In this document: positions 1 to 64,000 of the stretch, one piece after another | How positions within the stretch are numbered: position 1 is the first letter of the stretch | How the letters are laid out: each line of letters opens with the position of its first letter | Source: Rhododendron vialii | Lineage: Eukaryota; Streptophyta; Magnoliopsida; Ericales; Ericaceae | NCBI RefSeq assembly: GCF_030253575.1 | Contig: NC_080568.1 | Coordinates: 33,135,001 to 33,199,000, forward strand | DNA length: 64,000 nt | Direction: 5' to 3' | Position numbers and translations under genes: made by a program | The notes under the pieces: generated by a model | What the model was told of the DNA's origin: nothing | Databases searched by the model: none | Seen by the model: the letters and a program-made list of their open reading frames with translations, nothing else

Positions 1-1010
1 CATCTTTGGGCTATTAGCAAAATGTTGGATTCTTGTAGTTTTAAGTGGGTCATTCATACATAATTCAAAGGCAAAGTTTATGGAATATTGAAATCCCTAA
101 TCATTGTTCATGGTCTATAAGGCAAGTATTTGAAGATTACACCTCTGGGACAGCCCTTGGTCAGAGATGTCATTCGTAAACGGGTGGATACCTTTATTTG
201 GATTGATAACTGACATCCTTTAGGCCCCTTTCTTTTTTCTTCCCGAAATTTGGTGAGACTATAGTGTATAATCCGGGGAGGTCCTTAAACACTAGAGTGG
301 CATCAATCTTTCAAAAGGGTACACGGCACTGAAATAGGCAATGGAGTAGGGTGGTGCAGCAAATCCTGATGCAGACCCCTGATTCTCTGCAACCCCAGGT
401 TCATGCTTCTGAAATAGGCAATGGAACAGGGTGGCACGTGAGGGTTTGGATTTCCATCATCTAGTGGAATATATACTACAAAATCAACTTGGGATTCTAT
501 CCGACCTATTATGGGAAGTGTGCCTTGTCACAAGATTGTTTGGTTCAAAGGGAATGTACCTAAAAGGGCCTTAATTCTCTGGTTATATTGCCTGCAGAAG
601 CTGGCTACTAGAGACAGCTGGTTGAAGACATGGGGTGGCAACTGAGGATTCCACTTGTGTTCTTTGTGATCAAGAGGAAGAAAGCCAAAATCATCTCTTT
701 TTCTGCTGTGATTTCTCAAGCTATGTGTGGCCCTCTATACTGCAAAGAAATCAGGCCCGGAAACAATCCGCAGCTTGCGTCTAAGAGTTAAGTTGGATGG
801 TTCAGAATGCAAGCTACTCCTCTTTTAGGAAATGATTGATTAAACTCTCATTGGCTGCTACCATATATCATTTGCAGAGGGAAAGGAATGCAAAAATCTT
901 TGCCCAGAAAGCTAGACACATACTGGGTGAGTTTTAAAGCAGTTTTTGTTAGCACTGTCTTTCCATAAGCTACTTGAGGTGTTTCTTTTCTTTTCTTTTT
1001 CTTTTTTTAT
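1..1010 (+). mobile_element. LINE (L1-type) ORF2 3' remnant, broken
   Basis: The plus strand translates, with stops and frame changes, into the C-terminal part of a plant non-LTR retrotransposon polyprotein. Around 200-230 there is an 'IDNWHPLGPL'-like stretch, and around 538-720 a zinc-binding RVT domain with VWFKGNVPKRA, then CVLC and a downstream His/Cys pair. A pyrimidine-rich tail follows near 985-1020. It lies in the intron after exon 2 of NPF copy A, on the opposite strand to the gene. A homologous remnant sits at the same place in copy B (16275-17430), so the insertion predates the NPF duplication. The left end is outside the window. Confidence 0.8.
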
Positions 1011-1111
1011 GTTTTTTCTTAGAAATGGGTAATTTTCTGACAAAAAAAAATCCCTTCAAATGAGTTTTGATATCGATCAATCTAGTGTTTCATACTGTAA
1101 CAAACACCCCA

Positions 1112-1312
1112 GGGTTGGCTTAGTGGTCAAAGCTTGGCATTTAAGAGTTTGCTCCCTCCTAAGGTGGTTTCAGGTTCGAAACCTTTAGGGTCAGTCGAAG
1201 CATTTGCTCCGGCTTCAAGTGAGGCCCCTCTTGTGAATGGTGAATTTATGGTCTTCAGGATTAGTTGAGGTGCATTTAAGCTAATCCGTTCATCTAGTTA
1301 TAAAAAACAAAT
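1112..1312 (+). mobile_element. tRNA-derived SINE with 10-bp target duplication
   Basis: The head resembles a tRNA-type pol III promoter: box A-like TTGGCTTAGTGGTCAAAG and box B-like GGTTCGAAACC at about 1173-1183. The body is followed by an A-rich tail. The element is flanked by the direct repeat AAACACCCCA (1102-1111 and 1313-1322). Its end lies 45 bp from the donor side of NPF copy A exon 2. The matching place in copy B (about 17580-17600) has no SINE. Confidence 0.85.
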
Positions 1313-1356
1313 AAACACCCCAAAAATTTGATCAAAAATAAAGAGAGAGAATTTAC

Positions 1357-3237
1357 CAGGAAACTGAAGATGGAGCCAAGGCCAATGGTGAGGAATCGAC
1401 CCAGATATGAATCAGAGATGAAAGCCCCAAATAATGGGAAGAAATTGGTAGCCGCAGACCAGAAAAAGAGTATGTTTGTCCCTTGGGTTATCCCTATATG
1501 GTAATCTCCCATCAGATACAGTATCATGTTTGGCAACAATCCATAGCTAGCCACCTTCTCCAATGCTTCATTTGCTGTTCATATTTTTACCCACAAACAC
1601 ACGCACGAGACCCATAAATATATGCAAACAAGTCTAGGAACACGTCTTCAAAATACAACTCCAGATACAAGTGTGTCTGAAATTGTTAGATGTATGTGAA
1701 TTCATGTGCATCTACCGTTCTGGACACGGTTGTGTCGTGAGTTGTGTTTTAAGAGTGTATTTGTACTTTAATTGTAGCACTGCTCAAATATATGAGCTTA
1801 AATAGGAAAACCCATGCGAAACCATCTTATATAATACCTCATACTATTTGGAATTTAATTTTCAAATCCAAACACAAATTCAAGAAACACACAAGCAATG
1901 AACAGAGAAACCAAAAGCACACAATGACACATGAAACCAGATTTACATACTGTGTATCAGTAGAGAAAAAAAAAATACTACTAACAATTACCTTTGAGTA
2001 AATTTGGCTAAAAAAGCCAGGTGGCTTATTTTTTTTATTTTTATTCAAATTTTTTTTGCGTTTGTTAATTTTTCGTCAATTTTTTTGTGATTATTGTTTA
2101 GTTGTGATGAAAGTGATCTAAAAAGTAAAAAATTACGATCGAAACTTAATTTTTTTGAATAAAGACAAAAATAAGCCAATAAGTCAATTTTTTCGTCTTT
2201 ATTAAAAAAAAATTGGATTTCGATTGTAATTTTTACTTTTTAGATTTCTTTCGTCATAATGAAACAATAATCCCCAAAAATTTGATGAAAACCTGACAAA
2301 TGCGAATTTTTTTTGAATAAAGACAAAAAATAAGTCATTTGGATTATTTAACCGAACAGCTCCTAAAATCATATGACTGCAACAGAGAGTTAGAGTTACA
2401 AATAAGTCAAAAAAAATTTAAAAAAATCCCATTACTGTTGAATCTGCGAGAAATACGACTGTAAATTAGTAATGTCAAGTTTGTTTTTTGAAAGTCAAGT
2501 ACACTTGAAAAAAAACCCATAGGGTTGGTCCGGTGGCTAAAGTTCTAGACTTAGTGGTCTGTTCCTCCTAGCTGGGAATCGTAATTTCTAGGTGCTATCG
2601 ACTCTGCATAGTGATATATATCAAGTTTCACATAATATTGCAAAGATCCAAGGGTTTGCCTGGCGGCCAAAGGTCTTGGACTGTGGTCTGCTCTTCATCT
2701 CATAGGTTCGAAATCGTTTAGCTGCTATCAATTTTTGTGGATTTATACGCTTTATTTCAGATTTAATTGGCCCCAAATGGATGGTGGAATTGGTCAAGTG
2801 GTTAGTTGAGTGTAAGTAAAACTGGACCAGACACTGAGTTATGGTAACTCAAAAAAGTTCTACTCTGCATAAAAGTAAATGCGAGCATGCTGCATGCACA
2901 AATACATGCAAGTTACAGTAACTGTGTTGCATGGATACGTATACACAGTGATTCACAGTCCGAAGGGTTAATTCGGTTGGTTAGCATATTTGCTCCTTGA
3001 CTAGGATTCGATTCTTGCGGGTCAAGTCGCAAGAAAATAATTTCTTTCAAAATTTCTCAGTCCCGTTGTGGATGGCCTGTTTCTGACCAGACCAGAGATG
3101 AAATAAGTCAAGATGTGCTTAAGCTGGCCTTGACACCCCTCAAACCATAATGGGAGAAGAAAATGTGTACCTATGATAAATGGCATGGTTATAAGGCCTC
3201 CCTTTCGTCTTCTCCGAGGAGGTTGCTGCTGTTCCAT
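1357..3237 (-). CDS. NPF1-type (NRT1/PTR) transporter, copy A, first two exons, cut by window edge
   Basis: Proton-coupled transporter of the NRT1/PTR (NPF) family, probably at the plasma membrane. Exons: 3171-3237 (ATG at 3237) and 1357-1574; together they encode 95 residues ending in a full codon, and later exons lie left of position 1. The protein begins MEQQQPPRRRRKGG, then TMPFIIANEALEKVASYG with the family ExxEK motif in helix 1. AATNFFPLFGAFISDSYLGR follows, the conserved helix 2-3 region. Donor and acceptor sites are intact and the exon 2 length (218 nt) equals that of copy B. Best family match by eye is subfamily 1 (NPF1.1/NPF1.2; in Arabidopsis these move nitrate from xylem to phloem). 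Whether the rest is intact cannot be seen. Intron 1 holds a foldback MITE and SINE-like pieces; the following intron holds a SINE and a LINE. Confidence 0.85.
2005..2345. repeat. AT-rich foldback MITE in NPF copy A intron 1
   Basis: The two halves are imperfect inverted repeats (both arms run through TTTATTCAAA, TTTGTTAATTTTTCGTCAA-like and AAAAAGTAAAAA-like stretches toward a centre near 2170-2190). Related AT-rich elements occur near 5580-5780, 40860-41130 and 47500-48060. The corresponding intron of NPF copy B (about 18130-18210) lacks it. Ends are approximate. Confidence 0.65.
2519..2770 (+). mobile_element. two adjacent degenerate SINE-like units
   Basis: Two tRNA-like heads occur in a row, at about 2524 (GGGTTGGTCCGGTGGCTAAA) and about 2654 (GGGTTTGCCTGGCGGCCAAA). 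The second has a box B-like AGGTTCGAAATCG. The second unit has a counterpart in NPF copy B (about 18398-18500) while the first does not, so they inserted at different times. Boundaries are uncertain. Confidence 0.5.
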
Positions 3238-4009
3238 TTTTTAGATCTGCAGAGAGACCTCCGTTTCCCTTCTAAAAATGAGAATCCTTTACTTTTTTTT
3301 TCAATAAAAGAATGAGATTCTTTGATACTCACTCAGAGTCAGATAAGCTAGTGGAATTGTGGGTGATTTATAAACGTGAAGGAGAGTGGATACATAAGTT
3401 GATGATGGTCCCATTTTAACGAAACCACCCAAAGTGGAGGAACAACGCAAGAATATGTGGTGTTGGAGGAGTACCACGTGACAACGTCACAAGATCTTAG
3501 CCGAGCAATGGAGTATGGTTCAAATTTGTTTGCGCTCAAAATTCAATATGAGCCGTTTGTGCCGAAATGAACGGCCCGATTGGCTACTCTACATGGTGTA
3601 GAGCGGGGGTGCTCGGCAGCATCCCCATTCCCACGATAGTTTTTTTTTTTTTTTTTTGTCTCTAGATCATGCTTTTTCCTGTTGACTGGTGGTAATTGGA
3701 TGCGTGGTTCTCTCTCCTCTTCAATACCTCTCACCCTAAGCCACCTTAATGGCTCCACTAGCAGCCTCATTCTCCATGGGCATGATCATCAGCACCATCA
3801 GTCACACCTCAATTAGTAGTTGAGGGAGTTATGGCCGGATTGTGAGGGAGAGAAAGAAACCACTGGGTATCTGCATGTATAGCCGTATAGGTTTCAGTTT
3901 GAGTAAAACCTTTATAATCTCCTCTCATATTGAAATTATCTGCCCGCGGACATACTTGTTTTGGGAGAACCAGGTGAAAATCTGAGTTATTTTTTATCAG
4001 ACGAAATAG
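3238..4009. other. 5' flank of NPF copy A
   Basis: No gene seen. Positions up to about 3420 resemble the 5' flank of NPF copy B (about 18641-18915), including a shared GATTTATAAACGTGAAGGAG stretch at about 3363. Beyond that the two flanks diverge. A T-rich run lies at about 3640-3657. Confidence 0.6.
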
Positions 4010-4363
4010 GATATTGTTAGAAATAATTGATTTTGATTATATTTTTGGCATAATTGATTTCTTAAAAAGCAATGTTAAAATTGCAGTTATTAAAATCTCA
4101 CCAAATATACATGATCAATTTGTGTACAAATCTTTTCTAGGAAAGAAAAGTCCCCTGGCTCGTACTTGTCTTTAGCATGACAAATAAAGGAACCCTTTAT
4201 TAAATCTTGGCCCACCTATTTTATGACTTTGGTCCTTACTGGTTTTGGCTATTTATAGGCATCCTATTTTGTCAAATAAAAGAAAAAGTTAGAAGACTTA
4301 TAGAAACTCTCTTTTGCAAAGTAGAGACAAGTGGACAACCAGTAGTTTCGGCAGTTTTGGTTC

Positions 4364-4640
4364 AGTTCACCATTGTTGACTTTGGAGTTGTGCATTAGTT
4401 CACCATTGTTGACTTTGGAGTTGTGCATTTAAGCCTCAAGATCGTTGCAGATCAAAATTTTCAAAAGATCAGTTCACCATTGTTGACTTTGGAGTTGTGC
4501 ATTAGTTCACCATTGTTGACTTTGGAGTTGTGCAAGATCGTTGCAGATCAAAATTTTCAAAAGATCAGTTCACCATTGTTGACTTTGGAGTTGTGCATTT
4601 AAGCCTCAAGATCGTTGCAGATCAAAATTTTCAAAAGATT
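4364..4640 (+). repeat. nested tandem repeats with five W-boxes in the LTR U3
   Basis: A 33-bp unit starting AGTTCACCATTGTTGACTTT occurs five times (4364, 4397, 4471, 4504, 4567). A roughly 30-bp unit starting GATCGTTGCAGATCAAAATT occurs three times (about 4440, 4533 and 4609). Each 33-bp unit contains TTGACT, the W-box core bound by WRKY factors, at 4376, 4409, 4483, 4516 and 4579. The array ends about 40 bp before the LTR TATA box, as expected for a U3 enhancer. Confidence 0.9.
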
Positions 4641-4681
4641 TCGACTCAACGGAAAGAACACAACGTTCATATTTTCTTCCT

Positions 4682-4688
4682 TATAAAA
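4682..4688 (+). promoter_or_regulatory. TATA box of the copia solo LTR
   Basis: TATAAAA lies just after the enhancer repeats and before the presumed R region, in the orientation given by the LTR 3' end. Confidence 0.7.
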
Positions 4689-5329
4689 GAAAGGCTTCTG
4701 CACCAGAAGAAAATAACAAAAAAAAAAAAAAAAGGCTTCATCAGAGAAAATATTTAGAGCAATCTTCTCATACACTTCATTTTTTTTTACAATCACTTTG
4801 AGAGATTTGTGAGCAAAATTGTTATATCTACTCTTTGAGGATTGTTGTAATTGTGAGCTACAAATTCTATTATCTTTTGAGCGATCAAGTGTTTGAGAAA
4901 TCAAACACTGGTTCTGTAATTCCAAAAACAGGGGTTTTTGTTTTTGGAAGGGGTGGTTTTTTTTTTAAGGATTTTGTACTTTAAATCCTTGCGGTTGTCT
5001 AGCTTCTCCGGAAAGCTAGGAGCGTCAGTAATTGTAAGCACCCGCAAGGCTTACTGGTGTAATTCCATTTTTATTAGTGGAACCTTCAAGCGATTGTCTT
5101 GGAGAGAAGTGGAGTAGGCTGGACCGTGGACAAATTCAGACCGAACCACTATAAACTGGTTTTGCACTTCTTAACTCTCTCTATATATATTTGCTAATTA
5201 GTTATTTGCCTTGTAGATTTTAACTGGTAATTTTTAATTAGCAACCGTATTCACCCCCCCCCCCCCCCTCTAGGTTGCTGTCTGGGTAACAGATATTAAT
5301 CATGTTCGGGGTTAGTGATTAGAATCATT

Positions 5330-5460
5330 AGATGTTACAACAGGAGCCGAGCATCCCTTTCATGAGGACTCGAACCCTGGATCTCTCTCTTAAAAAGAAG
5401 AGTAATCAACCAACCACAAGTTGGTTGTGTTTGTTGGGCGATGATATTACCACGCAGTTG
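5330..5460 (-). mobile_element. tRNA-like SINE head, reverse strand
   Basis: Read on the minus strand it carries a box A-like TTGTGGTTGGTTGATTACTC and a box B-like GGGTTCGAGTCC with tRNA-like spacing. No cloverleaf with a paired acceptor stem could be drawn, so it is treated as SINE-derived. Confidence 0.45.
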
Positions 5461-5826
5461 CACTTCAGGCCTTTAAAAAGCCCTGTTACACACAGATAGA
5501 AATCCGTACACAGATTGTGCACAAATTTTGTCATGGATAGACTTTCTGTTAAAACTTACTATCAATCAGAGAAAGTAACTTTTGGTCTCTATTATTTTAA
5601 TTGATTGCCTATTGATGTAGATTTTTTACTTTTTCTTGAATATTTTCAAAAAAGAGATTGGTAAATGTTTTAATTTTTTATTTTTCTGATTCCTATCGTC
5701 GAAGCCTACTAATAATCCATAAAAATTTGGTGCAAAACTAACAAACCCGATTTTTTTTTTGAATAAAGACAAAACAAAAGAGTTGTAGTTCACAACTTAA
5801 TTTAAGTTTAGTGGAAACACTCATAA

Positions 5827-6068
5827 GGCTCCGTTCCGGAACGTAAAATAAGGATTTATTTTTTAATAACGCAATTTCAAGCTCAAAAAAAATATGTTTA
5901 CGCAAATAATTTTCCTACCAATATGGATCTTGTTTAATAGATCTCATCAAGATCTTTAATACGGTACAAAAAAAATTAAAAAAATATTTTTCATTTACAT
6001 TATTTTTGAGTTTGAAAATAGGAAATAAACTACTTATTTTTTAAGAAGATTTCTCCAACGAGCCCTAA
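5827..6068. repeat. MITE, GGCTCCGTTCCGGAA end type
   Basis: The left end reads GGCTCCGTTCCGGAAC and the interior is AT-rich, with an internal AGATCTCATCAAGATCT-like hairpin. A second member at about 41719-41960 begins GGCCCCGTTCCAGAA and has the same internal hairpin. The right end is degenerate, so limits are approximate. Confidence 0.55.
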
Positions 6069-7747
6069 GACTAGGAAGTGAAAATAGCAACAGGACTGTG
6101 TGATGTCCGATATAATTTTATAATTTTGTCATTTAAGAACTCATATTTTCGCACATTCCACGAATCATCATATGGAGTTTCAACGGGATAAATCTCTATT
6201 TCTTGAAGGGAATTTTGTTTTCCTATGTGAAAAAAGAAATTTTTATTATGATACCATAACATATAGAATTAGAAAAGTTTGTTTATAGTAGGGTGTCCAG
6301 CGAGTTAACCGAATCCCCCAAAACAAACTGTTGGCAAATTCACTCGAGGATTGGATAGTTTCTATCATATGAGCCATCCAAACCACCTAAACTCAACCAA
6401 ACCGACTGAACCAAACAACATTTACAGACGGGTGCGGATGGAGAAAATGGCAAACCACGACAAGCGGTTCGGTTTTGAAACCGAACCGAACCGTCCAAAA
6501 CCATCCGCTGGGCAGCCCTAGTCCGTAAACACTTACACATCGCTGTATCCCTATGGATTCATCATTGTGACACGTCACCATGTGTCATTTAAGACGTATA
6601 CATTATGAGAGAGCCTTGGTGTGTACTGTATCCACATCGTAGATTTGCCAGTTGGAATCGCATTTTTAACTTTTGCATTGGTGTGTACTGTGTTCTCAAT
6701 TATTAATGATTATGCTTTCTTCTTTACATATGTGGGGGGTTTTGAACCACTTACAAGCCCCATCAAAAAGTTTGCTATCTTTCTCAACTGGCAAGCCCCT
6801 TTTGACTTTTGAGAGACTACTGCGAGTATTATTTTTAGGCCCGTTTTGCTAAAATTTTTACTTTTAAAGAACTTGTGTTTCGCTTTGCAAGCCAGATCAT
6901 TCTCTCAAAATAGCGGAACGGGGCCGTTCCAAATCCAAATCTAAGCATTATGTTCTCAAACACTTGGTTGATCTTCGACTAGATTTTTTGTGGAGAGGAG
7001 TCGTCTCTAGTGGAACCACCATACGCAATTTACCATCATACATTTGCCCAACACTTGGCATTGTACGCAATCATTGCATTTGCACGTGAGTTGTTCCGCC
7101 TGCCTTCACAAACACACACTCGGCATTGTTTGAATGCTTGTCGATGTATCAATCAATTTTTCATCACTGACGATCCCAGTGGAGGCTTCTATCCGCGCAT
7201 GTTTTGTATGATGTATCAATCGATTCCACGCGTGTTGTGTATGCAATATGTTGTAATAGTTGCACTTGCCGGGTTTGTGTAATTTTGTTATTTTAGCAGA
7301 TTTCTTGCCATTCCCTCTCAAAGAACATAAACAAAAGTAGAAAGCGCAGTTGATTAATTTCAACATTTTTCCGTGCAAGGTAAGAAATCTAATCTGCTCT
7401 AATCAAGGGATTGGGGATGGGGTGGGTGCGGTTTTGATTAAGTGCGACATCAATGGTCCTTTTTTACTATCCCATTTGGAATGTTTACACAGAAGTCATT
7501 GATACATTGAGAACAGAAGCACATAACAGACTGCGAATAACAGAAACAAAAGCAGTTTTTCCTTTTTCCAATCACAACAGAGCTAGCCATTCTCGCGCTT
7601 GTTCACACCGAAATCAAGCAAAGCATCTCCTCTCTCCCCCTCTCTATCTTTCCCCTGCACAAACCGGACAATCGTAGCTTGCATCCCGAGCGAAACAAAA
7701 GGTCGATGGATTTGACAGAAAGGACTCACCTGATTCGATTGAGTATA

Positions 7748-10700
7748 TCAAGCATCCGACTCGCCCCATTCCTGTAACGTTGGGGTTGCAACTCCAATAT
7801 TTTTCATGTCAAAAATATTTGCTAGAAAAGGAAATTGATGTTAGTCGTATGCTTTGGTACAAGGCCAAACGACTAAGCCAAAACTGAATCTTATGAACAT
7901 ATAACAAACGACTGACAGGTCCACAGAAGTGGCAACTATGGATTCTGGAAACAAAAGATGTTTCAACATGAGAAAAACAACAATTAGACTATGAACCAAA
8001 GACCAAAAATGGGCCTCTCGATCGGGTACTAAACAAGACAGCATATGTTTCAACAGATCAAAAAGTATATATATGCATATCTGCCTGCCGGATTTGAGGT
8101 CCCATTAATATTGATATATACCTCACCAAAACAATATGTGCAAGTACAATGCATATGCCCAAAGACCAAATTACACATCTCCAATGTCAAGTGACAATTG
8201 AATGATTCTACCATGCAGATAGATAGATACCTTGGCAGTAGCCAGTACCTACAAGTTGTTTGGCTACAAAATCCCTGTTAAATCCAAGACGAATAAACGC
8301 TATCATTAAGGTAAGAGTAGAAAAAATAATTGGATCATACAACCTTTTGGTAGTACTCTAGAGGTTCTGAACACGCTGGAGGCATTGACAAAAATACTCA
8401 TAAAAATTAAGTTTAAAAATCCTTCAGAGCATGTTAATAAAAGGAAATAATGCCTAACTTCAATCAAAACAAATCCTCCTAGGTGCCAACCACGAAACAA
8501 CTCATCGACGCATTCTATGTTGCTGAGGGGTGACTAATTAACGACCAGAAAACACAAATAAGGAAAGAAAATGGTGAATTAGTTGTTGTCAGGATTCTCT
8601 GATAACGGAAAACGAATAACTCTATCTTCTAAAAGAAGAGTCATCGTTGTCGGAACAAAACATGGCAAACGAAAACACAAAAGACTGCTTAATTTAGAAA
8701 ACTAGTAAACATTAAAGGTCATAGAAACTCATCAGCTAGCCCAAAAATGCTTAGAGATACAAAGACTGACTAAGCAACGTGCCTTTCTTTCTTTTCCCCC
8801 ACCCTCATTCAAGTTGAGCATGCCTAGAGTCAACTGATATGCATATGACCATCTTAATGCCCCACCCCAACTACTTTGAATCAGTTTTTATACCAATTTA
8901 CATAGTACAAATAGAAATTTGATCCCTTTTGCACAATGTTTCGTTTTACTTTTGTCACTGTAGTTCCTATCGCGCCCTTTTCCCATCTTATGGCATTACC
9001 TTCTATGTGATTTTAGTTCCAGAATTGCTCAATAAAATCTCTACTTCCAACGTACGTTTACGAAACCCATATACGATAGCACATGGTTCTAAGATATCGA
9101 CGATATCACCTTTCGAAGGACTTCCTTCAGTTTTCTAGCCACTTATTCCGAAATTCAGCACTTTATAGGCTCAATAGAGTATTAAGTCCTCTACTATGAC
9201 TGGGTCCTTTTTTTTTGGTAGGGGTGTGGAAGATTGTTGGGAGATTCTCCACTTCAACAAAATACCGAAACAAAATTAAATATACTCTTCATTCTTCTTA
9301 AGACATTTGAGACCACCAACGCTTTTTCAATGACATAAATACGGGTCAACTAACAAAGAAAGGTTTTTCTTATTCTTTTTCTTTTTCAGTTTAAACACAT
9401 TAACACAGACCTCAAGACTATTCTAAAGAGATCAGGAGAGCCTACCAAAATGTATGTCGGGTGTGGCAGCAGCCGTGCCATCAACAATAACTGCAACATA
9501 TTTATAATCCAATGCTACGGCATCAAAGACAGTCTGTCTGATGCAGTTTGGAGTTTGAACACCTAGAAATAGAGATTCTCTGAATTAGAAGCTGCATAGA
9601 CAGAAAAACAAGCTGAAGCCCACAGAAGAGGATACAATATGAGGTGCATTTACCGACGACAACTAAACTGTTTATCCCAGCTGTCTTCAAAAAAGAATTA
9701 AGGTGCGTAGCAAAGAATGCACTAAAGCGTGTCTTCACCACCTTATAGTCCCCTTCCTTGATCACAAGGCCGTCAACAAGTTCAGCACCAAGGCTTCCCT
9801 TAGAGGTTGGCCCTGCTTTCTCACTGGAGTACAAATGCTGACGGAAGAGCTCAACATCTCTTCCAAGTGGGTCATGCTCACGAACGACCTACATCCCAGT
9901 TTCTTAATGATCATTTGCAGTGCAAAATAGAGTACAGATTCAGTCACTGTCAAATACCAAAAAGAGAAATTCTTTCATAACACAAAATCCCCTTGGTTTC
10001 TATAACCACCTCCACCCCCAGATCCCAAGCTAAGAAATTTGCCAGTTTGATTCACGAATTGGAGCATGTGAATAGATTACGAATCCTGAATGCAACAACA
10101 GACGGAGGGAATGCATTTCTGTTAGGACAACTACTTCTAGAAACAAAGGATATTGAATGCTGGGGTGTATGATACTAGTAAATCCCAAAAAATGAGATTG
10201 CTCGTTCAATACCTAGGGGCAGATTGAGCAACTAGTAGCGCAGCCAAGGTTTTCATGCAAGTGATGTCAACTACCAAAGAACCATATATGGTTTGCTACG
10301 TTGTTAAGAATCATGTTTAGCAATGATAAAAGGGCAAAGGTTGCAAATTTACTCCATTTTTCAAGTGTGTGAGCCGTCAAATGTATGAACTTCGGGCCCC
10401 TTTGTTTGACAGGGCTAATAGTGAAGCGATTTATAATTCCCTAGCGTATGGTGTCACTGAGATCAATAGCGATGAGAACAATAATACTAAACTCCTATGG
10501 TACTACATTTTCCTACTTTACATATCCAATGCACATTTATTCGGCTTGTTAGAATTTTAAACAAAAACCGGGCTCCGCTTAGATAAATAGTCCAATTCCA
10601 TGCTCATGTACGGTCAAACAAACATAAACTTCGAGTACAATAAAACCCCATATTGCTTAAGGGATTTTCCAAGTTAGTGGAGTCACATGACCCATTTGCC

Positions 10701-12014
10701 ACACAATGGCTCCACACTTCGCCAGTATTCCTACCTATCCAACTCTCAAGTCACATTTGATCAGATTTCATTTCCTCTCTCCACTTATTCTAGCTGTTAT
10801 TTCATAACAATAATCTAGTATACTGTAAATGAAAATCCCTAAGGATATATTAACTTCTCTTTCTCCACACTCAATTGAACCACAGACAATGTGGCAAAAA
10901 GGTTGAGCAATTTAACTCATTTCTCATACCTTTGATAAAGTAAAGATAAACAAGGAGAAAGGACCGAAAGGTACAACCTTTACCAATATTTGCATAACCT
11001 AACCAAAACAAATTGTATCATATCTAACACCAAACATTTTCATAGAAAGCCAAAATGATTTGTAACATTTCTATATGTACTGTACACACCCACTTGTCAT
11101 TTGTAATGAACCAGAATAATACGACGTCGAAAAACTGAACCAAAAATACGTACAAATTGAACCATTATATTCATAACTAGCAATAGATATGATTCATATG
11201 AAGTCCACTTATCTACGCTACACATTTATTCATCACTATTCACTACACCAAAATAATACCAAATATAAAAATAAAAAAGTTAGTACTATGTAACATAAAT
11301 GGAAAAAAAAAAACGTAACGTTATTACGGTGCACACTACATGCTATGTGCAACATGACTTTCTCCATGAGGTGGCATGTTTGAATCATAACTACGGGGTG
11401 CATGGTGTACACTTGGGGTTTGGACAAGTGGGCATGAGAAAACAAATAAGTATTCGTCCTCCATGAGGTGAGATGTTCGAATCACACGGCTGCTAAACAT
11501 TTCAAGGCCACTGGAAGGTTTGCCCGGTTGTTGTTAGCTTCAGGGCCCCGGAATTAGTCGAGTTGCGTGCAAGCTTAGCCTGGACGTGCGGTTATTTGAA
11601 AAAAAAACCCTAACTTTATCCTATAAGAAAATGACCGAAGGCTACACAACAATCAAAATAACAGAACATTTTACAAACTAAAAGCTAATAAGTAACTAAA
11701 GATTGAAGAGACGGGAAAGTACCCAAATTACGAGGATACCACGCCGTCGAGCAACTTCAACTGCCTTTATGACGTTAGGTACAATAGCTTGGCCACCATC
11801 TACACGCATCAAACCATCTGGTAATATGAAATCATTCTGCAGAAAAAAAGAAAAATAAATAACAAAATTGAGAAGCCAAAATAAAAAAACAATCTGAGAG
11901 ATGAATTGTGGGTTTTGAATCTTTTGATGGTGGAGAGACCTGCATGTCTATGACGAGAAGGGCAGTGTTCTTCCATCGGGTATCGGAATCAAAAGAAGAA
12001 GAAGAAGAAGCCAT
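7748..12014 (-). CDS. isochorismatase-fold (nicotinamidase-like) hydrolase
   Basis: Cysteine hydrolase of the isochorismatase superfamily, 204 residues. Exons: 11940-12014 (ATG at 12014), 11723-11836, 9654-9888, 9446-9562, 7748-7821 (stop TGA). Phases agree at every junction. The usual catalytic triad is visible: Asp23 in ALLVIDMQNDF, Lys115 in YKVVKTRFSAF and Cys148 in GVQTPNCIRQTVFDA. The end, ANIFDMKNIGVATPTLQEW, matches the plant At3g16190 type, whose substrate is unsettled (from memory, annotated as a probable inactive nicotinamidase). No targeting peptide is obvious, so it is probably cytosolic. The first ATG in frame was chosen; the reading frame extends upstream only through non-ATG codons. 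Intron 2 holds SINE-like sequence near 11340-11600. It lies between the two NPF1 copies, on the same strand. Confidence 0.93.
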
Positions 12015-13599
12015 TGCTGGACACAGATAGAGCTCTGTTTTTGGGTTTTTGTCGATTTTCGTGGCTTCTGTGAATAAAATCAAAACCACGAAGGTGGACA
12101 GTGAGAAGTTGGAATCGTCCACAGATGGGAAGTAGAGGTCAATTTTGTTTAAACGATTTCCAGTGGATGGTGGGAAACGACGAGAAAAGAAAAGAACAGA
12201 AAAGAAACAAAATTTTCCGTCATTTAAATTTTTTTAAAAAGTACTTCTATTATTTTAATTGGATAAATAAAAGAGGTAAGAACGTCTCCACCCTTGAAAA
12301 GTTTTTGGGTGCAAATAGAGTATGGGACATGTGGCGCTCGGAGCGTATCCGACGGCAAAGATCTGAACACCCTTTCTCTTTGTCAGCCAAAAACTCTCTC
12401 TCTTCTTTCTCTCTCTCAAATTCCGACCGTTTTAAAATACTTTTGGACAACTCAAATGCGTTCCGTGTCCCATCTCTCTTACCCTAATTCTTTACATTGA
12501 TTTTACTCTGTTTTGCTAACCAATTGTTGAAGTTTTCAAAAAATGGCTAAATCCAGAGATCCAACCTATTCACCCCCTCTAGGTTGCAAGGAGAAACCTA
12601 TACTCTAAACACCAGTCCTTTCCTTCACTATTTGAACTTCTTTTTCGTGGTTTTACTTTCCAAAACTGCCCACAACGTGAAGCCAGAGCAAGAGCGCGAG
12701 AACCCCTTTAGTTGACAACTTCTACTAAAATTCACGAGAGCGAAAATTGAAAGCGGTCAAACAATTGAGTCTTGTAGTAGCTTGTTCAAGCTTTATATGG
12801 TACCACTAATCCTACACTCAGTAGACCTTCTTGGCATTCTCATGCTTATTTTAAGAAGATATCCCTATCTTATGAAAATAAGTTGCGTGAATTCAGGTAA
12901 AATTTTGATCGAGTGACTAAGAATTCTGGCTCCGACCTTACCGACTGGAACACAAAAACCATGGCAGTATGCATGGAACTAAATTCGGTAAATTCTGCAG
13001 TTTTTTTTTCTACAATAGCTTGTCAAATCTAATCTTCTTCCTCTCTGTTTCCATTCCTTTCCAATTACAGAATGGAAAACTACTCGCAACTGCTTATCAA
13101 AAAAAAACTACTCGCAACTTCTAAAATTGTTCAGCAAACATTAAAATCTTTGTAATTTTTTGTAACTCAGGTAGTTTCGAGTAGCTTACTCACATCTCTA
13201 CTTCTGCTTTAAGACCAATACCACCGTCCACTAGACCCGACTACAACAATCCAGTCTGTTGGTTTTGTTAAACCTGTACATTCTTGGTATTCATAATTTT
13301 GTCTACAGTTTTGCTCCCAGAAAAACTATACTTTCAAATAGCAAATCAAGAGTTAAGAACAAGGCTGTAAAACTTTGCCTATAGATACTATGGCAGCAAT
13401 TCTTTTCAAATCTCAATAGAACAAATTCTATTCATGTATCGTAGCGCAATCACAACTCCAAGATTTCATGCATACTTTTTCAACCCCAAACACATCTCCA
13501 AGAGAAAATTTGTAATATACCTAAGATATACAATGGATGAATACAGATCATAATTCAAAACCCACAAAACGTTTTTTTTTATTTATAAATCTTTATAGT
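12015..13599. other. interval between the isochorismatase 5' end and NPF copy B 3' end
   Basis: No gene recognised. A 128-codon plus-strand reading frame at 12101-12487 is low complexity and matches nothing I know. A piece of copia LTR end (TTCACCCCCTCTAGGTTGC at about 12573) is present. The isochorismatase promoter must lie in the first few hundred bases. Confidence 0.6.
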
Positions 13600-16500
13600 C
13601 TATACCTCATCTTCCTTGGACTTTTCTTCTCCATTCTTAACTCCACTTCCTTTTATATGCAACTCCTCCTTCAAATCTTCCCCCTTGTCGTTAAGCTTAA
13701 AAAACCCTTCCCGATCAAATAAAACCTTAGAAAACCCTTGATCTGCACAAGGCCCATATGCCCAACTACACAGAATAAAATAAAGCACATTAACCAAACT
13801 CATAATTGCGAGAAGCCAATAGTAGCTCTCATAATGACTTTGATTGATATTATTCGAAATCCAACTATCTTTTCCCCCTCTTTTAGTAACCTTTTCCACA
13901 GTACTCAGTATCAAACTGGCCAACAAACTCCCCACAGCCAGCCCCAATCCGGATAGAGCCACTGCCATGCTCGACATGCTCTTTGGCAACTCCGAGTAGA
14001 AAAACTCATTTGATGCAATCACGTTCAGGGCTTCCGCCACACCCATGAGTAAATATTGTGGTACAAGCAACATAGCTGACATATGAACAACTCCTATGGG
14101 GTTATTGTAATAGCCACTTTCCAAGGCTTTTCTCTTTCTATAATGCTCCACAATTGCTGCAACTACCATGGCCAAGAAAGAGCAAAATAACCCGACACCC
14201 ATTCTTACTTTTACGCCAACTGAAAAGGGTTTTCCTCTTATTTTCGAAGCTACAGGAATGATAATGCGATCGTAAAGAAAGATCCACATTACTATACCGA
14301 TTAATATGAACACAGAGAAGGAGCCTGCAGGTATTTGGAACCTTGGAGTGAGGTGTCTGTTCATGGATTGAGCTTGGAGAAATTGGAAGGTTGCCTGACT
14401 TATGTTTACCGACATCATGATCGATGAAGACCATAATGGCATGACTCTGATGAGTGATTTTAGCTCTTCAACTTGGTCTACTGTGCAAAGGCTCCATGCA
14501 TTGGAAGCCTCTCCCTCTGGAGTTATGCCCTCATGGTTCCTAATGATGCAAGCTTTGTTTAAGAACCTGAAAAGGAACAAAATAACAACATTCATCAATC
14601 CAGTCATGGGGAAGCTCTATATTTTTTGGTAAGGTCCTGTTTGGTTCCAGAATTCACAATCTATTTAGTTCAGTCTTTATCTTTGGAACTTAAAAACTTG
14701 TTTGGTAAGATTTTCGGAAACATTTTTAGGAAATTTGTTGAAAAAGAACCCATCTTTGGAAAACATCATAATCACGAAAAACATTTCACAATATGTCACC
14801 AATGATTGTTATACTGTTATGTATCCCAAATACATTTTTGAAAAGTACATATGTTGAAAACCAACTTGGAAAGTACAACCTACCGAGCTTCTTTGGGCTT
14901 AATTAAGATGAAGAGCAACTAAGCTCAAAACCAGAAAGGCGGAACCAAGTTTTGAAGTACAGTTGCTTAAGCATATCAAACTTCAAGCTAAATAAGCTGC
15001 AAATAAGTGTAAAACATTCAAAATTTAAGCTTTTTTTTTTTTTTTTTATAAAGCTCAATAAGCTGCAAGTAAGTGGGAAACAAACGGACAATCGTACCTA
15101 AGTTTTCTGGTTGGCTCGGAGAGAGTTGAGTCACTCATGCGATGATACCTCAAATTCGATTCATCAGACGGCAATGCTACTTTTATATTCTTGATACAAA
15201 CTACAATCACTCGTGCAAAGTTAGTAAACAAGCTCATGGTAGCTTTCTGTTTGATATAAAACGGAGAGGCGATGAAGAACGAAAGAGCAGATAAGAACAT
15301 GAGGATTGCGGGGACTCCAAACCCTACTTTCCATCCAGCATTATCTTGAATGTAAACGATGACAGTCAATGCAATGATGACTGAAATAGAAATTGCAGCG
15401 TAGTACCAACTGAAGAATTTTTCTAAGACCTGTTTGTTGTTTGGATTGTCTCTTTGGTCCACTTGGTTTGCTCCAAAAGCTAAGGAACAGGGTCGAATCC
15501 CACCAGCTCCAATGGACATTAGGACAAAGGAAAAGAGAAGGGTTGCATATTGGGATCCTGTTGGAGATTTGCAGCTCTCCCCCTTTAGTTGGTTGCAGTA
15601 AGGTGGCCTTGTTTGGGGGATCACAGTCGTCATCCACAAGAGGACCATTCCCTATAACCGTGAAAGTCAAATTTAGATCAATTTGGAACTACAATTTGGT
15701 TAATCAAGTTAAGTTGAGAATTAACCACAGAAGAGTTTGATTCTGATAATTATGATTTCAATCTTTTGGATTACGGTTATCAACCAAAATTTGTGTGTTT
15801 TGTTTTGTTTTGGGAAATAAAAAATCCATTCAATGCACGTAAACAAGTACAAACAAACTGGGCCATCCTCCCAAGCATCAAGGAAAAAAGAATCTCAAGA
15901 CAAAAATATACCAATCCCTAGTTTTACAGGTTTATTTGAGCTGAATTTTGTAGAGCCACAGCCACAGCACATCCAGACACTAGGCTCATTGTCCAGCCTT
16001 TGGCCAGGAAATTCCTACTGTAATGAAAAAGTTCCGGACGCTGCTATTTCCAGGCCTGAGCTTTTAATCCCAGCAACGGCGCAAAATCCCTCACAGTATC
16101 ACCTAAAAATCGCCTTCTAATTTTATTTTTTTTTAAAAAGAACAAATTTCGTAGAGCCACTGCTGCAGTTCATTATCCATAACAAAGTAATGAAGGAGAG
16201 TGAGGAGATTGAGGGCTTGCTCAGGGCCTTTTTCTGTTGAGGGGTTCATCTAAACAACCCCGGACGAAAGTTAGTTGTTTACCAAATGTGTAATTAAGGA
16301 GGAGAGTGGTTTAAGGTTCAGACCCTTGACAGAATGGAAGAAGGCCACTATACTTCGGCAACTTTGGCCTATTAGCAGAAAGTCTGATTCCCAATGGGTT
16401 AAGTGTGAAAATACATACATAATTAAAAGGCAAAGTTTACAGGATATCAAAATCCCTAATGATTGTTCATGGTCTAGCAGGAAAGTGTAGAAGCTTAGAC

Positions 16501-18640
16501 ATTTGGGACAGCCCTTGATCACATAGTCATTGGTAATGGGGAGGATAACCTTCTATAGATTAATAACTGGCATCCTTTAGGCCCTTTTTTTAAGAAATTT
16601 GGGGAGGTCCTTCAACACTAGAGTGGATCAATCTTTCAGAATGGTATATGGCACTGAAATAGGTTGGTGCATCAAATTATGAGGCAGACCCCTGATTCTG
16701 TACAACCCCAGGTTCAAATTTCTGACAGGGTGGCTGGGCTTCCATCATCTAGTGGAACATATAAGACCTACTTGGGAAACTGTTCCTTGGTATAATATTG
16801 TTTGGTTCAAAGGGTATGTACCTAAATGGGCCTTCGTTCATTGGTTATGTTGTCCACTATGTTCTTTGTGATCAAGAGGAAGAAAGCCAAAATCATCTCT
16901 TTTCCTGCAGTGATTTCTCAAGCTATGTGTGGTACTCTATACTGACGCGAAAAGGACCAAATAGAGTATTAAAATTTTCTCTCTAATTTTCTCATTCTTT
17001 CCTTCTTCATTATTTTCCTTTCCTTTCCCTCACTTCCCACAAGTTCCAAACAGGGCGTAAGTTAAGATGGATGGTTCAGAATGCAAGCTACTACTCTTTT
17101 AGGAAATCATGTGATTATGATCTCCTTGGTTGCTACCGTATATGGAGGGAAAGGAATGCAAGAATCTTAGTCCAGAAAGCTAGGGATCCTATAGATATTG
17201 TTAGAAACATCTTGACATACATGAGGAGCAGATTCAGCTCTTGGAAAAAGGAAGGTCTCTTTGGAAGTCTGCAAAGCCTGGGTGTAGTTTTTCTAAGCAA
17301 TTTTCTTTCTATAAGCTACGTGAAGCTTTCTTTTCTTTTTTCTCTGTTGTCTAGCCTTCTAATGGCTGGGTGAGGGCTATGCCCCTCTGGTTTTGTTGTA
17401 GCCTAGTGCCTTTAGGAGAAAAATAAACCTATTAAAATATACAAAACTATAATTTATCAAAAATTTTACTAAATTAAGTGAATCTATCATAATACGAATT
17501 TACCATAAAACAAATTTATCACGTCTAAAGCAAAAGAAATGTCCATTCAAATAAATTTTGATATCCATCAATCAATCAGTTTTCCAAAACATCCTGAAAA
17601 TTTGATCAAAAAATAAAGAGAAAGCAATTACCAGGAGACTGAAGATGGAGCCAAGGCCAATGGTGAGGAATCGACCCAGATATGAATCAGAGATAAAAGC
17701 TCCAAATAGTGGAGAGAAATTGGTAGCCGCAGACCAGAAAAAGAGTATGTTTGTCCCTTCGATTACCCCGATGTGGTACTCTTCCATCAAATACAATATC
17801 ATGTTTGACAACAACCCATAGCTAGCCAACTTCTCCAATCCTTCATTTGCTGTATTCATTTACCCACACAAGAATCTCAGAGATCAGGGGGAAAACCCCG
17901 ACAAACCCCATGAATATATGAGCTTAAACGGGAAAACCAATACAAACCCATGTTATACAAAGCCTTTATACTGTTAGGAATTTGCCAAATCCAAACACAA
18001 GATTCAAGAAATACGCAAACAACTGCAGAGAAATGAAAAGCAAAAATTACACACAACACTTGATTTTACGTGATTCAGCAATAATTTCTGCTGTTGTTTC
18101 ATTAAAGGAAGAAGAAAACTGGCAAATTACCTTTGAGTAAGTCATACGAGTACAATATAGAGCTAGTGTTACACATAAGTCTAAAATTACTGAATCTGGG
18201 AGAAATATGCCTACGTAAAGTAAATGGATCCTCTCCCGTAACTTTCCTGGAGGATTCTAACAAGTGTGGATCCCACCCGCATACTCTTACCGGTAAAAGT
18301 ATGCTGGATTCTAAGAAAAATGCGGACTGTCCGGGACAGTAACCGGAGAGGATCTACTTAAAGTACCATCAAGTTCCAACTTCCACATTGCAAAAACCCA
18401 GGGGCTGGCCTGGAGGCCAAAGGTATTGGACTTAATGGTATGCTCCTCTCATCTTAGTTCAAAATCTTCCGGTGCTGTCAATTCTTTTGGGATTTATTAC
18501 ATGTATATGTGTGCGTGATTTATAGACGAACATGTATGAATTGACGGTGGAGTGGGATCAAAATGTGTACCTATGATAAATGGCATGGTCATAAGGCCAC
18601 CCTTTTGTCTTCTCCGAGGAGACTGCTGCTGCTCCTCCAT
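13600..18640 (-). CDS. NPF1-type (NRT1/PTR) transporter, copy B, complete
   Basis: Complete four-exon gene: 18571-18640 (ATG at 18640), 17632-17849, 15098-15651, 13600-14566 (TAG). Phases join cleanly to give 602 residues, normal for the family. It is a 12-helix proton-coupled carrier of the NRT1/PTR (NPF) family. Motifs: ExxEK at residues 26-30, AFISDSYLGR, GGIRPCSLAFGANQ, SWYYAAIS, the central loop ending KLRFLNKAC, VPQYLLMGVAEAL, and SNEFFYSELPKSMSSM. The tail is charged. The closest relatives I recognise are NPF1.1/NPF1.2 (low-affinity nitrate transport in Arabidopsis leaf veins); some NPF members also carry hormones, so the substrate is an inference. Intron 2 contains a LINE remnant shared with copy A. 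No frame damage seen. Confidence 0.95.
16275..17430 (+). mobile_element. LINE ORF2 3' remnant in intron 2 of NPF copy B
   Basis: Broken plus-strand coding remnant homologous to positions 1-1010, with the zinc-binding RVT region at about 16798-16945 (IVWFKGYVPKWAF, then CDQEEESQNHLF). It ends in a pyrimidine-rich tract and an ATAAACC-like 3' end. It runs opposite to the NPF gene. Shared position in both NPF copies shows it was there before duplication. Confidence 0.8.
18217..18362. repeat. short MITE in intron 1 of NPF copy B
   Basis: Inverted ends TAAATGGATCCTCTCC and GGAGAGGATCTACTTA enclose about 146 bp. AAG occurs directly on both sides, but a 3-bp match is weak evidence. Copy A has no such element at the corresponding place. 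Confidence 0.6.
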
Positions 18641-21600
18641 TTTAACCAGATCTGCAGAGACCTCCATGGATCTTCTTTCAACAAATGGGACGAACCCTTT
18701 TTTCTATTTCTCAGTATGATTTTGAGATCATTGGTTACTCCCTCAGATATGCTCTGTTTTCATAGCAAATCACATAGAAGTGTAAATCACTCAGCAACAT
18801 GGAAGTGAAAAAGATTGGGATTTTTTTTGTGGGTGATTGATTTATAAACGTGAAGGAGAGTAGGGATTATATAGTAGTATTAAAGTTGATGATGATGGGT
18901 CCCACAATCCCACTGGCTAGTTTCTTTCGTTCACGACAAGGGAGGACTGGAATTTAGAAGAATCTGAGGAATTGGGCAAAACGGGCGTTGACCCCTGGGA
19001 TTGAGGGCCTGGCTTTTTTAAGGCTTTTTTCCACTGTATTTTTTATACTACAGTTTTCTCTTAATTTTTATTTACTTCTACAAGATTCAAGATCATATTT
19101 TTTGTCTCGACCAGAGAAATTCTTAGATAGAAAATTTTAAAAGCATTAGATGCACATGGCTCACATGCACCAAACGACTCCAGACACAATTGTGTCCAGA
19201 ATTTTATGTTTTAAAAGAGAGATGTGTGGTTAGATTTTTTGACAAAAAAAAAAAAGAGATGTTTTTATAAATTTTTTATTCACTAAATTGCCATTGCAAA
19301 TGAGGTCGACTTCGAGACCTCATGATAGATTTTGACTTTATACATACAAACAAATCAAGGCCATCGTAAATGAGGTAGTAGCGGAGTTAGGATTGAAATT
19401 CAGGAGTGACAACTATTCACAAATGAGATAGTGGCGGAGTTTAGTAGGTTGCCGTCATATGCAAAAAGTTTTAAGTCTCTACATTCCCGTCGCTAATGGC
19501 TTTTCATAATCCGAAAAAGTAAAACCAATGAGAACAAAGAAAATATAAAAAAAAAAAAAGAAAAAGAAAATTAGACTGGACTTTATTGAAAGTGTGATTC
19601 TCTAATTTAACCAATTACATGCGTTTTAAAAAGTTCCATAAGTGCCTTGAGAGATCAGCAGTTCCTTTCATGACAGATCTTGTTGCCACTTCACATCACC
19701 AATAATCAAGGTGCTATTATCATGATTATCATAATAAATTAAAAAAGGTGCAATTATTATGGTATTTATATGATCGAAGTCTAATCAATCATTTACCCTT
19801 GTAAGAAGGTGTAATCAAAACATTAATTGTAATCTTAATTTCAGTAGGCAGTGGGTTAGATTTGTGATCTAATTATTGTAATAACTAAGCGCGGTGGATA
19901 AGTCTTGTCAAAATTGAGTTGTTATAATAATTTCTTGCTATTGCTCTTTAGAAATGAATTATTCTTGGGATCGAGACAAACGCTTATTTGTCAATGAGTA
20001 GTCGAAATCAAACCTATTTTGAGAGCAATAGATAGCCAGAACTATCGAACATGACCATTGATATCTCTCTTAGAAGTAATATGGTTTGTTTAGATATGTA
20101 CATACTTTCGATTAACTTGATTTCACAAAGATGATAAAAATATCAAGACATTTTTTAAAAGGAGAACAATAGCTGGACTTGTAAAATAAAGAATTCTAAT
20201 GATAAAAAAGGAATCAAGGTAAAAGTTTGTTTTCACTAAATTAGGAATCCCACAAATATTCCAATCACAGGATCTTAATTTGAACCACAACTTCTCCTAC
20301 CAATGGCACAATAAAATGAAATGAATTGGCACAATCTATAATCCTATCAATAATTGTGTAAAATGCGGTTAAGTGACAAGTGATTTGCTTACAAAATGTC
20401 ATCTTACATTAGTTTTTTTAAGCTTCAACATATCACACACATCAACGCAAGTTTATTGAATAATGAACATATCTAAGTCTTCAGGTTTTCTTGATCGCTC
20501 TGATTCAAATCTTCGCAATCACATACCTGATGACAACATCAATATTTGTTTATCCAGACAACATGACATATTGAGTGATACATAGGCAAATTCCATGCAG
20601 CCGAGCCATGGCACCAGACGCCTGCATGGCGCATGGAGTCTAGCCAGCTACTAAACCCACGGGGCAGGGCGCCGGGTGGAGCAATACTAGCCCACCCCAA
20701 CCGCATGTCCTCGCACGGTCGCACCCACCGCTGCACGGGTGGGACTCACGAGTTTCAGGCCTCCACGCCCATTCCAACGTACGGCCATGCGCGATGATGA
20801 CTTGAAGGCTTACCCACTTCCGATCGAGCAGAAACCTCATCCGATTCGGCCCCCCACAAGCATACATCCATCACTGTAGTCAAAATTGGAAAAAGTTGCG
20901 TCACATGCATCAGTCATGTGTGTTGTCTCTAGACTTGCTTTTTCAAAGGGAAAACTTTTGAGTCAGCTCATCAAGTGGATCGGACCATTAGGTCCCATCA
21001 TTCTCAAATTGTTATGTGCTCCCGCACTCAACATTCATACTACACTCGGGCTCTTAGATTCTCGCTCTTCGCAAATTTTAATAGTTGTGAATGCGCTTGG
21101 AAGAAATTTTTATATTCGCGCTTTCGCTCGCGCACATTAATTATGTGACTTAGATTGAACCCGAATCAAAACTATATCAGCTTTAGATGTGAAAGGGTTA
21201 GAATCTGGCTTGTCTAAACTGAACTGCAGAGGTGCGGTTCAAGTGATCGCAACCGTTGGATGGTATTTTTAATGATCCAAATTAATTTCCATATTCTTAC
21301 CATTTCAGCAAATCTGAACCATTGATTATCGAGATGAACGATTTAGATTACACCACATAAGCCCAATCCAACGGGTTAACCACATTGCGTAAGGGTGATA
21401 TCATCCCTTCGTAAAAGAAAAGTCATTGGATTTTTGGTCTTCAAAAATTTCTAGTAGATGATTAGAGAAAAGTAGAACTTTTTTGCTCTGTTATTTGAAC
21501 TGATTGCCCACTGGAAACGGAAAGAGCAATAATTGGACCTTGCAATGTCCGAAATAATTGCTCCATAATTTTTTAGTTAGAGAACGCACATGAGTAACGA

Positions 21601-22828
21601 ATTATCTGCTTTGTTTGATTTGAATTTGAGATTTTTGGATAACGAGTGGAGAGAGATAGATAGAGAATGAGAGTAGTAATTTGAGAGAAAAGTTTTTAAA
21701 AGACCGTGCAGAGAGAGAGAGAGAGATTGGTCTTAGAGACCTAAAGCAAACAAAGTCGTGCGGAGTTTTTAGTGGTACTAGTCTCTATTATTTGAAGAAA
21801 TTTTTTTTTTCCCTAATTTAAAGAAATAAAGATTTGAGTCCGTTTCGCAATCATCTTTTAACTTTTGATTGGTATGTTCTATACTTTTTCTATGCACCTT
21901 CACTTATCTTCATCACCACCCCACCAAAAGTTTGCCAACATCTTTCTCAACTGGCAAAGTCCCTTTTAGAGAGTAGTCCTATCCAAAATCCAAATCTAAG
22001 CATAGTGTTTGACAAGATCATGATAGATAACTTACAACACCAATGGTTTTAGTCCCGTTGTCGATCCAACTCGATTCTCGGTTGGTGTTCCGTTAAGTTA
22101 AATCTTGAGAAGAAGAGTTGTCGCTAGTAAAACCACCGTCCGCAAACTCTAATCTTGTAGCCGCAAACTTTTACCACGTGGATGCAAACAATGACCTCGT
22201 GACCCAAAATTCGATCTGTATGGTCACAAACTCTGACCATTAGGCTGCGAACTCGAACTCAGATGGGATTACAGATTTACACATCTGCACCCTTAAGTTA
22301 TGAAAACATTGAAACTCTATGTTGTTATATTACCTATTGTAAGAATAATTACCACACTACCCTCACAAAATGCAAAATGGCCGAAATGCCCTTGTCTAAG
22401 AAATGCATTGTTCTGTTTTGTTTCTGAGAAACCTAAAGGCATGGTGAAGTGTTGCGTGATTATTTGAAAGCATGATTTAAATCCTTTTCTTGTTAATGGC
22501 TTAATGCTCGTCATGATTATCGTTTCATGAGAACTTAGAAAGAACGATGGAATCATGGGTTGGTACGCAAATATTCGAGGAATCACGGTAGAAACAGATA
22601 GTAGGAAATAAGGGATTAAAAGGAATATTTTGGAATCTGTTGAGGTTTAGGGTGAATTGAATGGGCCCTGGTATTCAAAAAATATTTTGCAGATAAATGA
22701 CAATCGCACAGGAAAAAAGAATGTGCGATACAAATGTGATGCTTGACTACTAAATTTCTGGTGTCCATCTCAAACCACAAAAGTATATAATTACTACTCC
22801 ACAATACAACCCAAACAAAGAATTGGAA
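18641..22828. other. gene-free interval between NPF copy B and the PPR gene
   Basis: AT-rich DNA without a recognisable gene on either strand. The first 270 bp are the duplicated NPF 5' flank. The only clear compositional feature is the GC-rich island at about 20590-20880. A GA-rich stretch lies near 21650-21730. Confidence 0.6.
20590..20880. other. GC-rich island of unknown origin
   Basis: About 290 bp that are clearly more GC-rich than the flanks, with sharp edges into AT-rich DNA. Open frames exist on the minus strand but read as no known protein. It does not look like 5S, 18S or 25S rRNA, 7SL or a tRNA by eye. Candidates are a fragment of a GC-rich transposon or of rDNA spacer. Confidence 0.5.
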
Positions 22829-25800
22829 TCATATACTACTACCATTTGTTTTGCATTTTAGATCCTTCAAAACCTCATATTCTCCTAATCGTCCACAACT
22901 CCACCCAAACTCTGCATCAATCTCCTCAGCAATCGTCTCTTCGCCTAATCTCCTCAAACCCTTGCTCAAAACATTAGCCACATAATAATAAGATGGAAAA
23001 GTGGACCCCCAACCGCTCCTCTTCATCAAATTGTAAATTCTAACTGTCGATTCTGTTCTTTCGGTTGTAATCAATGCCTTGACGAGTCTGCCAAGTCCCT
23101 TGTCGTCGCAAGGGATCGTACCCTCTCGCTCTAGATCAAGAATCAAACGGTCAATATCCTCCATCATTCCCTTCTTCCCCAGTGCCAAAACCAGGTCGGC
23201 ATAAATACCCAAGTTGGTTTGGTACCTGTAATATGCAAGAATCAAAAGAACTGATATCTACAAATACTAATGGACAAAAGAAAAAGAATCACACGCATAA
23301 TGGCTCAACTTCAACCAGACTCTTCTACTGCTCCCTTTATTTAAGAAATCCTACTTGAACATACAATTTATATGCCTCCAGAACTATGCGCAAAGGGCCT
23401 GGGTCGAGTAAAGACTATAACTCGGCCCTCCGCCAATACAATATTGGTCATGTAATTACGTCCATCAATTTTAAAGTAGACCATCACTCATCATTCTGAT
23501 TGGTTATAGTATAAGGTCCATAATTTAGAACTATGTTTGAAACCCGCGAAAAGGAAGATAAGAGAGACAGATAATTAGAAGCAAAAGTGTTCACTGTTCA
23601 CCCAATAAAAACTAGAGCTTAGTGTTTCATTTGACAGTTCCCTCCCCGACTTTCATAGAGTATCTCGAGTGCGTTCTAGAGTATCCCTGCCTCCCCCGGG
23701 TGTCTAAACAAAACAAGTTGCAGAAAAATAGGATACTTGTAGTTTGAAGTACCTGTCCAAATAGTGTTTTAGTCTTATCTCTACACTGTAAAGTCACCCA
23801 TTAGTTGCGGATCCAAAAAAAAAAAGTCACCCAATAGTCACTTGGCCAAAAATGTAACTAGTGGATGTGTACACACACACTCCAATGGACTAGAGAAAGT
23901 GACCCATAAACTCAGTATTCTATTTAAAAATATATCTTTTTTTGTATCTAGAGAAACGACAACAAGGCTAAGAAGAACAAATGATATCAGAAGCAAGGAT
24001 AGAATGCAATTCAAAGGGTAACAAAGATCTCCAAAGAGGAGACAGAGAGCCTCGAAGAGCTAGAGAAGCTACTTTGTCTGCTACTCTATTTGCAGTCAGG
24101 ATAATCCATTTCAGCTCTAAACCTCTGCCTTGCACAAGCCTGTAAAATCAAAACCAGGGCAGCAATCCAAAGGAGGATCCAACTCTTAAAATCCAAAACC
24201 AGAGCAGCAATATCCAAAGGAGGATCCAACTCTTTCACACTCAGCTCAATGGCTTGCTTACAATCAGATTCTACTTGTATGTTGGACAGCCCCAAAACAT
24301 TTGCCATAACACAAGCCAACTGAATAGCTGATAATTCCCCGAGCAGAACTGAACCAACACTGAAAGCTTTAACTGCTCCATCCACAATTCTTCCTCTGAA
24401 ATCTCTGAAAACCACAGCTGCTATAGCTTCCTTCCCATCTTTGGCCATCACTCTACTTGGTCTTCATTTGGGGTAATCAACTATTCAGGATGCTGGACAT
24501 CTATAATTTAATTGCTCCTTGGTAGAAGAGACCCAAAAGCCTCCTCAAAATCCATACAAGAACTCAGGATTTTCGAAGCTGTTGATTAAGGGTCCAATGG
24601 TTTGCTTATTGAACATCAACTCATTTCGGCCTTCCAAATAAACCATCCAAACAGAGCCACTCTACTAATCAAATCAGTAGCTTCACCCTCGGAGACACAT
24701 TTCTCAAGGGAAGAAGAGGTCCATTTCAGCACACTTGGAGGGGGGTTTTCATGTAGCCATTGAAGATCACCACCAAATCCAGCTGCAAGCAAAACTAATG
24801 TATTGCACAGATTCCACACATTGATCACAGAGTGGGCACATCAGAGAAGTGGAACAATTCCTCGCAAAAAGGTTCTCCTTTGTAGCTAGATTATTTCTAA
24901 AAACTCTCCACCTACAACTCCTCACGTTTGGGGAGGTTTTGAGCTTCCAAATACATTTCCAAACTTTTTGGCTCACTCGGAAGAAGTGCTCAGGCTTCTC
25001 TCTCATCTGCTATCTTTTAGATTTGAATGCAACTTGATAACCCGATTTAACTGTTTCAGGTGAAAATGCCAAACCAACCAGCCCACTTTTTGCGTTTGGG
25101 AAATGAGAAAGAGAAAAGTTAAGAACTTCTCACTCAATGTGGTTCTAAGAATTTGTAAATTTTATAGCTTAATACTACTTTTTAAACATAAAAAGTGAAA
25201 ATCTCACTTAACAGTACACATTTTTAATCACCTTGTTTCAACATCTATTCACTCTCTAGCCTAACAACTAATAACACAAAATAAATAGGTTCCAATTTTA
25301 TCAAAGCTGTTAATCACACTTTAGCTATCCAATTGTAGGGGTGATAAACAAGCCGAAGGAGCCAAGCATGGGGTTGATCAAGCTTTGAAAACTTCACGAG
25401 ATTCAAAACCTGTTCAAACTTAGCTTGTTTATGAGACGAGCCTATCTCAAACGAGCTTCGATCAAGCCAAACATGAGCCATTTCGAGTAGCTTGAACCTT
25501 TTATACATCACAAGTCGAGCAAGTCGAGTAATAGCATGGATTGAAACCTTAAAGAGCTTTGAAACATGTTCATGTTTGTTTATATGGCAAACTGATCTTG
25601 AACAAGCTTTTAACAAACGAATACGATCTCTGCTCGGGTTTTTTAGCAGCTCTATCCAATTGGAGATGCTTCAAAGCATCAAATTCGTCATAATCAAACC
25701 AAATCGAGCATTGAATCTAATCAATTCATTTTTCCGATTGGGCTCTGTCAAGATCACCGCATTGCGTCGCATCTAACAAACTTACATTCATTCTATGCCT

Positions 25801-26215
25801 CTAATAAGTCAATAACAATAATTATACAAGGAACTCACCAGTTTTCTGATCGGACGACTGAGAACACCTTAAGCGCTAAATCAGCGTGATCCTGCCGTCG
25901 AAGCTCGTTGAAGGCGGCGATGAGGTCGGCCTTAATCAGACGCGGAAGGGTTTCCGATAAAACGTCGTTGAGCTTCGATTGGTCCCCTCTGTGGGCCCGT
26001 TTCAAGGATTGGACGGCCTGGATTGCTTCTGTGCTAAGCACTCGGCCTTTGACTAGAGGGCCACGGTTATTTCGTGGGCCGCATCGGATGATAAGGGAAG
26101 TTCTGGTTTTACGGGTGTTGGTTGCCTGGGCGGTTGAAGGGTGGGGTGAAAAGGTTGAGCAGAGAGAGGACGCCATGTAAAGGAGAGAGAAACAGAGAGA
26201 GAGAGAGGACGCCAT
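22829..26215 (-). CDS. THA8-like short PPR protein, predicted organellar
   Basis: Two exons, 25839-26215 (ATG at 26215) and 22829-23225 (stop TGA), give 257 residues. The start is Ser/Leu-rich without acidic residues, as in a plastid or mitochondrial transit peptide. Then come RCGPRNNRGPLVKGRVLSTE and AIQAVQSLKRAH, diagnostic of the THA8/THA8-like group, and about four short PPR helical repeats (ALKVFSVVRSENW; IYADLVLALGKKG; LVKALITTERTESTVRIYNL; YYYVANVLSKGLRRLGEE). Maize THA8 assists splicing of chloroplast introns; THA8-like proteins bind short RNAs, so RNA binding in an organelle is the likely role. A second in-frame ATG at 26176 follows a near-repeat of the first (MASSLSL and MASSLCS). 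The 2.6-kb intron contains a LINE remnant in gene orientation, and another LINE lies directly upstream. Confidence 0.9.
23990..25010 (-). mobile_element. LINE 3' remnant in the PPR gene intron
   Basis: Minus-strand frames encode a zinc-binding RVT domain (about 24767-25006: VWKCIWKLKTSPNVRSCRWR, then CPLC) followed by an RNase H-like domain (about 24210-24451: DGKEAIAAVVFRDFRGRI, GELSAIQLA, QVESDCKQAIE). Acidic residues of the RNase H core are visible. The frames are separated by shifts and stops, so it is dead. It runs in the same direction as the host gene. Confidence 0.8.
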
Positions 26216-26384
26216 GTATTATCTTTGGAGAAGATGGGTTAATATCTCAAATACCCATCAACTATGACATTGTATCACTTAACCCCACTCAACTATTAAA
26301 AACCAAAATGACACTAACTTTGTTAACGGATAATAGATTTTATTTTTTATTTTTTATTTTTTTGGGGTAGTGAACACGCTAAAT

Positions 26385-27600
26385 AAGATTAAACAGAAAA
26401 TATAAGTCTAGGGTATTTAACCCCTACATTATCTTCTTGCAATTGAAATAACAACACAGGCGGTGCAACATAAAAAGAAGTAAATCCTAAAGCATGGGTG
26501 AGAGCTTCCTTGGCAAAAATATCCGCACATTTGTTTTCCTCTCGATAAACATAGCTAATAATCACAGATGTGAACTTCTCTAAAAGGCACATGCATTGTG
26601 AGATAAAATTACACAAAGGGTGAAAATCCGAAATCTCATAGAGTATTTTTGCAATTTGGGCTGCATACACACAAACTTTAACTCAGTTCCAATTGTGATG
26701 TAGAGCTAAAGATAGCCCATCGTAGAGAGCCCAAAGTTCTGCTACAAGAACTAAACAAGAGCCTATATGGCGTTGAAAGCCCACCAACAAATTACCCTGC
26801 TCGTCTCTAATAACGCCACCTGCGGCTGCTTTACCATGACAGTCGAAAGCTCCGTCGGTGTTGATTTTTACTGAGCCCGAATGGGGGCTCCCAACCTACC
26901 AAGATTTCTGAGGAGGTCCTAACCGACAAGGGGTTGAATACTATGAAGTACCATTCAGTTCCCCGAGCCAAAACATCCAGGTGGGTGAAAAATCTAGAGT
27001 CGAGAAGATTAATAGAAGGGTTTGAACCGAAGTGAAGTTTGTTCCGATTGATCCAAATACACCAACAACCTAAAGGGAAAATGATGGACCAAGCCACACC
27101 AGAAGAGTGCAGAAAATTAGAGCCACAATTTGACTTGACCGTCGTTTTCCCTTCCCAAAAAAATTGGGAATTAAAAGGTTAGGGAGGAGGGAAGCCCACA
27201 TAGATTGGGCTTTGGGACAGTCACGAATGACATATGGAGGGTGTCCTCGATCGTTACCTGAAAAACAAACGAAGTCCTATTATTAAGAGCCCAGGCCAGG
27301 AACCTCTATCCCATAAATCACGCACAAGAAGATCGTGGTCTCGAAGAGTTAAAGGGCCTCCAATGAATCATTCCCCGAAGAGGACCATCCCCCAACCAAT
27401 TGTCAAACCAAAACTTGGTAGAAGAACCGCTAAGAACAACGGAACTGGAACTGAGATTACCTTTAAGATATCTACCCAACTTCACTGTCTTCCTCCGATG
27501 CTTGAACCACAAACACCTCCCTTTATATGGATGAATTGGAGAGGACACTCTCTCCAATCCCCGGTCAAAAAGAACTTTTTCAATCACACTTCAATCATCG
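26385..27600 (-). mobile_element. LINE 3' remnant upstream of the PPR gene
   Basis: Minus-strand pieces in order: FWFDNWLGDGPL (about 27390), WCIWINRNKLHFG (about 27030), an RNase H start NTDGAFDCHGKAAAGG (about 26850) and an RNase H end EENKCADIFAKEALTH (about 26510). Frames are interrupted. Its 3' side lies about 170 bp upstream of the PPR start codon, so it has replaced or pushed away the distal promoter. Confidence 0.8.
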
Positions 27601-27664
27601 GGACCGTTTATAATTTTTAGGTTATTGAGAGCATCAAGCATGCCAAAAATTAGTTTGATCAATT

Positions 27665-27826
27665 AAGATTAAATTTTTTACACCGCCGGTGTAAACATTT
27701 GTTTCTTCCAAATTAATTACATTGTATCACGTCACCATGTTCAAATAATTTGGACCACTCTTTTGACGATGTGGCTCAATATAATTGATTCGAAGGAAAT
27801 ACCGGCGGTGTAAAGAATTTAATCTC
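27665..27826. repeat. Mutator-like MITE with 9-bp target duplication
   Basis: Ends AAGATTAAATT and (reverse strand) GAGATTAAATT; both arms then reach TTTACACCGCCGGT-type sequence. The direct repeat TGATCAATT lies at 27656-27664 and 27827-27835. The length, 162 bp, allows no coding. Confidence 0.75.
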
Positions 27827-28103
27827 TGATCAATTATCGTTTGATATAATTTCGAAACAGATTTATATTGCAAAAAATTGAGAAAGGGGTTTTGTTCCGT
27901 GTTGCAATATTATAAATTGCACGATAATGTGTTTCATTCCATATTACTATAGGTGTTATCAATTGAACACATTAGTTAATTTTTTTTATTTTCTCATATT
28001 ACTACATGTAGTATTTTTATATCAAGTTTTCGTTTGAACATTTGATTCTATGTTATGAAATCGATGTAAATTTACAATTGAACATCTAATACACGAGCTC
28101 AAA

Positions 28104-28874
28104 AACCCCTCTAACGGTCCTCCTTCTCTCTACTTTCTCTCTCTAAAAACCACACCCTCTGGGGCCCTCCCCTCCCTCCCTCCCTCTCTCCTCCTCCAAT
28201 CTCCCTCGTCCCTCCGGTGTATCTCTCTCTCCGGTCTGGTATGGCGAGCGTTGGTGTGTTTAAGGCGTCAAAGCTTCGGATGATCGGACCTCCGGCCGGT
28301 GTTCCGTGGGCTTGACTCGTCCGGGCCTTGCCTTGTCTTCTCAGATTCGGTGGTTGGTGGCCGGCGGCAAGGTAATAAAGGTGTGATGGAGTTAGGGTTT
28401 TTTTTTCCTGTTTTTTTTCTGTTTTTTCCTGTTTCTGGCTGGTCTCCCCAGTCCAGAGTAGGTACTGGTCTGATTTTCAGATCCGGTGTGGAAGGGTTGG
28501 TGGGCGAATAATCCGGCGCTTTTTGAGGATTGTCTGACGATGATGGTTTTTTTTTTTTTTGGTCTTGCTCCGTTGGCTGTTTTTCGGGGTTAAGATTGAT
28601 TTGATGAAAAGGAATCCCCTGTTTTCTTGCTTATTCAGTGATCAGGCTCCGTTCCCATAGGTGCTTATTCTTTATTACGGTGAACGGTTCTATTGGTCGA
28701 ACTTCGTGTGTCGACTCTGCTTTTCAGTATGTGCTTATTTCTCGGTGGTAGAGTTTAGGTTCCTGCCTGTTGTGCTTGTTTAGCCTGTATCTCTGTATTT
28801 TCGGTGGATTCTTGTATTTGCCCGATGGGCACTTTTATTGAAATGAAACTGATTGACTTGTCCAAAAAAAAAAA
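28104..28874 (+). mobile_element. non-coding retroelement with CT-rich 5' end, poly(A) and target duplication
   Basis: A 770-bp insertion flanked by AGCTCAAA (28096-28103 and 28875-28882) that ends in 12-13 A residues. The 5' part is GC- and CT-rich (CTCCCTCCCTCCC-like), unlike the surroundings; the 3' part has TTTTATTGAAATGAAACTG just before the tail. No reverse transcriptase or other domain was found. It may be an internally deleted LINE (5' UTR joined to 3' UTR) or a retrocopy of a non-coding transcript. Confidence 0.7.
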
Positions 28875-28882
28875 AGCTCAAA

Positions 28883-29871
28883 TCAAACTACATACTCTTA
28901 ATGACAAAAATAAGAAAAATAGAGAGCAGAAAAAATATCTATTGGTATCGTGCTATTCTCTATATCTCCAAAAACAAGAGTATATTTTCAAAAAGATCCG
29001 GTCGACCGCAAAATTTCCTACAAAAAATTACTAGTGTACTTATGGGTCGGTTTACTCTTTGCTTGACTCAAAAGATAAAAATAGAACAATTGCAACTTCT
29101 TACGCATGAAATCTTGTGTAAATATGATTGGTTAATAGAGCTAGTAGAGTATAGGTAATTCTTGAATACCCTATTAAAAATTTCAGGTGCCGCCACTTGA
29201 TGCATGGAAATTATGTACGCAGATATTGCAAAGAGAACACCACTTGATGAAATACGAGTCCAAATCCTCTCTTGTTATCAAACCAAACAGTCAAATCGCA
29301 ATCGTCCATCACTGCATCAATGGTCCAGATTGGGTAAAGATTCCGGTCGGTAATATATTCTTACCGGTCTTTAGATCAAGACAATCAAAATTCCTACTAA
29401 CCAGAGTCTTTTTCCACGATCTGAACTATTATCTGTGATGATATGACAGCTGAGATCATATCGACCGTTCTCTACAGTTGAAATACATGAATGCAGATCG
29501 GATCCATGTCCGTGAAATGTCATCAAGGGTGTAATTGGAGAATCAAGTTACCATAATCTTTGAAACGAATAATCCTACTTCCCTTATGTATATGCTAGGT
29601 TAACTCAAGAGCGCAACATGTTTGGGAGTCGTCGTTTCAAAGACTATGTTTGTTTCGAGACTTTAGACCCAAATTTTTCTTTCTGCACCTTAATAAATTT
29701 TAACACTAATTTCCCATCTAAAACCACAAAGCAAAAAATTACAACAATACAACCCAGACAAAGAATTATCATACTGACCCCACAAAAAATAAACAAACCA
29801 TTAATCCAAAAAAGAAAGAGGGCTGCCAAACGGGGATTAGGGAGCTATAGAGCTAGTCTTTTTTGTCAAAA
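28883..29871. other. gene-free interval before the small-gene array
   Basis: No gene or clear repeat recognised. Short frames overlap on both strands and have no family features. Confidence 0.5.
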
Positions 29872-30446
29872 CTAGGCCTTTTTCTTCTTGGGCCAACACC
29901 CCGGCTGAACCACGGGCTCCCCGGTTGGGTTCAGTAATTCCTCAACACGCTTAGAAGTGGCGTCGGCTGCAACCCTCGCCGCCTGGGCTTCGGACCCCGT
30001 TCTCTTAGCATCTGCAGCATACCTTTGAGCCAATTCTCTTGCCTCGGCAGCTTCTTTCTCCTTTCTTTCAGCTCGCGCAACGTATTTAGCAGCTTTATCG
30101 TCTGCCTTTTTCGCCCTTTTTATAGCCTTCCATTTTTTGGAGTCCGCAAGTTTCAGCTCAGCTGCATGCAAGCGCTTAGAACATTAGAAATCAGGCCATG
30201 CATGTTTGGCTCGCATCTCTCAAAATCATTCTCTATTTTTTAGTTCCGAACGTGCGTTCCTAAACATAAATTGCCGGCTATTAGCGTCGTAGTCGCTAAA
30301 TCCTTAGAGCACCTGGATGTATGCATGAGAACTAAAATGTTAATTTCGTAGGAAGTTTGATTAATTTAGTGACAGTTAGTTCGTACTTAGTACCAACAAG
30401 TTTAAAATTTCTTCTTCTTCTTCTTCTCCTTCCCCCCCCCCCCCCC

Positions 30447-30489
<43 letters not shown>

Positions 30490-30777
30490 CTTTGGTGGTT
30501 GTAGGCTTGTAGCTAGCTCAAAGTACGTCAACTGTTAAGTTGTATATATTTTGGTTCAGCAATTTGGAATAGATATGGAGGGATGAGAAAATTTGGAAAA
30601 CCTTTCAGTTCCATCAAGTTTTCTGTTTCCTCTTCATATTCCTCCACCAAATATTCATTATCCAAACACAATATAATATTAGAATAAAACTAACCTCAAG
30701 AGACTCGACAAAATGTCAATAAAAGGAAGCTAGCTATTAAGAGATGGTAGTAGTAATATACCTTTTGCATGATCCAT
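29872..30777 (-). CDS. small Ala/Lys/Glu-rich helical protein, copy 1 of 3
   Basis: Two exons: 30762-30777, a 16-nt exon coding MDHAK plus one base, and 29872-30161 (stop TAG), giving 101 residues. The body, about residues 6-80, is charged and Ala-rich with few hydrophobic residues (KKWKAIKRAKKADDKAAK, ERKEKEAAEARELAQRYA), as in a soluble or disordered alpha-helix. It resembles late-embryogenesis-abundant-type proteins in composition, but I do not recognise a named family. Compared with copies 2 and 3 the C-terminus is replaced and lengthened (after SKRVEELL: NPTGEPVVQPGCWP then Lys-rich). The intron has a C-run and CT microsatellite. The 16-nt exon is supported by conservation in all three copies and by matching phase. 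Confidence 0.8.
30432..30486. repeat. C-run followed by (CT)n microsatellite
   Basis: About 26 C residues run directly into about 14 CT units inside the intron of small-gene copy 1. Copy 3 has a shorter CT tract at the matching place (about 40226-40260). The length is prone to sequencing and slippage error. Confidence 0.9.
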
Positions 30778-30931
30778 TGATGTATATATGATTTAATTCC
30801 TTTCTCTCGCCTTCAATTTGTAACAAATCAGCTAGAACTCGATCCGAAGAAATTGCCCTTGCAGAGAAGAGCTATTGCGAATTGGGTGGATCTGTTGAAG
30901 TTGGAGCTGGCAATCGGTAAAGGGTATATAT

Positions 30932-30940
30932 GGATAAATA
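30932..30940 (-). promoter_or_regulatory. TATA-like box of small-gene copy 1
   Basis: The minus strand reads CTATTTATC, 155 bp upstream of the start codon. The same word occurs upstream of copies 2 and 3 (35359 and 40632) in an otherwise conserved leader, which supports a core promoter. Confidence 0.55.
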
Positions 30941-30967
30941 GTTGAAGAAAGAAAGACGAAAAAGATA

Positions 30968-31182
30968 CTCCCTCCGTCCCAAAATGATTGTCCGGTCCGC
31001 AAAACGGAGTGATAAAAATAATGCAATTTTTTCAAGAAAAAATTTAAACTTTTTTCACAAATTAAAAATATTCATTGATATTTAGTAAGTTGTTAAAAAA
31101 CTTTTGATTTTTTCTTGCAAAAATTGTATTATTTTTAACACCTCATTTTGCGGACCGGACAAACATTTTGGGACGGAGAGAG
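30968..31182. repeat. Stowaway MITE
   Basis: Inverted ends CTCCCTCCGTCCCAAAATG and CATTTTGGGACGGAGAGAG, with the TA target duplication at 30966-30967 and 31183-31184. Both arms continue into GGTCCGCAAAA. Its near end lies 28 bp upstream of the TATA-like box of small-gene copy 1; copies 2 and 3 lack it. Confidence 0.92.
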
Positions 31183-31788
31183 TAGAAAGCAAGGGCATGC
31201 AGGTGCAGAAAGAAAGCCCAAGACCACTGATGTATACTCAGCACCTAATATTGTACACGTAAGTGTGTGTGTTGTTTGTTTGCTTTTTTTTTTTTTTTAG
31301 CACGGCAGGCCGGTAGTACTACTTTCCCTAGTCATGTGGCCATTTGCTACGTGTCTTCTACCATTAATGTTTTTTCTGCCTTGGTATGCCTCTGGGGCGT
31401 GGCGGTGCCTCGAAGGAGCATATGGAATAATTAATTAATTACTCGTCACATGGACTCTTTAGAAAGAAGATTTTTTAAAATAATAATAGTCCAAACAGAT
31501 GGAATTCGTTTTCCCATAAAGATGATGACACGTTGCCTGATGGTTAAGATCACATCAATTTACACTCTCATTTAATACCCATACTCAATTTTTTGAATGC
31601 GCCCTATACGCATCATGCATTCTCAAGTCCACACCTTTGTTAGTGTGAGTGAGCAATTTATATCTCTCAATGTCGATAATTAAAGATTTGGCTCAGGAGC
31701 AAAGCTTATCCTTCAATTGGGTTAGGAGATCAACCAATTGGGTTTTCCAACCGAGTTTCGTCGGTTAGAAAAAATTGTGTAACGACTA

Positions 31789-31819
<31 letters not shown>

Positions 31820-32189
31820 TATTGTGATTAGCGGTAATCATGGAGTACTGATTTTGGTTTTCTATGATTAATAATAATGTGCCAGCTGACAAAGTTCTTT
31901 TTTTAAAAAAAAAATTGATCACCGACCAAGTTCATATTTTTTTACTGAACTGACCGACCAAGTTCATTAAATAGTGGGAAGATAAATTAGTATCTTTGTT
32001 ACCTTTTGGGAAATGAGGGTAGGGTGCTGTGTACTGTGGATTTAGATCCACTCCCCACATTCTCTCTCTTCGCATCGTGTGGAGCTTTCAACTGGAGAGT
32101 GACATTCTTTACAAAACTGATCCAAAGGTTGTATATAGCCCATAGCTTAGCACATTAATCAGTAAATTTTCCACATCAAACGGCGTCGG

Positions 32190-32737
32190 TAGGGTTGCAA
32201 ATGAACCGAGCCGCTCGCGAGTGACTCGCAGCTTGGCTCGTTAGTGGCTCGTTCAAGCTCGGCTCGGAAGTTAAACGAACAAGCTCGAACCGATCTTTTC
32301 AGCTCATTTTGTAAACGAGCCGAGCTCGAGCAAGAATAAGCTCGAGTCGGCTCGCGAGCCGGGGTATATATACTCAAGTTTAAAATTTTTATGGTTATTT
32401 CATAATTTATTCTTTCCGTTTTCACTTTCCAGTCAACCAAGGGAGGGGAGAACACACGAACACTAGTACACTCCCGCTCCATAAGAAAATGAAAAATATA
32501 TACCTTCACAATCAAAATATTTTTGGTTATATTAGGCCTATACAAGGATATATATACATTTTTCGTTGGTCCGCTGAGGCTCGTGAACAAGCTCGAGCTT
32601 GAGTCAAGCCAAGGCCTGCTCGGCTCGAGCTCGACTCGTTAAGTTTTCACTGAGCTCGAGCTCAAGTTCGTTAAAAATTTAATAAACAAGCTTGAACACT
32701 GTAAAGCTCGGCTCGACTCTGCTCGTTTGCAGCCCTA
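32190..32737. mobile_element. hAT-type non-autonomous element
   Basis: Inverted ends TAGGGTTGCAAATGA and TCGTTTGCAGCCCTA, with both arms rich in GAGCTCG/GGCTCG. Flanked by an 8-bp direct repeat with one mismatch: GGCGTCGG (32182-32189) and GGCATCGG (32738-32745). No transposase. The duplicate block around small-gene copy 2 shows the uninterrupted site (about 36180-36215). Confidence 0.88.
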
Positions 32738-33044
32738 GGCATCGGTTTTTAATACCCCAAAGTCCACCCATGTAAGTCTTGACGCCAACAGAGCTTCAAC
32801 AATGCTACACACGCAATAATTCAACCATAACCCCGACTACAATCTCCCACATACACGTGGGCCCCACGTGCATGCGAGAGGGTATGGTTGAATTATTGTG
32901 TACCTAGACTTATTGACAGAGCTTACCTCAGTCATAGTCAAGGGGATTTTAGAAAAATTAACTTGGAGAAGATTTCGTAAAAATGCTTGTTTTTTTGGTA
33001 CACAAATGGAAATGCACGTATGCTACACCGTTACCTCCACCACC

Positions 33045-33197
33045 AAAGAGTATTATAGGAGCCGAAGCTAAAGTCTCACTATGCGTGGGTGGTGTTAGGA
33101 GTATATTCAACCCAAATGATCAGGGGCTATGGGGACTTAAATCTAGGATTGTCTAACAAAATTTAAGTTCCTAATCACTGAACCAACCCCTCATTGA
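33045..33197 (-). mobile_element. SINE-like element, reverse strand
   Basis: Read on the minus strand it starts GGGTTGGTTCAGTGATTAGG (box A-like) and continues to a box B-like AGATTTAAGTCCCC, then a SINE-like body. No target duplication was identified. Confidence 0.5.
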
Positions 33198-34510
33198 TTC
33201 TTAAAAATGCTTGTCAATCATGTGAGAGGGATGATTAAGAACACGAGCACAGGAGGATGTTTGAAAGCAAAAGAGGATGAGAAAGATTTTCTATTCTCTA
33301 GCTTATTTATAGAGAGAGCACTACACCGCCCTCTAACAATAAATTCCAACCCAATATGAAAGGTTACAAAGAATTCCCAACAAAGTTACCACTCCACTGC
33401 ATGACCTTCTACTTCAGCACACTTCACAAACTCCCTTTCTTCATTCTTCTCTCCAAAAATTCTGAAAATTCCCTATTACAGGCCGGGGGGAAAAAACCCA
33501 CCAACTTAAGATGCCAACAATTATTGATAGATTCTTTCCAAGTAATTCAAATGCTACGTACCGTGTTTGTAAGCGGACATTTGTCATTCACAAACAATAA
33601 ATCCAAAAGGGATTGCGTGAATTGAATAAGATTTTGTGCTTCCACGGTTTAACAATGTTTTCTACAGGGTACTAGTAAGATGTTTTTCATGTTTGTCCGT
33701 TGCAGTTATATGTAGAATAGAGCACTCGATTTTTTGTGAATGCAAGGATTAATTATTGATAGGGCATTTTTGAAAATCCAAAGTGCAAGTGGGCTTTAGA
33801 AAAAGGTTCATACCAAGTGGGATATTGCCTTTTAATAGAAGTAATAGATTAGATAATTATATGTGTTTGAATATTGATCATTAGAATTTTCTTAATTAGA
33901 AATAAAGACCTCAATAGGTAATAAAGCCTCACCAAGAACCCTTTGAAATGCCACATTCTCGATATTCTCTGGTCAGAGAATTTATTTTCTTTTGTAATCT
34001 AAAGCCTCGCGCTCGTTAAACTTTAAATAGCATTAAATATTGCAATAATTTTGGGTTAAAATTGGCTAAATAGACCTGCTCTCTCTATCGCTCTTAACTT
34101 AAAAATTAATAAAGCCATTTCTAAAATCAGCCAGTATATCTTAAGAAAGATTAAGCGTGTTGGAGAGGACATGTTAAAAAACCTTGATTACAAAAGCTTG
34201 ATTAACAAATTTATTACTTATTTAATAAGAATTCAAAGTTTAATTTTTAAATTCTAAAAGAAATTGATTTTCGCACCCATTTTCTTGTTTTTACTTGCAT
34301 GAGATTACATTTCCTTTGCCCGGCCTTGAATGATTTCTCTTTGGTATACATGCAAGGGTAATATGACATATTCACACGACTTAAGACAAGAAAAAGAGAG
34401 TGATTAAAAGAAATTTTATTAAGCCTAGAGTGGCGATACAAAGATCATGAAAAGGAAACGAAAGCAAAATAGCATCACAACCGGGGCCAAACATCATAAC
34501 TACGTAGGCA
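33198..34510. other. gene-free interval between small-gene blocks 1 and 2
   Basis: AT-rich DNA with short unmatched frames. No repeat with defined ends was found. Confidence 0.5.
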
Positions 34511-34511
34511 C

Positions 34512-34670
34512 CTAAGACCCTGATCCTCTGTACCGGAAAACCTCTGTTTGTAGGTTTCTCGGTACAGAGAAATTTCGTACTGCTAAAAATCGCATAAATT
34601 TTACAAAATAAAATACTAATTCACACACAAACAATTTTACTGGTTTCTCAGCAGAGAGGATTTCTCGTGC
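34512..34670. repeat. MITE of the GATCCTCTGTACCGAGAAA type at the 3' end of small-gene copy 2
   Basis: Begins GATCCTCTGTACCGGAAAAC with a reverse-oriented relative (TTTCTCAGCAGAGAGGAT) close to the gene's stop. Relatives are at 36728-36888, 42055-42217 and about 45290-45460. Part of its right side is also present behind copy 3 (about 39340-39375). Confidence 0.5.
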
Positions 34671-34681
34671 CTAAAAGACCC

Positions 34682-35233
34682 TCACTTCTTCTTGCCTTCA
34701 ACATGCTTAGAGGCAGAGTCGGCCGCAGCCCTCGCCGCCTGGGCTTCCGCCCCCATTTTCTTAGCATCTGCAGCATACTTGTCTGCCAATTCTCTAGCCT
34801 CGGCAGCTTCTTTTTCCTTTCTCTCGGCTCGCGCAACGTATTTAGCAGCTTTGTCTTCCGCCTCTTTTGCCTTCTTTATGGCTGCCCATTTTTTGGAGTC
34901 CGCAACTTTCAGCTCAGCTGCAAGCACTCATCCAGCAAGAGCAAGTACTTTAGAACATTAGAAATTAGGCCATGTTTGGCATCTTTAAAAATTTACTCTC
35001 TATTTTTAAATTGTATTTTGGTTCAAGAACTTGGAATAGACTTGTGGAGGGATGAGAAAATTTGGAAAAACCTTTTCAGTTCCATAAAGTTTTTTTTGTT
35101 TCCTCTTCATATTCCTCCACCAAATCATTATCCAAACACAATATTATAATCAAACTAACATCAAAAGACTCAACAAAATGTCAATAAAATGACGCTAGTA
35201 AGAGATGGCAGTAGTACCTTTTGCATGATCCAT
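34682..35233 (-). CDS. small Ala/Lys/Glu-rich helical protein, copy 2 of 3
   Basis: Exons 35218-35233 (16 nt, MDHAK plus one base) and 34682-34917 (stop TGA) give 83 residues. The charged helical body reads KKWAAIKKAKEAEDKAAK, ERKEKEAAEARELADKYA and ends SASKHVEGKKK. There is no signal peptide, membrane segment or cysteine. The intron is only 300 bp, the shortest of the three, lacking a segment present in copies 1 and 3. Function unknown; composition suggests a LEA-like or coiled-coil protein. Strand, exon pattern, leader and flanks match copies 1 and 3, so this is a tandem duplicate about 4.5-4.8 kb from each neighbour. Confidence 0.82.
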
Positions 35234-35358
35234 TGATATGTGATCGATGTTCCTTCCTCTCCCCTTCAAATTTGTTCAAATCAAAAAACCAAAGCAAAGC
35301 AAAGGAATTGCTAATTGGGTGGATATGAAGTTGGAGCTAGCAATAGGTGAAGGGTATG

Positions 35359-35367
35359 GATAAATAG
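35359..35367 (-). promoter_or_regulatory. TATA-like box of small-gene copy 2
   Basis: CTATTTATC on the minus strand, 126 bp upstream of the start codon, in the leader conserved among the three copies. Confidence 0.55.
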
Positions 35368-35804
35368 TTGAACACAAACAAGGGCAGGTGAAGAAAGATA
35401 AACAAAGGGCCTACTCATCATCAAATAAAAAAAAGAAAAAGAAAAGCAAGGCAGGTGAGAAAGAAAAACCTTCCTGCACGTGGCCCCTTGGGGCATCGCC
35501 GCATAGTCCCCCATTTCTTTCTCCATCCCGTTACAAAATTTACGAAGCCCATGCATGGCAAGAAAAGAGTTTGGACACTGTCTCGTAGTATTTCACATAC
35601 TCATCACATGGACTCTTTAGAAAGATTATTAAAATAAGGGATGAAAAAGCAGAGTAGGTGCTCTCTAGAAAATGGAAGGGGCTGTAGTACGCCAATCGCT
35701 GTAGTACGTCAATTCGATCGTCTATCTCAGCACAAACGACTTGGATTTAATTCGAACTCCTATAAATCTTAGCCGTCCATTATTCGGATGGTATAGTGCA
35801 CCCA

Positions 35805-35925
35805 TTGTAGTACACCGTGTAGATGTGCACCCGCCGCACTACACAGTGTAGATATGCATCCACTGCATTACACTGTGTAGATGTGCGCATCTGCCGCACT
35901 CCACCGTGTAGATGTGGCTGGCAAG
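35805..35925 (+). repeat. degenerate 33-36-bp tandem repeat
   Basis: Three to four units built on GTGTAGATGTGCACCCGCCG. The open frames here on both strands are products of the repeat, not genes. Confidence 0.8.
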
Positions 35926-36294
35926 GTTTTTTTTTTCAATTTTTTTTTCCTTATCACCGACCATGTTCATTGAATATTGAAAAAATAAATTATCTTTGTC
36001 ACCTTTTGAGGAAAATAAGGGTAGGTGCTGTGTACCCCCTACGGATTTGGATCCTCTCTCCACATTCTCTCTCTCCACGTCGTGTGGAGCTTTCAACTAG
36101 AGAGTGACACTACATTACGAAACTGATCCAAAGGCTGAGAATAGGCCAGCACATTATTCAGTAAATTTCCCACCTTAAAAGGAGGGTCGGTTTGTAGAGC
36201 ACGCCCCCCAAGTCCCACCCATGTTTTTGACGCCAGAGGAGCTTACCCCCATTCCCAATATTAATATAGTAGGAGAAAATCTTTTTGACAGCGG

Positions 36295-36480
36295 AGCCAT
36301 GAGTAGTTATTTACAGAGCCAATTGTTCGGATGTTAATAAAAAAAATTCGGGGAAGTTGAACGTTTTCTCGAAAAAGTTATATTAAAATTTGGACCGTCT
36401 AGAACACTTTTGGACTGTCACGATTTGTTGCTATTGTAAACAACTTGTTCATAGCTCCTAAGTTTCTCTCATTAAGTAGT
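36295..36480. repeat. foldback MITE related to 39999-40184
   Basis: Arms TTATTTACAGAGCCA and TTGTTCATAGCTCCTAA with an internal inverted pair around TTGGACCGTC and TTTGGACTGTC. A third member lies at about 49615-49830. Ends approximate. Confidence 0.5.
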
Positions 36481-36727
36481 GCTCAAGTAGAAGCTTTGTT
36501 TGGTTCAATAAGTATATAATCACACACAAACACTTTCACATACTCACTCACAATAGGAATGGGCCCCGCACACACCAGGGATAAATTTAGCAAATGTGCA
36601 AGTGTTGGCCAATTTTGCCCAATCTTCTAGCCAAGAGTGAACCGTTCAACAATTTAATGGATTATTTCAAAATTTTAACTTATCGATAAAACTTCATATT
36701 AGTTTATTATCTCATAGGAGATCCTCT

Positions 36728-36888
36728 ATACCGAGAAAGTACCCCTGTTTTCATGTATCGAGAAATTTTGGACCATTGGATTGTGTAAGAATTATTTTTG
36801 TTTCATAAAATTTTTATGCAGATCCAATGGTCTCGAATTTTTCGGTACAGGGATACAGAGGTTTCCCGACATCGAGGATCCAGCTTCT
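36728..36888. repeat. MITE of the GATCCTCTGTACCGAGAAA type, block 2
   Basis: Inverted arms around GATCCTCTATACCGAGAAAG and TTCGGTACAG...GAGGATCC, with a centre containing CCATTGGATTGTGT and its inverted partner ATCCAATGG. The same element is at 42055-42217 in the duplicate block, so it predates that duplication. Confidence 0.65.
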
Positions 36889-37044
36889 TATTATCTAACT
36901 TAAACCTTAACTAAGTGGGGTGTACACTAACTTTGGCTATTTTGACACTTCAACATTTAAAAGTTTAGCATCTCCATAGCGGATGCTCTCAGTCGAAGAA
37001 TCTGTTAATCAAATTTAGCTGTCGTTGATTTTAAGCAAATGATA

Positions 37045-38568
37045 GGCTTAATTGCAAGAACACCCCCTAAACTATCGTATTTTGGCAAGTTCACCCCCTT
37101 AAGTTTAAATTCGAGCAACTTCACCCCCCAAACTACCAAATTCGAGCAACTTCACCCCTCCCCCATTTTCCGTCCATTTCTGTTAGGGAAATTTTTAAAA
37201 ATGGTCCCTCTAGTTTGCACGAGTTCTCATTTTCGTCCCTCTACTATTAATTGTATCAATTTTAACCCTGTAGTTTTCATTCCATCTCAATTTCGTCCTT
37301 CTCCCTGACACCGTCCATGAAACAAACGGAATTGAAGGGCAAAATTGTCATTTTCTCTCACAGAGGGACCAAATTGAAATTTTATGCAAACCAGAGGGAT
37401 TATTTTTAAAATTTTACATTTTACTTTCGTTTTTTGCAAATAAAATAAAAAAAAGACCATAAGTAATGTATTTGACAACTGAATTATTTTTTATTGGGTA
37501 ATCAAACTATATTGAAAAATTTATATTTCATTACACATTACAAAAATATTAGAAAATGCACAAATCAACCCCTTAGCTAATGTCTTTGTATCATGTTCTT
37601 ATAATCTTCTTATTTTTTCACCCAATAAAAAAAATGTTTAAAATCCGTGTTTATTTGTTATATGAGTGATCTTATGAGTAAGTCCCAAAATAAAAACACT
37701 TATACCCATATTTTAATGTATTTGATCTCTTAATATTTAATAGTGTTTCATTGCTTAATTAAACACAATTACAAGATTTCTAAATACTACTGAACAACTT
37801 TTTCTTTTTAATCATGTGACAAAAAAAATAACGATAGTGAAAATTCAATTGAAAAAAAAAATACAAGACCAAGACAATTATCATAAAGGTTGTTTTTCGA
37901 ATTTTCTCATATTTTTTGTGATGTATATAATAAAAACTTTACAAAATTTCAACATATTTTTTATTATTCAATATAAAATGAGATGAGAAATATATTATAT
38001 TTGATGTATTTTAAATTTATTTACAAAAACAAAAGTAAAAAATAAAATTATAGAAATAGTTCCTCTAGTTTACATGAAATCTCAATTTAGTCCCTCTGTG
38101 AGGAGAAATGACAATTTTTTCCTCCAATTCCGTTTGTTTCATTAACGCCGTAAGCGAGAGGGACGAAATTGAGACAGAATGCAAATTAGAGGACTAAAAG
38201 TAACACAATTGATACTAGATGGACGAAAATGAAAATTCATGTAAACTAGAGGGACCATTTATAAAAATTTCCCTTTCTGTTATAAATTTGGATGGAAAGT
38301 TTCAAAATTGGGTACCAGTCCCACCTAAAATTCGGTACCAGTACCAAATTTGGACAGAAAATTGGGTACCAGTACCACCTAAAATTCTGTACCAGTACCA
38401 AATGTGGAAACTTTCCATCCAAATTTATAACAGAAATAGACGGAAAATGGGGAGGGGGTGAAGTTGCTCGAATTTGGTAGTTTGGGGGGTGAAGTTGCTC
38501 GAATTTAAACTTAAGAGGGTGAACTTGCCAAAATGCGATAGTTTAGGGGGTGTTCTTGCAATTAAGCC
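37045..38568. mobile_element. long-TIR Mutator-like non-autonomous element
   Basis: A 1,524-bp element with very long inverted repeats. Both ends start GGCTTAATTGCAAGAACACC, and pairing continues for roughly 300 bp with a few differences, through TTCGAGCAACTTCACCCC and GGTCCCTCTAGTTT. The 9-bp direct repeat CAAATGATA flanks it (37036-37044 and 38569-38577), the Mutator size. No transposase is visible in the AT-rich middle (about 37440-38040). The duplicate block has the uninterrupted site (42370-42378, CAAATCATA). The right arm carries an extra palindromic insertion (38274-38436). Confidence 0.9.
38274..38436. repeat. perfect 30-bp inverted repeat with internal tandem repeats
   Basis: Arms 38274-38303 and 38407-38436 are exact reverse complements (left arm starts TTTCTGTTATAAATTTGG). 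Between them lie two copies of a roughly 60-bp unit containing TTGGGTACCAGT and CCACCTAAAATTC. The matching place in the left TIR (about 37176) lacks this sequence. Confidence 0.85.
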
Positions 38569-38765
38569 CAAATGATACGAAGATTTTATGGATCGGTTTC
38601 TAGGCCTGCTAAGGGCGAGCGTCAGGCTGGCCCGAGTATAAGTGGGTTTCCGCGCCTCACTATGGCTCGGTCCAGTTATGAATTTAGATGGGCCAGGCCT
38701 TGTGTTCTGGGTCTGATAGGATCAACCCAGCCATGGTTATGCCAAAAGTAATGCTATGATATCTA

Positions 38766-38941
38766 CTTCCTCTGTCCCAATTTGTTTGTCTAATCTCGGA
38801 TTTTCAATTTATTAGGAAAACCAAATCTTATTCATTGATTTGAAAATGTACATAATCTCATCCATTGATTTTGGAAATTGGACAGTCAATTTGGGACATG
38901 CACAAGTCAAAAAAGAAACAAACAAATTGAGACGGAAGGAG
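38766..38941. repeat. Stowaway-like MITE
   Basis: Inverted ends CTTCCTCTGTCCCAATTTG and CAAATTGAGACGGAAGGAG, with TA on both sides (38764-38765, 38942-38943). The pattern is the plant Stowaway CTCCCTCYGTCCC type. Confidence 0.8.
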
Positions 38942-39393
38942 TAGCAAGCTAGGGCATTTCCAATGGTTCAAAAGTCAAATGGCTACTTGAAGCTAAATTG
39001 TTAATAATAATTATATATAAAAACGAGACAAAACGCTGCATCTTTTAGCAGTATTGCTCCGGTGTTACACAGACATTTCTAAAGAAAGACATGTAATCTC
39101 AAACGACGGAGAGTCTCGTCACAAGAGATAAAGATAAAGAGACAATGGGTGTTTATAAACGCATCCTAGTGCTCGAGTACTAGAACACCTGTAAAAGCCA
39201 AAGAGAGTATCATGTATTAAAATTTACATAATATATCCACATATTCGCCACACAATTTTCAAACCGCTGAATCACATGAATATTTTACAAGAACGTTTGA
39301 CTTATCAAAAATAAAAAATATTTTACAAGAACAAAAAAAAATTTACTGGTTTATCCGTAAAGAGGATTTTCTCGTGCCTAGCCAAGACCCTCC

Positions 39394-40537
39394 TCACTTC
39401 TTCTTAGGGACTTCAACAACATGCTTAGAAGCAGCGCCGGCTGCACCCCTCGCCGCCTGGGCTTCCGACCCCTTTTTCTTAGCATCTGCAACATACTTGT
39501 CCGCCAATTCTCTAGCCTCGGCAGCTTCTTTTTCCTTTCTTTCGGCTCGCGCAGCATATTTAGCAGCTTTGTCTTCGGCCCCTTTTGCCTTCTTTATGGC
39601 TGCCCATTTTTTGGAGTCCGCAGCTTTCACCTCAGCTGCAAGCACTCATCCAACAAGTACGTACTTAGGACATTAAGATATTATGCCATGTTTGGCATCT
39701 TTAAAAAATTTACTCTATTGTTAGTTCCGAACGCGCGTTGCTAAACAAAAATTGTCGGATATTAGAGTCTCATAATCGATAAATCCTTAGAGCATCTAAA
39801 TGTATATGTATGCATGAGAATCATAATACTAATTTCATACGATGAGCAACAATACATACATATACATCCATCAATCACACTCTTTTTTACATTTGTACGG
39901 GACCCACACAATTGATTGTGGGATTCACGCATTTGTAAGAGGGGTGTGTTTGGAGGCGCTGGGTGTGTACCTGTTATTTCCCAAGTTCAATTATTGGATG
40001 AGAAATACTTATTTACAGAACAACCGTAAACAAGTGTTTACAGCTCTCAAGTCTAGATATTAATGAAATTTTTTCGAGAAAGAGTTTCAATAAAATCTAG
40101 ACCGTCGAAAACAATTTTGGACGGCCGTGATTAATTGTCGCTGCAAACAGCTTGTTTACGCTCCGTAAATAAGTACTATTTCTCTTATTGGACTCCAGTT
40201 AATTAGTACCTACAAGTTTAAGATTTCTTCTTCTTCTCTCTCTCTCTCTTTTCTTTTTTCCTTTGGTGGTTGTAGCTAGCTCAAAGTACGAGAACTGTTA
40301 AGTTGTGTTTTGGTTCAAGAACTTGGAATAGATTTGTGGAGGGATGAGAAAAATTGGAAAACCTTTCAGTCCCATCAAGTCTCCTGTTTCCTCTTCATAT
40401 TCCTCCGCCAAATCATTATCCAAACACAGCTTTCGAATAAAACTAATCTCAAAAGACTCAACAAAAAAAAAATGTGAACAAAATGATGCATGCTAACTAG
40501 TAATTGAGATGAATTAAGTACCTTTTGCATGATCCAT
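39394..40537 (-). CDS. small Ala/Lys/Glu-rich helical protein, copy 3 of 3
   Basis: Exons 40522-40537 (16 nt, MDHAK plus one base) and 39394-39635 (stop TGA) give 85 residues. The body reads KKWAAIKKAKGAEDKAAK, ERKEKEAAEARELADKYV and ends SKHVVEVPKKK. It is closest to copy 2; the second exons differ at scattered positions without frame damage, which suggests all copies are under coding constraint. The intron (886 bp) contains a foldback MITE with target duplication (39999-40184). Function unknown; composition is LEA-like. A conserved leader with a TATA-like box lies upstream. Confidence 0.82.
39999..40184. repeat. hAT-like foldback MITE in the intron of small-gene copy 3
   Basis: Arms TGAGAAATACTTATTTAC and GTAAATAAGTACTATTTCTC form a long hairpin. 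The 8-bp direct repeat TTATTGGA flanks it (39991-39998 and 40185-40192). Introns of copies 1 and 2 lack it. Confidence 0.85.
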
Positions 40538-40631
40538 TGATAAAAGAATTTCGATCAGAAATCAAATTAACAGTTGAGCTATTGCGAATTGGGTGGATCT
40601 GCAATTGGAGCTAACTATCGGTAGAGGTTGT

Positions 40632-40640
40632 GGATAAATA
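40632..40640 (-). promoter_or_regulatory. TATA-like box of small-gene copy 3
   Basis: CTATTTATC on the minus strand, 95 bp upstream of the start codon, at the position conserved among the copies. Confidence 0.55.
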
Positions 40641-41579
40641 GTTGGAGAAAGAAAAACAAGGGCCCACAAATCAAATTAAAAAAAGAAGAAGAAGAAAGCC
40701 AGGTAGGCCTACAAATCACATGGACAGATGGACTCTTTGGATAGATTTTCGAAATAAAGTAATAGTCTCCTAGGAAAAAAGAGAAACAGGTGGAATTCAA
40801 TTCGTTTTCCACTCGCCTTACGGTTAAGATAGGCACAGTTGACCAGATCGGTTCTCTTTTACTTAATTAATTTTTTTGTTTTGTATATTTTATAAGGTTT
40901 TTTTTATAATTTTTGGTCACTAAAGACGAATTAAGTATCAAACAACTGTTTTTTGGAGCTTAGTTAAATGTCGTCTTATTTGAATATTTTCTGTATATCA
41001 GTTCATATTTTTATACTTTTTCGATCCGTTTCGTCGAGACTAACGATTAATCTTAAAAATTATGACGAAAAGCTAAATGAAAAGTTATAAAATATAAAAA
41101 ATATCGAAATAAGTTCCAGACTTATAAACGTTTTTTTTTTTTCTCCTCATCACCGACCAAGTTCATTGACTATTAAAAAATAAATGATCTTTGTCACCTT
41201 TGGTGGGAAATCAGGATAGGTGTTGTGTACTACGGATTTGGATCCTCTCTCCACATTCTCTCTCTCTCCTCGTCGTGTGAAGCTTCCAACTAGGGAGTGA
41301 CACTTCATTACAAAACTGACCCAAAGGTTGAGAACGGGCCAGCACATTAATCCAAAGTTAAACAAGCATTAGAAAAAGAGACTGTTGGCACTCCCAAAAT
41401 CGTTAATTGCACACTCTAAAGTTAAGAATTTTCAGTTAAAGAGTGTGGTTAATAATTTTGGGAAGTGCGAAAATTACTCTCCTAAGAAAAACGGAAAATG
41501 CTAACCTTCGCCCTAAGAATGAAAGATAACAGGTAAAACATGCATTCATATTCACAAAAAATGTATTGATATTTATGAA

Positions 41580-41703
41580 GGGAAATGATATTGACACTCC
41601 AAAAATTGATGCAGACACTCCAAAATCAGTGCAACTCCGAAGCCACTTTCTTTTATTTTTTGGAGTGTCTGCATCAATTTTTGGAATGCCAATATCATTT
41701 CCC
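41580..41703. repeat. short hairpin MITE with 8-bp target duplication
   Basis: 124 bp that is almost one hairpin: arms GGGAAATGATATTGACACTC and its near-complement ending ATATCATTTCCC. TTTATGAA flanks it directly (41572-41579 and 41704-41711), the size made by hAT elements. Confidence 0.88.
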
Positions 41704-41718
41704 TTTATGAAAGTGTAT

Positions 41719-41960
41719 TAGGCCCCGTTCCAGAAACCTTCTTAAAAAATAAACAGCTTATTTCATATTTTCAAACTCAAAAATAATGTAAATAAAATAT
41801 AATTTATCATTTTTTTTGTATCGTATAAAAGATCTCATCTAGATCTTTCAAACAAGATCCATATTGCATATTTTTCAATTTTAATAAGCCCATAATTTTT
41901 TAGCTTAAAATTGTCTTCTTAAAAAATAAAGACTTAAAACCCGTTTTGAAACAAGATTTA
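41719..41960. repeat. MITE, GGCCCCGTTCCAGAA end type
   Basis: Related to the element at 5827-6068; the left end is clear, with an internal AGATCTCATCTAGATCT hairpin. The right end lies near AACCCGTTTTGAAAC. Confidence 0.55.
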
Positions 41961-42054
41961 TATTGATATTCAAACTTATTTTAAAATTATTTATGTATTA
42001 TCCTCCGCCCGAAGTTAGCAAGACCAAATCAGTAAATTTTTCACCTTAAACTAA

Positions 42055-42217
42055 GGAGATTCTCTGTACCGAGAAACCACTGTTTTTGTTATCAAGGAAT
42101 CTCAAACCATTGAATTGTGTGAGAATTATTTTGTTTTGTAAAATTTGTTATGCAGATCCAATGGTCCATAATTTTTCGGTGCAAGAAAACAAAAGTTTCT
42201 CGGTACAGAGGATCCGG
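42055..42217. repeat. MITE of the GATCCTCTGTACCGAGAAA type, block 3
   Basis: Duplicate-block counterpart of 36728-36888: GGAGATTCTCTGTACCGAG at left, TTCTCGGTACAGAGGATCC at right. Confidence 0.65.
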
Positions 42218-42465
42218 CTTCTTATTATCCAACTCAAACCTTAACTAAGTGAGGTGTACACTAACTTTGGCTATCTTGACTCTTTACCATTTAAAAGTTT
42301 AGCATCTCCATAGTGGATGCTCTCTGTCGAAGAATCTGTTAATCAAATTTAGCTGTCGTTGATTTTAAGCAAATCATACGAAGATTTTATGGATCGGGTT
42401 CTAGGCCTGATTTTATTGCGGGCTAAGGGCGAGCGTCAGCCTGGCCCGAGTTTAAGTGGGTTCGG

Positions 42466-42605
42466 AGCCTCATTATGGGCTTGGTCCAGTTATGAATTTA
42501 GATGGGCCAGGCCTTGTATTCTGGGTCTGATAGGATTAACCCGCCTCATTATGGGCTTGGTCTAGTTATGAATTTAGATGGGCCAGGCCTTGTGTTCTGG
42601 GTCTG
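42466..42605 (+). repeat. local tandem duplication within block 3
   Basis: Two nearly identical units, each containing CTCATTATGGGCTTGGTC and GATGGGCCAGGCCTTGT. Block 2 (about 38655-38730) has one. Confidence 0.8.
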
Positions 42606-43249
42606 CTAGGATCATCGCAGCCCAGGTTATGCCAAAAGTGATGATATGAATTGTGTTGGACTCTAAAAAATGGGCACTTATTGAGGGACATTTCAAAATG
42701 AAATACTGGACTCTAAAAAATGGGCGGAGGGAGTAATAATAATTATGAAAACCAGACAAAACATTGTATCTTTTAGCAGTACTGCTGCTCCGGTGCTACA
42801 CAGGCCTTTCTAAAGAAAGACATGTAATCTCGGATGATGGAGAGTCTCGTCATAATAGACGACAGATACAGAGACAATGGGTGTTTATAAATTTTACCTT
42901 GTCTAAATCTTGGGACATTTCGGGGGGGGGAAAAAAATCTTGGGACATTTTCTGCAGAAGGGATAGAAAATTCTGGAAAAATAATAATAAAAATAAACCC
43001 AGAAGGTTTAGTTATACGTAGTGAGGAGGGCAAAGTGTGAGAATCATGATATCTATTAGCAATGGAAAGCCTCATGTACTTCACCATTGGAATCCTCTAA
43101 CCACAAGCAAGGCCGAGTGCATCAAAGAACTGAGGGAAGTTTAGGCATTTTAGGTCATTTGGGAGGCAAATGTATGAGATAGGGTCCAGCCCACAATTTA
43201 TTGCACACAGATACACGTTTTCTCCTTGAGGGAGAAACCATTCTTCACT

Positions 43250-43345
43250 AGTTTCTTCTTCTTCTTTTTTTTTTTTTGGTAATGTAAGGTATACCGAATC
43301 AACTTGCGCGCACTTCGAATTAATTCTTACAGTTTCTTCCACAGC
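43250..43345 (-). mobile_element. SINE 3' part, reverse strand
   Basis: The reverse complement contains TCGAAGTGCGCGCAA and CTTACATTACCAAAA, matching the 3' body of the complete SINE at 43545-43746. The tRNA-like head was not found. The 89-codon frame over this region is therefore not a gene. Confidence 0.6.
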
Positions 43346-43544
43346 CGTTTCACACGTTTTTCTCAATGAAACCCCTCTTCACTAGTTTCTTTAGTGCTTT
43401 GGGGGTCATGCATTGCCTCAACAAATGACTGTTCATGCTTGCATCATCTTCAATCGTGTGATCTTCTCTTTGTAATCATCATTAACCACTCCCAACAGGA
43501 GTCATTGGTATTTTAAAATTACTAATGTAAAATGGAAGAGAAAA

Positions 43545-43746
43545 AGTCCAAGGGGTCGACTTGGTAGTTTTGGCCAAGAATTTAGGAGTTTGTTTCTTTT
43601 TAGAATTTTGGGTTTGATTCTCCTTACCAGCAATTCTTGGGTCAACCTCACTTCACGTGAAAGCGTGAAAAAGATTGTCGGAGAGGTTATTTGAATTAGT
43701 CCGAAGTGCGCGCAAACTGATCCACGACCCTACTTACCAAAACAAA
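43545..43746 (+). mobile_element. complete tRNA-derived SINE with 16-bp target duplication
   Basis: Box A-like GTCGACTTGGTAGTTTTGG near the start and box B-like GGGTTTGATTCTCC at about 43609, then a body and an A-rich tail. The direct repeat AAAATGGAAGAGAAAA (43529-43544 and 43747-43762) is exact, showing target-primed insertion of fairly recent age. Confidence 0.9.
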
Positions 43747-43762
43747 AAAATGGAAGAGAAAA

Positions 43763-45547
43763 CCCATCGTAGTGTCTATTTGCAATGAAACCTATTTTGA
43801 AAAACAAATAAAACCACTCGCTTGATCGATGCTTCAGTAATGGAAGCCGGCATCTGCAAAGTGATTAGCAGCTCAGCAACACCAATCGATTATTGACTTC
43901 TCCTGAATACCAATGGTATTCTGACAAATTGTTCTCGTTGTCGTGGACTCCTATATACGTTTGTGCTTTCTGGTATCATTTCTACTTTGACAATTTATAG
44001 CTCAAAGATTTCGAAAAACAACATACAACGATCAGAGAAATGTGACACTCAATTTGGTGGGAAATTGGTTGTGGATTCCCTCACAGGGTAACAAAGGAAG
44101 TAGTGGTTCCTTGGATTGGCTCCACCAAAAGTACTAGCTTAGGTGGGTAGAATTACTTGTGATATTTTGCCTTCTCTTTTTCCTTTTCTCTCATAGGAAT
44201 TGCTTGTGATATTTGTGATGTGAAAGTTGATGAGGATAGAGACAAGAGCGTTTTCATTTCAATGTCTTTCCACTAACACAAAATCATCGATTGCTCCCAT
44301 TATCAAAAGGCCAACAAGTGGAATTGGAGTTCAAGCGTGCCATTTCTACAGACGACCATGGGATTGCGCTGGTGGTTTAACTACTCACACGTCACACCCA
44401 TCACCATATCATGGGGCGTTTGGGAGCTAAATTTTTTTTGGTAAGATTATATATCTCAGAGCGTAAAATAGCATAAATTTAGACTTATGATTAGCTTAGA
44501 TCGATTATCATGAATCTATGTTTTTGAATGGCGGGTGCACAATGGTTCTGCATCAGAGCAACATTTGCGGCAAAACCTGCGGAATAAATTCTAGTTTTTG
44601 CAACCTAATGTTTTTCAATATCATCAATTATCAGTAATACTCTATCACAGTCTAGGCTTCGGGGGCGCAAACCAAACCAAACCAAACCGAACCAGGCTTC
44701 CCGAACCCAACCATATGCGCCCCTCCACGACTTGATTTTCAGTTTGAACTTCGAACCACACACTGAGAAAAAGGTGTTGCTTTGGATGTGACAACTCTTA
44801 GTTGTAGCATAATGTACAGTATGTAGTACTGGCAATTAATTTGGGTTGGCGGGTCACGCCTGATGCTGCAAAAAATGAATCTTTAGTTCAGCTGAATGTG
44901 AGGTACAATTCTCAGCTTTCATCGAGATATGATTAGGTTTCTGTCACTATCTTTGAAGCACTGGTGAATAAAACCATTTTGGAATTCGTACTGTATATGT
45001 GACTCGTGCTTTCCGACATGGTTCTTGTTGTCTAAAAATAGCTGATTTAATGTGTGGATTTATCAACGTTTAAGCCCGCAAAATGTCAAGGCCGGGCCTA
45101 GAGATGAGAGGTTAATGTGTCTTGAAATTAAAATTAAGGAACAGCAGTAACAGTAATCAATCAATTTGGGAAAATAATGGGTGTGATGATGGTTCTTGGG
45201 TGGAATCACTTTTGGGATAAAAGATGAACAAGAACCTCATCCTAAGGCCAAAAAAGCTAGTACTATAAAGTCCAACAAATTTATGAGTCCCTTTCTACCG
45301 GGGTCTGATCGATCTCCTCTTTCCTGATAATTTCTGTGCCTTTGTGCCGAGAATTTTTCCGACCATCATATTGTGTGATTATTTTTTTATGTTTTAAGCC
45401 AAAAAAATCTATCGGCACGAAGACACAAATCGGAGTCTTCGGCACAGAGGAATCATGCCCCCTTTCCCCCACATCTTGAAGGGAAAGGTGAGAATGTAAG
45501 GAACAAGGGGGAGTATTGGAATTGGGATGTTTCCATGGCTTTTACGT
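43763..45547. other. gene-free interval
   Basis: No gene recognised. A 67-codon plus-strand frame (44227-44430) has no family features. A run of AAACC units lies near 44670-44690. A MITE of the TACCGAGAAA type is likely at about 45290-45460 (GTGCCGAGAATTTT against the inverted ATCGGCACGAAG). Confidence 0.5.
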
Positions 45548-45780
45548 AGTGTGGGTGGGTGACCTAGTGGTCAAGGTATGGCATTTAGTGGTTTGCTTTG
45601 TCCTAATCTTTCAATTTCAAAACTTATTAGGCGCTATCAACTCTTTTGGAGTCAGTCCATATAGAACTTTGGTCTCACTTTAAGTAGGACCCGCGTAAGT
45701 GAGCGGTGGAGTTGATGAATTCTTCTCAAGTCCATAACAATGATCGGAAGTCATTCAAAATGTAAATCTCATAAAAAAAA
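45548..45780 (+). mobile_element. degenerate SINE
   Basis: Box A-like GGTGACCTAGTGGTCAAGG, a weak box B and a body containing GGCGCTATCAACTCTTTTGG, shared with the SINE units near 2600 and 18470. An A-run ends it at about 45772. No clear target duplication. Confidence 0.55.
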
Positions 45781-46175
45781 ATTAGTCATGTTCAGTAAAA
45801 AAAAAAAATGTTTCTACTTAAAACAACAAAGAAAAATAAATGAAGACCTGCTATTCCAACTTCACTGGACACAATAATAATAATAATAATTTGTTTCGGT
45901 GGAAAAGCAAACTAAAATAAATAAAGACCAAGCAGACCAACTTGGTTGTGCACAAAATTTGTGAAACTCTAATGTCGCGGATATACAATAAAATATTTCA
46001 ACTTGCATGTATATTATATATACACATGAGAAACACAAGGATCATTTTCCTATCCTAATGTTAACTAACAAGCCAAATTTGTCTGTCTAAAGTCAAGGTT
46101 GAACCATCACATTACTGGCCAAATTGATGCATGTTCTCGAAATCTAATAGGGCGAAAATTGTGAAATTACTAACC

Positions 46176-46271
46176 AGGCCGGGAGCGCCGCCACGTGGTG
46201 TTCCGGACTACTCCACATAAATATGTGGTTCTAAAATAGTCCGCAACACCACATGGCGGTACTCTCGGCCT
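46176..46271. repeat. 96-bp hairpin MITE with a G-box
   Basis: Arms AGGCCGGGAGCGCCGCCAC and (reverse strand) AGGCCGAGAGTACCGCCAT pair over about 40 bp. The left arm contains CACGTG. No convincing target duplication. Confidence 0.7.
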
Positions 46272-46356
46272 ATTGAATAATTATCAGGCTACAATTGTTG
46301 TAGTTTAGGCAAACATTTATGTTCTTTTCTTTTTTCACTGAGTCCATCTATGGTAC

Positions 46357-46800
46357 AAAATTTTTTTTTTGTGTATGGTACCCAAAAAGTTATTTTAGTT
46401 TTAAATATTCCACATTGAGTGATAAGTATTTTTATAAGAAGTGGTAAGTATCCCACATTGAGTGGTAAGTGTATAATTCTTACCACACAATGTGAGGTAC
46501 TTACCATTCCATTTGAAATACTTACTATTTAGTGTTAAAGGATTTCATAAGAAGTGGTAAGTGTATAATTCTTACCACTCAATGTGTGATACTTACCATT
46601 TCATTTGAAATACTCATCACTCGGTGTGAAAGTATTTCATATGAAGTGGTGAGTATTCCACATTGAGTGATAAGTATTATACATCTGAAATAATTGCCAC
46701 TGAATGTAAAATACTTACCGCTCATCATGAATTACTTACCACTCAATGTGAAATACTTAAGACTAAAGTGATTTTTCAGGTATCATATACAAAAAAGTGA
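46357..46800. repeat. foldback element built from inverted subrepeats
   Basis: Outer arms (GTGTATGGTACCCAAAAAG and, reversed, TTTGTATATGATACCTGAAA) enclose about a dozen short units such as CCACATTGAGTGATAAGTAT and its complement ACTTACCACTCAATGTG. The units alternate in orientation, giving many nested hairpins. Confidence 0.75.
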
Positions 46801-48977
46801 TTGAATTGTGGCAATAGACATGTATAAAATCGTTTGATACATACGAACTCCACACAATGCACGTGGATTGCGTACTCGTCGACTGGTTGCGGGTAGATAT
46901 AGTCCGAAATACTACTCCATCTTTTAAAAAAGAAAAAGTTGGTATGAAAGTTGAAAACAACAATCGGGGCCGGATCAAGTCCATTTGGTACCGATCAATT
47001 CAGTCTATTTGGTGCATTTGAAGTATTTTGGATGGCATGGATTTAAAGATGTGTTTTTTAAAAATAAAAATAAAAACCACTCATTTGAAATTCAAACCGT
47101 TCAAAACAGTTTTGAACGACTCGAATACACCTAAGTGAACCAAACTGATCCGGAGCAAATGGATTGGATCCAACCCCACGACAATCATAGCTTTGCTTAC
47201 TGCCGTTCAACTCAACCACCGAACAACCTTATGTCCCCTAACGACCGCATGAAATGACGTCGGAGAATCTTAACAACTCATATTCCGTAGCTCACCATTT
47301 TGACCGTCCGATTTACCGGCACGCTCGTTTTACGTTTCCGGATCCGCAGAATAATTACGGGTAGATGGAGGCGTGACAAAAGAGCAACAGACAATAGTAG
47401 AAAAAGTTACTGCGACGGTCGAGCAAAGTACTGTATTTTCTTTCTTTTTTTACATTTTTTCCTTCTATATTTTACTCAGCCCCGTTTCACAGAGTTTTTG
47501 TTTGGGATTTTTGAGATCTTTGGTTTTTGTCCTTATTCAGATTTTTTTTGCTTTTGTTAATTTTTCGTTAAATTTTTGTGAATTATTAGTTCATCTTGAC
47601 GAAAGAAATCAGAAAAATAAAAAATTTATAACTTTTATCCAAAGATTTTAGAAAATTATGAATTTTTGGGCTTGATCTTGGATATTTTTCAAAATATCTG
47701 AATAAAAAACGTATTTTCTTTTACTTTTTGATTCCTCTCGTCGAGACGAACGAATAATTCGCAAAAATTTAACACAAAACTATAAAAAAAATACGAGAAA
47801 AATTTAAATAAGGAGAAAACCAAAAATTCCACCAAAAAGATGGCCTTGTGTTTAATCTGTAACTAAACACAAGGGTGGTTTGGCCAAACTTTATTATTGG
47901 GTTTTTTTATTCAAAAATATTTTCATTTGTGTCAATTTTATTTGATTTATCTCGACCAGACAAATTAGAAAGGTACAAAAATATGGACAAAATTTGAAAA
48001 AGTGTAGAAAAAACAAGAATAATTCAAAAAAATTGTCAATTTTGGTTTGACAGGACATATATTTTTTCTTAAATGAATTTTTTTAATGTTTCGATCGTAA
48101 TGTATTTAAATTTTATATTTCTCTGTAGACTCTTTCAAGAAGATGAGCGCATATACATCTGTACGTGTGTTTTGTGTTGTCTCCAAAGTTCATTCTTTGA
48201 TTCTGCAATCTTGCATAGTACTTCCAATATTGATTCCACGATCTTGTTCTCAATCCTTACTCTTATAGATTTTATTAATAGGCTAAGATGCTTTTAAAAA
48301 ATCTCATTCACGCTAACTTTCGCTCACGTTTCGCTCACATTCATGCACGAGCTCTATGTGACTTAGAATTGTATAAAATGAGTGGTTCACGAGCAGCGCT
48401 CGAGGTTCTATTTTTAGGCTAGCTTTTGTTAAAGTTCTGCTCATTAAAGAGTACTAAACAATTTTGAAAACACAATTCGATTCGATTCGATTCAATTCTA
48501 ATAACGAGCCACAAAACATACTAGAATTTGAATGGATAATCTTCTTAAGATTTTTCAAACGAGTGTTCTTTGTGGCTCGTTATTAGAATCAAATGTTCTT
48601 TTCCGGCCAAGTTTTGTCATTTTATTTTATTTTTCAGTTTTACCCGATGAGGGTGGATAAAATGAATCAAACCATTCAACATTGGGCTTACATTCGTTTG
48701 TCGTTCAAGATCGGTGAAAAACAAATCAAGTGTGAGTATATTTTTTTTTGAAGCTCATTAAACAACTTAAACTTTCAACATGTTCGAATAAGTTAATACT
48801 CTATTTGTTCAGCTTATGATTGTCAAAAATTAATTACTCGAGTTTGCTTGTGTGTAACGGCTCGATTAAAACTCATTTAAAGATCTACTCGTTTTGTAAA
48901 CAAATTAGAATTACGCGCATGGTTGAATTTCTATATCTGAGATCGTAGAATTATTTGTCTTGTATGTTGAATATTCA

Positions 48978-49002
48978 AGAGAGAGAGAGAGAGAGAGAGA
49001 GA
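48978..49002 (+). repeat. (GA)n microsatellite, first
   Basis: About 12 GA units followed by GAGGGGACCGTGTTGT. The same order (ATCGTAGAATTA, GA run, GACCGTGTTGT, then TGTCACGGCGCATTTTAGC) recurs around the second microsatellite, so the whole segment is duplicated. Confidence 0.9.
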
Positions 49003-50022
49003 AAGTGAGAGAGGGGACCGTGTTGTGAATCTGTTCGTTCGCTTTCTTCTTCGTACTGTCATACTGTGGATCGTCTATCTTGATTCCTCTCTGTCTAACT
49101 AATGTACGCCCAGTGTCACGGCGCATTTTAGCTGCGTATGCTAGGATGCTCTTTGATCAAAAGTTTGAGAATTAAACTGGTTTACTATTTACTTAAACCT
49201 TTTGCCGGAAGAACAATTTTGTTCATCCTCCTTTAAAGAATATGAACATTACTTTTCTTCTAAAGGGTGAAAATTGTATGGGCAAAGGATAGCGAACAGA
49301 ATTATTCTCGATTTTACACTATATCAAGGTGGAAATAAAACCACTCAACATTGGACTTATGTTTGTTTGTTGTTCAAGATTAGTGCAAAACAAATCAAAT
49401 TTGAATATTTTTATTGAAATTCGTTAAACTTTCAATATGTTCGAATAAGTTAATACTCGGCTCGTTGGACTTATGATTATCAAAAATTCAAGTTACTCGA
49501 GTTCGCTCATGTACAGCTCATTTAAAGATACCACCACCGTCACCCCTCTAAACAATTCCCAAAAAATGCCACCAACAGTCTCATCAGAAAAAAGCTTATT
49601 TAAATGAGATTGACCTACTCACAGAGGAGCTGTGAATAAGATATTTGTAGAGCTAAATGATCATAGTCGTCCGTTTTTGTCATTGGATGGTCTGGATTTT
49701 AATGAAACTTTTCCTGAATAACTTTTATTTGGAAAAGTTTTATTAAAATCCGGATCGTCCAAAACACTTTTGGATGGTCGCGATTGACTCCGTAAACACT
49801 TTTTCACAGAAAGTTCCATAATAAAAGTTTTTCTCTATTTTAATATCAACTCGTTCCGTAAACAAATTAAGCGCATGTTCCAATTTCTACGTCTTGAGAT
49901 CGTAGAATTACTTTATAAGTTTTTCCCTATTTAAATATCAACTCGTTCCGTAAACAAATTAAGCGCATGTTCTAATTTCTATCTATTGAGATCGTAGAAT
50001 TACTTTTTGTCTTATAAGTTGA

Positions 50023-50025
<3 letters not shown>

Positions 50026-50072
<47 letters not shown>
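50026..50072 (+). repeat. (GA)n microsatellite, second
   Basis: About 23 GA units, within the duplicate of the segment around 48978. Next to it (about 49855-49990) a shorter part, AAGCGCATGTTC to GATCGTAGAATTAC, is present twice in tandem. Confidence 0.9.
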
Positions 50073-50074
<2 letters not shown>

Positions 50075-51284
50075 CGTGTTGTTATCCTGTTTCGTTCGTT
50101 CGCTTTCTTCTTCGTATTGAGGATCGTCTCTCTCGATTCCTCTCTGTTTACAAATGTGCACGCCCTGTGTCACGGCGCATTTTAGCTGCGTACGGCGTAT
50201 GCTAGTACGTTCTCTGATTAAAGTAAGCAAGTATAAACCTAAAGCTTTTGCCGGGGATTCTCCAGTGACCTGTCCGTGGAATTTAGCCGGTTTGGTAAAA
50301 AGACAACGTGAAACAACAATAAACATGGGAAAAGTCGTGCCCCTCGTATCTGCACAGGGCTTTTACAATATGCCAACAAGATTATTATTATTTTTTTGAA
50401 TAATTAGGTTTTCAGACTAATTTACGTGCACTCTGATTAATTCTGAAGAATTAATCTAATCATCCACTAGTTGGAGCCCCATTTAAAGTCAGAACAAACC
50501 AATAAGATATTTTGGGAGAATATTAGCTAGTTTAATGCACTAACACACGCACACTTGTAGTGGTTAAGGAATCCACGAATACCTTGTGCGATACATAATC
50601 ACAACACATTTATTTTGAGCTAGATGAAATCCAACTTAGTGTTTCTATTTTCTTTTTACTAGCATAGTATACATGGTTTGAAATTACCTTAACTGGTATC
50701 GAATCAATGTAATTTTTGACGTCATCGTAATATTGTTGACGAGTTCTAGAACATACCAAACGACTTTGATTATTAAGTGAGTTTGAAAATACAAGGGGGG
50801 GAAAAAATGCTTAGCAGGTTTATTTTGTTAAGCTAAGAAGGAACATAAGAGGATTTGCTTCTAAAAAAACTAGTGATGAATTGGTGTATGCCCATTTTAA
50901 AGTAACAATGCCAACCATGTGTTCATGGAAAAGACACCATCTTAGCTGTTTGACACATTAGTTGGTTAGTGGATTTGTCCACCAACCAGCATCAGTTGGC
51001 TGTAAGCCTGTAAACTAAAAATGCTCTGTACAGATTTTTTTGAATCAAATTAGACTGTCATGCCTTTAATTAGGTACTGCTGGCCATCTTGCTGTGAGTT
51101 AATCTTACGTTTAAATAGCTCAACTTATTTAACCTACCTTGTTTTCTTTTTTGACAACCAAGTGTCTGGGCCAGTTTATGAGTATTTTTACTAATCCTAG
51201 AGATCATAAATCTACCGTCTACTACCAAGCCACACCTAAGCAAATGTTCTGTATGAATCGCCTGCAAAGAAATTAAGACCTTAA

Positions 51285-51290
51285 GAGACA
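51285..51290 (-). promoter_or_regulatory. canonical auxin response element upstream of the Aux/IAA gene
   Basis: GAGACA, the reverse of TGTCTC, 437 bp upstream of the Aux/IAA start codon. TGTCTC is the classic ARF-binding core and Aux/IAA genes are usually auxin-induced. A hexamer also occurs by chance, so this is only suggestive. Confidence 0.4.
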
Positions 51291-51726
51291 ACAAACCTTA
51301 TTTCTTAGGCATTAACCACCAGACAAACCGTGGGATTTTTTTTGTCATTTTTTTGTTGGGTCCTTTGGGCAGACTTGCTTTTGTATTGTTATCATTCTGA
51401 AAAGTAAGACAGTGTGATATTCCTTGATTTCTAATGTCGAATTACTTTACACATGTTGCATTATTATAACGGGTGGATTAGGTACTATAGCCCAAAAAAA
51501 TTGCTACAGAAAGGCCAAAGAAGCTTCTTTTCAGCATCAACAAAACCACCACTTGTAATACAGGGGGGTCACTCAAAAAGAGCCTCCCTTTGTTGTTTCT
51601 TCCATCTCTTTGTGCTTACCATTGAGCCATTCTCATCTCCCTTTGCCATCTAGTTCTTCAATCAAATATCTTTCAAGGTTTTCTGGGTTTGTATTTCGCG
51701 GTGTTATACTTTCTGTTTGAAATTTG

Positions 51727-54700
51727 ATGTCTAGGCCACAGGAACAAGATTACATAGGCTTGTCAGAGGCTTCTTCACTGGATAGAAGCCCTACTGAGGC
51801 TGAGAAGGAAAATGTCTTGAATTTGAAGGAGACTGAGCTGAGACTTGGTTTGCCTGGCTCAGAATCTCCTGAAAAAAAGGCTGGAGCTGGGGTATCTCTA
51901 TTTGGGAAAGACAAGGAGGAAAAGACTAATGGGTATTATTCCCTCAGCCCTTTGAAGAACTTTTCATCTGGGTCCAAGAGGGGGTTTTCTGATGCCATTG
52001 ATGGTTCGGGCAAATGGGTTTTCTCTGTTAATGTTGGATCTCAGGCTGATTTGGGCAAAAATGGTTCGGAGAATAAGAACACACAGAAGCCTTGTTTGGA
52101 TGGGAGTAATATGAAAGTAGTCGTTTCTCATGTCGAAGATAAGAAGACTCAGGTTTCTCCTGTGAATCAGCTTGGTAGTACTCCTCCTGCTGCCAAGTGA
52201 GTTTCTTTCTACTCTTTCAGTTCGGAATTTTTTGTATTCTGCTGTAATTTATCTTTGCTTTCGAAGTGTTCTTTGGCCTTATCAGAGTCTATATAAGTGT
52301 ACAAGTTTTTGGTTCCTGGATACAATTTTCTGTTATTTTTTGATAACTCAGGTGTCAGGCCAGCAGCTTAAGTACATTTTTCTGTTTTTGTTGGGTTTTG
52401 TTTGGGTTTTCTCTCCATCTGCTACTGGTTTGGTTGCTGGAAAGTGTTGGAAAGGAAGAAGATTGGGGTTTTGATTTTCGGAATTTATTTCTTTAGGATA
52501 CAATGGAAAATTGGATAATGGATTCTTGGATGGATTTCTGAATGAAAGGAAAATGATGTGGAAACCATATAAGGAATTTTGCCTTTTTCGCCCCTCCATC
52601 CCCTCTTTTCCCTCCATAAATTCCTCCAAAAATCCTTCATCCAAATACAGCCTTAGCATCTTTCCAAATAAGTGATGCCTCTATTGTTAATGTTCTTTGC
52701 TCTTCTAGCTCTATCATCCTCTTTCTCAAATTATTGACAGGATGTTTTTTCCCTTTTGAATTCTGGTGCCACTGTGCATGGTACATGTACTACTGCGCTC
52801 ACAATATGTTTTGTCTCTGTCACAGGGCACAGGTGGTAGGATGGCCGCCTGTTCGATCTTTCCGTAAGAATACGATGGCCACAAATTTGACAAAGAAATC
52901 AGACGATGAAGGGAAGTCTGGTTCAGGGTGCCTCTATGTTAAGGTTAGCATGGATGGTGCTCCATACCTAAGGAAGGTTGACCTCAAAACCTACTCCAAC
53001 TATATAGAACTCTCATCAGCCCTTGAGAAGATGTTCAGCTGTTTTACAATTGGTACCCTCTCTCTCCCTCAAAAGATAAAGAATTGTTTGTATCTGTGCG
53101 CAATAGATTAACTTAGTTGATTTTTCTTTTTACTGATGGAAATTGTAGGACGCAATTTTACCCCACATAAAGCACACCTGTTTTCTTTAGCTAGGTTAGT
53201 CGGAACAGCTCGACAGAGATGATAACATTTTTCGCAGACTCGTGAACAAGGCTTAATCTTTTATAGTTTCTCCTCCTATGTTGTCGAAGAGAAATTTTTG
53301 GCTGTTTAATTTCACTGTTTACCCTTAGCTCCTAGTCTATCCTATATGCAGTTTTGCAGTTTGGTTAGTATTAGTTTTTGAGTTGAGAAATCAACTTAGC
53401 CTCTGTTGATTTATTTATTTTTGCTTCGCAAGAATTACTTAGCTACTTATGAGCTAGAGTCTAGAAATATACTTAACTTATCGAAAAGACTTTTACTTAA
53501 ATGTATGTCAACATGAATTGACATGATTTATGGTAACAAATGTATTCTCTAACACCTAAGTCCATAGTTCGAAATTTAACTAAGTACTATTAGGTAGAAC
53601 GAATGATGTATTTGGGCTGGGTTTATCCTCTTTAACACGTAAGTCCATAGTTCAAAATTTAACTGATTACTATTAGGTAGAAAGAATGATGTATTTGGGT
53701 TGCTTTCGTCCTCTTTTAATGTCATTATTTCTGGTAAACCAGTACAAGTAGCTTCTTTGATCTTTACTTTGGAGGTAATGTTAGGGCAGTTAGTTTATTT
53801 CTTTTTAGCCTTTCGTTTTGATGCTTCTCTTAGTTGCAATATTGGGCATCCGGCATCATTGCTCTTATCCTGTTATGATCAACCTGTATTCACAAATTAC
53901 AAACTGTGATATTCCCATTGGTGTGGTTTTTTGGTCTAGCATGTGCTCAAAGATAGGGTTACATGTTGACAGATATACTGTTGTGAATTTATTAATGAAT
54001 TGTTGTGTCATTGTGCTGGGTGTTAATTTGAGTTTCATGTGTGAATCTGAAATCAGGGCAGTGCGGTTCTCATGGGCTTAGTGAAAGTCACTTAAAGGAT
54101 CTTCTCCATGGCTCCGAGTATGTGCTTACTTATGAAGATAAGGATGGTGATTGGATGCTTGTTGGTGATGTTCCGTGGGAGTAAGTTCTCTTTCCAATTC
54201 CCCGTATTTGAAATGTTCAATTTTTATTGTCGCTTGTCCTGCTTTTCATAGTTGGCTACAATAGCAATCTTGTACTTAAAATGATGGTACATGTAACTTA
54301 TAATAGTTGGGGCCATGTTGATCTGGTACTTGACATGGTCTCCTACAAGTTACAATCATCGGTTAATTGATACGGCTATATGAGAGTTTCTTTTCTTTTG
54401 CTGTTGCTTTTTTACCGATATGGTTTATTGTTATATTTTTTTCTATCACAGGATGTTCATTGATTCATGTAAGAGAATGAGGATCATGAAAGGCTCAGAG
54501 GCAATTGGCCTAGGTATGCCACTTTACTTCTACCCATATTTGATTTTTGTCACTTCTATTATAAAGTTCCTCGTCTTTCCAACATAACCAAGATTCCTCA
54601 GAGCATAATATCCAATCACTAAAACCATCTATTTTCTTTTACCCTTTGAGCCATTGACTGTATCTTTACTTATCGGCTGGCGACTCCTCATACCAAAAAA

Positions 54701-54912
54701 TTTGGTCTGCTTGTTCCCATGTCCCAATGCACAGCTAGCCTCCCGATGTGGTGAGAATCTTTAGGCATGATCTTGCAGTTAGAGTGCATTGGGAGATGAA
54801 TTTTTTGGGCGGAATAGAAGATCTGTGTGTTACTTATGGGGTTGTAATAACTTCACTGATTCTGTTGTTTGTAGCTCCAAGGGCCATGGAGAAGTGCAAG
54901 AACCGCAATTGA
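51727..54912 (+). CDS. IAA27: Aux/IAA auxin-signalling repressor, IAA27-type
   Basis: Nuclear co-repressor that binds ARF factors and is degraded through TIR1/AFB when auxin is present. Exons: 51727-52196, 52826-53052, 54057-54180, 54452-54513, 54875-54912 (TGA), giving 306 residues with consistent phases. Domain [11 protein letters not shown] with the EAR-type LRLGL at residues 38-42, which recruits TOPLESS. Domain II degron: [14 protein letters not shown] (core VGWPPV, about residues 161-166). PB1 (domains III/IV): [18 protein letters not shown] with the key basic residue, and [18 protein letters not shown] with the acidic OPCA motif. The N-terminus EQDYIGLSE, the FSDAI and KWVFS words and the ending [12 protein letters not shown] point to the IAA27/IAA8/IAA9 clade, nearest IAA27. 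All functional motifs are intact. The exon count (five) is usual for the clade. Confidence 0.96.
53551..53716 (+). repeat. 83-bp tandem duplication in Aux/IAA intron 2
   Basis: Two near-identical copies (53551-53633, 53634-53716), each with AAGTCCATAGTTC and ACTATTAGGTAGAA and ending near ATGATGTATTTGGG. They lie in the largest intron, away from splice sites. Confidence 0.85.
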
Positions 54913-56348
54913 GTACCTGGAAAACAAAGAAAGCGATTATTCTCAAAAAGGAGAAAGGTTTTTTTTTTTGGGTTGGCCATCTGGTTTCGAATCTTGAATG
55001 TTTTCCTGTTTTAGGCCTGTAGTATTTCTTGGGTTGGAAAGTACCAGGCAGGTGTATAACTGGAGGTGTCCAGATCGATGTTTTGCCGATTAGTAAAAAG
55101 ATGGTTATGTTCGGTTATTCGATTTTTTCTCTTGATCTGTATTCCTCTATATGAAAGTGTTTGTAAATATGAGTGTTAGTTGATTTAAAATGTGAAGCTC
55201 TCTCCTTCAGATATTGCTTATGAAAGATTTAGACAAGCGAAGCTTACTCTAATCAGTAATCAAATGGACTTCATGTTGCTTGCATCCCTCATTTGCACTC
55301 TATACACTTGGTGAAAACCCGGCTTGAATACCAGGTTCGGATCATATAAACTTGGTGAAAATACGAACCTTACATGGGCTTAATAAAATGGTCTCTTGGA
55401 TTGGATCGCACAAGATTACACTGTCTCGTGGATTGGATCGTACAATTCAATAGTACTCCGTATGTATCAAACCTTTCGCCCAACTCTTGTTTTCTTTTCT
55501 CCAGATCGTCTTGGTGTTTGAGGATATGACTAGACAGTCGTTCGTCCTTACAGTTTGAAGAGTAACTAGTATTTAGTTCTTCATGAACACTGTATGATTG
55601 TATGCCTCCTCAGTGGTCTGGGATCATGAACCATTTTCCATTTTCTTCCTACAGAAATAGGCACATAGCCCTGTGTCCTTTTGACCAGGTAAACACAATT
55701 AGAAATTCACATATAGGCCCAGGTATAAAACTCATGTCTCTCGCTAATTAAAAAAATCATGATTTCTACTCCAAAGTGGGATTTTTCAATGGGTAGTATA
55801 TCTACTCAATTGATTAGATGAATAGCAATCCCATGATTATTGATTTTCTGTCTGTTGTTCAAAAAGGAGATTGTTGATTTTCTAAATTTCTAGGTAAGCA
55901 ACCCGATCATTAAATATCTTTGCAATTTTTTAGTTGAATAATCAGAGAAAGCAAAGAACAAAGTCAAAAAATTAAAAATTTTATATGTGGTGGTGAATTA
56001 TTAGAAAGTAAGCCACTTAGTGACGACATGGTAAGGTAAATGAGGAAAGCAAAAGACTACAGTAAAGCAACAACTACAAATGTATGATTAAAGGAAAATG
56101 CTAAAAACAACTCAACAGGCTGATATTAAGGTTAAAAAGGGTTGAAAAAATGTGCTGAAATGTGTGAAAATAGTATAGAAGTAAGTGAAAGAGTATTAAA
56201 AAGTGTAAAAAAAAAAAAAAATGTATTGCAATGGGTGCTGTTTTGTCACTTTGTTTAGGTTAGCTGTCAATAAAAGTACTCATAAATAAATATCGAAAAT
56301 ATAGGAGTAGCATTTATACGAATCCGTCCAATTCGATGGGTTGATTTA
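54913..56348. other. 3' region of the Aux/IAA gene and intergenic DNA
   Basis: The first few hundred bases are probably the 3' UTR. No further gene recognised before the ASCC1-like gene. Confidence 0.55.
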
Positions 56349-56536
56349 CCTTGTTTGGATGATGTTTAGAAAATATTTGAGTTTGATTTTTGGATAATGA
56401 GTGAAGAGAGAAAATAGGATAATTATTGGAGATATAGATAATGAATAGAGAGATAAATGAGAATAATGATTGAAAGTAGGAATAATGAGTGTTTTTTGAG
56501 TTGAATTTTTTTTTTCAAAATGCCATCCAAACAAGG
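56349..56536. repeat. MITE with CCTTGTTTGGATG ends
   Basis: Perfect 13-bp inverted ends (CCTTGTTTGGATG and CATCCAAACAAGG) around a purine-rich interior. It lies about 150 bp upstream of the ASCC1-like start codon. No clear target duplication. Confidence 0.75.
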
Positions 56537-56689
56537 CATTTTATAATTGAAAACCGAGGGACCGGTACTTAATTAAGTAAAGGAACGAGGTGCAAAGTGC
56601 ATCCAACTGTGATCCATCCCATAAGTGGGACGCCGCAAGCAAAAAACCTGCTGATTATTAATCTCTCACTCATACTCGGCGCGGCGGCG

Positions 56690-59600
56690 ATGATCGCTTG
56701 CAGGTCTCTATTCAGGTTCTCTCTCTCTCTGTCTCTAGGGCTTCATTTCAACTGACTTCCCACTGACTAATCTCATCATGATTCGAAGATATATACGCGT
56801 ATATATAAGTTACGGACGGATTAGCGGGGTATTTTCTTCTCAGGGTCGACCGAGCCTGGAAATTTTCAAATTTGTACGTTTTATCATCGGCACCTATTCA
56901 CTACTTACAGGTTTTATCACTCTCTCCCTGGTCGTACGCTTGTACCTAGCTTTGTAAAGGAATTAGGATCGGTTTGATTGCTGAGGCTAAATGAGGAGAC
57001 CTCATTAAATGAAATCGGAGCTTGTTACTCCATCCCTCCCAAAAAGATTGTCTGGTCCGCAAAACGAGTAATTTAAGATAATGCGTTTTTATCACAGAAA
57101 AAGATGCATTATGTGGGGTGCGCTTTCTCCGGTCGAACTTTCTGGATCCCACGAGCGGGGAGATCGTTCTGCACACGTAACACCCGCGTTAGCGCCTAGC
57201 CCAGATCGTTGGGATCCGGGGGAGGCACTCTGACGATCAAGTTAGTAGTTGAAGGGATGGGAAAAAGCTCTGGGTAATTTCTAGGTTAAGAAAAGATTAC
57301 CTTCTTTCTGCAGAGGGGCACTCCTTTTATAGGCAATGATAATCTGGAGCCCAAATCACGCGTGCCCACCACGCCCTTGATGATTAGGGCTAACCCTGGA
57401 CGGATGGGCAGGATCGAGCCAGCCCGTGATGTACTTATGTGGACGGGTAGGATCATGCCAGCTGTCATCTAGCTGACGTGGCACCTCTCTTTCCCCTTTG
57501 CCCAACTCTTCCTGACTTCCTCTCCAAGTCAGGGGGCGGGGGTGGCTCAGTGGTTAATTGTTCTACCAATCGATATCGCCCGGATATGTTCGGGATGCTC
57601 TTAAGTAACTCTTGGTCTGGCGAGACCTCACCGGATGGCAGGATGTCACCAAGCATGACTGTCATACTAAAGCTACGTCCCGGTTCTTACTCGGGCCGGG
57701 TGAATTCGTCTCGGTAGAAAGGGTCCGGCGAAGGTAAACTGAGCAGACTGTGCGCTGCCGGTGTCGGATGAACGCAGCTCGGCGGATAGGGTCCGGCGGA
57801 GGTACACCGAGCGGACTGTGTGCTGCCAGTCAGCCTTTAAGACCTTGGGTTTGACTGTTTGCCGGAGTGTCGTGGCCGTCCCCTGGGTCTCCTCTCCGAG
57901 CCCGGCCACCACACATTATTTTAAAGTTCTCATTTTACCAACCGGACAAATTTTGTCAGGACTGAGATGGTATGCACATTTGATTTCTTAATTAATCCTT
58001 TGCTTCAAATGTGGAATTGCCAATTTCTTTTCTTGAAGACTTATGTGGAAGTTTGAAATGCACACTCACACTCCAACTCGTATGCCAAATTTGTTGCTTA
58101 AATATATTTGTTCTTATAATATTTTTGCTATCTTATATTTTATGAAGTTTTGAAGATGATTGCTGTCCCATTCGATGAAGTAATCAAACACAAAAATAAA
58201 AATTTGACACCTTTGTTTTTTGACTGTCCAAATTCGACATGAGAGGAGAGATGCAGTTTTGTTGGAACTGTTGCAAATGCCTATTCGTCCTCATGGCATA
58301 TCAAATTTGATGTCCTTTGGAAGGGGTAATAGATATTGTAGTCATACAATGTTTAGTTGGAGTGGGGTTAAGTATGAAACAAAAGGAGGGGATTATTTTT
58401 GACCAGTGGACGAAGAGGAAAGATAATTTGGAGGGAAGGGACTAGCTGATACCACATTCCATACGGCATTAGCTAATCCCCCATTTGGATGACTTAAATT
58501 AAATGATATTGAGGGACAGAGAAACATTTCTTAGAAAAAGAAGGAAAAGAATCTCCCATTTGAAAGCACACTTATGTTTTTTGTTTCTTTTATGTTATAT
58601 GGCGCTATTGTGAGTTTTGGTTTCTTGACTTATGCTTTGACGTTGAAGTTTATTGGAGTTCATTGTTAACTGAATTGTTGCCGCTAAGTTTTGTGACAGG
58701 AATGCCATGGTCTAATCTATGAGTGCAAAGTTGGTGGGGCAAAAGATAGGCGATGTGTTATGGATTTGAAAAGGCGAAAAACAGTTAATCCAATATGGAG
58801 ACCAGTCTGTACTCAATCTAGCTCCTCTCAAGGTGAGGTTTCTAGTATAACATCTTTTTAAGAAATTATTTGTTATCATATGGGGAACTGCCTCCAAATG
58901 CATTTCTTTTCCATCCAGTTGTCAAATTCGTTCAACTCTCTTACTTACAAAAAAGTTGTTGAAGTCCTCCGATTTTGTGTGTTGCTTTACATCTTTTCAA
59001 GTAAAATTGAAGAACGTGCTTATGTATTTGTGATTAGTTATTTGCGATGGTATATGTTTGCTAGCTTTGACTGACAGATGTTTCCTGGCTGCGTACTTTC
59101 CCTTATTGTCTTGCTTTTTTGTTGATGAGTAACAAATGTATTGAAAGGCCTCATGAGTCATGGGGATGTCACCCATGTACAAAAGCATAGTCTTGCCGTT
59201 TCTTTTTCAGTTTTTATCTTTCTACCTTTGTTCGTCTGGGGTAAAACATGATGAGCTCTCTCTTTGTTCCTCCCTCTCTCTCGCCACTACCACAAATGTA
59301 TTCCGATGTGGTTTTTATGTTTTCTCCAGTTCTTCTTCTTCTTTTTTTCCCATCGCCTAATGCAACCAGCCAAAAAAGCATTAATTGCAGCTTTTGTTGT
59401 TTCCTTTCGATAAGTGAAGCTTTCAATCAACAATTCCCTTAGAAAATTTGCGAAACTTTAGATATTATGTTGTTTAAGTCATATTTAGGGTAGCTTGTGC
59501 GTTTGGTGGTTTGAAATTGCAGATTGCTCGATCAAGCAACTACAGGCTGGATTTGAAGATCTGCATGATTTGGATGGTGGTAGGAAAGTAGAAGATGAAA

Positions 59601-62600
59601 TTCAAGTTCAAGGATCGGCGCCCTCTGATGAAAAGCAATCAATTTCAGTAAAGGTATGTGGCATGTCTATAAATCTAAACATCAAACAGTAGAGGTGTAG
59701 CAATATATTTCTAGTCCTACGAATATTGGTCATTCTAAAGACAGCATGTGGATGAGGTGCCCCCTATATGAATGCGTGTGTTGTGCTCAGTTTAGAGGCT
59801 ATAGTGATCACTGGTGGTGATGTTATGTGATTCTTAATCAAAGTCAATTACTTGTGTGGCAATAATTATTTGCATATGAATAGTTTTTCCCTTTCTTTTC
59901 AACTTAAAAAGTAGATCATCGGAAACCAAGCAAGTCATTTACTTGAGGAGTGCTTCCAGTGTGAAGGAAAAGATACAATTCAGGGACTTGGGTTTGAAAC
60001 AATAAATCTTGCAGCAGAGTTCCGTCAAAGATTTAGGCTTTGCTAACACTAGCCTCTCCTTATACTCTGCTGCAATCTTTTTCGATAAAGTTCCTCTTGT
60101 GAGCCCAAGAGTTACTAAATATTTGGTAACCCTATTCTTTTCATACTTAACCTTTCTGCTTATCTGCCTCATCTGAAAATGCACTCAAGCTTTCTCAATG
60201 CTGTGGTTCACATGTTTGTGGACTTTTTTATTGAATAACTTCACCGAATCGGGAAGAGCTATTCGGCCATTTTTAGTGTTATATTATCCATGTTTCAATC
60301 TCTACATGTTTGTGGACTTTTTCTTCACCTCCTCCAACTTCCCCATCGCCCAGTGGGACTAGTCCCAACATTTGTGCCATCACTATACACTCTTGGGCTC
60401 TTAGCATAAGAATCTTATAATTGTACTTTCCCTATTTGTTTTTAAATACATGTGGAAGGGGCAGCCTAGTAAATTCAATCCTTGATCTTGTTGTTGCTTG
60501 CACTTTCTTCATCTTGATGGTTCAAGTTGTGGTGCGTGTGTGCATTTCATATGCAGGTAGGAGCGAGCTTAATGCGTTTCATCAAAGGAAAATGGTACAG
60601 TTTTCATCATGTGATTTCTTAGAGTTAAAAATATATCGAATACAGAAGCGTAAAGATCCAATATTGACTGTCTTTCCTTAAATTCCTTCCAGGGGATCTA
60701 CACAGAAAAGTATCGAAGAGGAGATCGGAGTTAAAATCATATTTCCCTCATCAAAGGAAGAGGATTTTATCGGTACAATACTTCTTAATAAGTTATTTTA
60801 CCTTGTACCCTGTTGTTGAGAGCTTTTTTTTTTTGGTTGAATTCAAGCTTCATGTTTGTTTAGTACACTTGATGATTGTGGTCTGTGCCACTATTGACCT
60901 GAGATTATCCCTGGTGTAATCCTCCAAAGATTTCTTTTGTAAAGTAATCGAACTCACTTCAAGCTTAATTTTGAAGCTCATTTTAGTAACAGGGCCTAAT
61001 CTCAAAAGGTGTTAGTTTTGATTCCCGTAAGGCTATGGGGTGGTGTATGACGGTGATGACGTAAATACTTGAAAAGTCGTCTTTCTGCTGTCTTAGTACT
61101 TGAACACAAAATCGTATGCGATGCATCAAAAGACAGCCCTTTTACTGAGTGCGATAAGTTCATAGAAGGTTGAGTTTGGTGCTTCTTTCTAGTATTAAGT
61201 ACTACCAATTTAGTGCTGACAATTGCAGTGGAAAAAATGTATTTTACTCCTTTGACCTTACAAAACTGTGCTTAAAATGTATAATACTTGCCAAGAGCAC
61301 GTTTTAGCAATCAACCATGCCAAAGTCAAGACATTTAGTACTTTGCTTGCCTGGTTCATCTGCTCTGCTACTTGTTTTTTTGTTTACTCATCAGTCATCA
61401 TCATTATAGTTTTCCTGTTTCTTATTTGCTCTTTTGTTTATTAACTTTACCGTTACAGTGCATTCACTTGTTTATATGGGAGAAAATTTAGATTTAAGAG
61501 CAACTACCTGGGTCTGTACTCTGTAGCCCTCTGCAGATGTGTTAAAAGTATTCTTAGCACTACTTGATTTTGAAACAATGGAGGATACAGCGTATATGTT
61601 GGCTGCATCAGTACGATTTTTAGTGTAGTCACAAATTTTGATGGGTTTGGCAGTATGCTAGGTGCTTTTTTTTTTTGGTTGGACAAAACTATTTTTCCGC
61701 TGCAGCTACCTTCTCTTTCTTGTTGTCGCGAGTTCAAGTAACTTTCAATCAGTTAATTATGGCAGTTATTGAAGGCATTTCTGCAGCAATTGTGGCTAGA
61801 GCCTCGGAAAGAATACAAGTGATAATTGATGAGGTCAGTTACATTTTCTCTAATTTTCTGGAAACATGTGATTTAAACTTGAATACCTACTTTTACTTCT
61901 GAATTCCAATAATTTTAAAGAATCCATTAGTTGTGCTATGCATCTGATTTATTGAAGCAACGTAAGATTGGATTGAAATGGCTATGCTATTGCTGATTAC
62001 ATGGAAATAAAAAACTATTTTTTAATATTAAGCACGAATCCCTGTCTAGGTAATATATTCCATTAATGATGCTGAATGAGTTGCCGCCTAGTCTTTTATG
62101 CGACTTCAAAAGTTTCATATTTTGCAATTGCTGCCTCTCTTTTTGTCTTTTTAAAGAATCCATGAGTTGTGCTATGCATCTGATTTATTGAAGCAACGTA
62201 AGAGTGGATTGAAATGGCTATGCTATTGCTGATTACATGAAAAAAAAAAAAACTATTTTTTAATATTAAGCACGAATCCCTGTCTAGGTAATATATTCCA
62301 TTAATGATGCTGAATAAGTTGCCGCCTAGTCTTTTATGCGACTTCAAAAGTTTCATATTTTGCAATTGCTGCCTCTTTCTTCTTGAATATTCGTATTGAC
62401 CCCCTGAGTTTAACAAGTGTAATATAACTTGTTCTCAATTAGTTGAAAACTTTAAATAAGCTTGAGTTGCTTGACCATTTACTTGTAAACATTATCACAA
62501 CTATAAGCATGTTATTTCCCTTTTCAATCATATTTATTGTTTATTTCCTCTTGGACACACGTGGAATATTTGATATACATGTGGTTGTTTGAGCAGGCAG

Positions 62601-64000
62601 TAAAAAGCCCAAGTCTAGAATACTCTCACTTTGTATCACTTCCTTTGGCCATTCACCCCGAACTGGTTGATAAGCTTCTCAAGTTTCAGAAGTCCATACT
62701 GGGATCTAGTAATGCTTATCAGAATGAGAATCTGGACAGTGATGCCAATGGAGATACTTCAGAAGAGGAAGATAAGGGCCAAGAGTCAGATAGAGGATCG
62801 GATGTTGCAGTTAAGCTTAAGGTTGAAGATGATAATGGCCATGTTAAAGTGGACATAACAAACATACGTCGAGTAAGCCACCCAACTAGAGCATCGAAGC
62901 CTTCTGGTATGAAAGAAGCTGTATACCACTCATCAGATGTTCTTTCATTGATCACTTGCAGTAGCCATATATTCTTTTATTCGTTTGATGACTCTTATTA
63001 TTTGAGATATAATGGTAGGAAGATGGGTGTTTGGTTGTGTTCCTAGTAACTATTATATTGCCTACTTGACTTTGTGCCTGATTGATTGATGATTATTGGC
63101 ATCTGAATTAAGCCTAGCAGTTGCATTCTTTCTTTTTCATTCTCCTGCAAGATTTCGTAAATACACCTTTCTTTTGACAGATTTGCGAATTGAGAAGTCA
63201 ATATTTATTGAACCCAAGATGATCCACTTAACAGTACTCATGCTGAAGTTGTGGAACAAGGACCGAGTTGATGCAGCTGCTGAGGTTCTGCAGGTGGGAT
63301 TTTGCATATTCAACAAATATTGTCTGACAATGGGCTTGCTTAACGATGAAGTTTTTCTTGTCCTTTATCTAGACTGTCTCCTCGGAAGTATTGGAAGCTT
63401 TGCACCAGGAGCCTGTTTCTGTGAGGCTGAAGGGGCTGGTAAGATTCTACCCTTACTTCATTTTGTTGCTAATAGGACTTAATAATTGCTTGTTTGGCAT
63501 GATATTCACTTATTCAAGTCGACTCTAAGCAGCCTCAAATTCTGGCTTCTAAGTAGCCCTCATTTTAGGATTTGATCTCTATGTTTCTTTGAAGAAACAT
63601 AGTTCTCATTCCCTGAAGCACCACTACAGATTTACCTTCCCCCTTAGCAAGACTCCTTTACATGATCTTGCTTGTGATTGCATGGACTGGTGTCTTCACT
63701 CTTCGGGGAATTTTTCTTTTTGCTTGATTTCCTTGTTTATTTTGTTATGTATATGGTTTTGGTAGTTAAGTATTTCATTTTTCCAGGAATGCATGAAAGG
63801 CACATTGGCAAAAGCACGTGTTGTGTACATTCCTGTTGAAGAAATTGGTGGCAAGGGCAGACTTTCACGTGCTTGTCGTATCCTTTCTTCTTGGCCTCTA
63901 TATTACTTCAGTAATTTATCGAGTTTAAGTAGTACTCTACCTGGCTTCTTTGTGATTCTTGAGATTTATTAGAAATCATTATTGACGCATTTGTCAAAGC
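56690..64000 (+). CDS. ASCC1-like protein (KH domain plus 2'-5' RNA ligase-like domain), cut by window edge
   Basis: Exons: 56690-56715, 56844-56910, 58700-58832, 59523-59653, 60557-60594, 60693-60772, 61766-61833, 62597-62906, 63181-63293, 63373-63438, 63787-63877 and 63973 onward past the edge. Phases agree throughout. The start MIACRSLFRVDRAWKFSNLY is basic and hydroxylated with no acidic residue, suggesting a mitochondrial or plastid presequence. A KH domain follows (from residue 120, VGASLMRFIKGKWGSTQKSI; GxxG at 130-133). Next is the AKAP7/LigT-type 2H domain with the first HxT at 300-302 (MIHLTVLMLKLWN) and VRLKGLECMKGTL; the second HxT would lie beyond the edge. Human ASCC1 has this architecture and acts in the ASC-1 complex (transcription, alkylation repair); the plant role is unknown. 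Intron 2 contains nested transposons. The first exon is only 26 nt. Confidence 0.92.
57112..57913 (-). mobile_element. gypsy-type solo LTR nested in the Stowaway element
   Basis: 802 bp with TGTGG...CCACA-type ends and the 5-bp direct repeat CATTA (57107-57111 and 57914-57918). On the minus strand it has a TATA box followed by CTTGATCGTCAGAGTGCC and CCCCCGGATCC, the R/U5 arrangement common in plant gypsy LTRs. It is more GC-rich than its host intron. Two imperfect copies of a unit with GGGTCCGGCG lie at about 57718-57830. No internal domains, hence a solo LTR. Confidence 0.88.
57324..57331 (-). promoter_or_regulatory. TATA box of the gypsy solo LTR
   Basis: TATAAAAG on the minus strand, upstream of the presumed R region. 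The LTR promoter points opposite to the ASCC1-like gene. Confidence 0.65.
61917..62375 (+). repeat. 236-bp tandem duplication in an ASCC1-like gene intron
   Basis: Copy 1 is 61917-62152 and copy 2 is 62153 to about 62375, nearly identical (for example CTATGCATCTGATTTATTG and AAGCACGAATCCCTGTCTAG in both). The duplication lies wholly in the intron between 61833 and 62597. Confidence 0.92.

Follow-up and report, generated by a model that had tools for sequence, protein, structure and literature searches.

Three paralogous genes lie in tandem on the minus strand of the window (the whole 64,000-nt stretch of Rhododendron vialii DNA analysed here), and their sequences indicate that the triplet consists of small spliced genes, probably functional, whose product is a charged, helical protein. 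The predicted proteins are rich in Ala, Lys and Glu, basic (pI 9.5-9.8) and small (9-11 kDa). Our leading, though tentative, reading is that these are three tandem two-exon genes for LEA-like protectant proteins.

Anatomy and leaders of the three copies

The copies, termed c1 (29872-30777), c2 (34682-35233) and c3 (39394-40537), share a matching exon/intron plan, and the span 29872-40537, for which the initial annotation had claimed a tandem triplet of tiny genes, was confirmed to run exactly from the c1 stop through the c3 ATG. The coding features are as follows:

29872-30161, minus strand: c1 exon 2 with stop, open frame; protein of 101 aa, in which alignment shows an extended tail with Pro and Gly ahead of KKKKA
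30162-30761, minus strand: c1 intron, 600 nt, phase 1, GTATAT...TTGCATGCAG
30762-30777, minus strand: c1 exon 1, coding part (MDHAK and the first base of codon 6); 16-mer identical in the three copies, then GTA
34682-34917, minus strand: c2 exon 2 with stop, open frame; protein of 83 aa
34918-35217, minus strand: c2 intron, 300 nt, phase 1
35218-35233, minus strand: c2 exon 1, coding part, the shared 16-mer, then GTA
39394-39635, minus strand: c3 exon 2 with stop, open frame; protein of 85 aa
39636-40521, minus strand: c3 intron, 886 nt, phase 1
40522-40537, minus strand: c3 exon 1, coding part, the shared 16-mer, then GTA

The 16-mer ATGGATCATGCAAAAG occurs in the window only at these three sites and only on the minus strand, and TGCAG immediately precedes every exon 2. 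All three second exons are open, as first described; the stop-to-stop frame holds no Met in c1 and c3 and a single one deep inside in c2, so that a spliced first segment would be needed. The donor sites (GTATA in c1, GTACT in c2 and c3) lack the G at +5 of the donor consensus. The supposed 16-nt first coding exon stands as an identical 16-mer in all copies, but those 16 nt are the coding part only; exon 1 would add a 5' UTR of ~70-130 nt, with transcription starting ~30 nt past the TATA box, and is therefore not a micro-exon.

The leader had been described as conserved with a TATA-like box. The box itself, TATTTATCCA(T/C)A, is retained in all three copies, but conservation of the rest is moderate, with 25-33% difference and 4-5 gap openings per pair. 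Identity of the 16-nt segment and the GT/AG borders in all copies, beside so gapped and diverged a leader, counts in favour of genes. The motifs found upstream are:

30929-30940, minus strand: c1 TATA-like TATTTATCCATA, at -163
35355-35366, minus strand: c2 TATA-like TATTTATCCATA, at -133
40629-40640, minus strand: c3 TATA-like TATTTATCCACA, at -103
31349-31355, plus strand: ABRE-type ACGTGTC, c1 promoter, at -572
31527-31533, minus strand: ABRE-type ACGTGTC, c1 promoter, at -756
35478-35484, plus strand (antisense to c2): ABRE-type ACGTGGC, c2 promoter, at -245
35550-35557, palindromic, no strand assigned: RY-type CATGCATG, c2 promoter, at -324

Pooled over the three 1-kb promoters, ACGTGKC was counted 3 times against 0.28 expected (P=0.003) and RCCGAC 4 times against 0.94 (P=0.015), both uncorrected for six motif types, and CATGCATG contributed one palindromic site; c3 has neither an ABRE- nor an RY-type motif in its 1 kb upstream. 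Window-wide, the ABRE-type count is not above chance (6 vs 4.49), but three of the six fall in the 1-kb promoters of c1 or c2. The modest ABRE- and DRE-type enrichment is compatible with a stress-protectant role; counting against it, ABRE cores are widespread in plant promoters, occurring in 58% of all Arabidopsis genes against 82% of LEA genes (PMC2292704).

Tests for constraint on the coding sequence

A repeat finder aligned 241 nt across the three copies, with identities to c2 of 83% for c1 and 93% for c3. Over the three-copy set, nonsynonymous codons numbered 23 against 31.6 under neutral simulation (P=0.0018), changes of charge class 8 against 14.1 (P=0.024) and stops 0 against 1.6 (P=0.19), and changes at codon positions 1, 2 and 3 were 8, 15 and 22 (P=0.038). 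The initial statement that frame and charge pattern survive the substitutions is thus borne out for the whole set; it fails on the c3 branch taken by itself, where 9 nonsynonymous changes against 9.3 expected leave no constraint visible. dN/dS, for which a value near 1 had been named as refuting function, gives no uniform picture: it lies below 1 by NG86 (0.23, 0.41 and 0.47) and by MG94-type models (0.41, 0.445 and 0.44; CIs within 0.24-0.77; 2dlnL 7.4, 6.1 and 6.3), but GY94-F3x4 puts it at 0.70, which does not differ from 1 (2dlnL 1.12), and at 1.10 for the c2-c3 pair. By GY94-F3x4 the omega of the true frame is not the lowest of the six frames, one with 8 stop columns reaching 0.40, and the plain substitution rate is no slower in exon 2 than in the best intron block.

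Over the whole coding sequence, the copies differ by 2, 2 and 1 gaps per pair, every one of them in the tail and none breaking the frame. The best intron block would predict 7.4, 5.9 and 4.4 gaps (P 0.022, 0.067 and 0.068), and within introns only 3/11, 4/15 and 2/9 gaps are divisible by three. The first 237 nt contain zero gaps, partly by construction, because that stretch ended at the first gap.

With c2 as query, 32 candidates were scored in the 532.6-Mb host genome (13 contigs), and 22 of the matches reached E<=10, namely the 3 in the window and 19 elsewhere with E 1.65-7.96. Sixteen of these 19 fall in open frames of 186-212 aa on many different contigs, and we tentatively take them for copies of a scattered repeat that resembles c2 in composition. 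A 50-kb stretch of contig 8 that contains the nearest AUX/IAA paralogue held no match below E 1.2, and this paralogous region shares with the window AUX/IAA pieces and one 103-nt match only.

The behaviour of c3 raises the question of whether one or two working genes stand beside a decaying or diverging duplicate, with c1 (perhaps c2) constrained and c3 drifting or under altered selection. Besides its unconstrained nonsynonymous count, c3 has specific changes at two-state sites of 1, 6 and 1 by codon position, all three Gly/Pro gains and a branch omega of 2.23, and a transposon-like insert lies directly upstream of the TATA box in c1. The branch difference is, however, not significant (2dlnL 2.56), and the open frame, start, splice borders and KKK end of c3 are intact; we consider this reading unlikely. 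It is quite improbable that the copies are young lineage-specific small genes, arisen de novo or strongly diverged and expressed without selected function, as nonsynonymous and charge-altering changes are below neutral, even though nothing else was found below E 1.65 genome-wide or below E 1.2 around the contig-8 paralogue and no Pfam or NCBIfam family matched. Least probable is a reading in which the copies are not coding as read and an antisense frame or a non-coding repeat lies behind the open frames. Among the antisense frames over exon 2, one is indeed open in all copies (101, 183 and 120 aa stop to stop), and a second runs for 151 aa in c3 and 113 aa in c2. Yet the sole antisense frame without a stop column has an omega of 4.99, significantly above 1; for the other two, omega is 1.08 (1 stop column) and 0.78 (5 stop columns), and the changes are skewed to sense third positions. 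Rfam (at the gathering threshold) and ARAGORN gave 0 matches over the whole window.

The predicted helix and its relation to LEA proteins

The charged helical body proposed at the outset agrees with AlphaFold2, which, for c2 exon 2 in an input of the three exon 2s, predicts a single helix over residues 2-74 (mean pLDDT 82.4, pTM 0.40). The composition is LEA-like, as had been noted: GRAVY is -1.03, -1.03 and -0.97 for c1, c2 and c3, i.e., strongly hydrophilic as in LEA proteins generally, and all three proteins fall on the disorder side of the line in the charge-hydropathy plot. No family had been named for the proteins, and none of the three spliced proteins gave an over-cut-off match to Pfam or NCBIfam HMMs, nor did c2, the only query used there, match PDB sequences at E<=1. 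At E<=10, Pfam listed 3, 2 and 0 sub-threshold families for the spliced proteins, the best being PCRF (E 0.12; 0.061 against the c1 exon-2 frame alone), and NCBIfam 10, 2 and 1 for c1, c2 and c3. The top NCBIfam entry, a chemotaxis protein (E 0.02), scored 13.8 bits where its cut-off is 776, and the NCBIfam matches were read as reflecting composition. Four peptide words of the c1-c3 proteins gave 0 papers in a full-text search, none of the titles listed by literature searches fitted, and 545 pattern stretches in viral contigs included 0 confirmed by tblastn.

Like LEA_4 (group 3 LEA, PF02987) proteins, those of c1-c3 are Ala/Lys/Glu-rich and hydrophilic with a predicted helix. Yet the LEA Pfam models LEA_1, LEA_2, LEA_3, LEA_4, LEA_5, dehydrin and SMP were absent at E<=10 for all three proteins, a negative limited by the HMMER filters, which discard most weak matches. 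PF02987, whose presence is the deciding LEA_4 criterion in PMC2292704, matched the host genome five times (four in one contig-3 open frame, one on contig 4) and the window 0 times; 0 of 14 control genomes were matched by the profile. The 11-residue periodicity (~98 degrees) was not found in c1-c3, although the same test detected it in a host LEA_4 gene, L021 (98 degrees, P 0.004), and in a sub-cut-off LEA_4 relative, L025 (98.5 degrees, 0/1500 shuffles). Periodicity is the weaker criterion, since most LEA_4 proteins lack the classical 11-residue motif (PMC2292704). With neither a PF02987 match at E<=10 nor the 98-degree periodicity, LEA_4 identity was rejected.

Strong hydrophilicity is shared with hydrophilins, but these are defined by >6% Gly, and the Gly content of c1, c2 and c3 (3/101, 2/83 and 4/85) is too low. 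KIN1/KIN2 (COR6.6) are tiny Ala/Lys-rich stress proteins in tandem, which by description differ from c1-c3 in being Gly-richer and in their N-terminus and gene structure. COR15A and COR15B are small, Ala/Lys-rich and helical on drying. Likened by description, not sequence, these Arabidopsis proteins resemble c1-c3 in being tandem and in falling below the Pfam gathering threshold (PMC2292704), whereas a chloroplast location is predicted for the COR15s (PMC2292704, Table 6) and c1-c3 show no targeting or transit peptide by eye. Tandem arrangement is common to c1-c3 and LEA genes, 17 of the 51 Arabidopsis LEA genes lying in tandem repeats (PMC2292704).

If the genes are real, the helix may instead be a short coiled coil or a charged single helix that binds a structural or regulatory partner rather than a desiccation protectant, which we regard as rather unlikely. 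The hydrophobic moment peaks of c1 and c2 (104 and 104.5 degrees) are nearer the heptad value of 102.9 than the 11-residue value of 98.2; c3 peaks at 87.5 degrees, not significantly, and a slightly different stretch gives 105 degrees in all three. This periodicity is, however, weak (P 0.07, 0.08 and 0.33 for c1, c2 and c3; 0.02, 0.08 and 0.30 on the slightly different stretch), and on inspection the buried positions are mostly Ala, poor for a stable coiled coil. As in charged single alpha-helix domains, the predicted helix is long and unbroken with Lys/Glu pairs, but opposite-charge pairs at i,i+3/i+4 are mildly above shuffles in c2 (20 vs 14.1, P=0.037) and not significantly so in c1 (P 0.22) and c3 (P 0.10). 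The C-terminal KKK kept in all three proteins would suit a partner-binding helix, against which stands the lack of a PDB match for c2.

A possible role in dehydration protection

Under the protectant reading, for which we infer splicing, expression, disorder in solution and a protective role, the protein would stay in solution with little fold in dilute water. On drying, or when resting against a membrane or a second protein, it would form one long charged helix. This helix may then shield the membrane or protein, much as COR15 and other small proteins induced by cold or in seeds would do. It could further be speculated, as an improbable elaboration, that the genes encode lineage-restricted (e.g., Ericaceae-only) helical protectants not derived from LEA proteins. 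Gene conversion would have reshuffled their tandem array, and seed/ABA control would persist in c2, be modified in c1 through the transposon insert and have disappeared from c3 as its promoter diverged.

At present, a family-less small tandem gene is an ordinary kind of finding. If functional, the triplet would represent a small gene family overlooked by domain-based LEA surveys, in a genus described as a high-altitude specialist (abstract of PMC13326988), and three copies with differing promoters could test the convergence of sequence-unrelated helical proteins on dehydration protection.

Gene anatomy and history of the copies

The tandem triplet described in the initial annotation is real, and consists of three minus-strand copies (c1, c2 and c3), each with an open exon 2, flanked by a POT/NPF-type transporter gene and an AUX/IAA gene.

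Genes of the locus (window coordinates)
13600-15651, minus strand: POT/NPF-type transporter gene, flanking
c1, minus strand: exon 2 29872-30161, intron 30162-30761, coding exon 1 30762-30777; 101 aa
c2, minus strand: exon 2 34682-34917, intron 34918-35217, coding exon 1 35218-35233; 83 aa
c3, minus strand: exon 2 39394-39635, intron 39636-40521, coding exon 1 40522-40537; 85 aa
Start near 51721, plus strand: AUX/IAA gene, flanking

The proteins align without gaps over the first 79 codons, and all tail gaps are in frame (16 + 2 aa in c1-c2, 14 + 2 in c1-c3, 2 in c2-c3), with a KKK common to the three copies placed after the gapped tails. Related DNA is also found upstream of each gene (31934-32183, 35939-36182 and 41152-41330); because the duplication reaches beyond the genes, the three are tandem segmental copies. 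They are probably real genes of unproven function.

Over 29872-40537 the copies form a mosaic, in which the 5' intron part pairs c1 with c2 and exon 2 pairs c2 with c3. Sites shared by c1=c2, c1=c3 and c2=c3 number 12, 13 and 4 in the leader, 22, 6 and 10 in the 5' intron part, 12, 1 and 11 in the 3' intron part, and 8, 5 and 22 in exon 2, and the c1=c2 against c2=c3 counts are unlike between 5' intron and exon 2 (Fisher P=0.0011). Such a pattern would be expected from gene conversion or stepwise mosaic duplication, and unequal rates could contribute to it.

Searching the plant's own genome (532,647,506 bases, 13 contigs; the window being contig 12, 33135001-33199000) with c2 gave three matches at E<=0.001, all inside the window, and 19 weaker matches with E values from 1.65 upwards. 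In the window, the AUX/IAA gene follows the triplet at a distance of 11-22 kb; its nearest paralogue is on contig 8 (68% identity). Searched with the small proteins of the triplet, contig 8 33270001-33320000, covering ~40 kb before this paralogue and 10 kb from its start on, gave no match below E 1.2; thus, either the gene was lost there, or its arrival or origin is more recent, or the two regions are not truly homeologous.

Several repeats accompany the genes. An imperfect inverted repeat of ~219 nt (30966-31184), with ends like CTCCGTCCCAAAATG and adjoining TA, is inserted directly upstream of the c1 TATA box and has a partial relative at 57020-57102; we take it to resemble a Stowaway-type MITE. 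The c2 segment carries a ~1.5-kb element (37045-38568) with 141-nt inverted arms, 96% complementary, and the c3-side counterpart (around 42365-42378) is continuous without it. Related segments at 1-3337 and 16359-18747 (69-94% over several pieces) flank the transporter gene as a duplication, and a ~228-nt tandem duplication, 97% identical, occupies 61913-62376.

Constraint on the coding sequence

Substitutions between copies had been said to keep the frame and charge pattern, which holds for the set and not for the c3 branch. Comparing 45 substitutions from a majority ancestor with 5000 neutral simulations, nonsynonymous codons numbered 23 against 31.6 expected (P=0.0018) and charge-class changes 8 against 14.1 (P=0.024), with 3 Gly or Pro gains against 4.7 (P=0.30) and no stops against 1.6 (P=0.19). 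By branch, nonsynonymous changes numbered 12 against 18.5 in c1 (P=0.003) and 2 against 3.6 in c2 (P=0.12), and no constraint was visible in c3 (9 against 9.3, P=0.53). The dN/dS, proposed earlier as a check, is method-dependent, being below 1 by NG86 (0.23, 0.41, 0.47) and by MG94-type models under three base-frequency choices (0.41, 0.445, 0.44; 2dlnL 7.4, 6.1, 6.3), but 0.70 and not significant by GY94-F3x4 (2dlnL 1.12). GY94 branch omegas were 0.54, 0.38 and 2.23 for c1, c2 and c3, a non-significant difference. Constraint on the set is probable, though not strong, with c1 its main carrier.

Exon 2 differs at 32, 35 and 18 of 221 nt (c1-c2, c1-c3 and c2-c3, the order used below), the whole introns at 32/275, 156/579 and 48/292 (11, 15 and 9 gap openings), and the best intron block at 13/171, 20/171 and 20/173 (5, 4 and 3 gap openings). 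Slower substitution in exon 2 was not found relative to this block, which was chosen for good alignment. Indel P values of 0.001-0.016 from a 237-nt gap-free stretch are too favourable, since the stretch was ended at the first gap by construction. The whole coding sequence has 2, 2 and 1 gaps, all in the tail, against 7.4, 5.9 and 4.4 expected at the best-block rate (P 0.022, 0.067, 0.068) and 10.1, 6.5 and 7.8 at the whole-intron rate (P 0.003, 0.042, 0.004), the pairs being non-independent.

Within the introns, a block at 35012-35140 in c2 (start TGTGTTTGGATAATG, end TTGAACCAAAATACA) and its c1 and c3 counterparts are about as conserved as the exon, and may be an old MITE older than the duplications. 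The c1 intron also contains a 26-G run (30432-30457, minus strand) adjoining a GA-rich repeat.

Promoters and protein properties

A TATA-like TATTTATCCA(T/C)A is found at -163 in c1, -133 in c2 and -103 in c3.

Promoter motifs of each copy
c1: ACGTGTC -756 and -572; RCCGAC -988
c2: CATGCATG -324; ACGTGGC -245; RCCGAC -958 and -723
c3: RCCGAC -615 only

In the three 1-kb promoters together, there are 3 ACGTGKC against 0.28 expected (P=0.003), 4 RCCGAC against 0.94 (P=0.015), 6 ACGTG against 2.72 (P=0.058), 4 CCGAC against 1.92 (P=0.13) and 4 CATGCA against 2.16 (P=0.17), uncorrected over six motif types and with this window alone as background; the CATGCATG count comes from a single palindromic site, read on each strand. 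Over the whole window, ACGTGKC is not above chance. The enrichment is a hint, no more. ABRE and LTRE/DRE motifs are discussed in PMC2292704.

The LEA-like composition noted in the initial annotation was borne out, with 24-31% Ala, 18-22% Lys, 10-12% Glu and a GRAVY of about -1.0 (pI 9.5-9.8), and in the charge-hydropathy plot all three proteins lie beyond the dividing line, among disordered sequences. AlphaFold2, using a thin alignment of the three exon 2s only, predicted a single helix for the c2 exon-2 protein (residues 2-74, mean pLDDT 82.4, pTM 0.40). Hydrophobic periodicity peaked at 104 degrees in c1 (P 0.07), 104.5 in c2 (P 0.08) and 87.5 in c3 (P 0.33), and on a slightly different stretch at 105 degrees in c1, c2 and c3 (P 0.02, 0.08 and 0.30). 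Two controls of the same genome, L021 and L025, which match PF02987 above and below the cut-off, respectively, peaked at 98 degrees (P 0.004) and 98.5 degrees (0/1500 shuffles).

Membership of LEA_4 was rejected by the tests made, the c1 and c2 peaks lying at 104-104.5 degrees against 98-98.5 in these controls. The action of the three proteins is possibly LEA-like.
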